From Gammaproteobacteria bacterium (GTDB lineage Bacteria; Pseudomonadota; Gammaproteobacteria; Steroidobacterales; Steroidobacteraceae): a DNA stretch of 42,359 nucleotides. A model generated the notes under the pieces. The model ran no database searches. It was given only the letters and a program-made list of their open reading frames with translations, and was not told where the DNA came from. Positions 1-42,359 of this stretch are shown piece after piece. The stretch spans positions 1 through 42,359 of the forward strand of contig DAHVQK010000033.1 of the NCBI GenBank assembly GCA_027317845.1, in the 5' to 3' direction. The translations under genes were made by a program, and so were the position numbers. Position 1 is the first letter of the stretch. Every line of letters begins with the position of its first letter.

Positions 1-2
1 TG

Positions 3-488
3 CAGAGCGCGGTGGCCGGCCGGGTGAATGCCGCCCTGACACACGAGCCGCTGCTCGAGGCGGCGGCCCCGGCCGCGGCGGGCGTGCGCGACTGGGTCCG
101 GCTGGCGGCCGGGGCGGGACTTGCCGCGGGGGTCGCCGCCGTGTCGATCCTGTGGCTGCGCTCGCACGCGTTCGGCACGGTCCCGTTGGTCGGGGTGGCG
201 ACGGTGGCGAGCACGGCGGCGCCGGCCGCCGCGACCGCCGCGACCGCCGCGCCCCGCGCTCCGGATAGTTTCGTGGTGCCGCCGGTCTCACGGCGGCGTG
301 CGCCCATGATGATGATTCCGCCCACGCAGCTTGCCGATTATGTCGTGGCGCACAGCGCGTATTCCTGGCCGATCAGCCGCGGGAGTCTGCTTTCCTCGTT
401 GATGGTGAGCGATCCGGGAACCCTCAGTCCCTCCGCCGGCCAGCGGGTGCCCCCAAGCCACGGTCATGCGACCCACGCTGCGCGGTAG
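3..488 (+). CDS. rseA: Anti-sigma-E factor RseA/MucA, 3' part
   Basis: This is the C-terminal part of an inner-membrane anti-sigma factor that holds the envelope-stress sigma factor RpoE/AlgU. The open frame runs in from the left edge, so the sigma-binding N-terminus and true start are outside the window. Visible parts are the tail of the cytoplasmic domain, one hydrophobic segment (about positions 80-160), an Ala/Pro-rich linker and a periplasmic RseA_C-like end with the motif LADYVVAHSAYS. Its last 23 bases overlap the rseB start, as expected of partners made together. The assignment rests on the C-terminal motif plus the adjacent rseB. Confidence 0.8.
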   Translation, partial: QSAVAGRVNAALTHEPLLEAAAPAAAGVRDWVRLAAGAGLAAGVAAVSILWLRSHAFGTVPLVGVATVASTAAPAAATAATAAPRAPDSFVVPPVSRRRAPMMMIPPTQLADYVVAHSAYSWPISRGSLLSSLMVSDPGTLSPSAGQRVPPSHGHATHAAR

Positions 489-1497
489 AGACCGCCTCGC
501 CGTCCTGGCGCTCGCCTGGGTCCTCGGCAGCGCGGCGCATGCGGCCGAGCCAACCCAATGGCTCGCGCGCATGAATCACGCGCTGACCACGCTCGATTAC
601 GAGGGCACCTTTGCTCACTGGCAGGGCGGGCGAGTGGAGATGCTGCGCATCATCCATCGGGTCGAGAACGGCGTGGTCTGTGAGCGACTGACCTCCCTCG
701 ACGGTTCCGGGCGCGAGTTCATCCGCAAGGGGCCGGACCTGACGGTCTACCTGCCGGACAAGAAGGTGGTGCTGGTCGAGCACATGCTCCCCAGGAGCTC
801 GCTCCTCGGCGGCATCCCCGTCATCGATGCCGAGACCGCGCACTTCTACCGGATTCGCCAGGTGGCGCACATGCGGATCGATCAGCGCGATACGCGCCTG
901 ATCACGGTGATGCCGAAGGATGAGTATCGCTACGGCTACCGGCTGTGGATCGATCGGGACGGCATGCCGCTGAAGATCCAGCTCTGGGATACCCGCCACG
1001 GCGGTGAGGTCATCGAGCAGATCGCTTTTGCGAGCCTCACGGTCCGCTCGAGCATTCCGGACTCCGCGTTCGAGCCGGACATCTCGACGGCAGGCTATCG
1101 CTGGCTGCGCAATGACGCGCCGGCGCCGAAGGCGGGCGATGCCTCCGCCTGGGGCGCGCTGTGGCTGCCACCCGGGTTCCACATGGCCATGCGTGCCGCG
1201 CAGACCATGCCGGGAACCCCGGGTCAGGTGGATCATCTGGTCTATACCGATGGCCTCGCCTCGGTGTCCGTGTTCGTCGAGCGCAAGACCGCGCCCGCCA
1301 CCTCCGGCAAGCCTGCGATCGAGTCGGCCCGGATGGGCGCTTCCTATGTGTTTTCCACCTTCGTGCAGGGGCATCGGGTGACGGCGGTTGGCGAGGTGCC
1401 TGCGCGCACGGTGCGCTCCATAGCCGATTCGGTGCGGGACCAGCGTCTCGCGTACCCCCCGCTCCCGGGGCCCTTCGCGCATCCCCCCCGGCCGTGA
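466..1497 (+). CDS. rseB: Sigma-E regulatory protein RseB/MucB
   Basis: RseB is the periplasmic partner that binds RseA and shields it from the DegS/AlgW protease, releasing it when envelope stress signals appear. The 343-residue protein starts with a signal peptide (Arg-rich start, hydrophobic core, AHA cleavage site near residue 26). The MucB/RseB fold follows, with typical stretches such as LDYEGTFAHWQGG near residue 42 and ERLTSLDGSGRE. Length matches the family (about 320 residues). It overlaps rseA by 23 bases and the next gene by 4 bases. No mucC or mucD follows, unlike in Pseudomonas. Confidence 0.93.
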   Translation: MRPTLRGRDRLAVLALAWVLGSAAHAAEPTQWLARMNHALTTLDYEGTFAHWQGGRVEMLRIIHRVENGVVCERLTSLDGSGREFIRKGPDLTVYLPDKKVVLVEHMLPRSSLLGGIPVIDAETAHFYRIRQVAHMRIDQRDTRLITVMPKDEYRYGYRLWIDRDGMPLKIQLWDTRHGGEVIEQIAFASLTVRSSIPDSAFEPDISTAGYRWLRNDAPAPKAGDASAWGALWLPPGFHMAMRAAQTMPGTPGQVDHLVYTDGLASVSVFVERKTAPATSGKPAIESARMGASYVFSTFVQGHRVTAVGEVPARTVRSIADSVRDQRLAYPPLPGPFAHPPRP

Positions 1498-1739
1498 GTA
1501 CCCTGACCCTGGTACACCGCAGGGACTGCCCCCTGTGCGATGAGATGCTCGCCGAACTGCACGAGCTCGGGCGGACGCTACCCCTGCCGGCGCTCGAGAT
1601 CGTCGATGTGGATGACGATCCGGTGCTGCAGCGCCGCCATGGGCTGCATGTTCCGGTGCTGCTGCTCGATGGCTCGGTGGTCTGCCGGCACCGGCTCGAT
1701 CCTCAGGAGCTCGAGAGGTTGCTGCGAGCCCGGGCTTGA
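1494..1739 (+). CDS. Glutaredoxin-like thioredoxin-fold protein
   Basis: A short 81-residue protein of the glutaredoxin-like DUF836 type. The GTG start at 1494 overlaps the rseB stop (GTGA). Read this way it begins MSTLTLVHRRDCPLCDEM, placing a redox-type CPLC motif near residues 12-15. The rest fits a minimal thioredoxin fold with a cis-Pro segment (VPVLLLDG). Longer frames from upstream starts lie wholly inside rseB and are not credible. Members of this family commonly sit next to lepA or the sigma-E operon in gammaproteobacteria. The substrate is unknown. Confidence 0.82.
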   Translation: MSTLTLVHRRDCPLCDEMLAELHELGRTLPLPALEIVDVDDDPVLQRRHGLHVPVLLLDGSVVCRHRLDPQELERLLRARA

Positions 1740-1781
1740 CCCGAGACTCCACGCAGCTGTAACGGCGAGTCGCGCACACTA

Positions 1782-1787
1782 TATAAT
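1782..1787 (+). promoter_or_regulatory. Candidate -10 box before lepA
   Basis: A perfect TATAAT lies in the 96-base gap before lepA, 48 bases upstream of the start codon. No convincing -35 hexamer is seen 16-18 bases upstream. It may be a weak or activator-dependent start that lets lepA be transcribed apart from the sigma-E regulator genes. Confidence 0.45.
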
Positions 1788-1835
1788 CGCGCGGCCGCTG
1801 AAAATCTGGCGCGGCAGAGAACGCGGCCCGGATTC

Positions 1836-3629
1836 ATGCGGTTCATACGTAACTTTTCCATCATTGCCCACGTCGATCATGGCAAGTCCACCCTTGCCGA
1901 TCGCTTCATTCAGCTGTGCCGAGGCCTCGAGGACCGCGAGATGCAGTCCCAGGTGCTCGATTCCATGGACCTCGAGCGTGAGCGTGGCATCACGATCAAG
2001 GCCCAAAGCGTGACGCTCTACTACGACGCCAAGGACGGGCAGCGCTATCAGCTGAACATGATCGATACTCCCGGGCACGTGGATTTCTCCTACGAAGTCT
2101 CCCGCTCCCTCGCGGCGTGCGATGGAGCGCTGCTGGTCGTTGACGCCTCGCAGGGGGTGGAGGCGCAGAGCGTGGCCAATTGCTACACGGCTCTCGAGCA
2201 GGGCCTCGAGGTGCTGCCGGTCATCAACAAGATCGACCTGCCCTCGGCCGATCCCGAGCGGGTCAAGCACGAGATCGAGGAGATCATCGGCATCGAGGCG
2301 CAGGATGCGGTGCGTGTGAGCGCCAAGACCGGCGAGGGCGTGCCCGAGCTGCTCGAGGCGTTGATCCGGCGCATCCCCGCGCCCAAGGGCGATCCTCAGG
2401 CGCCCCTGCAGGCGCTGATCATCGACTCGTGGTTCGACAACTACGTCGGGGTCGTCTCGCTGGTGCGGGTGGTCAACGGCAAGGTGCGTGCCGGTGAGAA
2501 AATCCGCGTGGTCTCAACCGGACGCTCCCACGCGGTCGATCGCCTGGGGAGATTCACGCCGAAGCCGATAGTCGAGCAGGAGCTTGCGACCGGGGACGTG
2601 GGTTTCATCGTCGCCGGAATCAAGGAAATCGACGGGGCGCCGGTGGGCGATACCATCACGCTCGAGAACCGGCCGGCGGCGGCGCCTCTGCCGGGTTTCC
2701 GTCAGATCCAGCCCCGGGTGTTCGCGGGCCTCTTCCCGGTGAATTCCGAGGACTACGAGAGCTTTCGCGACGCGCTCGCGAAGCTGCGGCTCAATGACTC
2801 GGCGCTGCACTACGAGCCGGAGGTTTCCGGGGCGCTCGGCTTCGGATTCCGTTGCGGGTTCCTCGGGCTGCTGCACATGGACATCGTGCAGGAGCGGCTC
2901 GAGCGCGAGTACCACCTCGATCTCGTCACGAGCGCACCCACGGTGGTCTACGAGGTCGCCCGGACGGACGGCACGGCCGGGTATGTCGATAATCCCGCGA
3001 AACTCCCGCCCACCAACGAAATCGACGAGATCCGCGAGCCCATCATCGTCGCCAACATCCTGGTGCCGCCCGAGCACGTCGGGGCGGTGCTCAAGCTCTG
3101 CAACGACAAGCGCGGCGTGCAGAAGAAGATGCTCTACCTCGGCACCCAGGTCTCGCTGCAATACCATCTGCCGCTCGCCGAGGTGGTGCTCGATTTCTTC
3201 GACCGGCTGAAGTCGGTGAGCCGCGGCTACGCCTCGTTCGATTACGAGTTCTCGCACTTCCAGGCCGCGCCGCTGGTGAAGCTCGATGTGCTCATCAACG
3301 CCGAGCGGGTGGATGCGCTGTCGATCATCGTGCATCGCGAGAGCGCCTATCAGCGCGGCCGCGAGCTGGTCGACAAGATGCAGGAGCTCATTCCGCGTCA
3401 GATGTTCGAAGTCGCCGTGCAGGCGGCGATCGGCAGCGCCGTCATCGCGCGGGCCACGGTCAAGGCGTTGCGCAAGAACGTGCTGGCGAAGTGTTATGGC
3501 GGCGACATCAGCCGCAAACGCAAACTCCTCGAGAAACAAAAAGAAGGCAAGAAGCGCATGAAACAGCTCGGTCGCGTCGAGATTCCCCAGGAGGCGTTCC
3601 TCGCCGTCCTCAAGGTGGGCCGCAAGTAG
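1836..3629 (+). CDS. lepA: Elongation factor 4 (LepA)
   Basis: LepA is a ribosome-associated translational GTPase that acts on stalled or back-translocated ribosomes and in initiation or assembly. The 597-residue length is exactly that of the family. G1 is AHVDHGKS (residues 11-18), G3 is DTPGH (from residue 77) and G4 is NKID (residues 131-134). Domain II, the EF-G-like domains and the basic LepA-specific C-terminus ([17 protein letters not shown] near the end) follow. The ATG at 1836 gives the conserved N-terminus [12 protein letters not shown]. It is followed by lepB, the classic lepA-lepB pair. Confidence 0.98.
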
Positions 3630-3735
3630 CGCCGGCAATGCCATGGCAACGTCCAACATACCGTCGTTTCCCGGAAACGCATTGCTGCATTCCCCGAGTG
3701 TCCGATTCGTTCCCGAAGTCGCCCATGGAGTCCTC

Positions 3736-4836
3736 ATGCCGTCCTTCCTGATGCAGCTCATCATCGTCCTCGCGTGGCTCGCGATCCCCGTGGGGCTGGT
3801 GTGCGTCGTCGATGACTGGCTGTTCAAGCCCGCGCGCCGGGTGAAGGCGGGCGGGCAGCCTGCGCCCGAGCCGGCGGTGGTCGGCTTCTGCTACCGCCTC
3901 CTGCCGATTCTTCTCGTGGCGGTGGTGCTGTGGGTATTCGCCACCCAGACCGTCAACTTCAGCGCCGTGCTGGTCATCATCACCGCGGTGACGGGGGCGA
4001 CCTGGCTGGTGGATGCGCTGCTGTTCGCTCCGCGGCGCAAGCGCGCGGCCCGGGCAGCGGGGCTCGATGCCACCGCGCAGATCGAGCCCACCACCGTCGA
4101 CTACGCGCGCAGCTTCTTCCCGGTGGCCCTTGCCGTGCTGGCGCTGCGCGCTTTCGTGTTCGAGCCGTTTCGCATCCCCTCCGACTCCATGATGCCGACG
4201 CTCCTCGACGGGGACTTCATCGTGGTCGACAAGTTCGCCTACGGCCTGCGCCTGCCGGTCACCCATACGAAGATCCTCGATACCGGCGAGCCGCACCGCG
4301 GCGACGTCATGGTGTTCCGTTATCCGCTCAACCCGTCGGAGGATTACATCAAGCGCGTCGTGGGCCTGCCCGGCGATCATGTGGTGGTGGACGAGGACCG
4401 CATCACCGTCAACGGACATCCCGTGCCGTTCAAGGTGACGGGCACCTACAATGACGGCTGCTACCAGAACATGCAGATCGCCATCGAGCACCTCGGCTCG
4501 CACGTGCACCAGGCGCTGCTGTGCCCCGTGCCGCTCGAGGTCACCTCCGACCCGTTGCCGAGCTGCCCGCGGGCGGATGCGCGCGGCTACATCTGCGGCG
4601 GCAACCCGCCGCCGGATGCGCTGCCGCTGCTCGAGCAGAAGGTCGTGGACATGACGGTGCCGCCGGGCGAGTACATGGTGATGGGCGACAATCGCGACAA
4701 CAGCGACGACAGCCGCGTCTGGGGTTTCGTGCCGGAGAAGAACCTGGTCGGCAAGGCCGAGTTCATCTGGTTCAACTGGGACATCGAGCGCAAGGGGGGG
4801 CCGATCTGGAGCCGGATCGGCAAGAAGATTCACTAG
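3736..4836 (+). CDS. lepB: Signal peptidase I (LepB)
   Basis: This inner-membrane serine protease removes signal peptides from exported proteins. From the ATG at 3736 (GGAG five bases upstream) the protein has 366 residues. It has two N-terminal membrane segments (about residues 5-25 and 55-90) and a third hydrophobic stretch before the catalytic domain. The Ser nucleophile is S151 in PSDSMMPT and the general-base Lys is K206 in DYIKRVVGLPGD. Box E is GDNRDNSDDSR. A longer frame from 3643 would add 31 polar residues before the first membrane helix and looks less likely. It is longer than E. coli LepB (324 residues) through extra sequence in the periplasmic domain. Confidence 0.95.
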   Translation: MPSFLMQLIIVLAWLAIPVGLVCVVDDWLFKPARRVKAGGQPAPEPAVVGFCYRLLPILLVAVVLWVFATQTVNFSAVLVIITAVTGATWLVDALLFAPRRKRAARAAGLDATAQIEPTTVDYARSFFPVALAVLALRAFVFEPFRIPSDSMMPTLLDGDFIVVDKFAYGLRLPVTHTKILDTGEPHRGDVMVFRYPLNPSEDYIKRVVGLPGDHVVVDEDRITVNGHPVPFKVTGTYNDGCYQNMQIAIEHLGSHVHQALLCPVPLEVTSDPLPSCPRADARGYICGGNPPPDALPLLEQKVVDMTVPPGEYMVMGDNRDNSDDSRVWGFVPEKNLVGKAEFIWFNWDIERKGGPIWSRIGKKIH

Positions 4837-4852
4837 CCCGGGAGACTCGAGG

Positions 4853-5227
4853 ATGCAACGACAACGCGGAATAACCCTGGTCGGCTGGCTGATACTGCTG
4901 ATACCGCTCGCCCTGGTCGTCTATTCGGGCGTGCGCCTGGTGCCGGTCTATCTGAATTACCTCAACGTGTCGCACACGCTCGATGAGGTGGCGGGCGAGT
5001 ATCGCAGTGGCGGGGGTCCGGCGAACGTCGATGGGATCCGCAACGCCATCGCGAAGCACTTCGAGATCGATGAGGTCAACTATCCCACGGTGCAGGACAT
5101 CCAGGTCACCCGCGATGGCGGCGGCTGGCATCTCGAGGCCGCCTATTACGATTACGCGCCGCTCTTTGCCTCCATCTCGCTGCAGGTCAAGTTCGACAAG
5201 ACGGTCACCTTTGGCAGCGGTGGATAG
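4853..5227 (+). CDS. DUF4845 membrane-anchored protein
   Basis: A 124-residue protein with one N-terminal membrane helix (about residues 8-27, preceded by the pseudopilin-like RQRGITLVGW) and a small periplasmic domain. It matches the DUF4845 family, which sits between lepB and rnc in many gammaproteobacteria. Its function is not known. The GIT-L-x-G-W start resembles type IV pilin-like leader peptides, but no processing is claimed. It follows lepB by 16 bases and overlaps rnc by 8 bases, so all three are probably one transcript. Confidence 0.85.
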   Translation: MQRQRGITLVGWLILLIPLALVVYSGVRLVPVYLNYLNVSHTLDEVAGEYRSGGGPANVDGIRNAIAKHFEIDEVNYPTVQDIQVTRDGGGWHLEAAYYDYAPLFASISLQVKFDKTVTFGSGG

Positions 5228-5921
5228 ATCCGGGCCCCTGAGCTGGGTGCGCGAGAAACTCGCGTACGAGATGCGGGATGAGGCGCTGTTCCGTACCGCG
5301 CTCACCCATCGCAGCGCACCGGGACCGAACAACGAGCGCCTGGAGTTCCTCGGCGATGCGGTGCTCAACCTCGTCGTGGCGCGGCACCTGTTCGAGGCGT
5401 TCCCCGAGGCCACCGAGGGGGACTTGAGCCGGTTGCGCGCCCGGGTGGTCAGCGCCGAGCCGCTCGCCGAGGCGGCCGCCTCGCTCGGGGTGGGCGAGGC
5501 GCTGCAGCTCGGCTCGGGCGAGCTCAAGAGCGGCGGCTTTCGCCGCCAATCCATTCTCGCCGATGCGCTCGAGGCGCTCTGTGGAGCTTTATTCCTCGAC
5601 GGTGGTCTCGTGGCGGCCGAGAGCTTCATCACCGGGCTGCTCGGGCCGCGCATCGCAGCTCTCCCGCCACCCGAGGCCCTGAAGGATCCCAAGACGAGGT
5701 TGCAGGAATACCTGCAGTCGCGCGGCCTCGCGCTGCCGGTATACTCGGTGGACGGCGTTCAGGGCGAGCCGCACGCGCAGGTCTTCGAGGTCAGCTGCCG
5801 GGTGGGCGCATTGGGTCAGATCGCCCAGGGCCGGGGCTCGAGCCGCCGGCGTGCCGAGCAGGAGGCCGCCGAGCGCATACTCGCAGCCATCGAAAACTCA
5901 TCCGGTGCCTCTCGTGACTGA
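5220..5921 (+). CDS. rnc: Ribonuclease III
   Basis: RNase III cleaves double-stranded RNA in rRNA and mRNA processing. Started at the GTG at 5220 (overlapping the DUF4845 stop), the protein has 233 residues, close to E. coli Rnc (226). The catalytic signature ERLEFLGDAVL lies at residues 39-49, with metal-binding E42 and D46. The second acidic patch is in ADALEALCGALFLDGG. A C-terminal dsRNA-binding domain begins at DPKTRLQEYLQ and ends with the Arg/Ala-rich helix typical of the fold. Longer upstream starts fall inside the previous gene. Confidence 0.95.
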   Translation: MDRSGPLSWVREKLAYEMRDEALFRTALTHRSAPGPNNERLEFLGDAVLNLVVARHLFEAFPEATEGDLSRLRARVVSAEPLAEAAASLGVGEALQLGSGELKSGGFRRQSILADALEALCGALFLDGGLVAAESFITGLLGPRIAALPPPEALKDPKTRLQEYLQSRGLALPVYSVDGVQGEPHAQVFEVSCRVGALGQIAQGRGSSRRRAEQEAAERILAAIENSSGASRD

Positions 5922-6816
5922 ATCTCCTCCGGCCGATTTCCGTTGCGGTTTCGCCGCGCTCGTGGGACGGCCCAATGTCGGCAAGTCGACGCTGCTCAAT
6001 GCCCTGGTGGGGCAGAAGCTGAGCATCGTCACACCGCGCCCACAGACCACGCGTCACCGCATCATCGGACTCTCGCAGCTGCCGCACGCGCAGATCGCCT
6101 TCGTCGATACGCCTGGGCTGCACCATGAGGCCCGCCGCGCGCTCAACAAGGCGATGAATCGCACCGCCGCCGCCGCGCTGGAGGATGCGGACCTGGTCGT
6201 GCTGGTGGTGGCGGCGCTCGCCTGGAAGCCCGAGGACGATCTCGTCCTGGGCCGCATCGTGCGCTCGGGACGACCCGCGCTGGTGGTGGTGAACAAGGTC
6301 GATCAGGTCCGCCCGAGGGAGCGGCTCCTGCCGTACCTGCAGCAACTCGCAGCGCGGCATGCGTTCAAGGCCCTGGTGCCGGTCTCGGCGCTCAAGGGCT
6401 CGGGCATCGAGCCGCTGCGCGATGTGATCGTGGCGAATCTGCCGCTCTCGCCGCCGCTGTTCGCGCAGGACGAGCTCACCGACCGGAGCGTCAAGTTCCG
6501 CATCGCGGAGATGATCCGCGAAAAGTTGACGCTCGAGCTCAACCAGGAGGTGCCCTACGGCATCGCGGTGGAGGTCGAGCGCCTCGCCGAGGAGGACGGA
6601 CTGCTCAACGTCGATGCCGCGATCTGGGTGGACCGCGAGGGCCAGAAGCCCATCGTGATCGGGACCGGGGGTGAGCGGCTGAAACGGGTGGGGCGCTCCG
6701 CGAGGCTCGCACTGAACGCGCTGCTCGGTCGGCGGCTGCATCTCACGCTATGGGTGAAAGTCCGGGAGAATTGGGCGGACAACGCCCGCGCGCTGAAGGA
6801 CCTCGGGCTGGAGTAA
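5914..6816 (+). CDS. era: GTPase Era
   Basis: Era is an essential GTPase that binds the 3' end of 16S rRNA and checks 30S assembly. From the GTG at 5914 it has 300 residues, matching E. coli Era (301); a GTG at 5905 would add three residues. Motifs are GRPNVGKST (G1), DTPGLH (G3) and NKVD (G4). A C-terminal KH domain includes IGTGGERLKRVGRSAR. It overlaps the end of rnc by 8 bases, the usual rnc-era coupling. Confidence 0.96.
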   Translation: MTESPPADFRCGFAALVGRPNVGKSTLLNALVGQKLSIVTPRPQTTRHRIIGLSQLPHAQIAFVDTPGLHHEARRALNKAMNRTAAAALEDADLVVLVVAALAWKPEDDLVLGRIVRSGRPALVVVNKVDQVRPRERLLPYLQQLAARHAFKALVPVSALKGSGIEPLRDVIVANLPLSPPLFAQDELTDRSVKFRIAEMIREKLTLELNQEVPYGIAVEVERLAEEDGLLNVDAAIWVDREGQKPIVIGTGGERLKRVGRSARLALNALLGRRLHLTLWVKVRENWADNARALKDLGLE

Positions 6817-6829
6817 CCGGGAGGCCGCC

Positions 6830-7570
6830 ATGAATTCCCAGTCCCGCCGCATCCCGCTCGCGCCGGGATATCTGCTGCACCACCGGCCCTATCGCGAGAC
6901 CGGGCGGATCCTCGAGGTTTTGGCGCGCGATCATGGCCGGCTGACGCTCTTTGCCCGCGGTGTGAGCGGTCCGAAATCGAGGCTCGCGGCGGTGCTGCAG
7001 CCCTTCCAGCCGCTGTTGCTGTCGTTTCATCTCGGGCGGGACGCCGGGCAGCTCTCGGGCGCGGAGTGCGCCGAGAACCTTCCGGGGCTTCCCCCGAAGA
7101 GCCTGATGGCGGCGTTCTATCTCAACGAGCTGCTGCTGAAACTCACCTCCAGGCACGATCCGGCGCCGGAGCTGTTCGATGATTACCGACTGGCGCTCGA
7201 GCGGTTGCGCGCCGGCGCTTCGCCCGAGCCGACCCTGCGTCTGTTCGAGCGACGCCTGCTCGCGAACGTGGGCTACGGGGTGATGCTCTCGGCGGAGATC
7301 GACGGGCGGGCGATCGATGCCGGGGGTTATTACCGTTTCCGGCCCTCGCAGGGCCTTTACCGGGTGATGGACGATGGGCCGGGGGTGCTCTCGGGTCGAT
7401 CGCTTCTCGCGCTCGATCGGGAAGAGCTCGCCTGGGATCGGGCGCTTGCCGATGCGCGTATCCTGCTCAAGGCGGCGCTCGATGAGTGCCTGGAGGGACG
7501 GGAGCTCTCCACGCGAGGCGTGGCGAGGGCGGTGGCGCGCGGTGTGCATCCTCAGCGGGAAAGTCAGTAA
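6830..7570 (+). CDS. recO: DNA repair protein RecO
   Basis: RecO is the recombination mediator that helps load RecA onto SSB-coated DNA in the RecF pathway. The 246-residue protein has the N-terminal OB-fold (LLHHRPYRETGRILEVLARDH, from about residue 15) and the helical C-terminal domain. A GGGAGG ribosome-binding site lies just before the ATG. The usual zinc-binding Cys cluster of RecO is absent, as in many proteobacterial versions. The position after era is conserved. Confidence 0.92.
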   Translation: MNSQSRRIPLAPGYLLHHRPYRETGRILEVLARDHGRLTLFARGVSGPKSRLAAVLQPFQPLLLSFHLGRDAGQLSGAECAENLPGLPPKSLMAAFYLNELLLKLTSRHDPAPELFDDYRLALERLRAGASPEPTLRLFERRLLANVGYGVMLSAEIDGRAIDAGGYYRFRPSQGLYRVMDDGPGVLSGRSLLALDREELAWDRALADARILLKAALDECLEGRELSTRGVARAVARGVHPQRESQ

Positions 7571-7573
7571 CCT

Positions 7574-8314
7574 ATGTCCGTGAATCATCCATCCATTGCG
7601 TTGGGCCTGAACATCGACCACGTGGCGACGCTGCGCCAGGCGCGCCGTGGCCGCTATCCCGACCCGGTGCATGCGGCGCTCGCCGCCGAGATGGCCGGCG
7701 CCGACAGCATCACGTTGCATCTGCGCGAAGACCGGCGCCACATCCAGGATGCCGACGTCCACACCCTCAAAGGTCTCATCAAGACGCACATGAACCTCGA
7801 GATGGCGGTGACCGAGGAGATGCTCGCCATCGCCTCCGAGGTGCGCCCCGCCGACTGCTGCCTGGTGCCGGAGAAGCGTCAGGAAATCACCACCGAGGGC
7901 GGCCTCGATGCGCTCGGGCAGGAGGGGAAACTGCGCGAGGCGGTTGCCCGGCTCACGGCCCGCGGAATCCGCACGGCGCTGTTCATCGATCCGGAGCCGG
8001 CCCAGGTCGAGGCGGCCTCGAGGATCGCATCGCCCGCCATCGAGCTGCACACCGGGGCATACGCCGAGGCCCGTGGCGCGGCCAGGCCGAAGGAGCTCGA
8101 GCGCCTGAGGAGCTGCGCGCGCCTCGGGGCGCGCCTCGGCATGGAGGTCCATGCCGGGCACGGCCTCGACTATCACAATGTCCAGCCGGTCGCGGCCATC
8201 GCCGAGATCGTCGAGCTCAACATCGGACACGCCATTATCGGGCGCGCGGTGTTCGATGGCCTCGCCGCCGCGGTGCGCCAGATGAAGGCGTTGATGGTGG
8301 CGGCGCGCGCATGA
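7574..8314 (+). CDS. pdxJ: Pyridoxine 5'-phosphate synthase
   Basis: PdxJ joins 1-deoxyxylulose 5-phosphate and 3-amino-2-oxopropyl phosphate to form pyridoxine 5'-phosphate, the last ring-forming step of the DXP-dependent vitamin B6 pathway. The 246-residue TIM-barrel protein carries the family start [17 protein letters not shown], the [10 protein letters not shown] segment, CLVPEKRQE and the phosphate-binding region HAGHGLDY. It is three bases from recO and overlaps acpS by four bases (ATGA). Confidence 0.97.
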
Positions 8315-8697
8315 TCTTCGGCATCGGTGTCGATGCGCTCTCCGCCGAGCGTATCGGCCACGTTCTCGAGCGCCACGGCGAGCGTTTCATCGAGCGGCTG
8401 CTGATGCCCGAGGAGAAAGCGCAGCTCGCGCGCACCAGGCGTCGCGAGCGCTTTCTCGCCATGCGATTCGCGGCCAAGGAGGCCATCGTCAAGGCGATGG
8501 GCACGGGGTTCGCGCACGGGGTGTGGATCCGCGATGTCGGGGTGGTGCAAAACGCCTGGGGCCGGCCCGAGGTGGTGTACTCGGCGCGCGGCGAGCGGGT
8601 CCGGCGCTCCCTCGGCATCGGTGAAGGGTATGTCACCCTCACCGACGAAGCGGGCCTGGTGGTCGCGGTCGCGGTACTCATGAAGGCGCAAACATGA
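8311..8697 (+). CDS. acpS: Holo-[acyl-carrier-protein] synthase
   Basis: AcpS transfers 4'-phosphopantetheine from CoA to acyl carrier protein. The 128-residue protein from the ATG at 8311 has the two family motifs: [12 protein letters not shown] with metal-binding D8, and [15 protein letters not shown] with the catalytic Glu. The start overlaps the pdxJ stop and the stop overlaps the next start, each by ATGA. The pdxJ-acpS pair is conserved in gammaproteobacteria. Confidence 0.96.
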
Positions 8698-9470
8698 ACT
8701 GTCTGGTATTTGACATCGAGACCGTGCCCGATGTGGCGCTCGGGCGGCGGCTGTTCGGGCTCGAGGGACTGGGCGACGAGGAGGTCGCCAAGGCGATGTT
8801 CGCGTTGCGCCGTCAGGACTCGGGCGGGGAGTTCCTGCCGCACGAGCAGCACCGGATCGTGGCGATCTCCTGCGTGCTGCGCAGCCGCGACACCCTGAAG
8901 GTGTGGAGCCTCGGCGATGAGAGCGCCGCCGAGGCCGAGCTCATCGAGCGGTTCTTCGATGGACTCGAGCGCTTCTCGCCGGACCTCGTGTCCTGGAACG
9001 GCTCCGGGTTCGACCTGCCCGTGCTGACCTATCGGGCGCTGCGGGCGGGGGTGCAGGCGGGCCGGTACTGGGAGACCGGCGAGAACGATCCGGCATTCCG
9101 CTACAACAACTATCTCAGCCGCTTCCACTGGCGGCACATCGATCTGATGGATGTATTGTCGGGTTTCCAGGGACGGGGCCGGGCCTCGCTCGAGAGCATC
9201 GCGACGCTTCTCGGCCTGCCGGGCAAGCTCGGTTTCTCCGGCGCCCAGGTGTGGGATGCGTACCTCGCGGGCAACCTCCCCGGCATCCGCCGCTATTGCG
9301 AGACCGACGTGCTCAACACCTATCTCGTGTACCTGCGCTTCGAGCTGCTGCGCGGCAGGCTGACCCGCGAGCGCCACAGCGAGGAAACCGAGCGCGTCAA
9401 GGCGCTGCTGCGCGCCGGCGAGGAGCCGCATTTCAAGGAGTTCCTGCGCACCTGGGAGAGCCTGGCTTGA
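8694..9470 (+). CDS. Predicted 3'-5' exonuclease (PolB-like)
   Basis: A 258-residue DEDD-superfamily exonuclease related to the proofreading domain of family B DNA polymerases. ExoI motif is FDIETVP (residues 6-12), supplying the D and E. ExoII is SWNGSGFDLPVL around residues 99-110. ExoIII is RRYCETDVLNTYLVY near residues 199-213, with the YxxxD-type arrangement. No polymerase domain is attached. It is coupled to acpS upstream and to rlmD downstream. The in vivo substrate is unknown. Confidence 0.9.
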   Translation: MNCLVFDIETVPDVALGRRLFGLEGLGDEEVAKAMFALRRQDSGGEFLPHEQHRIVAISCVLRSRDTLKVWSLGDESAAEAELIERFFDGLERFSPDLVSWNGSGFDLPVLTYRALRAGVQAGRYWETGENDPAFRYNNYLSRFHWRHIDLMDVLSGFQGRGRASLESIATLLGLPGKLGFSGAQVWDAYLAGNLPGIRRYCETDVLNTYLVYLRFELLRGRLTRERHSEETERVKALLRAGEEPHFKEFLRTWESLA

Positions 9471-10810
9471 GCGCCGCGCGGGCGCTGGCCCGTTCCCCGC
9501 GGGCCCTCGAGGAGGCGGCCATCGTGGCCCTCACGCACGATGGCGAGGGCATCGCCCGCGAGGGCAAGGCGGTGTTCATTGCCGGCGCGCTGCCCGGGGA
9601 GAGGGTGCGCTTCGAGCGCGTGCGCCGCCACAGACAGCACGACGAGGGCCGGCTCATCGAGGTCCTGGAGCCGGCCGCGGAGCGTGTTGCGCCGCGGTGC
9701 GCTCATTTCGGGGTGTGTGGTGGCTGTGCGCTGCAGCACCTTGCCCCGGAGGCGCAACTCGCCTTGAAGCAAACCGAGCTGCGCGACAGCCTCGAGCGGG
9801 TCGCGCGCCTCGAGTGCCCGCGTTGGCTCGCGCCGATCGAGGGGCCGGCGTGGGGCTATCGCCGGCGCGCGCGGCTTGGCGCCAAGTACGTTGCGAAGAA
9901 GGGCAAGGTCGTCGTCGGGTTCCGGGAGCGCATGGCGCCCTATGTCGCCGATGTCATCCGGTGCGAGGTGCTCGGCGCGCCGGTGGACGAGTGGCCGGAG
10001 CGGCTCGCCGGGCTCATCGGCGCGCTCGATATCCGCCAACAGGTGCCGCAGATCGAAGTGGCCGTGGCGGACAACGCGGTGGCGCTGGTGTTCAGGGTCC
10101 TCTCGGCGCCCACCACGGCCGACCTCGAGCGGTTTCGGGCATTCGCCGCGTGTCACGGGGCGCGCATCTTCCTGCAGCCGGGCGGGCTGCAGACGGTAGA
10201 GGAGCTTTCCGCACCGGCGCGGCAGCCGCTTTACTACGAGTTGCCTCAGTTTGGCGTGAGGCTCGCCTTCGAACCCACGGATTTCGTGCAGATCAACGGC
10301 GAAGTCAATCGGGCGCTGGTCTCGCGCGCGATCGAGCTGCTCGATCTCACGCCGTCCGCCTCGGTTCTCGATCTTTATTGCGGTCTCGGAAATTTCACAC
10401 TGGCGCTCGCCAGGTCGGCCGGCCGGGTCGTCGGGGTGGAGGGCGAGGCCGCGCTGGTCGAGCGTGCCCGGCACAACGCCCGCGGCAACAGCATCGGGAA
10501 TGCCGAGTTTCATGTGGCGGATCTGTCTCAGCCCATCCCGCAGGGAACACCGTGGCTTGCCGCAAGGTACACCCACGTTCTGCTCGATCCACCGCGCGTC
10601 GGGGCCCGGGAGATGCTCGGCACGGTGGCGCGACTGAAGCCGGTCCGCGTGGTGTATATTTCCTGCCATCCGGGCAGTCTCGCCCGGGATCTGGGCGCGC
10701 TGGTGCACGAGTACGGCTTTACGCTCGAGGCGGCGGGCGTGGTGAACATGTTCCCGCATACGGCGCACGTGGAGTCCATCGCGGTGCTGAGCGGTCCGGC
10801 TTGCCGTTAG
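9467..10810 (+). CDS. rlmD: 23S rRNA (uracil-1939-C5)-methyltransferase
   Basis: RlmD (RumA) methylates U1939 of 23S rRNA with S-adenosylmethionine. A TTG start at 9467 overlaps the exonuclease stop (TTGA) and gives 447 residues, near E. coli RlmD (433). An N-terminal TRAM domain covers about residues 15-75. The [4Fe-4S] ligands C78, C84 and C87 (CAHFGVCGGC) have a likely fourth Cys in VIRCEVLG. The SAM-binding motif is VLDLYCGLGNFTL. The catalytic Cys is in VYISCHPGSLARDL. No in-frame ATG lies near the expected N-terminus. Confidence 0.94.
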   Translation: MSAARALARSPRALEEAAIVALTHDGEGIAREGKAVFIAGALPGERVRFERVRRHRQHDEGRLIEVLEPAAERVAPRCAHFGVCGGCALQHLAPEAQLALKQTELRDSLERVARLECPRWLAPIEGPAWGYRRRARLGAKYVAKKGKVVVGFRERMAPYVADVIRCEVLGAPVDEWPERLAGLIGALDIRQQVPQIEVAVADNAVALVFRVLSAPTTADLERFRAFAACHGARIFLQPGGLQTVEELSAPARQPLYYELPQFGVRLAFEPTDFVQINGEVNRALVSRAIELLDLTPSASVLDLYCGLGNFTLALARSAGRVVGVEGEAALVERARHNARGNSIGNAEFHVADLSQPIPQGTPWLAARYTHVLLDPPRVGAREMLGTVARLKPVRVVYISCHPGSLARDLGALVHEYGFTLEAAGVVNMFPHTAHVESIAVLSGPACR

Positions 10811-10811
10811 T

Positions 10812-11864
10812 ATGACCCTCGGCCCTTTGATGATCGATCTCGAGGGGACGGCGGTGAGCGCCGAGGAGCGCGAGCTCCTGCGCCACCCGCTGGTGGGTGG
10901 GGTCATCCTCTTCACCCGCAACTACCTGGATCCGGCGCAACTCACGCAGCTGGTCGCGGACATTCACGCTCTTCGCACGCCATCGCTCATCGTCGCCGTG
11001 GATCACGAGGGCGGGCGCGTGCAGCGCTTCCGCCAGGGCTTCTCGGAGCTGCCCGCGGCGCGACGCATCGGGCACGAGTTCGACGTGGATCCCCGCAAGG
11101 GCCTCGACCTCGCGCACACGATGGGTTGGCTCATGGCCGCGGAGCTGCGCGCGCACGGGGTGGACCTGTCGTTCGCCCCCTGCGTGGACATCGATCACGG
11201 GGTGAGTTTCATCACCGACCGCGCTTTTCATTCACGGCCGGAGGTGGTGGCGCAACTCGCCTCGGCGTACGCGCATGGCATGCGCGAGGCGGGGATGGCG
11301 GCCACGGCCAAGCACTTCCCGGGACACGGAGCGGTGGTTGCGGACTCGCATCTGACGCTGCCGGTCGACCGGCGGGAGTTGATCGACCTCGATGGCGACC
11401 TCATGCCCTATCGGCGGCTGATCGCCAACGGGCTGCCGGCGGTCATGGTCGGCCACCTGTTGTTTCCGGCCGTCGACGATGCGCCCGCGAGCCTGTCGCG
11501 GCAGTGGATCCGGGACGTGCTGCGCGGGCGGTTGCGGTTTCAGGGCGTCGTGTTTGCCGATGATCTGTCGATGGGCGGCGCGGCGGAGGCCTATGGGGAC
11601 GTCGTGACCCGGGCGGCGCGGGCGCTCTCGGCGGGCTGCGACATGCTGCCGGTGTGTAATCGGCGGGAGGCGGTGGCGCGGCTGCTCGATCGCCTGAAGG
11701 TCACTCCGGAGCCGGCCTCGGGCCTCAGGCTGATCAGACTGCACGGCCGCGAGCATTACACCTGCGAGGAGCTCAGGTCCCGTCCCGAGTGGCAGCGCGC
11801 CCGCGGGTTGCTCGAGGCGTGCGCCGCGACCCCGGCACTGCGCCTGGGCGCCGAGGAGCGCTAG
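10812..11864 (+). CDS. nagZ: Beta-N-acetylhexosaminidase NagZ
   Basis: NagZ is a cytoplasmic family 3 glycosidase that removes N-acetylglucosamine from 1,6-anhydro-muropeptides in cell-wall recycling. The 350-residue protein has VDHEGGRVQRF (substrate loop), the KHFPGHGAVVADSH catalytic loop with the acid/base His, and the nucleophile Asp in FADDLSMGG. It starts one base after the rlmD stop. A 7-base-pair palindrome lies six bases past its stop. No signal peptide is present, as expected for the recycling enzyme. Confidence 0.95.
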   Translation: MTLGPLMIDLEGTAVSAEERELLRHPLVGGVILFTRNYLDPAQLTQLVADIHALRTPSLIVAVDHEGGRVQRFRQGFSELPAARRIGHEFDVDPRKGLDLAHTMGWLMAAELRAHGVDLSFAPCVDIDHGVSFITDRAFHSRPEVVAQLASAYAHGMREAGMAATAKHFPGHGAVVADSHLTLPVDRRELIDLDGDLMPYRRLIANGLPAVMVGHLLFPAVDDAPASLSRQWIRDVLRGRLRFQGVVFADDLSMGGAAEAYGDVVTRAARALSAGCDMLPVCNRREAVARLLDRLKVTPEPASGLRLIRLHGREHYTCEELRSRPEWQRARGLLEACAATPALRLGAEER

Positions 11865-11869
11865 GGATC

Positions 11870-11887
11870 GGGTGACGTTTGTCACCC
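11870..11887. promoter_or_regulatory. Palindrome GGGTGAC-N4-GTCACCC after nagZ
   Basis: A perfect 7-base inverted repeat with a GTTT centre. It can be read as a short hairpin after nagZ, but no T-run follows, so it is a poor intrinsic terminator. Its core is GTGA-N6-TCAC, the half-site layout of Crp/Clp-family regulators (consensus TGTGA-N6-TCACA). Which role applies cannot be told from sequence. Confidence 0.4.
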
Positions 11888-12008
11888 GCGGGTGCTGATG
11901 CCCGTCACTGCCGCCGCCGCGACGCGCTCCACTAGGATGGGGCCGTTTCGATGACTGCGCCGACGGCGTGCTTGCGGACCGTGGCGCGTGATGCGCTCCG
12001 GGGTGACG

Positions 12009-12036
12009 TTGCCGAAAGGGCGATAGGGCCTATAAT
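12009..12036 (+). promoter_or_regulatory. Sigma-70 promoter of the ABC export operon
   Basis: TTGCCG (12009-12014), a 16-base spacer and a perfect TATAAT (12031-12036) lie 71 bases before the chosen start of the membrane-fusion gene. The predicted transcription start is near 12043, giving a leader of about 64 bases. This also argues against the longer reading frame that begins at 11951, upstream of the promoter. Confidence 0.65.
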
Positions 12037-12106
12037 TCCCCGCTCCGGTGATACTGCCCCGGCAGGGGAGCCCGGAGCGGCGCCGACGGGATTGCGGGGG
12101 CAGCGG

Positions 12107-13345
12107 ATGACGGCCGACAAGAACGAATTACTCGCGCGGCTGAGGATCGATCGCGAACAGCGCGATGAGGCGCAAGCCCCCCAACGGCCGTGGTGGCTGG
12201 CCATCGCCGCGGCCGGGCTGGCGGCGCTCGCGGCGGCGGGATATTTCCTCTTCGTGCGCGGCAGCGTCGTGCGGGTGAGCGAGGTCACCGCTCTCGCGCC
12301 CTCGGCGCTCTCGGCTCCAACGGCGGTACTTCAGGCGAGCGGCTACGTGACCGCGGAGCGCGAGGCCACCGTTTCCTCGGAGATTTCCGGACTCCTGACC
12401 CAGGTCTTCATCCAGGAGGGGGAGCATGTCCGGCGCGGACAGATCCTCGCACGGCTCGACGACAGCTCGCAGCTCGCCACCCTGGCGCAGGCGCGGGCGC
12501 AATGGCAGGCCGCGCAGGCGCTGCTCGGGCAATACCGTGCGCAGCTTGCGCAGGCCCGGGTCGACCTCGGCCGGGATCAGGCGCTGATCGGCGCGCATCT
12601 CGTGTCCGAACAGGTGCTCGAGAATGCCCGCACCCAGGTGGCCGTGCTCGCAGCGCAGGTCCTCTCGCAGCGGCGTGTGGCGCAGGTGGATCGCGCCGGG
12701 GTCGAGGCCGCCCAGGTGCAGGAGGACTACACGGTCGTGCGCGCCCCGTTTTCCGGCGTGGTGGTCGACAAGGCGGCACAGATGGGGGAGATGATCTCGC
12801 CCATTTTCGGCGGCGGCGGCTTCACACAGACCGGCATCGCGACCATCGTCGACATGGACTCGCTCGAGGTCGACGTCGATGTCAACGAGGCGTACATCGA
12901 ACGGGTGCACCCCGGGCAGCCGGCGGTGGCGGTGCTCGATGCCTATCCGGACTGGAACATTCCCGCGCACGTGATCGCCATCGTGCCGACGGCGGACAAG
13001 AGCAAGGCCACCGTGCGGGTGCGCGTCGCGCTCGACAGCAAGAACCCGCGCATCCTGCCGCAGATGGGCGTGCGCGTGTCATTCCTGCAGAGCGCGCCGA
13101 AGCGCAGCGCCTCGAGGCTCCCGGCGGGCACGGTATGGGTGCCCGCCTCGGCCGTCGTGCGTCGCGGCGGACGAAGTGTCGTATTCGTGATCGAGAAGTC
13201 CCGCGCCCGGGAGCACGCCGTCAGGCCTGGCCTCGTCCGCGGGGACATGCGGGCGGTCTCGGGCATCCCTGACGGCGCCTCCATCGTCAGTTCGCCGCCG
13301 GCGCGATTGCGCGACGGCGGGCGTGTCGTCATCGGATCGGAGTGA
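12107..13345 (+). CDS. Membrane-fusion (periplasmic adaptor) protein
   Basis: The adaptor subunit of an ABC-type tripartite efflux or export system (MacA/HlyD family). From the ATG at 12107 (GGGGG six bases before it) the protein has 412 residues. It has one membrane helix (about residues 28-50), the first half of the lipoyl domain (GYVTAEREATVSSEISG) and an alpha-helical hairpin rich in Ala/Gln. The second lipoyl half (YTVVRAPFSGVVVDK) and beta-barrel and membrane-proximal domains follow. It is directly followed by an ATPase and two permeases, so it should link them to an outer-membrane channel encoded elsewhere. The cargo is unknown. Confidence 0.9.
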   Translation: MTADKNELLARLRIDREQRDEAQAPQRPWWLAIAAAGLAALAAAGYFLFVRGSVVRVSEVTALAPSALSAPTAVLQASGYVTAEREATVSSEISGLLTQVFIQEGEHVRRGQILARLDDSSQLATLAQARAQWQAAQALLGQYRAQLAQARVDLGRDQALIGAHLVSEQVLENARTQVAVLAAQVLSQRRVAQVDRAGVEAAQVQEDYTVVRAPFSGVVVDKAAQMGEMISPIFGGGGFTQTGIATIVDMDSLEVDVDVNEAYIERVHPGQPAVAVLDAYPDWNIPAHVIAIVPTADKSKATVRVRVALDSKNPRILPQMGVRVSFLQSAPKRSASRLPAGTVWVPASAVVRRGGRSVVFVIEKSRAREHAVRPGLVRGDMRAVSGIPDGASIVSSPPARLRDGGRVVIGSE

Positions 13346-13349
13346 GTCC

Positions 13350-14042
13350 ATGAGCGCATTGGTGGAGATTCGCAACCTGAGCAAGGTCTACCAGAGAGGC
13401 AAGCAGCGGCTCGAGGTCCTGCACCATATCGACCTCGAGGTGGCGCAGGGGGACTTCGTGGCGCTGATGGGCCCCTCGGGCTCGGGCAAGACGACGCTCC
13501 TGAACCTGATCGGCGGCCTCGACTCCCCGACCGAGGGCGAGATCACCGTGGCCGGTGAGCGGATCGAGCGGCTCGGCGAGGGGGCGCTCGCGCGCTGGCG
13601 GGCCGCGCACGTCGGGTTCGTGTTCCAGTTCTACAACCTCCTGCCCATGCTTTCCGCACAGCGCAACGTGGAGCTGCCGCTGCTGCTGACGAAACTTCCC
13701 GCCGCGCGGCGCCGGCAGAACGCGGCCGTGGCGCTCGAGCTCGTGGGCCTGGCCGACCGTGCGACGCACAAGCCCGGAGAGCTCTCCGGAGGACAGCAGC
13801 AGCGTGTGGCGATCGCGCGGGCCATCGTCTCCGATCCGACGCTCCTGGTGTGCGATGAGCCCACGGGAGACCTCGACCGTCAGTCCGCGGCGGACGTCCT
13901 GACGCTGCTGCAACAGCTCAATCGCGATCACGGCAAGACCATCGTCATGGTGACCCATGATCCGAAGGCCGCGGAATACGCGAGCCACATTCTGCACCTC
14001 GACAAGGGCACCCTGGTCGAGACCGCCGAGGCGGCCGCATGA
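13350..14042 (+). CDS. ABC transporter ATPase (MacB/LolD type)
   Basis: A 230-residue ATP-binding subunit for the adjacent FtsX-type permeases. Walker A is GPSGSGKTT (residues 41-49). The Q-loop is VFQFYNLLP, the signature LSGGQQQR, Walker [13 protein letters not shown] and the switch His is in VTHD. The ATG at 13350 starts the conserved [13 protein letters not shown], four bases past the adaptor stop. The stop overlaps the first permease by ATGA. Family resemblance places it with macrolide/lipoprotein/peptide exporters. It is distinct from the LolD homologue at 25344. Confidence 0.93.
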
Positions 14043-15196
14043 AATACCTGCACCTGGTGTGGGCGGCGCTCACGCGGCGCAAGGTCCGCACCGGCTTCAC
14101 GCTGCTCTCGGTGGTGGCCGCGTTCCTGCTGTTCGGGCTGCTCGATTCGGTCAACGGGGCGTTCTCTCAGGCCGGACACAGTGTGAGGGCGGCACACCGC
14201 CTGATCACCACCTCCAGGATGGGACTCACGTTCCCGCTGCCGCTCAGCCTCTACAGCCGCATCGCCACGGTGCCGGGCGTTGAAGCGGTGACACACATGA
14301 ACTGGTTCGGCGGCTACTACCGCGACCCGAAGAACTTCTTCGCCAACTTCGCGGTGGCCTCGAACCTCTTCGATCTGTATTCCGAATTCGAGCTGCCGCC
14401 GCGGCAGCGGCGGGCATACGAGATCACCCGCACCGGCGCGGTCGTCGGGGCGGCGCTCGCGAGGCAGTTTCACTGGAAGCTCGGTGAGCAGATCCCGCTC
14501 AAGGCGAGCATCTTCCCGCAGAAGAACGGCTCGAGCACCTGGACGTTCGATCTGGTGGGGGTCTACCACGATCCGACGCACCGGGGCCAGGAGAACCAGA
14601 TGTTCTTCCACTGGCAGTACTTCAACGAGGCCGCGGCCTTCGGCAACAACGAGGTCGGCTGGTACGTCGAGAAGATTACCCATCCGAGGGAATCCTCGCG
14701 CATCGCGCAGGCGATCGATGCGTTCTCGGCGAACTCCGATCACGAGACCCAGACGCAGACCTCGAGCGCCTTCGCCGCCGACATGGTCAGCCAGTTCGCC
14801 AACATCGGGCTCATCGTGAGCGCCATCATGGGAGCGGTGTTCTTCACGCTGATCCTGCTCACCGGCAACACCATGGCGCAGGCGGTGCGCGAGCGCATCC
14901 CGGAGCTCGGGATCCTCAAAACCCTCGGTTTCTCCAACCGCGGCGTGCTCTCGCTGGTGCTCGCCGAGTCGGTGCTGCTGCTCATTCTCGGCGGCATCAT
15001 CGGCATGGCGTTGGCGGCGGCGGCGGTGAGTGTCATCGAAGCGAAGTATGGAGCGAATATCCCGATGCTGCCGGTGGGCGTCTCGGCATGGCTGCGCAGC
15101 CTCGGATTGATGGCGCTGATCGGCGTCGTGGTCGGAGCGTTGCCGGCGCGCCGGGGCATGCGGTTGCGCATCGTCGATGCGCTTGCGGGACGCTGA
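14039..15196 (+). CDS. FtsX-like ABC permease 1
   Basis: A 385-residue MacB-type permease: an N-terminal helix (about residues 18-38), a large periplasmic MacB_PCD-like domain, then three C-terminal helices (from about residue 258). The start [29 protein letters not shown] is typical of the subunits that pair with a second FtsX permease. It carries the conserved MAQAVRERIPELGILKTLGF coupling-helix region that contacts the ATPase. A damaged copy of this gene lies at 16534-17065. Confidence 0.9.
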   Translation: MKYLHLVWAALTRRKVRTGFTLLSVVAAFLLFGLLDSVNGAFSQAGHSVRAAHRLITTSRMGLTFPLPLSLYSRIATVPGVEAVTHMNWFGGYYRDPKNFFANFAVASNLFDLYSEFELPPRQRRAYEITRTGAVVGAALARQFHWKLGEQIPLKASIFPQKNGSSTWTFDLVGVYHDPTHRGQENQMFFHWQYFNEAAAFGNNEVGWYVEKITHPRESSRIAQAIDAFSANSDHETQTQTSSAFAADMVSQFANIGLIVSAIMGAVFFTLILLTGNTMAQAVRERIPELGILKTLGFSNRGVLSLVLAESVLLLILGGIIGMALAAAAVSVIEAKYGANIPMLPVGVSAWLRSLGLMALIGVVVGALPARRGMRLRIVDALAGR

Positions 15197-15206
15197 GGAG
15201 TCGCTC

Positions 15207-16517
15207 ATGCGCAAGGCGTTGTTCGTGCTGGGGGTATCGATCGCGGCGGTGTTGCTCATCCTCCTGGGGGTGTTGCTGCCCTGGTGGCTGCTCGGCGCCG
15301 CCGTGGCGGCCGGCGCGATCTGGCTCGGCGCCACCGGCGCGGGTCGGCGGACCGGCTCGATCGCCGCCGCCGGGATGGCCACGCTGCCGCAGCGCCTGGG
15401 GGGCGCCTCGGTGGTGGTGGTGGGCATCGCGGGGGTGGTGGGCGTGCTGGTCGCCCTGCTCGCCATGGGCAGGGGGTTTCAATCGACGCTGCACGCGAGC
15501 GGCAGCAGCGACACGGCCATCGTGCTGCGCGCCGGCTCGCTCACCGAGGTCAACTCGGGCCTGGATGAGAACTCGGTGACGCTGATCGGGGACGAGCCGC
15601 AGGTGCTGCGCGATGCCTCGGGGCGGCCCATCGCCTCCCCGGAGCTGCTCGTGGCGGTATCGCTCACCAAGAAAAGCACCAGCCTTCCGGCAAATGCCGC
15701 GCTGCGCGGCGTCGGGCCCGAGGTCTGGGCGCTCAGGCGCCGTGTGAAGATCATCGCCGGCCGGCGCTTTCGCACCGGGATGAGGGAGCTCATCGTCGGC
15801 AAGAACGCCGCGCAGGAGTTCCTGCATACCTCGATCGGCTCGACGGTCACCCTCAACGGCCAGCCGTGGAGGGTGGTCGGTGAGTTCGATTCGGGCGATG
15901 CGCACGACTCCGAGCTCTGGGCGGACACCAACGTCGTCGCCACCACCTTCCACCGCGGCAGCAGTGTCAGCTCGGTCACGGTGCGCCTGAAGAGCCCGGG
16001 AGCGTTCGATGCCTTCAAGGCCGCGCTCGCCTCGGACCCGCAGCTGAAAGTCGAGGCGCACACGACCCGGGCCTATTATGCGGACCAGGCCAAGGGTCTC
16101 ACCAAGCTCATCCGGATACTCGGATCGATCGTCGCGGCCATCATGGGCGTCGGCGCGGTGGCCGGTGCGCTCAACAGCATGTATGCCGCGGTGTCGGCGC
16201 GATCCCGTGAGATCGCCACACTGCGCGCCATCGGCTTCAGAGGCTCCGAGGTGGTGGTCTCGGTGATGATCGAGACCATGGTGCTCGCGCTCGCCGGCGG
16301 TGTGCTCGGGGCGGGCGTGGCCTGGCTGCTGTTCGACCACTACACCGCCTCCACCATGGGCGCGAATTTCAGCGAGGTGGTGTTCCAGTTCCGCGTGACG
16401 CCGGGACTGCTCGGCAGCGGGCTGCGCTGGGCGCTCGTGATCGGTTTCCTCGGCGGCCTGTTCCCGGCGTTGCGCGCCGCGCGCATGCCGGTGACCGAGG
16501 GGTTGCGGGAGGCGTAG
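15207..16517 (+). CDS. FtsX-like ABC permease 2
   Basis: The second, non-identical permease of the exporter, 436 residues from the ATG at 15207 (GAGGAG six bases upstream). Unlike permease 1 it opens with a pair of hydrophobic segments (about residues 3-40). The canonical first helix then begins near LPQRLGGASVVVVGIAGVVGV. A MacB_PCD-like periplasmic domain follows, with three C-terminal helices and the coupling motif SAREIATLRAIGF. The extra N-terminal hairpin of about 55 residues is unusual for FtsX permeases. Confidence 0.88.
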   Translation: MRKALFVLGVSIAAVLLILLGVLLPWWLLGAAVAAGAIWLGATGAGRRTGSIAAAGMATLPQRLGGASVVVVGIAGVVGVLVALLAMGRGFQSTLHASGSSDTAIVLRAGSLTEVNSGLDENSVTLIGDEPQVLRDASGRPIASPELLVAVSLTKKSTSLPANAALRGVGPEVWALRRRVKIIAGRRFRTGMRELIVGKNAAQEFLHTSIGSTVTLNGQPWRVVGEFDSGDAHDSELWADTNVVATTFHRGSSVSSVTVRLKSPGAFDAFKAALASDPQLKVEAHTTRAYYADQAKGLTKLIRILGSIVAAIMGVGAVAGALNSMYAAVSARSREIATLRAIGFRGSEVVVSVMIETMVLALAGGVLGAGVAWLLFDHYTASTMGANFSEVVFQFRVTPGLLGSGLRWALVIGFLGGLFPALRAARMPVTEGLREA

Positions 16518-16533
16518 GCCAGGGGTCCGTGGC

Positions 16534-17065
16534 GTGAAGTATCTGCACCTCATCTGGGCGCAGATGACGCGCCGCAAGATCCGCACGATCCTGACGCTCA
16601 CCGCGGTGAGCGCGGCCTTTGTGCTGTTCGGCCTGCTCGCTTCCGTTTACAACGTGTGCACGGAGTTCGGGCGGAACGTGGCCGCGGCTCATCGGTTGGT
16701 CACACTGGCCCGCAGCAGTTACATGTTCGGGTTGCCCCTCGGCCTGTACGGGCGCATCCGCGGGCGCGATCGATGCGTTGTCCGCCAATTCAGCTCACGA
16801 GACCCGGACACAGACCTCGAGCGCCATTGCGGCCAACGAGGTGAGACAACTCGGGGAGATCCGTCTGATCGTCCCTGCGATCATGGGGGAGGCGCTGTTC
16901 ACGCTGATCCTGCTGACCGGCAACACCCTCGCGCAATCGGTCCGTGAGTGCATCCCGGAGCTGGCGATTCTGAAGACCCTCGGTTTTTCGGGTCGCCATC
17001 TCTTCGCGCTGGTGATGGGCGAGTCGGTGCTGATGCTGACGATGGGCGGCATCGCCGGGCGATCT
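16534..17065 (+). pseudogene. Broken duplicate of FtsX permease 1
   Basis: The N-terminus (GTG at 16534, MKYLHLIWAQMTRRKIRT) is a clear paralogue of the gene at 14039. It runs to about 16755 (LPLGLYGRI). Homology then jumps, in a different reading frame, to a segment matching residues after the periplasmic domain (AIDALSANSAHETRTQTSSA) and continues to VLMLTMGGIAG near 17058, where it stops. By comparison with the intact copy about 440 bases are missing inside, the frame is shifted and the last roughly 65 residues are lost. It abuts the end of the convergent csiV gene. No functional product is expected. Confidence 0.85.
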
Positions 17066-17077
17066 CGCCGGGGTTCC

Positions 17078-17875
17078 TCATCTCCCCGGCGGCTGCGGGC
17101 CGCGGACCGGCAGCACCAGGGCGATCACGCCGAAGGCGGGGTTGTCGTAGTAGTTGCGCCGGTAGTAGCGCACGCGGCGCGTTTCGTTCAGGACGAAGGT
17201 GGTGCCGGGGGCGGCACCGAGTCCCGCGGGGGGGTGCTGCTCCGTGTAATCGAGCGTCATGCCGAGGTGCAGATACTGACCGCGCTCGAGGTACACCTGG
17301 CCGGCCAATCCCGGCACGTTGATCCCGAGCTGCTGCAGCGTGAAGCCCGCATGGGTTCCCCAGGCGCTAGCGGTCTGCTCCCACGCGACATGCGCCACGG
17401 GCATGTAAGCCGGGCTGCCGCGCAGGATGTCGGCGATGGACGTGAGGTGGTACTGGGAGGCGGGCAGCAGGTCGATGAGCTGCCCGATGCCCGAGCCGCT
17501 CGGCGCCTCGCCGCCGGTGATCGTGCGCGCCATGCCGGTTTCCGCCGGCCAGTCCTCCGGCGTCCCGAGCGCGACGCGCGCGCGGAAAATCACGATCTCG
17601 ACGAAATACCGTCGCAGGTCGGTCGCCGGTGGGGCACTCGAGGCCGCGGCGCCCGCGTTCGAGGCGGCGCCGGAAGTCACCACCGGTGGGGCCTTGGCGG
17701 GCTGATTCCGCGTGGCCGGTGGTGCGGGCGCCGCGGGTGGGGCGAGATGCTCCGTCTCGCCCGCGAGCGCGCCACCCCTCGCGGTTCCGCGGGAAGCCCA
17801 AGGACGCGCCGAGGCGGGGTGCCATGCGGCCACGGCGAACGCGAGAAGGGCGGTGACAGACAGGCGGTAGTCCAT
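17078..17875 (-). CDS. csiV: CsiV-like periplasmic protein
   Basis: A 265-residue exported protein with an N-terminal signal peptide, a long Ala/Pro-rich linker (about residues 30-85) and a conserved domain beginning RRYFVEIVIFRA. It ends with RRVRYYRRNYYDNPAFGVIALVLPV. This matches the CsiV family (DUF2066-unrelated, mfd-linked), described in Vibrio as a peptidoglycan-binding protein needed for cell-shape integrity. It lies 20 bases downstream of mfd on the same strand, the usual place for csiV. The assignment is by motif and context, so the specific role here is inferred. Confidence 0.75.
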   Translation of the reverse strand: MDYRLSVTALLAFAVAAWHPASARPWASRGTARGGALAGETEHLAPPAAPAPPATRNQPAKAPPVVTSGAASNAGAAASSAPPATDLRRYFVEIVIFRARVALGTPEDWPAETGMARTITGGEAPSGSGIGQLIDLLPASQYHLTSIADILRGSPAYMPVAHVAWEQTASAWGTHAGFTLQQLGINVPGLAGQVYLERGQYLHLGMTLDYTEQHPPAGLGAAPGTTFVLNETRRVRYYRRNYYDNPAFGVIALVLPVRGPQPPGR

Positions 17876-17895
17876 GAGGGAAGTCTACCGGATCT

Positions 17896-20800
17896 CTAGT
17901 TCGGCTTTGCCTTCGCCTTCGAGCCGGGCGCCAGACGCTTCATGAGCGCAGCCGCGAAGTCAAAGCGTGCATCCTCTTCGGGCATGGTGCGCGAGATGCG
18001 CAGCTTGAGCGGCCCTTCCAGGCGGTACTCGCGCGGCGCCTGCTGCATCAGCGTCACCAGCGCGCCCGGCTCGACGGCCGTGCTCTGCTCGAAGAGGATC
18101 GCGCCGCCCGAGGGTCCGAGGTCGAGCCTGCGGATGCCGAGGGCGCGAGCGGTGAGTTTCAGCCGGGCGAGGCGGATCAGCCGCTGGGTGGGCTCGGGCA
18201 GGGGGCCGAAGCGGTCGTGGATCTCCGCCGTGAGCTCATCGAGCGCCTCGGGGCCGGCGGCCGCGGCGATGCGCTTGTAGAGTCCGAGGCGCACGTGCAC
18301 ATCGCCGATGAAGCTCTCGGGCAGGAAGGCCGGCAGGCGCAGCTCGACTTCCGTGGCGGCCGCGAGCGGCTTCTCGAGGTCAGGCTCGTGGCCGGCCTTC
18401 AGGGCCGCGACCGCCTCCTCGAGCAGGTCGAGATACATCGCGAGTCCGATCTCGGACATCTGGCCGCTTTGCTGCTCGCCAAGGAGTTCCCCGGCGCCGC
18501 GGATCTCGAGGTCGTGGGTGGCGAGCGCGAAGCCCGCCCCGAGCTCCTCCATCGACTCGATGGCCTCGAGCCGCTTGGCCGCATCGCCACTCAAGGCCCG
18601 AAGCGGGGGAGCGATCAGGTAGGCGTAGGCCCGGTGGTGGGAGCGGCCGACCCGTCCGCGCAGCTGGTGCAGCTGCGCGAGCCCCATGTGATCGGCGCGG
18701 TTGATGAGGATGGTGTTGGCCGTCGGCACGTCGATGCCGCTTTCGATGATGGTGGTGCACAGGAGCAGATCGAAGCGGCGGTGGTAGAAGTCCACCATGA
18801 GCTGTTCCAGCTCGCGCTCGCGCATCTGGCCGTGGCCGATCCTGAGGGTCGCCTCGGGGATGAGTCCCTGGATGTCGGCGGCGAGCTTCTCGATGGTGCG
18901 GATCTCGTTGTGCACGAAGTAGATCTGTCCACCCCGGCGCAGCTCGCGCAGCACCGCCTCGCGCAGCGTCGGGCCATGCCACTCGATGACGAAGGTCTTG
19001 ATGGCCAGCCGCTCCGCGGGGGGCGTGGTGATGAGCGAGAGATCGCGCAGGCCGCCGAGCGCCATGTTGAGCGTGCGCGGGATCGGCGTGGCGGTGAGGG
19101 TCAGCACGTGCACGTTGGTACGCAGCGCCTGCAGGCGCTCCTTGTCGCGCACCCCGAAGCGCTGTTCCTCATCGACGATCAGCAGTCCCAGGTCCTTGAA
19201 GCGGGCGTGCGCATGCAACAGCCGGTGGGTGGCGATCACGATGTCGACAGAGCCGCGCTCCATCCCCTCGAGCGCCGCGCGGGTCTCCCGGGCGTTGCCG
19301 AAGCGGGACAGCCCTTCGATGCGCACCGGCCAATCCGCGAAGCGGTCGCGGAAGTTGGTGAGGTGCTGTTGCGCGAGGAGCGTGGTGGGGGCGAGCACCG
19401 CCACCTGCTTGCCCGATTGCACCGCGGCGAACGCCGCGCGCATGGCGACCTCGGTCTTGCCGAACCCGACGTCGCCGCACACGATCCGGTCCATCGGCCG
19501 CTCGCTGCCCAAGTCCGCGAGCACCTGCCGGATGGCTTCCCGCTGGTCATCGGTTTCCTCGAAGGGGAAGGCTTCGACGAAGGTGCGGTAGTCGGCCTCG
19601 TGGACTGCGAGTTTCAGGCCCGTCTGGGCCTTGCGGCGGGCGTACAGGTCGAGAAGCTCCGCGGCCACGTCACGGATCTGCTCCGCGGCGCGCTTGCGCA
19701 CCCGGGCCCATTGGTCCGTTCCGAGCTTATGGAGCGGGGCGCTCTCGGGAGCCGCCCCGGTATAGCGCGTGACCAGATGCAGGGCGTGGACCGGCACGTA
19801 GACCCGATCGCCGCCCTGGTACTCGAGCACCAGGTATTCCCCGGCCTGGCCCGCGATCTGCATCGGCGCGAGGCCCACGAAGCGCCCGACGCCGTATTCC
19901 TCGTGGACGACCGGTGCGCCGGAGTTGAGATCCTGCAGGTCGCGCAGGATCGCCTCCGGGTCCGCGGCTGCGCGTTTACGGCGCCGCTCCTGCCTGGCCC
20001 GCGCTCCGAAGAGCTGCGCCTCGGCAATCACCGCCAGTGGTGGCCCGGTGAGCCACAGTCCGCCGAGGTCCGCCGCCACGCACAGCGCGAGCGCGGAGGA
20101 GCCGGCGAGGAACTCATCCCATCCCGACACCAGCTGCACGGCGTGGCCCTGGGCGCGCAGCAACTCCTGCAGCACTTCGCGCCGGCCGGGCGAATCGGCG
20201 GCGATCAGCGCGCGGCCGCCGAATTCGGTGAGAAAGGCATCGAGCGCCGCGAGCGGGCGCTCGGCGCGCATGTCGATGCGCAGCTCCTTCGGCGCAAGTG
20301 CCGGGAACGCACGCGCCTCCTGCACGGTGGCCTCGACCGGCGCTGCGCTCGCGAGGGTGACGGAGGCGAACTGCTCGAGGTGCTGCGCGAGGGCCTCAGG
20401 GTCTACGAACAGCTCGGCGGGGCCGAGCACCGGCCGCTCGAGATCGTGCCGGCGTTCCTCGTAGCGGGTCTCGATGTCCTTCCAGGCTCTCGAGAGCGCC
20501 TCGGGCAGGGCCGCATCGCGCACGATCACGGCATTGCCCGGCAGATAGTCGAACAGCGTGGCGCTGGTCTCGAAGAACAGCGGCAGGTAGAACTCCACGC
20601 CCGCCGGCGCCAGCCCCTCGCTCACGCCGCGATAGACGGCCGAGCGGGTCGGGTCGCCCTCGAAGCGGGTGCGGAATCGGCGCCGGAACTCCTTGATTGC
20701 CTCCGGATCGAGCGGCATCTCCCGTGCCGGCAGCAGGCGCACGCTCTCGATGGTCTCGAGCGAGCGTTGGGAGTCAGGGTCGAAGCGCCGGATGGCTTCG

Positions 20801-21369
20801 ATCTGCTCATCGAACAGGTCGATGCGCAGCGGCTGCGCGGCGCCCATCGGAAACACATCGAAGAGCGAGCCGCGCACCGCGAATTCCCCTGGGCTCCTCA
20901 CCTGGCTGACGCTGGCGTAGCCGGCATCCGCCAGGCGTTGGCGAAAGGGCTCGAGGTCGAGCGTCTGCCCGCGCGCCAGCTGGAATGCGCGCGCCTGTAC
21001 GTACTGCTTGGGAGGCAGTCGCTGCATGAGCGTGTCGGCGGCGACGATCAGGCAGCCGTGCTTGATGTGGGGCAGCTCGTAAAGCGTGCGCAGACGCTGC
21101 GAGATGATGTCCGGGTGGGGCGAGAACAGGTCGTAGGGCAGCACTTCCCAGTCCGGGAAGGTGAGCGGCGCGAGTCGCTCGCCGGCGAAGAAGGCGAGCT
21201 CGCCCGTCAGGCGCGCGATCTCGCGGGCCGCATCGACCACCACGACGTAGAGTTTCTGGTCGGAGCGGGTGGCCTCGGCGAGCGCCAGCGCGGCGGCGCT
21301 GCCGTGCAGATGGTGCCAGTGCAGGTGCCGCCGGGCGGCACTCGGGACGGGCGGATCGAGGACTCTCAA
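17896..21369 (-). CDS. mfd: Transcription-repair coupling factor Mfd
   Basis: Mfd removes RNA polymerase stalled at DNA lesions and recruits UvrA. The 1157-residue length matches the family (1148 in E. coli). The N-terminal UvrB-like region includes PDWEVLPYD and HPDIISQRL. The CarD-like RNA-polymerase-interacting domain contains VVHEEYGVGRFVGL and LVLEYQGGDRVYVPV. RecG-like helicase motifs follow: GDVGFGKTEVAMRAAF (Walker A), DEEQRFG (motif II), LTATPIPRTL and QLRGRVGRS. The C-terminal TRCF domain is present. The start codon overlaps the cyclase stop by four bases, so the two are translationally coupled. Confidence 0.98.
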   Translation of the reverse strand: MRVLDPPVPSAARRHLHWHHLHGSAAALALAEATRSDQKLYVVVVDAAREIARLTGELAFFAGERLAPLTFPDWEVLPYDLFSPHPDIISQRLRTLYELPHIKHGCLIVAADTLMQRLPPKQYVQARAFQLARGQTLDLEPFRQRLADAGYASVSQVRSPGEFAVRGSLFDVFPMGAAQPLRIDLFDEQIEAIRRFDPDSQRSLETIESVRLLPAREMPLDPEAIKEFRRRFRTRFEGDPTRSAVYRGVSEGLAPAGVEFYLPLFFETSATLFDYLPGNAVIVRDAALPEALSRAWKDIETRYEERRHDLERPVLGPAELFVDPEALAQHLEQFASVTLASAAPVEATVQEARAFPALAPKELRIDMRAERPLAALDAFLTEFGGRALIAADSPGRREVLQELLRAQGHAVQLVSGWDEFLAGSSALALCVAADLGGLWLTGPPLAVIAEAQLFGARARQERRRKRAAADPEAILRDLQDLNSGAPVVHEEYGVGRFVGLAPMQIAGQAGEYLVLEYQGGDRVYVPVHALHLVTRYTGAAPESAPLHKLGTDQWARVRKRAAEQIRDVAAELLDLYARRKAQTGLKLAVHEADYRTFVEAFPFEETDDQREAIRQVLADLGSERPMDRIVCGDVGFGKTEVAMRAAFAAVQSGKQVAVLAPTTLLAQQHLTNFRDRFADWPVRIEGLSRFGNARETRAALEGMERGSVDIVIATHRLLHAHARFKDLGLLIVDEEQRFGVRDKERLQALRTNVHVLTLTATPIPRTLNMALGGLRDLSLITTPPAERLAIKTFVIEWHGPTLREAVLRELRRGGQIYFVHNEIRTIEKLAADIQGLIPEATLRIGHGQMRERELEQLMVDFYHRRFDLLLCTTIIESGIDVPTANTILINRADHMGLAQLHQLRGRVGRSHHRAYAYLIAPPLRALSGDAAKRLEAIESMEELGAGFALATHDLEIRGAGELLGEQQSGQMSEIGLAMYLDLLEEAVAALKAGHEPDLEKPLAAATEVELRLPAFLPESFIGDVHVRLGLYKRIAAAAGPEALDELTAEIHDRFGPLPEPTQRLIRLARLKLTARALGIRRLDLGPSGGAILFEQSTAVEPGALVTLMQQAPREYRLEGPLKLRISRTMPEEDARFDFAAALMKRLAPGSKAKAKPN

Positions 21370-22175
21370 ACGGTGACCGGAACTTCCGTGATCGTAAGAC
21401 GCGGGGCTGCGGGCACGCAGTATATGTCGATCGCGCCTGAGCGGCCATGCAGCTGCATCGGCGGCAGCTCCGTGGCGCCGATCTCGAAGCCGAGGGCATC
21501 GAGCGAGAGTTTGAGCGCGCGGGAGAAGAGCATCTCGCCGGCGCGGGCGCGCTGGCAGAGCCGGGCGGCGACGTTCACCGTGTCACCGATGAGCGTGTAG
21601 CTCATGTAGGAGCTCGAGCCGATATTGCCGGCGACCACATCGCCCTCGTTGATGCCGATCCCGAGGCCGGCCTCGACCCCGTAGCGTTCCCGCCACGAGC
21701 TGGCGAGCACACCGAAGCTGTTCAGCATTTCCTGCGCGGCGCGCACCGCCCGGCGGGGGCTGTCGGGCTGCTCGAGCGGCACTCCGAAGCCGAGCATCAG
21801 GCAATCGCCGGCCATGTGGAACACGGTGCCATCGTGCCGCAGGGTGATCTCGGTGAGCAGTGAGAAGTACTCGTTGAGCAGAGGCACGACCTGACGGGCT
21901 TCGAGCCGCTCCGAGAGGCTCGTAAAGCCGCGCAGGTCCGCAAAGAGAACCACGGCATGGGTGCGCAGGTCATCGGCGGAGAGCAGCGTCTCGCGCACCT
22001 GCACGTCCTCGAGGATTCTCTCGGCCAGGGTGGGGGAGACGTAGCGCAGCACGGCCCGGCGCAGCACTTCCTCCCGGCGACGGACCTCGGCCTCGAGGTG
22101 GGCCTGGGCGAGCTTGCGCCGCACGGCGCCGGCTTCCACCAGCTCCTCGATATTGATCGATGATTCAATGGCCAA
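21366..22175 (-). CDS. Class III adenylate/guanylate cyclase-like protein
   Basis: A 269-residue protein with a Glu/Arg-rich N-terminal helix (about residues 10-65, likely coiled coil or signalling linker) and one class III cyclase domain. The metal-binding Asp residues are D80 (FADLRGFT) and D124 (MAGD). The transition-state pair N201 and R205 is present (NVAARL). At the base-recognising positions it has H120 where adenylate cyclases have Lys, and T194 at the Asp/Thr position, so substrate choice is uncertain. The start is a TTG with AGGTAGG six bases upstream. It is coupled to mfd. Confidence 0.85.
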   Translation of the reverse strand: MAIESSINIEELVEAGAVRRKLAQAHLEAEVRRREEVLRRAVLRYVSPTLAERILEDVQVRETLLSADDLRTHAVVLFADLRGFTSLSERLEARQVVPLLNEYFSLLTEITLRHDGTVFHMAGDCLMLGFGVPLEQPDSPRRAVRAAQEMLNSFGVLASSWRERYGVEAGLGIGINEGDVVAGNIGSSSYMSYTLIGDTVNVAARLCQRARAGEMLFSRALKLSLDALGFEIGATELPPMQLHGRSGAIDIYCVPAAPRLTITEVPVTV

Positions 22176-22271
22176 GAAAGCCTACCTGATGTTCTTCTCT
22201 AAGAATCTCGAGGCGCTAGGGTACCATAATCCCGCGGTGGCACGTCGGGGCGCGGCGACAGTGTCGAGTGT

Positions 22272-22299
22272 TCGCGCCGCTGAACGCTTAACGGCGCGA
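22272..22299. other. 8-bp perfect inverted repeat between genes
   Basis: TCGCGCCG and CGGCGCGA flank a 12-base loop in the 223-base gap between the small secreted gene and the cyclase. No T-run follows on either side, so it is not a standard terminator. Nothing else is recognised in 22176-22398 beyond a GC palindrome at 22379-22392 just after the small gene's stop. Confidence 0.4.
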
Positions 22300-22398
22300 C
22301 GGGCCGTAAACTTGAGAGAATGAGACGCGGATCACGGACTGATCCTGCGATGGTCCGGCAAAGAACCCAGGAGGAATGCGCGCCCGGGCGCGAAGCGA

Positions 22399-22695
22399 TC
22401 AGGAATGGCGGGTCTGGCTGCTCGCGTGCACCACCGAGTGCACGACGCGGGTGAATTCGAAGAAGACCGAGAAGCCCGGATAGTCCCAGCGTGTGATGGG
22501 CGGCTTGCCCACGGTGGGATAGCGTCTCTCGGGCGGCCCGAAATGCGCCTCGACCTGGCGCATGGTCTCTCCCCGGCGCGGGTACGCGATCGAAGAGGGC
22601 GCGACCATGAGGTGACCGTGGACGACGATCGTTTCGGCTGACGCCACGGTTGCCGTGCAGCCCAGGAGCAGCGCCAGGAGAGTTCGTGCACGCAT
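22399..22695 (-). CDS. Small exported BamE/SmpA-like protein
   Basis: A 98-residue protein with a signal peptide (cleavage near ASA, residue 20). The domain after it resembles the BamE/SmpA fold: RRGETMRQVEAHFGPPERR, then WDYPGFSVFFEF. There is no lipobox Cys at the predicted cleavage site, so it is likely periplasmic rather than a lipoprotein. The ribosome-binding site GAGGAGG sits seven bases before the ATG, behind a likely promoter. It may be transcribed with the cyclase, mfd and csiV. The exact function is unknown. Confidence 0.7.
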   Translation of the reverse strand: MRARTLLALLLGCTATVASAETIVVHGHLMVAPSSIAYPRRGETMRQVEAHFGPPERRYPTVGKPPITRWDYPGFSVFFEFTRVVHSVVHASSQTRHS

Positions 22696-22718
22696 GAGCG
22701 GACCTCCTCGAATTGCGC

Positions 22719-22745
22719 ACTATACACTCGCCGCGCCACCTTCAA
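22719..22745 (-). promoter_or_regulatory. Promoter for the small exported gene
   Basis: On the minus strand TTGAAG (22745-22740) and TATAGT (22724-22719) are separated by 15 bases, a little short, and are followed by GAGGAGG and the ATG at 22695. It points away from the lolC-type gene at 22819. Confidence 0.5.
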
Positions 22746-22818
22746 GTCCGCCCCGGGCCGCGCCCAGCGGATTCTGTGACGGCAATCAACCGCCGGGCGG
22801 CGGGGCGGCTATGGTTAA

Positions 22819-24090
22819 ATGCCGGGAATGTTTCACCCGCTGTCGCTGTTCGTGGGATGGCGCTACGTGCGCGCCCGGTCCCACAAGTTTTTCGTGTCAT
22901 TCATCACTTGGACCTCCCTCGCCGGCGTGTGCGTCGGGGTGGCGGCGCTCATCGTCATTCTCTCGGTGATGAACGGTTTCGAAGGGGACCTGCGGTCGCG
23001 GCTGCTCTCGCTCGATGCCGATGCCCGCGTCGTGAGGCGCGATCCGGGGCAACACGCGGCCGCCGGCGCGGTGCCATGGCACAGCGCCGAGAGCCTGATC
23101 CGCGGCAGTCCCGGCGTGACCGGCGTCGCCCCCTACGCGCAAGTCCAGGCGCTCGCGGTACGCACTCCGCAGATGCTGCCGGTGTTGCTGCGCGGCATCG
23201 ACCCGGCGGCCGAGCCTTCGGTCACCCGGCTCGCCCGCGCCCTCAAGGCGGGCAGCCTCTCGGACCTCAGGGGCGGCACCGATCGGGTGATCGTGGGCGA
23301 GCTGATCGCCGAGGAGCTCGGGCTCGAGCCCGGAGACCGACTCACCCTGTTGATCCCCGCGGTGACCGCAGGCGGGGTCCCGGAGCCGCAGCTGCGCCGC
23401 TTCACGGTGGCCGGGGTTTTCTCGGTTGGGCTCGCGGATCACGATGCGACGCTCGTGTACGCGAACATTCAGGACGTGCGCGCGCTGTTGCCGGCGGGCG
23501 GGCTCGATCAGGGGCTGCGTGTGCGCTATCGCAATGCGCTCGATGCCCCGCGGATCTCGGCGCAGCTGCGGGCCCGCCTGCCGAAGTCCCTCCGGGTGAT
23601 CGACTGGACGCAGGACAATGCGGCCTATTTCCGGGCGATCCGCATCGAGAAGACCATGATGTCGCTCATCCTGCTGCTGATCGTGGCGGTCGCCGCGTTC
23701 AACATCGTGGCCATGCTGGTCATGGTGGTGAACGATAAGCGCACCGACATCGCGATCCTGCGCACCTTCGGCGCCTCTCCGCGGCGGGTGCTCGGCATCT
23801 TCCTCATTCAGGGCCTGACCATCGGCTGGCTCGGGGTGGCGCTCGGGGTGGCGCTCGGCCTCACGCTCGCCTGGCACGTCACCCCCATCGTGAACTTCCT
23901 GCAGAACACCTTCGGCTTCCAGATCTTCAACTCCAATGTCTACTACATCACCACCATCCCCTCGGTGGTCAAATGGACCAACGTGTGGGAGATCGGCATC
24001 GCGGCGCTCGTGCTGACGGGCGCCGCCACCGTCTATCCGGCGGTGAGGGCTGCGCGCACCTCGCCCGCCGAAGCGCTGCGTTACGAGTAG
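22819..24090 (+). CDS. lolC: Lipoprotein-releasing permease LolC/LolE, copy 1
   Basis: A membrane subunit of the LolCDE complex, which releases mature lipoproteins from the inner membrane to the carrier LolA. About 423 residues: an N-terminal WRYVRARSHKFFVSFITW segment, first helix with VILSVMNGFEGDLRSRLL, a periplasmic domain, then three helices including [17 protein letters not shown]. The [20 protein letters not shown] coupling region is present. An ATG at 22828 is an equally possible start. It is followed seven bases later by a second LolC/E-type gene and then lolD. LolC and LolE cannot be firmly told apart here. Confidence 0.9.
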   Translation: MPGMFHPLSLFVGWRYVRARSHKFFVSFITWTSLAGVCVGVAALIVILSVMNGFEGDLRSRLLSLDADARVVRRDPGQHAAAGAVPWHSAESLIRGSPGVTGVAPYAQVQALAVRTPQMLPVLLRGIDPAAEPSVTRLARALKAGSLSDLRGGTDRVIVGELIAEELGLEPGDRLTLLIPAVTAGGVPEPQLRRFTVAGVFSVGLADHDATLVYANIQDVRALLPAGGLDQGLRVRYRNALDAPRISAQLRARLPKSLRVIDWTQDNAAYFRAIRIEKTMMSLILLLIVAVAAFNIVAMLVMVVNDKRTDIAILRTFGASPRRVLGIFLIQGLTIGWLGVALGVALGLTLAWHVTPIVNFLQNTFGFQIFNSNVYYITTIPSVVKWTNVWEIGIAALVLTGAATVYPAVRAARTSPAEALRYE

Positions 24091-24097
24091 GTGCTCG

Positions 24098-25351
24098 ATG
24101 TACAAGCGCTACGAATGGCTGATCGGCACCCGCTATCTGCGCTCGACGCATCGACGCGGTTTCGTGTCGTTCGTGGCGCTGATGTCGGTGTGCGGACTCG
24201 CCCTCGGGGTGGCGACCCTCATCGTGGTGCTGTCGGTGATGAACGGCTTCGGGCGCGAACTGCGCAGCCGCATTCTGAGCGTCACCTCGGATGCGACCAT
24301 CATGGGCCTGCAGGGCGCCATCCCCGGGTGGCAGGCCGTGCAGCGGCGGGTCGAGCGCCAGGCGCACGTGCTCGCCGCCGTCCCGTACATCGAGGAACAG
24401 GCGATGCTCTCCCACGGGCAGCGGATCGCGGGCGCCTCGGTGCGTGGTGTGCTGCCCGCCGAGGAGAAGCGGGTCACGGCGCTCGCGCGCCATCTGGCCG
24501 CGGGGAGTCTCGATGAGCTCAGGCCGGGCCGTTACGGGGTGATCCTGGGAGTGGATCTCGCGCGCGCACTTGGCGTGAAGGTCGGCCAGTCGGTGGTGCT
24601 CATCGCACCCGAGGGGGTCGCCACCCCCGCCGGACTCGAGCCGCGTATGCGCCGCTTCGATGTGGTGGGACTCTTTCACTCCGGCATGTACGAATACGAC
24701 CGCCAGCTCGCGCTCATCAACCTGACGGACGCCTCGCGGCTCTTCGGGCTCGGACCCGATGAGGTCACCGGCATGCGCCTCAAACTCGATGACCCCTGGC
24801 AGGCTCCGCAGGTGGTGCGGCGGGTGGCCTACGCGCTCGGGGGCGCCGGGTACTACGTGAGCGACTGGACGGACAAGCACGCCAACTTCTTCCGCTCGAT
24901 CGAGATCACGAAGTCCATGATGTTCGTGATCCTGTCGATGATCGTGGCGGTGGCGGCCTTCAACATCGTCGCCACCCTGGTCATGATCGTGAAGGAGAAG
25001 CAGTCCGACATCGCGATCCTGCGCACCTTCGGCGCGCGTCCCGTCAACGTGCTGGCGGTATTCGCCGTGCAGGGCGTGCTGATTGGTCTGGCCGGCACGA
25101 TGCTCGGGGCGGCGCTCGGGGTGCTGGTCTCCGATCACCTGCAGGCGCTGGTGAGTCTGCTCGAGCGCCTGGTGCACACCCAGTTTCTCAATCCAAAGGT
25201 CTACTACATGAGTGAGCTGCCGGCCCACGTCCAGGGCTCAGATGTGCTGCGCGTCTGCGGGGTGGCGTTCCTGCTGTGCGCGCTGGCCACGATCTATCCG
25301 GCCTGGCGCGCCGCGCGCACCGCTCCGGCGGAGGCTCTGCGTCATGAATGA
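24098..25351 (+). CDS. lolE: Lipoprotein-releasing permease LolC/LolE, copy 2
   Basis: The 417-residue partner of the preceding gene, with the same plan: [21 protein letters not shown] start, [18 protein letters not shown], periplasmic domain, and three C-terminal helices with [20 protein letters not shown] and [17 protein letters not shown]. The two permeases are diverged but clearly homologous, as expected of LolC and LolE. The stop overlaps the lolD start (ATGAATGA). Assigning it to LolE rather than LolC is by exclusion only. Confidence 0.9.
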
Positions 25352-26162
25352 AGCGCCGGGAGCGAATCCAGACGCGGCCCATCGGCGGCCGCGCAGGGGC
25401 GGGGTCGCCGATGGGGCGGGCAACGAGCGGGTGCTCGAGGCCCGCGGGGTCTCAAAGAGCTTCCAGCAGGGCCCGGTGACCCTGCAGGTGCTAAGCGGCG
25501 TCGAGCTCGCGATCGCCCGCGGTGAGCGGCTCTCGATCGTGGGAGCCTCGGGATCCGGCAAGACGACGCTGCTGCAGATTCTCGGCGGCCTGGATCGTCC
25601 GAGCGCGGGCACCGTGCTGATCGACGGGCGGGATATTCACGGCCTCACCGAGCGGGACCGCGGCGAGCTGCGCAACCGCACGCTCGGCTTCGTCTACCAG
25701 TTCCACCACCTGCTGCCGGAGTTCTCGGCGCTCGAGAACGTCGCAATGCCGCTGCTGGTGCGTCGCGTCAAAGTCTCCCAGGCGAGAGAGCAGGCGAGAG
25801 AGCTCCTCGAGCGCGTGGGACTGGGCGAGCGGCTCGGCCATCGGCCGCATCAGCTCTCGGGCGGGGAGCGGCAGCGCGCGGCGGTCGCCCGCGCACTGGT
25901 CACCCAACCGAAGATCGTGCTCGCCGATGAGCCGACGGGCAATCTAGATGGGATCAATGCGGAGGCGGTGTTCGAGTTGATGCTGGAGCTCAACCGCGAG
26001 CGTGGCACGAGCCTGGTCGTCGTGACGCACGACCCGCGGCTCGCCGCGCGCATGGACCGGATTTACGAGCTTCAGGGCGGCAGACTGCTCGAGCGGGCGC
26101 GGGAAGGGGCGGAGCCGCTGCCTACAACACCGAGCAGTGGCGTGCGCGATAGCGCCGTCTGA
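25344..26162 (+). CDS. lolD: Lipoprotein-releasing ATPase LolD
   Basis: The ATP-binding subunit of LolCDE. From the ATG at 25344 the protein has 272 residues. About 30 charged and Gly-rich residues precede the conserved [20 protein letters not shown], making it longer than E. coli LolD (233). Walker A is GASGSGKTT, the Q-loop region [21 protein letters not shown] is LolD-like, the signature is LSGGERQR and Walker B is [12 protein letters not shown]. Its 3' end overlaps the convergent DUF2062 gene by 41 bases. Confidence 0.94.
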
Positions 26163-26640
26163 CCTGCCAGCGCCACACGAGCTCGAGCCCGATCCAGCCG
26201 GCCAGTCCCGCCGCCACCGAACAGACCAGGCACCCGAGGAGGAACGGGCGCCACATCGGGCCGAGGCCGTATTCGAGCCACTGGAAGCTCAGATGGAACG
26301 CGAAGTGATGGACCGGGGCGTGCAGCATCAGCGTACCGACCCGGTACGCGAGGTAGTAGAGCGGCACCATGGTGAGCGGGTTGTTGACCAGCCAGACCGT
26401 GCCGTAGACCGTCGGCAGGTTCAGCCGCCAGGTGAGCGCCACGATGCCGGCGACGAGCGAGTGCACCGGCAGGGGAATGAAGGCGATCGCAAGAGCCCAA
26501 CCGAAGGCGCCGGTGACGGCCCGCCGATGCACGGCCCACAGCCGCGGGTCGAGCAGGCGGTCCCCGAAGAGGCGCAGCACCCGATGGTTCTGCAGGAAGT
26601 GGGGGGAGGGGAGGAGCTTTTTCAGCAGGCGGCGCGGCAT
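26122..26640 (-). CDS. DUF2062 membrane protein
   Basis: A 172-residue protein starting with a basic [13 protein letters not shown] segment. It has the DUF2062 pattern: [23 protein letters not shown] followed by [17 protein letters not shown], then a C-terminal helix pair. Two to four membrane segments are likely. The family is widespread in gammaproteobacteria next to envelope or competence genes and has no settled function. It is the only minus-strand gene within the envelope cluster, and it ends inside the 3' end of lolD (tail-to-tail). Confidence 0.85.
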
Positions 26641-26710
26641 GATCCGTGAACTGTATCATGGCGGTCGCCACGAGGACCGGACGGCCCTTCGGGGTCGGGC
26701 GGCCCTACTG

Positions 26711-26716
26711 TATGAT
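26711..26716 (+). promoter_or_regulatory. Possible -10 box before exbB
   Basis: TATGAT lies 30 bases before the exbB ATG, in the gap diverging from the DUF2062 gene. No good -35 is visible, so this is a weak candidate. Confidence 0.3.
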
Positions 26717-26745
26717 GCCGTGTCGTCAACCAATGGGGTCGATTG

Positions 26746-27432
26746 ATGTGGGAAATCGTGCGGGCGGGCGGCCCGCTCATGTGGCCGATCATTTTCTGCT
26801 CGATCCTCGCCGCGGCGATCGTGCTCGAGCGGCTCTGGACGCTGCAGGATAAGCGCGTACTGCCGGAGGAGCTTCCCCGCAAGGTCTGGCAGCTCATCGA
26901 GAACGGTCAGGTCACCGACAAGGTCATCGTGGCGCTCGAGCAGCACTCGCCGCTCGGCCGGCTGCTGGCGGCGGGACTCACCAACCGCCATCGCTCGCAC
27001 GAGGTGCTCATGGAGCGCCTGGAGGATGCGGGCCGGCACGTCGTGCACGAATTGGAGCGCTACCTCAACACCCTCGGCACGATTGCCGGAGTCTCGCCCC
27101 TGCTCGGGCTCCTCGGCACCGTCACCGGCATCATCCGCGCGTTCGACGCCATCCAGGCGGGCGGGATGGGCAGTCCCACGGTGCTCTCCGGCGGCATCGC
27201 GGAGGCTCTGGTCTGCACGGCCGCGGGACTCTGCGTGGCCATTCCCTCCCTGATCGCGTACCGGTATCTGCGCGGCAAGGTCGAGCGTCTCGTGGTCGAG
27301 ATGGAAAAGCACGCGATCCGCATGGCCGATGCGCTCGAGGTGGCCGCTCACGTGCCGCGCGCCGGCGCCTCGCGCGTGGAAGCGGTGGAGCCCCCCCCAG
27401 CGGTTCCCGCGGCCCGCTTAGCGCGAACATGA
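26746..27432 (+). CDS. exbB: MotA/TolQ/ExbB-type proton channel protein
   Basis: An inner-membrane proton-channel subunit that works with ExbD to power an outer-membrane or cell-wall process. The 228-residue protein starts at the ATG at 26746 (GGGG seven bases upstream). It has a first helix (MWPIIFCSILAAAIVLERLW), a cytoplasmic region, and two helices with the conserved GVSPLLGLLGTVTGIIRAF and GGIAEALVCTAAGLCVAIP. The partner exbD overlaps its end by four bases. No tonB is nearby. The exbBD-msbA-lpxK order is common in gammaproteobacteria. Confidence 0.93.
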   Translation: MWEIVRAGGPLMWPIIFCSILAAAIVLERLWTLQDKRVLPEELPRKVWQLIENGQVTDKVIVALEQHSPLGRLLAAGLTNRHRSHEVLMERLEDAGRHVVHELERYLNTLGTIAGVSPLLGLLGTVTGIIRAFDAIQAGGMGSPTVLSGGIAEALVCTAAGLCVAIPSLIAYRYLRGKVERLVVEMEKHAIRMADALEVAAHVPRAGASRVEAVEPPPAVPAARLART

Positions 27433-27860
27433 ACCTCAATCCGCGGCGCCACGAGGAGCCGGAGATCAACGTCGTTTCACTCATCGACGTCGTGCTGCTG
27501 CTGGTGGTGTTCTTCATGCTCTCGAGCAAGTTCACCGAGGAGGGGCGCCTGCAGGTGCGCCTGCCTCATGCGAGCGCCGTTCCGAGCGCCACCTCGCAGC
27601 CCGAGCCGCTGGTGGTCACCGTGACCCAGGGGGGCGATTATCTCGTCAACGGGCGGGAGCTCATCAATTCCCGTCCCGACACGCTGCGCTCGGCACTGAT
27701 CCAGCAGGCCGGCGCCGATCGCAACATGATCGTCACGATTCGCGCCGACGGGCGCGCGACCCAACAGTCCGTGGTCACGGCGATGGATGTGCTGGGTCAG
27801 CTGGGTTTCGTGAAGCTCGACATCGCCACGATCAAATCGCACGCGCAGGGCTCATCTTGA
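27429..27860 (+). CDS. exbD: ExbD/TolR-type protein
   Basis: The 143-residue partner of ExbB. It has a short cytoplasmic N-terminus, one membrane helix (about residues 16-34) with the functional Asp in SLIDVVLLLVVFFML, and a periplasmic domain ending with RATQQSVVTAMDVLGQLGFVKL. Both junctions are 4-base ATGA or similar overlaps, so exbB, exbD and msbA are probably translated in a coupled way. Confidence 0.94.
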   Translation: MNLNPRRHEEPEINVVSLIDVVLLLVVFFMLSSKFTEEGRLQVRLPHASAVPSATSQPEPLVVTVTQGGDYLVNGRELINSRPDTLRSALIQQAGADRNMIVTIRADGRATQQSVVTAMDVLGQLGFVKLDIATIKSHAQGSS

Positions 27861-29608
27861 ACCGAGGCACCGTGCCCCACACGGAGCAAGGCGCCGGCGC
27901 GACCTACCGGCGCCTGCTCGGGTACCTGAGTCCCCACAAGGGCGCGTTCGCCCTCGGCATCCTGGGCGGCGCGGTCTATTCGGCGAGCACGGCGAGCTTC
28001 ACGCTGCTCGCGAAGCTCCTCGGCGATGCGCTGAAGCATCCCGACCCGCGCATGATCGTGTGGATTCCCGTCGCGATGGTGGCGCTGTTTCTCGGCCGGG
28101 GGATCGGTAACTTCACCCAGACCTACTTCATGGGGTATGTCGGGCGGCGCGTGGTGAAGCGGTTCCGCTCCCAGGTCTTCCGGCGCGTGCTCGATCTGCC
28201 GGTGAGCTTCTTCGACCGTCACGCCGTCGGCGCGCTGTTGTCGCGTCTCACGTACAACAGCGAGCAGATCGGCCAGGCCTGCACCACCTCGGTGGTGATC
28301 CTGGTGCGCGCCGGACTCACCATCACCGCGCAGATCGCGTTGCTCCTGTGGCTCAATACGCGCCTCGCGCTGATCGCGCTCACCATGGGACCGCTCGCCG
28401 GCTGGATCGTGTCGGTCATCAACCGCCACTTCCGCCGCTATGGCCGGCGCATCCAGGACTCGATGGAGGATGTGACCCGGCTCGCCAAGGAGAGCTTCGA
28501 GTCCCCGCGTCTGGTGAAGGTCTACGGGGCGCAGGCGCACCTCGATGCGCAGTTCGAGACCGTCAACGAGCACAACCGGCGCTCGAACATGAAACTCATC
28601 CTCACCAACGGGCTCGCGAATCCCACCGTGCAGATGGTGACGGCCCTCGGCGGGGCGTTCGTGCTGGCGCTCGCGATCCGCGACACGGTGAAAGGACAGA
28701 TGAGCCCCGGCGATCTGATCGGGTTCTTCACCGCGCTCGGGACCATCGCCCAGCCGGTGCGCGAGTTCGTCAGCCAGTCGGGGCCCATCCAGCAGGGGAT
28801 CGCCGCGGCGCAAAGCCTGTTCGAGCTGCTCGATCAGCCGGGGGAGCCCGCAAGTGGCCGCCACCGCATCGAGCGCGTCCGCGGGGAAGTCGAATACCGC
28901 TCGGTTGGATTCTCCTACCCTCAGGGTCAGGGCGCGGCGCTGCGCGGCGTCTCGATCGAGGCGCCGGCGGGCTCGAGCATCGCCATCGTCGGCCGCTCGG
29001 GCAGCGGCAAATCGACGCTGGTGAGCCTGCTGCCGCGCTTCTACGAGCTCGACGCGGGCTCGATCCTCATCGACGGACGCGACATCCGCGAGTACGACCT
29101 CAAGTCCCTGCGCGAGCAGATCGCGGTGGTCACTCAGGATGTCACGCTGTTCGATGACACGATCCGCAACAACATCACGTTCGGGCGCGAGGTGCCGGAG
29201 GCGGCCGTGTTGCGTGTCGCGGAGGCTGCCCGCGTCCTCGAGTTCACCACGGGCCTGCCGCAGGGGCTCGATACGCTGGTCGGTGAGCGCGGCACGCTGC
29301 TCTCCGGTGGTCAGCGCCAGAGGATCGCGATCGCGCGGGCGCTGCTGAAGGATGCGCCCATCCTCATTCTCGATGAGGCCACCTCGGCGCTCGACACCGA
29401 GGCGGAGCGCCACATCCAGGCGGCGCTCGCCCACCTGATGCACAACCGCACCACCTTCGTCATCGCCCACCGGCTCTCGACCGTGGAGCAGGCCGATCGG
29501 ATCATCGTGCTCGATGCCGGCCAGGTGGCCGAAAGCGGCACGCATGCGGAGCTCCTCGAGCGCGCCGGCCTGTACGCGCAGCTGCACCGGCTGCAGTTCA
29601 GCGACTGA
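27857..29608 (+). CDS. msbA: Lipid A flippase MsbA
   Basis: MsbA is a homodimeric ABC exporter that flips the lipid A core to the periplasmic side of the inner membrane. The 583-residue half-transporter (E. coli 582) has six membrane helices in the first 320 residues, including FRSQVFRRVLDLPVSFFDRHAVGALLSRL. Its nucleotide-binding domain has Walker A GRSGSGKSTL, signature LLSGGQRQR, Walker B ILILDEATSALD and a switch His in IAHRLSTVEQAD. It is followed by lpxK, the classic msbA-lpxK pair. Confidence 0.97.
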   Translation: MNRGTVPHTEQGAGATYRRLLGYLSPHKGAFALGILGGAVYSASTASFTLLAKLLGDALKHPDPRMIVWIPVAMVALFLGRGIGNFTQTYFMGYVGRRVVKRFRSQVFRRVLDLPVSFFDRHAVGALLSRLTYNSEQIGQACTTSVVILVRAGLTITAQIALLLWLNTRLALIALTMGPLAGWIVSVINRHFRRYGRRIQDSMEDVTRLAKESFESPRLVKVYGAQAHLDAQFETVNEHNRRSNMKLILTNGLANPTVQMVTALGGAFVLALAIRDTVKGQMSPGDLIGFFTALGTIAQPVREFVSQSGPIQQGIAAAQSLFELLDQPGEPASGRHRIERVRGEVEYRSVGFSYPQGQGAALRGVSIEAPAGSSIAIVGRSGSGKSTLVSLLPRFYELDAGSILIDGRDIREYDLKSLREQIAVVTQDVTLFDDTIRNNITFGREVPEAAVLRVAEAARVLEFTTGLPQGLDTLVGERGTLLSGGQRQRIAIARALLKDAPILILDEATSALDTEAERHIQAALAHLMHNRTTFVIAHRLSTVEQADRIIVLDAGQVAESGTHAELLERAGLYAQLHRLQFSD

Positions 29609-29618
29609 ACGCCGAACG

Positions 29619-30668
29619 ATGCTCGAGGCCTGGCTCAATCGACGCTGGTACGGGACTTGTGCTCCCGCGGCGCTCAGGCCTCTCAGCGGTCTCTACGGGG
29701 CCGCGGTTTCGGCGCGCCGTGCGGCATTCCGGCGCGGGTGGCTGCGGGCCCGCCGCGCCGCTGTCCCGGTGGTGGTGGTCGGCAATCTGACGGTGGGCGG
29801 TACCGGCAAGACCCCGCTCACCATCTGGCTCGCGATGCGCCTCGCACAGCGGGGGCTCGCGGTTGGAGTGGTGTCGCGAGGCTACGGCCGCGATTCGGGG
29901 CAGGTGAGGGTGCTGGGGCCGGATGACAGCTGGCGCGAGGTGGGCGATGAGCCGCTGCTGCTTCATCGGCGCACGCGCTGCCCGACGGCGGTGGCGCGCG
30001 ACCGGGTCGCGGCGGCCACTGCGCTCATCGAGCGCGGCGCACGGGTGATCCTGGCCGATGATGGCCTGCAGCATCTGCGGCTCGCCCGCGACCTCGAGAT
30101 CGTGGTCGTCGATGGCAGCCGGGGATTCGGCAACGGGAGCTTGCTGCCCGCCGGTCCCTTGCGTGAACCCCTTGCGAGGCTGCGGACCGTCGATGCGATC
30201 GTCCTCAACGGCGCGCCCGGGCACGAATCGCTTCGGGGGGGCGCGGCGCTTCCCGGCTCGCCGTTCAGCATGCGCCTCGATCCCGGCCCCGCCGTGCGGC
30301 TCGTCTCGGGCGAGACGCGCGCCATCGAGTCATTTCGGGGGCGCGTGCATGCGGTCGCGGCGATCGGCCATCCCGAGCGCTTCTTCCGGGAGCTCGCGGC
30401 ACGTGGCCTCGATCCGATCCCACATCCCTTCCCCGATCATCACCCGCTCAGGGCGATGGAGCTCGACTTCGGGGATGATCTGCCGGTGCTCATGACCGAG
30501 AAGGATGCCGTAAAATGTGCCGGGTTCGCGGACCCGAGGCTGTGGTGCGTGCCGGTCGAGGCGCGCTTCAGCGAGGCCGACACGCAACGGCTCACGGAGC
30601 TCGTGCTGCGCAAGATCGATTCATCACCCTACCGCGGGAGTTGGCTCCATGGATGCCCGTCTGCTTGA
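29619..30668 (+). CDS. lpxK: Tetraacyldisaccharide 4'-kinase LpxK
   Basis: LpxK phosphorylates the 4' position of the lipid A precursor to form lipid IVA. The 349-residue protein starts at the ATG at 29619, ten bases past msbA. It has an N-terminal membrane-associated stretch, a Walker A-like [23 protein letters not shown], the catalytic DDGLQH and the LPAGPLREP motif. Its stop overlaps the following Trm112-like gene by 20 bases. Confidence 0.95.
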
Positions 30669-30837
30669 AATCCTCGCCTGCCCCATCTGCAAGGGCACGC
30701 TCATCTACCGGCGGGACGCCCAGGTGCTCGTGTGCCGCCTCGACCGGCTCGCCTATCCGATCCGCGACGGCGTGCCGGTGATGCTGGAGGAGGAGGCCCG
30801 CCAGCTCGCTGCCGACGATCCGCTTCTCGGGCGCTGA
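30649..30837 (+). CDS. Trm112/YcaR family small protein
   Basis: A 62-residue protein that starts at the ATG at 30649, inside the end of lpxK, with GGGAG eight bases upstream. It has the UPF0434/Trm112 pattern [16 protein letters not shown], with CPIC zinc-ribbon-like Cys residues, and [11 protein letters not shown]. The second Cys pair found in some homologues is reduced to a single Cys (VCRLD). Such proteins are routinely sandwiched between lpxK and kdsB. The role is unknown and may be partner binding or protein stabilisation. Confidence 0.9.
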
Positions 30838-30848
30838 GCGGGGGCCGG

Positions 30849-31598
30849 TTGTTTCACGTCGCCATTCCCGCCCGCGCCGCCTCGACCAGGCTTCCCGGCA
30901 AGGCGCTTGCGCTGTTGCGCGGCAAGCCGATGATCCAGTGGGTGTACGAGAAGGCGAGCGCTTCGGGCGCAGACGAGGTGCTGATCGCGACGGACGATCC
31001 GGCGATCGTGAGCGCCGCGCGCGCCTTCGGGGCCGGGGCGCGTCTGACTTCCGAGCGCCACGCCTCGGGCACCGATCGCATCGCCGAGCTTGCCACGCTC
31101 GAGCGCTGGCCGGATGAGGACATCGTGGTCAACGTGCAGGGCGATGAGCCGCTCATCCCGCCGGCCATCATCCGCCAGGTCGCCACGGTGTTGGAATCCC
31201 ACACGCAGGCATCGCTCGCCACGCTCGCCACGCCGATCGCATCGGCGGCGGAGTTGCTCGATCCCAACGTCGTGAAAGTCGTCTGCGACGAGCGTGGACG
31301 GGCGTTGTATTTCAGCCGCGCGCCGATTCCCTGGGATCGCGAATCGCCGGTGACCTCGGCCCATCCAAAGCTCTGCACGGGGGCGCGACGCCATGTGGGC
31401 ATCTACGCCTACCGGGTGCGGGCGCTCAAGCGCCTGGCCTCGCTCGAGCCCACCGCGCTTGAGCTGACCGAGAAGCTCGAGCAATTGCGTGCGCTCGGGC
31501 ACGGCATGACCATCCAGGTGGCCGATGCGGCGGAGCAGCCCGGCCCCGATGTCAATACTCCGCAGGACCTCGAGCGTGTGTCGGCGCTCATCGGTTGA
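30849..31598 (+). CDS. kdsB: CMP-Kdo synthetase KdsB
   Basis: KdsB activates 3-deoxy-D-manno-octulosonate with CTP for lipopolysaccharide core assembly. The family N-terminus FHVAIPARAASTRLPGKAL begins at a TTG at 30849, giving 249 residues (E. coli 248). Motifs include the nucleotide-binding ARxxSTRLPGK, IATDD, NVQGDEPLI and YFSRAPIPWDR, with HVGIYAYR and the C-terminal PGPDVNTPQDLERV. It starts 11 bases after the Trm112-like gene. Confidence 0.96.
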   Translation: MFHVAIPARAASTRLPGKALALLRGKPMIQWVYEKASASGADEVLIATDDPAIVSAARAFGAGARLTSERHASGTDRIAELATLERWPDEDIVVNVQGDEPLIPPAIIRQVATVLESHTQASLATLATPIASAAELLDPNVVKVVCDERGRALYFSRAPIPWDRESPVTSAHPKLCTGARRHVGIYAYRVRALKRLASLEPTALELTEKLEQLRALGHGMTIQVADAAEQPGPDVNTPQDLERVSALIG

Positions 31599-31756
31599 GT
31601 CGGCTGCGCGATGGACAGTGGCTTGAGGTTTCTTCAGGTTGGATCGCCTTGCGCGACCCGGTGGCAGGAACTTCGGTCCGGTCGGGGGCGTCAACCCGTT
31701 GTACCCGTGCGCGTTTTTTGCGCGAGAGGCCCACGGGCGGGGATACTAGGATCATG

Positions 31757-32323
31757 ATGCGTTTGCAGATACCGGCACTTCCTCGCGCCCGAGGTGTTTT
31801 GGGCGCGGTGGCTCTCGGGGCGATGCTTGTAGGCCTGGCGGGGTGCGCCACCGTGCCTCCCCAGCCGGCTCCCGTGTATCGCGTACCCCGGCCGGATACG
31901 ACCGTTTATGCCTATCCCACGCAGAACCAGTCGCGGCGGCAACAGGAGCGCGATCACTATGACTGCAGCCTGTGGGCGGTCCACGAGAGCGGCTTCGACC
32001 CGAGCGCCCCGGGCGTCCCGGTCTACGACCAGGTGACCGTCCAGGGGCCGCCGCCCGGCACCGATACCGCCATCGGGGCGGTGGCCGGCGCCGTGCTCGG
32101 CGCCGCGATCTCAGACCCCTGGGATCGGGGAGCCGGGGCGATCTTCGGTGCGCTCACCGGCGCCATGATCGGCAGCGCCGGTGATGCCGCCAATGCCCAG
32201 GCGAGCCAGCAGGGCATGAGCGCTCAGACCTACCAGGCGCAGCAGGCGATGGACGAGAAAGCGGGCCATTACCGCAGGGCCCTCAGCGCCTGCCTGGAAG
32301 CGCGTGGATACAGCGTAAAATAG
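31757..32323 (+). CDS. Glycine-zipper lipoprotein
   Basis: About 188 residues. The N-terminal signal peptide ends in the lipobox LAGC (Cys near residue 28), so it should be a lipoprotein. The mature part has a Pro-rich linker, a Gln/Arg-rich stretch with DHYDCSLWAVHESGFDPS, then a Gly/Ala zipper (AIGAVAGAVLGAAI and AGAIFGALTGAMIGSAGD) of the kind that inserts in membranes. It closes with HYRRALSACLEARGY. An ATG at 31754 is also possible, but AGGA spacing favours 31757. It follows kdsB by 158 bases that hold no recognised gene. Its role is unknown. Confidence 0.8.
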   Translation: MRLQIPALPRARGVLGAVALGAMLVGLAGCATVPPQPAPVYRVPRPDTTVYAYPTQNQSRRQQERDHYDCSLWAVHESGFDPSAPGVPVYDQVTVQGPPPGTDTAIGAVAGAVLGAAISDPWDRGAGAIFGALTGAMIGSAGDAANAQASQQGMSAQTYQAQQAMDEKAGHYRRALSACLEARGYSVK

Positions 32324-32327
32324 GCGC

Positions 32328-32393
32328 GTGAAGACCCGGATTCTGTTCGTCTGTCTCGGCAAAACAAGCCGACGTTACCCGCCCGTTCCCTAG
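32328..32393 (+). pseudogene. 5' remnant of low-molecular-weight protein tyrosine phosphatase gene
   Basis: GTG at 32328, five bases past the lipoprotein stop, reads MKTRILFVCLG, the start of low-molecular-weight protein tyrosine phosphatases up to the catalytic P-loop Cys and Leu-Gly. Family members continue with N-I-C-R-S-P. Here the sequence turns into KTSRRYPPVP and a stop. Host homology ends at about 32362. Homologues commonly sit beside kdsB in related genomes. This is read as the point where the phage-like element entered the gene. The short match (11 codons) is strong because it is the most conserved part of the family. Confidence 0.75.
32355..32362. other. Probable left attachment-site edge (attL)
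   Basis: The last bases compatible with the host phosphatase gene are CTCGGCAA (codons for L-G and the first two bases of Asn). Element DNA starts at or just before 32362. The full core cannot be defined without the right end, which lies beyond the window. Confidence 0.5.
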
Positions 32394-32416
32394 TTATCCC
32401 AAGTGTCTGATATTGT

Positions 32417-32432
32417 GGGGATTCACTTCCCC
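32417..32432. repeat. Small hairpin near the element end
   Basis: GGGGA-TTCACT-TCCCC forms a 5-base-pair stem, followed 12 bases later by a five-T run. It lies in the 210-base gap between the attachment site and the integrase. It could end transcripts entering from the host operon, but is weak. Confidence 0.3.
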
Positions 32433-32467
32433 GAGAGTTCCCTTTTTATACCTCTATTTCCCGCCCT

Positions 32468-32489
32468 TCTGATGACATGGTGATGACAT
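32468..32489 (-). repeat. 22-base site, copy A (two phased TGATGACAT units)
   Basis: Two TGATGACATG units start at 32470 and 32481, 11 bases apart (one helical turn). They lie between the attachment site and the integrase start. The same arrangement occurs in the opposite orientation at 37268-37289, with 21 of 22 bases identical. Position near the integrase suits an integrase arm site or a repressor operator. Confidence 0.6.
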
Positions 32490-32603
32490 GAGGAAGCGGG
32501 GAGCGTAAGCTACACAGCCGAAGACATACGAACAGGCGGGGCCGGAGGGTGCGTCAACACCCACCGACCCCTCACCACCACCAGCACATGAGAGGTGCCG
32601 GCA

Positions 32604-33803
32604 ATGGCTGCGAAGAACCTTACCAAGACCGTCGTCGAGAAGGCGACTTATCAGGCCGGCGGGCCCTCCCGCCAAGTCATTTGGGACGCTCGGCTGCGTG
32701 GTTTTGGCCTACGCCTGACCCCCGAGGGGGGCAAGCAGTACGTCCTCCTGTTCCGCGCGAACGGCCGCCAGCGGCTCATGAGCCTCGGCCCGGTTCAGGA
32801 CTTCAAGTCCCTCGATGAAGCCCGGGCGAAGGCGGAGAAGCTGCTGCACGGCCTGCGCCACGAGGGGATCGACCCGATGGCGGCCCGGGAGCGGCTGGCC
32901 GAGGCGCAGACGATGTGCGACCTCTGGACGGTCTACGAGCGCGACCACCTCGCCACCCTCAGCGGGAATACGAAGCGTGCTGTCACCAGCGCCTGGCGCG
33001 TGCACCTCGAGCCTGTCGTCGGTGCACTGAAGCCGGGCCAAGTGACGAAGGCGGATGTCATCCGCGTGCACGACCGGGCGACTGAGTGCGGCGGTGAATG
33101 CGTCGCCAATCGAGCGGTCCAGCGGCTGCGGGCAATGTTCGCATGGCTCTACGACCGGGCCGAGCAGCAGTTCCCCGCAGGCTGGCGAAACCCCGCCGTC
33201 GGGATCAAGCTGCACAGGGAGTCACCCCGCACGCACATCCTGGATACAGGTCAGATGCGCGCGCTCCTCGCGGCGCTCGACGGTGATGAGCACGTGTGGA
33301 CTCGTTCCTACGTGGCATTGCTGATGCTCACCGGAGCACGCAAGGAAGAAATCCGCCAACTTCGGTGGGACGCCATTGACCTCGAGCGGGGAGTGGCTCA
33401 CCTGAGCCAGACGAAGAACGGCAAGCCGTTCGAGCTGCCGCTCGTCCCGGAGGCTGTCACAGTCCTCCGGAGCATTCGGGCAGTAGCGGGTAATCCATAC
33501 GTCTTCCCTCAGGTGCGCGCGACACCCAAGCAGGTGGCCCCGCAACCCATGATCGAGCCGCGCGGGGCGTACAAGGCTGCATTGAAGCGCGCAGGACTGC
33601 CGGCCACGACCACCTTCCACGACCTGCGAAGGAGCTACGCGACGATGGCCGCTGTCCGGGGCGCGACCGCGGAGCAGATCGCTCGTGCGTTGAACAACAC
33701 CAGCAGCGTCGCGGCTCGCGTGTACATTCAGCTCGCCCAGGACGTGCAGCGCCGCATCGCGGAGCAGAACGCCAAGGCTCTCTTGCCGGGCCCGCAGGCG
33801 TGA
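32604..33803 (+). CDS. int: Tyrosine-type integrase
   Basis: A 399-residue site-specific recombinase expected to insert and excise the element. The N-terminal DUF4102-like arm-binding region (IWDARLRGFGLRLTPEGGKQYVLLFR) is followed by a core-binding domain (about residues 100-190) and the catalytic domain. Catalytic residues are R246 (TGAR), K271 (TKNG), H339 and R342 (HDLRRSYA) and nucleophile Y374 (ARVYIQL). The usual G-H/W pair before the Tyr is N364-N365. The ATG at 32604, with AGAGG eight bases upstream, is preferred to the GTG at 32595. It is coupled to the next gene by GTGA. Confidence 0.95.
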   Translation: MAAKNLTKTVVEKATYQAGGPSRQVIWDARLRGFGLRLTPEGGKQYVLLFRANGRQRLMSLGPVQDFKSLDEARAKAEKLLHGLRHEGIDPMAARERLAEAQTMCDLWTVYERDHLATLSGNTKRAVTSAWRVHLEPVVGALKPGQVTKADVIRVHDRATECGGECVANRAVQRLRAMFAWLYDRAEQQFPAGWRNPAVGIKLHRESPRTHILDTGQMRALLAALDGDEHVWTRSYVALLMLTGARKEEIRQLRWDAIDLERGVAHLSQTKNGKPFELPLVPEAVTVLRSIRAVAGNPYVFPQVRATPKQVAPQPMIEPRGAYKAALKRAGLPATTTFHDLRRSYATMAAVRGATAEQIARALNNTSSVAARVYIQLAQDVQRRIAEQNAKALLPGPQA

Positions 33804-34306
33804 GCAGTCGCGCGGCAACGAAGATGCGCGGGCGTCCCAAGAATCCGTGGACGTGGCGCGGCATGAAAGACGCCGCCGAACGGGATGCGGAGATAGTCTG
33901 CCAATGGAAGGTCCTCTACGACGCTGCCAAGGCAGAGGGCACCACTGATCGCGCGGCAACCGCGCAGGCGACAAAATCCCTCGCGGTGCGGCTCGGGGTC
34001 ACAGACCGCACGATCAGGACTGTGCGCGAACGTCACAAGGCGTCCGGGAGAGAGTTCCTACGCTTCGTCGAGGAGAACCGGTTCGCGCGGCGCGCGTTGG
34101 AGGATGAGCGCCGTGAAGGGCAGCCGCCAGCACCGCGTTCCATCGTCGATGAATTCTTCGACACTGCTGCCGGCCAAATGGTGATGCGGTGGCTGGAGGA
34201 GGGCGCCTCGGCCAAGGCGGAGAACGAGCGGCTCCGCATCGAGGTCGAGAAGCTGAAGAGGCGTGAGGTTGCCTGGAGGGACTTCCGCAGCAACTCGCGG
34301 AAGTGA
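33800..34306 (+). CDS. HTH and coiled-coil protein of the element
   Basis: A 168-residue protein coupled to the integrase stop. It has an N-terminal basic stretch (KMRGRPKNPWTW) and a helix-turn-helix-like segment (KSLAVRLGVTDRTIRTVRERHK, about residues 54-75). The C-terminal helix is strongly coiled-coil-like (ASAKAENERLRIEVEKLKRREVAW). No family is recognised. The coupling to integrase suggests a DNA-binding cofactor or regulator, but this is inference. Confidence 0.7.
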   Translation: MSSRAATKMRGRPKNPWTWRGMKDAAERDAEIVCQWKVLYDAAKAEGTTDRAATAQATKSLAVRLGVTDRTIRTVRERHKASGREFLRFVEENRFARRALEDERREGQPPAPRSIVDEFFDTAAGQMVMRWLEEGASAKAENERLRIEVEKLKRREVAWRDFRSNSRK

Positions 34307-34311
34307 AATTC

Positions 34312-34361
34312 CAGCCGAGACGCAGCATCGGCTGATTTCCGCTTCCGTAAACACGGAAATC
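34312..34361. promoter_or_regulatory. Two adjacent inverted repeats before the AlpA-like gene
   Basis: CAGCCGA-N9-TCGGCTG (34312-34334) is directly followed, sharing one base, by GATTTCCG-N12-CGGAAATC (34334-34361). They fill the 136-base gap between the HTH/coiled-coil gene and the AlpA-like gene. The first may be a weak hairpin terminator. The second looks like a dyad operator. No strong promoter hexamers are seen downstream. Confidence 0.45.
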
Positions 34362-34442
34362 CCCTCCCTGCGCAGCCCTCCTTGCTGATTCGGGCCTGCT
34401 CTCCCCATAACATTCCTGCACCTTCCCCACGTGAGGTGCAGT

Positions 34443-34649
34443 ATGAAGAGGAAAACCAACGCCGCGGCTGAGCGCATCGGCATGCGCGGCAAGACTTTCG
34501 CAAACTGGCGCAGCGCAGGCGGCGGTCCGCCCTATTACAAGGTCGGGGGCACCGTTCTCTACGACGACAACGAGGTGGACGCCTGGTTGGCCGAGCGCCG
34601 CCGCGGCGCCATTCCGACTTCCGTCTGCAATGTTCGGGAGGCTGCGTAG
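34443..34649 (+). CDS. AlpA/excisionase-like winged HTH protein
   Basis: A 68-residue protein of the MerR-like HTH_17/AlpA type: RIGMRGKTFANWRSAGGGPPYYKVGGTVLYDDNEVDAWL is the classic layout (HTH, wing with GxxVxY, then DDxEVDAWL). Such proteins act as excisionases or as activators of integrase or replication genes. The ATG at 34443 has GAGG six bases upstream; a GTG at 34431 would lie on top of that site. Its stop overlaps the next start by one base. Confidence 0.82.
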   Translation: MKRKTNAAAERIGMRGKTFANWRSAGGGPPYYKVGGTVLYDDNEVDAWLAERRRGAIPTSVCNVREAA

Positions 34650-35323
34650 TGGAGACGCAGCTTGCTGCCCCGGGGAAGGCGCCCCCGGGAACGGCTGTCC
34701 TTCTAGCTGCGAAGGTCGACTCGTACGAGGCCGGCGTCGGGATTGTAACGGCGTCGATGCTCCCCATTCCAGCGGCGCTGACCGCGGACACGGTCAGGTC
34801 CGAGGGCATCGCTGCCGAGATCAAGGCGCTCCACTGCTTGGCGCGCTACGAGTATGCCCGGCACGCGATCCGTTGCGGCGAACTGCTCCTTCAACAGAAG
34901 GAGCGAATGCGGCATGGCGGGTTCCAGAAGTGGATTGAAGACAAGTGCGAGTTCGCCTACTCGACGGCCGCGCGCTACATGGCAGCCGCTCGGGCAAATC
35001 TCTCACGGGGAGAGATTTCAGATATCAGCGCCCGTCTGTTGCCTTCGGGGCGCAAGCCGCAGCGTCAGAAGGTGGCGCGCAAGGTCGCCGCGCCGGCGCC
35101 GATTACCGCATCCGCCTCGGTCGGGATGACCGCCGACCAGGCCGTCGAGATCCTGCGCCGCCAACCGAACTCAGCGCGGCACTACGCGCGACTAATCCAG
35201 CGCTACCGGGCGGAGAAGAAGGCCCTCGAGACGGGCCGCCGCGCGTTCGACAACACGGTGCAGTCCGTCCTGCGCGCCGCCCGCAAGATCGAGGTGCCGA
35301 AGATCGAGGAGGCGCCCGAGTGA
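34649..35323 (+). CDS. DUF3102-like protein
   Basis: A 224-residue protein with a GTG start. The central region resembles DUF3102: ARHAIRCGELLLQQKERMRHGGFQKWIEDKCEFAYSTAARYMAAA (about residues 70-115). That pattern is common in phage and integrative element proteins near replication genes. The C-terminus is basic with long helices. No catalytic motif is seen. It is coupled to the AlpA-like gene before it and the initiator-like gene after it. Confidence 0.7.
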   Translation: METQLAAPGKAPPGTAVLLAAKVDSYEAGVGIVTASMLPIPAALTADTVRSEGIAAEIKALHCLARYEYARHAIRCGELLLQQKERMRHGGFQKWIEDKCEFAYSTAARYMAAARANLSRGEISDISARLLPSGRKPQRQKVARKVAAPAPITASASVGMTADQAVEILRRQPNSARHYARLIQRYRAEKKALETGRRAFDNTVQSVLRAARKIEVPKIEEAPE

Positions 35324-36084
35324 GCGGCTACACCCCGCTGTTCAGCTCCCTGACGACCGGCACCTTGTGCGGTCGCTGGCCCGACATCGGGCTCTGGTGC
35401 GTCGTACTTTCGCTCGCTGATCGGCATGGCATTGTCGACGTCACTCCCCAGTACATCGCGAGCGTGAGCGGCCTGCCGATCGACGAGGTCGTCGCCGCCA
35501 TGAAGCGCTTCTGCGAACCCGATGCTGGAAGCCGCACCGCGGCGGAGGAGGGTCGGCGCCTCGAGCTGCTGGATCCTGAGCGCCGTGAATGGGGCTGGCG
35601 CATCGTCAATCACTCCGCGTATCGCGAGCGAGCCCGCCTCGAGGCGAGGTCCGCTCGGGACATCGAGAGCGGCAAGAACGCTAAGCGTATGCGTGACCGC
35701 CGAAAATCACACGAGACCACCGGCGACCGCCGCAGACCCCCTCTCAAACCAAACCAAACCAAACAAAACCAGACGGAGGAGAAGATCCCCCCTATCCCCC
35801 CTCCGGGGGGCGACCTGGCCGCCGGCCTCGATCTGGATGCCTGGAACCGATGGGAGGGCTATCGCCGAGAGATCCGGAAGCCGCTGAAGGCTGCATCGCT
35901 CAAAGCTGCCCAGCGCCAGCTCGCGAGCTTCGGGAGCGATCAATCCGCCGTGGTCGAGCAATCCATCGCCAGCGGCTGGCAGGGACTCTTCCCCCTCAAG
36001 AGCAATGGCCCGTCGCGTTCGGCCGCAGAGCCGGGGCCTGGCTGGCGCCCGACCGAGAATGACGAAGGGAGCCTGTTCGCATGA
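35320..36084 (+). CDS. Phage replication initiator-like protein
   Basis: A 254-residue protein from the GTG at 35320 (GTGA overlap). The N-terminal half resembles the winged-helix region of phage O-type or element replication proteins (YTPLFSSLTTGTLCGRWPDIGLWCVVLSLADRHGIVDVTP is split by function: fold about residues 3-105). A low-complexity linker (PNQTKQNQTEEK near residue 145) is encoded by tandem AAACC repeats. The C-terminal part (LDAWNRWEGYRREIRKP) is a conserved tail domain. The role is inferred from this architecture and from the loader-like gene that follows. Confidence 0.65.
   Translation: MSGYTPLFSSLTTGTLCGRWPDIGLWCVVLSLADRHGIVDVTPQYIASVSGLPIDEVVAAMKRFCEPDAGSRTAAEEGRRLELLDPERREWGWRIVNHSAYRERARLEARSARDIESGKNAKRMRDRRKSHETTGDRRRPPLKPNQTKQNQTEEKIPPIPPPGGDLAAGLDLDAWNRWEGYRREIRKPLKAASLKAAQRQLASFGSDQSAVVEQSIASGWQGLFPLKSNGPSRSAAEPGPGWRPTENDEGSLFA
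35746..35770 (+). repeat. Tandem AAACC/AAACA repeats inside the initiator gene
   Basis: Five consecutive 5-base units (AAACC three times, AAACA, AAACC) form a relatively AT-rich island in GC-rich DNA, followed by C-runs around 35787-35806. As in lambda, where the origin lies within gene O, this is a candidate replication origin. It could also be only a repetitive linker. Confidence 0.5.
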
Positions 36085-36611
36085 TGCCCACCGAGTTTGA
36101 GCAATTTTCCGCCGCGCTGAAGGTGCTGGAACAAGTTTTCGGGAAGAAGACCGACGATGGCCTGACCAAGCTGTACTGGACGGCCCTCCGTGATCTTCCG
36201 CTCGAGGCTGTGAAGGCCGGAATCGCGCGGCACGTGCGCTACGGCAAGTTCTTCCCCAAGCCGGCCGAGCTCCGTCGTGCGGATGAGAGGCCGCGCAATG
36301 ACCTGACCCTCAGCGCCGACAGCCGCCGCTCGGTGCATATCGCTCTCATGGAGCTGGCGGAACAGGACCCGGCAGCGAACGGACACCTCAAGGGCGCTCT
36401 TGCGCGCAATGCGGCGTCGTGGCGCGAGCTGCGGGCCCAGGATCCGGACTTCACGGATCTCGAGTACACGCTGGCTCAGGTCGGTCGGATCCTCGCCGTC
36501 GAGCCGCCGGACTCGCCGCAGTATGCCGAAGCGCTCGAGGTCGATCGCCGGCTGCGGACCGAGCGTGAATCTCTTCTCGAGGCCCGCTACGCCCGGAGGA
36601 CGGCCGCGTGA
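36081..36611 (+). CDS. Replication loader-like phage protein
   Basis: A 176-residue protein coupled to the initiator-like gene (ATGA overlap). The N-terminus, LEQVFGKKTDDGLTKLYWTALRDLPLEAVKAGIARHVRYGKFFPKPAELRR (residues 16-66, cited here as a region), is a pattern seen in phage proteins encoded after initiators. The key features are F-G-K-K, L-Y-W-x-A-L and F-F-P-x-P-A-E-L-R. Some such proteins load or modulate the replicative helicase. No ATPase motif is present, so a loader of the DnaC type is excluded. Confidence 0.6.
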   Translation: MMPTEFEQFSAALKVLEQVFGKKTDDGLTKLYWTALRDLPLEAVKAGIARHVRYGKFFPKPAELRRADERPRNDLTLSADSRRSVHIALMELAEQDPAANGHLKGALARNAASWRELRAQDPDFTDLEYTLAQVGRILAVEPPDSPQYAEALEVDRRLRTERESLLEARYARRTAA

Positions 36612-37186
36612 CGGAGAGCACCCGGAAGAGGGGGTCCAGCAAGGGCGGAAAGGCACCCCGAGCAAACATGCGGGACCACGCGCGCGCGCCGGTTGCGCGA
36701 GACGCGAAGGGTCACTTTCTCCCTGGTGTGTCAGGTAATCCTGACGGCAGGCCGAAGGAGGAACGCGAGCTGCGGGAGCTGGCGCGGAGTTTCGGACCGG
36801 AAGCGATTCAACGCATCGTGCACCTGATGCGGAACGCCGAGGACGAGCGCGTCCAGCTTGGCGCGGCCGAGGCGCTGTTGACGCGCGGCTATGGTCGGCC
36901 GGCCGAGGCTGCCAGCGGGCCGCTGGTGGCGATCCAGGTCGGCGCAGGCGCGACTGCGGCCATTACTGACGCTCACGAGGCCGCCCGCGTCTATCGCGAT
37001 CTGATGAGCGGCGCTATTGACGTGGGGGGCGTGACATTCGCGCAGCCGGCCCTTCTGGCGCCTGTCGAGGCGGAAGTTTCCGCCATCCCCTCCCCCCGGG
37101 GCGGCGGGGCGAAATCCGACCCCCGCGTCGAGGCGGTCGACACCGCGGGCGAGCGGCGCGAGACGTGGGAGGAGCTGGCGAAATGA
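36608..37186 (+). CDS. DUF5681-containing phage protein
   Basis: A 192-residue protein with the DUF5681 signature GHFLPGVSGNPDGRPK (residues 35-50), followed by an armadillo-like helical region (RVQLGAAEALLTRGYGRP). The Ala/Pro-rich C-terminus is variable. Proteins with this signature are usual in prophages, often beside terminase genes, yet no terminase follows here. It is coupled to the previous gene by an ATGA-type overlap (GTGA at 36608). Confidence 0.75.
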   Translation: MTESTRKRGSSKGGKAPRANMRDHARAPVARDAKGHFLPGVSGNPDGRPKEERELRELARSFGPEAIQRIVHLMRNAEDERVQLGAAEALLTRGYGRPAEAASGPLVAIQVGAGATAAITDAHEAARVYRDLMSGAIDVGGVTFAQPALLAPVEAEVSAIPSPRGGGAKSDPRVEAVDTAGERRETWEELAK

Positions 37187-37267
37187 GCGTCAGATGCTTC
37201 ACGGACATACGCGCGACGTCTGTAACTACCTGTCTGTTCACTGGTTTTCCCTAAAAGGCACTTCGCT

Positions 37268-37289
37268 ATGTCATCAACATGTCATCAGA
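37268..37289 (+). repeat. 22-base site, copy B (inverted relative to copy A)
   Basis: ATGTCATCA, one base, then CATGTCATCAGA. The sequence is the reverse complement of copy A at 32468-32489 with one mismatch, again with an 11-base period. It overlaps the start codon of the next small gene, so a bound protein could repress its expression. Nothing else is seen in the gap 37187-37267 apart from an AAAAGG that could be its ribosome-binding site. Confidence 0.6.
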
Positions 37290-37510
37290 GCGCCTACTGG
37301 TCGACCTTGGTTGCTGGCGCTTACGACCGCCGCGCGCAGCAGTATCGACCGGCCGGCGCGGGTCTCGAGTCGGAGATCCGCAGGCTCAGCGAGTGCGGTC
37401 TGATGCCGCTCGATATCGCAACTGCCCTGCGCCTCGCGCCGGACTACGTGCTCAACGTGCTGACGGAGCCGCGTGCAATCAGCGCAGCGGCGCGGAGGGA
37501 GTGCGCGTGA
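37268..37510 (+). CDS. Small element protein, 80 residues
   Basis: An open frame from an ATG that lies within repeat copy B, with AAAAGG nine bases upstream. The second half, LESEIRRLSECGLMPLDIATALRLAPDYVLNVL, looks like a helix-turn-helix (residues 35-67). Its stop overlaps the next GTG start. It is plausibly a small DNA-binding regulator, but no family is recognised. Confidence 0.5.
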   Translation: MSSTCHQSAYWSTLVAGAYDRRAQQYRPAGAGLESEIRRLSECGLMPLDIATALRLAPDYVLNVLTEPRAISAAARRECA

Positions 37511-37638
37511 ACCCTCGCCGCGCCGAGATGGAGATCGCCGCTCCTGGCGCGTTTTATCGCGTTTCAGGTCGGGGCGCAGTCGCACTAATGACAGGCGACA
37601 CGCGGGGACGCGTTTTCCTGTGGAGGGTTGCCGCATGA
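37507..37638 (+). CDS. Tiny coupled protein, 43 residues
   Basis: Starts with a GTG overlapping the previous stop and ends overlapping the next ATG. The product NPRRAEMEIAAPGAFYRV with a short beta-rich remainder has no recognised family. Overlap signatures on both sides support it being translated. Confidence 0.4.
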   Translation: MNPRRAEMEIAAPGAFYRVSGRGAVALMTGDTRGRVFLWRVAA

Positions 37639-37760
37639 CCGAGATCCGTGACCTCCTGGAGCGCGCTCAGTTCGATCTGGAGCGCGGATGGGTCGAGGCG
37701 GCGATGGACTGCATCGGCCGGGCGCTGCGGCTCCTGAGCGACCAGGAGGGCCGCTCATGA
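37635..37760 (+). CDS. Tiny coupled helical protein, 41 residues
   Basis: ATGA overlaps at both ends. The product is a single predicted amphipathic helix pair (MTEIRDLLERAQFDLERG, then WVEAAMDCIGRALRLL). It shares its first four residues with the next tiny protein. Function unknown. Confidence 0.45.
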   Translation: MTEIRDLLERAQFDLERGWVEAAMDCIGRALRLLSDQEGRS

Positions 37761-37849
37761 CCGAGATTGCCGCTGCTCGCGCCGCCATCGACTTCCTGAT
37801 CCTGCTGCTACGTAGCAACACCCATAAAACCGTTCTGAGGAAAACATGA
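37757..37849 (+). CDS. Tiny coupled membrane-like peptide, 30 residues
   Basis: ATGA overlaps at both ends. The product MTEIAAARAAIDFLILLLRS plus a basic tail has a short hydrophobic segment (about residues 10-18) and a positive C-terminus, as in small membrane peptides. Whether it is translated is uncertain; the overlaps favour it. Confidence 0.35.
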   Translation: MTEIAAARAAIDFLILLLRSNTHKTVLRKT

Positions 37850-38571
37850 TGACCGATTCCCCCGCTACTCTCCGCGCCGCGTACCGCGGTGCCCGTCAAA
37901 CTTGCGACCAGGCGCAGCGCCAGCACCAGGCTGACGTTCAGGCGCTTGAGCTCTCCCGTCAGAAGCTCGCCACTGCCCAGACCGACCTGGACGCGCTGGC
38001 TCAGCAGGACGCCGAGGCGATCGCGCGCCACGCCCGCCGGCTCGAGCAGCAGACCCGAGACGGGAAGAGCGGGCCGATCCCGCAGCTCGTACCGAGCGAG
38101 AAGCACCTGGCGGCTGAGATTGCGGCCCGGCGCACGCACGCCGCGGCCACCGCGATGGTCGAGAACATCGAGACCGCTGAGCGCGCCTCTGCTGAGGCGC
38201 TTCGGGTGGCTGAGCAGGCGGTTGAAGCCTCTCGCAATGCCGTCATCCGTGCCCGGTGCAATGAGCTGACCGAGGAGCTTCGGGCCCTTCGCGCGCGCGA
38301 GATGTCGCTGGTGGCGACGCTGATGGCCGTCCGAGACGTTGCTCCCCGGAACTTCGTTCAGGGACCGGACACTCGCGCCGAGCTGGATTACCCGGCGCCT
38401 CGGCCGACACCTTCGACTGTGGGGAGTCTCCATTTGGTCGCAACCATCAACGACGCCCGCGGCGACCGCACTCTGCTCGATCAGGGAGCACAGATGTGGC
38501 GGGAATTCGTCGCCGAACTCGAGGCGACGCCCGGTGTTGAGCCTGGACAGCTCGCGCAGGAGGCTGCCTAA
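37846..38571 (+). CDS. Coiled-coil element protein, 241 residues
   Basis: Long Ala/Glu/Gln/Arg-rich helices cover residues 10-160 (for example QRQHQADVQALELSRQKLA and AERASAEALRVAEQAVEASR), then a loosely structured C-terminus. GAGG lies about seven bases before the first of two adjacent ATGs. It could be a scaffold-like, structural or tail-assembly protein, but there is no family match I can name. It ends before a 262-base gap. Confidence 0.65.
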   Translation: MMTDSPATLRAAYRGARQTCDQAQRQHQADVQALELSRQKLATAQTDLDALAQQDAEAIARHARRLEQQTRDGKSGPIPQLVPSEKHLAAEIAARRTHAAATAMVENIETAERASAEALRVAEQAVEASRNAVIRARCNELTEELRALRAREMSLVATLMAVRDVAPRNFVQGPDTRAELDYPAPRPTPSTVGSLHLVATINDARGDRTLLDQGAQMWREFVAELEATPGVEPGQLAQEAA

Positions 38572-38627
38572 GCATTGCCATAGCGAGCGGTCCGGGGTGG
38601 CGGCGCTTAATCCTTGGCGTTGTCATC

Positions 38628-38837
38628 ATGGGCGCGGATCGCTCGTGCCGCCTCAGCGATGAGCGGCGGGACAACAGCGAAAGTGTCCCAAACAACACGC
38701 TGCGCTGGCAGGGGCTACTCCAGTTCCGTGGTCAGCAGGGCGCTCTGCAACTCCTGGGGCGCCCGCCCACCTATTCCCGCGCGTCGCATATCGCGGCGCG
38801 CTCATTTCTGACACACAACGTGAGGTGTTTCGCATGA
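38628..38837 (+). CDS. Doubtful 69-residue reading frame
   Basis: The 262-base stretch 38572-38833 has no convincing gene. This frame is the best candidate because its stop overlaps the next start as ATGA, like its neighbours. The protein has no recognisable domain and no clear ribosome-binding site is seen. A small inverted repeat (GCCGC and GCGGC around 38649-38669) lies inside it. It may instead be a leader region for the next gene. Confidence 0.25.
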   Translation: MGADRSCRLSDERRDNSESVPNNTLRWQGLLQFRGQQGALQLLGRPPTYSRASHIAARSFLTHNVRCFA

Positions 38838-39715
38838 AACGCAATATTCTCAGCTTCGATCGCCGCGTGGTTTGCGGTGTACGGACGGTCGATGGACCGA
38901 TCTACGCGCCGCAGCCGGTGAGCGATGCGGAAATCGAGCGCCGCGTCGCCGCGGCCCTGCGTCGGCGCACGCAGGACGACCTGCTCAACGCGGTCAATCC
39001 CGGGAAGGTCCTGGCACTCGGGAAAGTCTGGACTGGATCATTGGCACCGGAGATCGACGCGCGCCTCGACGCGATTCGGCCGCTCGTGACGGGCTTCACG
39101 TCCGGCCGCGTGCTGAATGCAGAGCCGGCATCGCCTTCTCTGGACCTTGGCAGGAAGTGGGTCGGGGATGTCGTGGGGATGCTGCGCGCTGCTGCCCGTG
39201 ACAGCGAAACGGGCGAGGGCGAGAAGGTTGACCTCACAGAGGTGGCGCGGAGCGCTTCGCATCTCGAGCGCGCCTTCGAGCGCGGCAATCCCGACCTCAT
39301 CACGGCCGCGTATGGAGCGCTCCGCCGCGACTTCGATGGGGTGCGCCAGCGTCACGCCGACGACCGTCGCCGCACTGCGGATGCGGCGGTTGCCGATCGC
39401 GGAGCCCGGGAAGCGCAGGCCACGCGAAGCCTGATCCAGGACATCAACTCGCGCAACCGAGCCTTCTACAGCGGCCGGGACGCGAACGGCACCGTGGTCG
39501 GGACGCGCGATTTTGCGCAGGACATGCCGGGCGCGTCGGGGGGCAAGTCGTTCTACTCGGGCGGTCAGCCCCGGCCGGTTACGGGCTCGCCTTTCATCAA
39601 CGGGCGTGCGCTTCGCTTCGGCGGCACGCCGACCCCCTCCATTGCGGAGATCAACCGACGCAATGCTCAGTTTTGGGCCTCGCGCAACGGCAACGGGCCC
39701 AAGGATGCCGCCTGA
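38834..39715 (+). CDS. Unknown element protein, 293 residues
   Basis: From the ATG at 38834 (GTGAGGTG a few bases upstream) the protein starts MKRNILSFDRRVVCGVRT. It has a helical middle (residues 30-210) and a Gly/Ser/Asn-rich C-terminus with two repeats of a motif near INSRNRAFYSGR and INRRNAQFWASR. No family is recognised. Position before the tape measure suggests a virion or tail-assembly role, which is only inference. Confidence 0.65.
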   Translation: MKRNILSFDRRVVCGVRTVDGPIYAPQPVSDAEIERRVAAALRRRTQDDLLNAVNPGKVLALGKVWTGSLAPEIDARLDAIRPLVTGFTSGRVLNAEPASPSLDLGRKWVGDVVGMLRAAARDSETGEGEKVDLTEVARSASHLERAFERGNPDLITAAYGALRRDFDGVRQRHADDRRRTADAAVADRGAREAQATRSLIQDINSRNRAFYSGRDANGTVVGTRDFAQDMPGASGGKSFYSGGQPRPVTGSPFINGRALRFGGTPTPSIAEINRRNAQFWASRNGNGPKDAA

Positions 39716-39775
39716 GCTTCGGGCGCCTCGGCTCTCGGGGCGCCGATCCTCTCCCGCACACTGACAGGAGCATCT

Positions 39776-41527
39776 ATGGAGTCGAATGTCATCAGAGAAT
39801 TCTTGGTGGCGTTGGGGTTCAAGCTGGACCGGCCTGCGCTGCAAAATTTCGAGCAGGGCATCCACAAGGCGACTCGAGCGGCCCTCGGGCTCGCCACGGC
39901 TGTCGAGGGCATGGCGCTCACCGTGGGCCTGGGCATCGCACGCTTCTCCAGCAACCTCGAGCAGCTCTACTTCGCTGCGCAGCGCACGGGTTCCTCTGCG
40001 ACGGCATTGAAGGCGTTCCAGCGCACCGCGCAGAACTTCGGCGCGTCCGCTGGCGACGCGCTCGGGTCTGTCGAAGGGCTCGCGCAGGCAATGCGCATGA
40101 ATCCGGGCAACGTCGGGTTGCTCGAGGGCCTCGGCGTCCATCTGGAGCGCACCAAGAACGGTTCCTATGACGCCACCGACGCGCTGGTGCAGTTCGGCAA
40201 TCGCATGCGCGCCTTGGGCTACTTCAAGCCGGGCGAGTTCTACATGGCCGAGCAGTACGCGGGGATGCTCGGGATCAACGAGCGCACGCTCCTCGCGCTG
40301 CGCAATGGGAACTTCAATCGCGAGTTCGCCCGCATGCAGCGGGAGATGCACGGCCACGGCTTCCAGAAGGCGGCGCAGGACGCGCATCGCTTCATGGTCT
40401 CGCTGCGCAACCTGGAAACGCAGTTGGAGGTGTTCGGGGCACAGGTCGAGGACGCGATCCAGCGTAAGCTCGGGGTGAATCTCAAGCACCTGAGCGCGTG
40501 GCTCCAGCAGCACGGGCCGCAGATCGCCGGCCAGCTCGTCACCGCGGCCACCCAGCTCTATCAGGTGGCGGAATGGATCAGCCGGGCTGTCGCCTGGCTC
40601 GTGCCGAAATTCGAGTCGCTGAATCGCGAGACGCACGGGTGGGCAGGCAAGCTGCTCGGGCTCTACACGATCCTGCGTCTATTCGGTGGGCTTGAGGTCA
40701 TATCCGGCGTGCTCCGCCTGGGCGCTGCTTTCGGACTCTTGGGTGCCCGCATCCTGGGCGCGCGAGCGGCCGCCGAGGGTGCCTCGGCCATCTCGGCCGG
40801 CGGCCTGGCGGGCGCAGCGGTCCCTGGCATCGGCCTCGGCATTCTTGCCGGATGGGGCGTCGATAAGCTGTTCCCGAATAACTGGCTGGCCGAGGCCGGC
40901 CGCTGGATCGGCGGCAACCTCTACGACGCGACGCACCGCGACCAGACGGCCATGAACTATTTCACGAGCCAGGGGTGGGCGCCGTGGCAGGCGGCCGGGA
41001 TCGTGGCGAATCTCGAGAAGGAGAGCGGCCTGGCGGCCGGGGCGACCGGCGACAACGGGCAAGCCTACGGCATCGCGCAATGGCACCCGGATCGGCAGGC
41101 TGAGTTCGCGCGCATCTTCGGGAAGAACATCCGCGCCTCGAGCTACATGGATCAGCTCGCCTTCGTGAATTGGGAGCTGCGCCATAGTCAAGGCGCGGCC
41201 GGGCGCCTCCTGTCGCACGCGAAGACGGCGGCGGCTGCCGGCAGCATCGTCTCTCGCTTCTACGAGCGCCCGGCCCATGCCACACAGGAAGCGCAGGCGC
41301 GCGCATTGACGGCGCATCGGATCTGGCACGGGCTCGTCCGACAAGCTCCCTATCTCGCGCAGGTGCAGGCCCGCTACGGGGCGGCAGGCGCACCGACTAT
41401 CAATCAGGAAACGAACATCCACGTGCACGCCAGCCGCGATGCACTCGGGACCGCCCGCAGTGTGTCCGGAGAGCAGCAGCGGGTGAACGCGGACATGGTG
41501 CGAAACTTCGCGACAGCGGTGCGCTGA
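39776..41527 (+). CDS. Phage tail tape-measure-like protein with lysozyme domain
   Basis: A 583-residue protein. Residues 1-110 resemble the start of tail tape-measure proteins (EFLVALGFKLDRPALQNFEQG, then a hydrophobic segment around 40-60). The middle is helical with a Gly/Ala-rich hydrophobic region (about residues 295-365). Residues about 392-505 match the phage tail lysozyme fold (Phage_lysozyme2): FTSQGWAPWQAAGIVANLEKES with the catalytic-type Glu, then GQAYGIAQWHPDR. It probably sets tail length and helps cross the peptidoglycan. An AGGAG ribosome-binding site precedes the ATG. Confidence 0.85.
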   Translation: MESNVIREFLVALGFKLDRPALQNFEQGIHKATRAALGLATAVEGMALTVGLGIARFSSNLEQLYFAAQRTGSSATALKAFQRTAQNFGASAGDALGSVEGLAQAMRMNPGNVGLLEGLGVHLERTKNGSYDATDALVQFGNRMRALGYFKPGEFYMAEQYAGMLGINERTLLALRNGNFNREFARMQREMHGHGFQKAAQDAHRFMVSLRNLETQLEVFGAQVEDAIQRKLGVNLKHLSAWLQQHGPQIAGQLVTAATQLYQVAEWISRAVAWLVPKFESLNRETHGWAGKLLGLYTILRLFGGLEVISGVLRLGAAFGLLGARILGARAAAEGASAISAGGLAGAAVPGIGLGILAGWGVDKLFPNNWLAEAGRWIGGNLYDATHRDQTAMNYFTSQGWAPWQAAGIVANLEKESGLAAGATGDNGQAYGIAQWHPDRQAEFARIFGKNIRASSYMDQLAFVNWELRHSQGAAGRLLSHAKTAAAAGSIVSRFYERPAHATQEAQARALTAHRIWHGLVRQAPYLAQVQARYGAAGAPTINQETNIHVHASRDALGTARSVSGEQQRVNADMVRNFATAVR

Positions 41528-41829
41528 TGAATGCTGTGTCCATCCTGAGCCTAGAGCCCTGGGTCTGCGACGTTGCGGATTGCCTCTTGTGCGAGCGCGT
41601 CCTCCCGGCTGGCACGGCGTGTCACGAGAGTCCGACTCCAGAGGGCGGCGCTCTCCGATATCGCCTATGCCCGGCGTGCGCGTCCGCGACCGTGTACGCC
41701 ACGTTGATGGGAGGAGCCGTTCAACAGCGACTCGAGGCCCAAATGCTCGAGCGGATCCGCCTCATCGGGTTCGAGATGGCGATGCAAGCAAACCTCATGG
41801 CGCGAGCCGAGACCGGGGTCCTTCAATGA
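41527..41829 (+). CDS. Cys-rich zinc-ribbon-like element protein
   Basis: A 100-residue protein whose ATG shares one base with the tape-measure stop. Cys residues occur as CDVADCLLC and CPAC, about 30 residues apart with one more Cys between, a plausible zinc-binding set. The C-terminus is an amphipathic helix. No family is recognised. Placement between tape measure and baseplate genes suggests a tail role, or a regulator coupled to late genes. Confidence 0.7.
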   Translation: MNAVSILSLEPWVCDVADCLLCERVLPAGTACHESPTPEGGALRYRLCPACASATVYATLMGGAVQQRLEAQMLERIRLIGFEMAMQANLMARAETGVLQ

Positions 41830-42167
41830 AGGAAGTCATCGATGCGTCTGACGCAATCAGTCTGCTCGCCGGCCAGGGCGGCTTCCGCAACGTCTGGCCT
41901 CGGGCGCTCTACGCGACCGAAATTGAGCTCATCGTCCAGCGAGCCGTTGCGGCGAAGGCAAATTCTGGTCTCACAGCTCGGCAGTTTCGCGACCTCAGAG
42001 GGGACGCCCTGCGCGCATTCGCCAGGCGGCACGGTCTGAAGTTTCTCGAGGTGCGACTTGCGCAGGCGCTCGCCGACCTGACTTGGGCGATGCGCCATAC
42101 GCACCGCCTCAGTGCTCGGGCCGCGCGCGCACGTAAACCATTCCATGCACCTGGTGAATTGCAATGA
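41826..42167 (+). CDS. Unknown tail-region protein, 113 residues
   Basis: Starts at the ATG at 41826 (ATGA overlap upstream) and ends overlapping the next start. The protein is mostly helical and basic (RQFRDLRGDALRAFARRHGLKF), with a C-terminal Arg/Ala-rich tail. No family is recognised. Its place between tape-measure and baseplate genes hints at a tail chaperone or connector. Longer upstream frames overlap the Cys-rich gene and are rejected. Confidence 0.65.
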   Translation: MKEVIDASDAISLLAGQGGFRNVWPRALYATEIELIVQRAVAAKANSGLTARQFRDLRGDALRAFARRHGLKFLEVRLAQALADLTWAMRHTHRLSARAARARKPFHAPGELQ

Positions 42168-42359
42168 CTGCTCAGTATCTCCGTTCGCTCAGCTTGGTCG
42201 TGGCGGACTCGAGCGGGGAGGGGATTGACCTCTCGAACCTGAGAGTCCGTTTCCACGTGAGGCGGGGTGACACGCAGACACCCAACTCCATGAACGCGCG
42301 CGTCTATAACCTCTCAGCCGCCACCGCCGCACAGATCGAGAACGAGTTCACGCAGATCG
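42164..42359 (+). CDS. Phage baseplate hub-like protein, 5' part
   Basis: Begins at an ATGA overlap and runs off the window after 65 residues. The start MTAQYLRSLSLVVADSSGEG, then LRVRFHVRRGDTQTPNSMNARVYNLSAAT, is typical of baseplate or hub proteins of contractile-tailed prophages. Together with the tape measure this marks a real tail module. The truncation is only the window edge. Confidence 0.75.
   Translation, partial: MTAQYLRSLSLVVADSSGEGIDLSNLRVRFHVRRGDTQTPNSMNARVYNLSAATAAQIENEFTQI

Follow-up and report, generated by a model that had tools for sequence, protein, structure and literature searches.

A prophage that interrupts the start of a gene for a low-molecular-weight protein tyrosine phosphatase and probably supplies a replacement start

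The window, the whole stretch of 42,359 nucleotides that was analysed, is the entire contig C156 (ending at 42359) of the draft genome G000, which comprises 1.90 Mb in 158 contigs and is 62.87% complete. It contains host genes that are followed by the left 10 kb of a prophage, and the two are joined near the start of a gene for a low-molecular-weight protein tyrosine phosphatase (LMW-PTP). The features around this junction are:

27857..29608, + strand: msbA (lipid A export ABC transporter), on the host side of the left junction (NCBIfam TIGR02203, 667 bits, cut-off 602)
30846..31598, + strand: kdsB, on the host side (NCBIfam TIGR00466, 252 bits, cut-off 155)
31754..32323, + strand: glycine-zipper lipoprotein-like gene, directly upstream of LMW-PTP (Pfam Rick_17kDa_Anti, 5.6e-10; "lipoprotein" is a label only)
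32328..32393, + strand: left stump of LMW-PTP with native GTG, MKTRILFVCLG, then phage-encoded KTSRRYPPVP and a stop
32346..32362, + strand: attL core TTCGTCTGTCTCGGCAA, 17 bp identical to the attR core at C122:3340-3356, minus strand
32363..42359 (contig end), + strand: left 10 kb of the prophage, with phage families and no alignment to the genome G066 past 32362
32470..32489, + strand: paired repeat TGATGACATGG TGATGACAT with an 11-bp period, proposed arm-type integrase site
32595..33803, + strand: tyrosine integrase with arm-binding domain (Pfam, PHROG)
34431..34649, + strand: small helix-turn-helix protein, candidate excisionase (PHROG excisionase and regulator, 2.8e-7)
37268..37287, - strand: third copy of the paired repeat, inverted and internal, with a counterpart in a second element, L220
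39776..41527, + strand: tail tape-measure protein with tail lysozyme domain (PHROG tape measure 3.3e-49, Pfam Phage_lysozyme2 1e-24)

The frame at 32328-32393 consists of 21 codons from a GTG start located 4 nt after the stop of the lipoprotein-like gene, and its translation, VKTRILFVCLGKTSRRYPPVP*, matches the LMW-PTP N terminus through LFVCLG and departs from it after GGCAA, at the position where N-I-C-R-S-P is expected. Since the 17-bp core encodes F-V-C-L-G plus the first two bases of the following codon, it spans the catalytic-cysteine codon, in a stretch of the gene with hardly any variation. This codon, TGT at 32352-32354, falls inside the repeat and in this family encodes the catalytic Cys. 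An exact search of the 1.9 Mb draft genome placed the 17-mer at two positions, 32346-32362 and on contig C122, and three further places were found at up to 2 mismatches, each with 2. The initial annotation had described an LMW-PTP start broken off at its P-loop, an integrase about 240 bases past the junction and a direct repeat, CTCGGCAA. The break was recovered as described, and the integrase frame opens at 32595 with its first ATG at 32604. The direct repeat is longer than described, namely 17 bp if exact, or 24 bp with one mismatch, counted from 32339. A tRNA was ruled out as the attachment site since there is none in the window, and a scan for sigma-70-like promoters at 31500-32700 gave no match. 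Between the paired repeat and the integrase, 14 nt at 32522-32535 form an inverted near-copy of the attL core (93% relative to 32343-32356), which lies largely within an alignment gap in L220.

The empty site is present in an uninterrupted relative, G066, in which the lipoprotein-like gene and LMW-PTP (93% and 95% identical to those of G000, respectively) are contiguous and the native GTG is present. Window positions 26909-32362 aligned by blastn to G066 positions 1-5457 at 95.4% identity; the alignment ran exactly to the final base of the core, and none extended beyond 32362 into the element. The break in the phosphatase is thus no chance match. On the other side, the reverse strand of C122 aligned by blastn at 168-984 to G066 5434-6251 (92.8%) and at 964-3530 to G066 6321-8874 (94.6%). 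Both flanks are thereby placed on G066, where the two alignments overlap by 24 bp that include the core, and this overlap is the duplicated attachment site. With both junctions and the empty site identified, the phage-like element lies within LMW-PTP at its P-loop, as had been suggested.

The right junction came from a Pfam search for LMW-PTP in the G000 genome, which gave 3 matches. Two of these, L002 (C114) and L003 (C32), are arsenate-reductase-like paralogues, each adjoining what we take from the sequences to be an ArsR-like and an ACR3-like gene, and were rejected as the interrupted gene on the basis of sequences and neighbours. The third is located on the minus strand of C122 (3530 bp), 168 bp from the contig end, with these features on the gene's strand:

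C122 102-121: paired repeat, in phage-side DNA
C122 from 109: ATG-led frame MMMTSKSAEFMKAKENRRIQ, phage-supplied leader of 20 codons
C122 175-191: attR core, 17 bp, followed by the rest of LMW-PTP, intact to its stop

The order on this strand is paired repeat, 53 bp, core, intact LMW-PTP and a convergent rne-like gene, which we take from its sequence to be the end of rne. The far end of the element, which the initial annotation had proposed to look for, is therefore represented by phage-side DNA, the same core and the remainder of LMW-PTP; the lack of a phosphatase 3' part at this end had been named as grounds for abandoning the interruption, and C122 carries that part. Of the two outcomes foreseen for the gene, the one in which the far end gives a new 5' end was recovered as an open frame. 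The element supplies a replacement start and N-terminal codons in frame (MMMTSKSAEFMKAKENRRIQ-ILFVCLGNICRSP...), and a Shine-Dalgarno-like stretch lies ahead of the phage ATG. Because the phage side gives both this ribosome-site-like stretch and a 20-codon in-frame ATG leader, the lysogen has an intact hybrid gene. The junctions are on different contigs (C156 and C122), no contig spans the element, and its right end is represented by only about 167 bp; a sigma-70-like promoter scan of the C122 stretch that includes these bases gave no match.

The hybrid contains both hallmarks of the LMW-PTP family, the C(X)5R(S/T) P-loop and the D-P general acid motif, and in 13 aligned sequences neither the P-loop (C25 L G N I C R31 S) nor the D142-P-Y-Y motif varied. 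A total of 45 PDB sequences matched the hybrid at <=1e-10 (best 2.6e-43). The alignments to these relatives began between residues 6 and 17 (mostly 14-17) of the query, 179 residues that started just past the third leader Met, which places the conserved fold almost wholly beyond the leader. A structural model built from the 13 sequences had a mean pLDDT of 89.3 and a pTM of 0.85, with values below pLDDT 50 in residues 1-3, 6-14 and 178-182; the leader was of low confidence and the first core strand began at residue 18.

When IMG/VR was scanned with the paired repeat TGATGACATGNTGATGACAT, one contig was obtained, L220. Its first 69 bp are flank and lead into GTGAAGATCTTGTTCGTGTGTCTCGGCAA, after which the sequence differs; the paired repeat occupies 205-224, and the integrase encoded at 329-1546 shares 60% identity with that of the window. 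The gap from core to paired repeat is 106 bp in L220 versus 107 bp in the window. In a blastn comparison of the first 110 bases of L220 with the loci, the matches at E <0.05 among those listed (at most 40) began at 65-80 and ended at 98-101, and most of them were LMW-PTP 5' ends, while six pieces with E above 1 among the matches listed lay elsewhere in the flank; the 69-bp flank names no host. The downstream genes differ from those in the window: L220 encodes a replication protein of the D5/DnaB type and, with a score below cut-off, a terminase-like protein. L220 is a different prophage whose left end abuts an LMW-PTP start at these same codons. It is known from its left end, so that restoration of the 5' end is shown for one element only, that of G000.

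At up to 3 mismatches, the paired repeat was found in three places in the draft genome, all of them in the element. The internal inverted copies are located about 4.9 kb from the core in the window (37268-37287, - strand) and about 4.4 kb from it in L220 (4546-4565, - strand, with 2 mismatches), with 0.00 copies expected by chance in either source. No core-like sequence was seen by eye beside these copies.

We also examined LMW-PTP starts in the genus. The search matched 50 of the 58 genomes (own included) with 60 matches in all, of which the 10 weakest (paralogues or fragment) were dropped, leaving 50 loci from 48 genomes. At 46 of these, the first codon of I/V-LFVC was preceded within 5 codons by an ATG, GTG or TTG. 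The four exceptions were G000 itself, G069, G070 and G072. In G072 there is an ATG 11 codons upstream with an apparent lipoprotein-like stop close behind it, suggesting that this is a case of start-site drift. The leaders of the remaining three are of equal length:

G000: MMMTSKSAEFMKAKENRRIQ
G070: MAMTSTDDISEKARENRQNR
G069: MTMTAAQADRGALGQGGHFR

To quantify the similarity, we counted the 90 bases before the first codon of I/V-LFVC. G070 had 49 and G069 had 42 of the 90 anchored bases in common with the G000 phage right end, and for each of them 0 of 2000 shuffles reached as high a count. Among the other 47 loci, p was <0.05 in four (G072 0.0095, G021 0.027, G025 0.042, G002 0.043). With 60 bases instead, p was <0.05 in three of 27 others (G025 0.0095, G036 0.022, G022 0.039), which belong to one clade and have native starts. 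Many loci were compared, and p values below 0.05 like those of the other loci can therefore arise.

The paired repeat occurred at 24 places at up to 3 mismatches in the 58 genomes, versus 1 for a reversed control pattern. Five places remained at up to 2 mismatches: the three in the G000 element, the LMW-PTP start of G070 (2 mismatches) and one elsewhere in G034. The bases just before the start, by reading of the sequences, are GAAGGTGA in G000, GGAGGTGA in G070 and GAGGAGA in G069; since the first two directly precede the start, the repeat and the ribosome site overlap in G000 and G070. In a tree of the LMW-PTP genes (49 of the 50, with a short row omitted), G000, G070 and G069 each had a native-start sister (G066, G003 and G028, respectively). 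Strongly supported branches force three changes, with one gain followed by losses also possible according to a warning from the tool.

We conclude from these comparisons that the leaders in G070 and G069 are probably relics of lost integrated elements, with G069 as the weaker case. If they are relics the element is gone, since there was no integrase match in the spacers between the lipoprotein-like gene and LMW-PTP and none at 1e-50 in either genome. The alternative is that both leaders arose by drift of the native start site, and G072 illustrates that a start 11 codons upstream can arise while the lipoprotein-like stop is still near. Drift would also agree with the spacers of G070 and G069, in which neither a left stump nor an integrase match was seen and which, besides the G070 repeat, gave only scattered short matches to the window in blastn and tblastx, and with G069, where the repeat was not found at up to 3 mismatches. 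It accounts poorly for leaders that equal the phage leader in length (20 codons) and share 47-54% of its bases, against shuffle means of 25-28%, and for the repeat retained in G070, with one other place of that quality outside G000 in the 58 genomes. On balance we regard drift as rather unlikely.

Across loci of the genus (for example L062, L107, L108, L100, L114 and L113) the spacer varies in length, being 4 nt in G066 and reaching about 22 kb in G029, with other genes in it. We searched 17 stretches from 12 genomes (G070, G003, G069, G014, G028, G029, G008, G067, G031, G022, G001 and G063) with 13 integrase queries, 11 of which were the longest open frame of an integrase locus, taken unchecked, and obtained no match at 1e-3 in the spacers of these genomes. 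The spacers of G014, G008 and G067 are split between contigs and were partly seen, and stretches from G023, G025 and G033 lay outside the search. The other spacer insertions were rejected as elements, having no integrase match at 1e-3 and native starts. Since the native start was kept in those genomes apart from G069 and G070, these spacers were read as other host rearrangements.

Taken together, we consider it highly probable that a temperate phage entered the 5' end of LMW-PTP by site-specific tyrosine-recombinase exchange, giving an intact hybrid gene. The host site has the order msbA, kdsB, lipoprotein-like gene and LMW-PTP, facing a convergent rne-like gene, and the phage end carries its own in-frame copy of the core, led by a Shine-Dalgarno-like sequence and the 20-codon ATG leader. 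The integrase would catalyse the exchange at the 17-bp core and presumably bind the repeat pair TGATGACATGN(x2), which lies on both sides of the core with an 11-bp period as a likely arm site, the right-side pair overlapping the start region of the leader. Integration has stranded the native start at the left as a 21-codon stump and fused the phage leader in frame to the rest of LMW-PTP on the right, giving the intact hybrid gene. Translation would begin at the phage ATG, and excision should restore the native gene. Control of the phosphatase level by lysogeny is possible.

The second outcome foreseen in the initial annotation was that lysogeny inactivates the phosphatase and that excision serves as the on-switch (active lysogeny), for which one could cite the severed native start and the negative promoter scan ahead of the hybrid gene in the C122 stretch. 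This is not supported: the hybrid frame is open and retains the catalytic motifs, its model is of high confidence outside the leader and tail, it has a phage ATG and a ribosome-site-like sequence, and two related species (G070 and G069) have such a leader in place of the native start codon, all of which makes a shut-off very improbable. It is likewise very improbable that C122 belongs elsewhere than at the far end of the element, whether through origin in another strain, a binning error or an upstream part that is ordinary host DNA: no contig of the 158-contig draft joins C156 and C122, but the upstream part of C122 ends at the shared core and has the paired repeat that is otherwise confined to the element in this genome, and the two flanks match G066 at about 95% and 93-95% identity, lying collinear and adjacent there.

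An extension of the integration model that we hold only tentatively, and think may well be wrong, is that a lineage of integrases uses the catalytic-cysteine codons of LMW-PTP as its attachment site, that its phage site carries a translational leader whose ribosome site and start codon are overlapped by the arm site, that Int may, depending on its occupancy, repress or expose phosphatase translation, and that at least two further species kept the leader and lost the element. If the leader did stay after the loss of the element, the 5' end of a housekeeping gene would have been lastingly replaced several times.

Prophages and genomic islands in dusA provide a close parallel in kind of insertion: they are integrase-borne, target a conserved housekeeping gene at its 5' end, have semiconserved short direct repeats of 21 bp, supply replacement 5' sequence that the authors judged able to restore the protein, and have promoter-like sequence before and after insertion (Farrugia et al. 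2015, PMC4482086). The LMW-PTP element likewise is integrase-borne and shares the short direct repeats, the 5'-end insertion and the replacement 5' sequence, whereas its repeat is 17 bp instead of 21 bp and its promoter scan was negative. It also differs in its target and in a core that covers the codon of a catalytic residue; with LMW-PTP as its target, the integrase falls outside the dusA-specific family, for which the target is dusA. SXT supplies a new start for prfC, the gene in which Hochhut and Waldor reportedly placed the SXT/R391 elements in 1999. The SXT/R391 integrative conjugative elements in prfC have a tyrosine integrase, use the 5' end of a conserved gene and have nearly identical attP and attB (PMC2791158). 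These three traits are shared by the LMW-PTP element, which differs in being a phage instead of a conjugative element and in using LMW-PTP instead of prfC. For prophage PhiM247 in msrA of Lactobacillus crispatus, the attachment site likewise takes in the 5' end of a protein-coding gene, in another gene and another host and with attachment sites of 138-139 bp (PMC10763512). The phosphatase mentioned in that paper belongs to an exopolysaccharide locus and was ruled out as an attachment site. No report of LMW-PTP as an attachment site was found in the literature searched, mostly without subscription journals.

The LMW-PTP case is, on its sequence features, apparently of the dusA/prfC type of 5'-end-replacing integration, at a different gene. 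It adds the LMW-PTP P-loop, supported by the empty site, both junctions and the second element, to the protein-coding attachment sites in genes whose 5' ends are replaced by mobile elements. If the leaders in G070 and G069 are relics, lysogeny permanently alters a core gene in its start and control region, even once the phage has been lost, and such changes could be searched for in other genomes by the absence of the native start.

Integrases this close to that of the window (Phage_integrase PF00589, 7.1e-21, 75.2 bits; Arm-DNA-bind_3 PF13356, 1.3e-13, 51.3 bits; both above cut-off) are otherwise rare. Some match at E<=0.001 was found in 48 of 60 genomes (own included), where, among the matches listed, the best full-length one outside the element was 34% identical and short partial ones reached 41%. 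Two of 396 order-level genomes (own included) passed 1e-50, the own genome and one at 31% identity, and the own genome alone passed 1e-60 among 369 at class level (own included). A profile scan of viral contigs returned the L220 contig again and one 27% match; a single-protein scan of viral contigs with the integrase returned nothing, so that L220 was reached only through the paired repeat, and a scan of viral contigs with the right-end repeat variant gave 0 matches. Among annotated phages, 92 records matched the integrase (best-ranked 28.7% identity). Two candidates for further LMW-PTP insertions were rejected. The integrase relative L119 lies beside a gene that we read as that of an aspartokinase. 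Among 80 named LMW-PTP loci, kept among the matches listed for 582 relatives and with flanks of up to 5 kb, some much less, one had an integrase-like match in its flank, L123 of Allochromatium palmeri, in which LMW-PTP has its own start and the recombinase is presumably integron-like, judged from its sequence.

The small protein at 34431..34649 matched Pfam HTH_17 with 25.4 bits, under the cut-off of 27. No capsid or large-terminase gene was recognised in the 10 kb, in which positions 36608-39715 lie between a DUF5681 protein and the tape-measure gene; either the gene order is unusual or these genes are divergent. The phage structural genes seen in the element are those for the tape measure and the tail lysozyme. 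The tape-measure protein at 39776-41527 has a full-length relative in Phage WC36-2 (OL791266.1, an unannotated record) at 37.3% identity and another at 40% in an IMG/VR contig, L221-L225 being tape-measure relatives.
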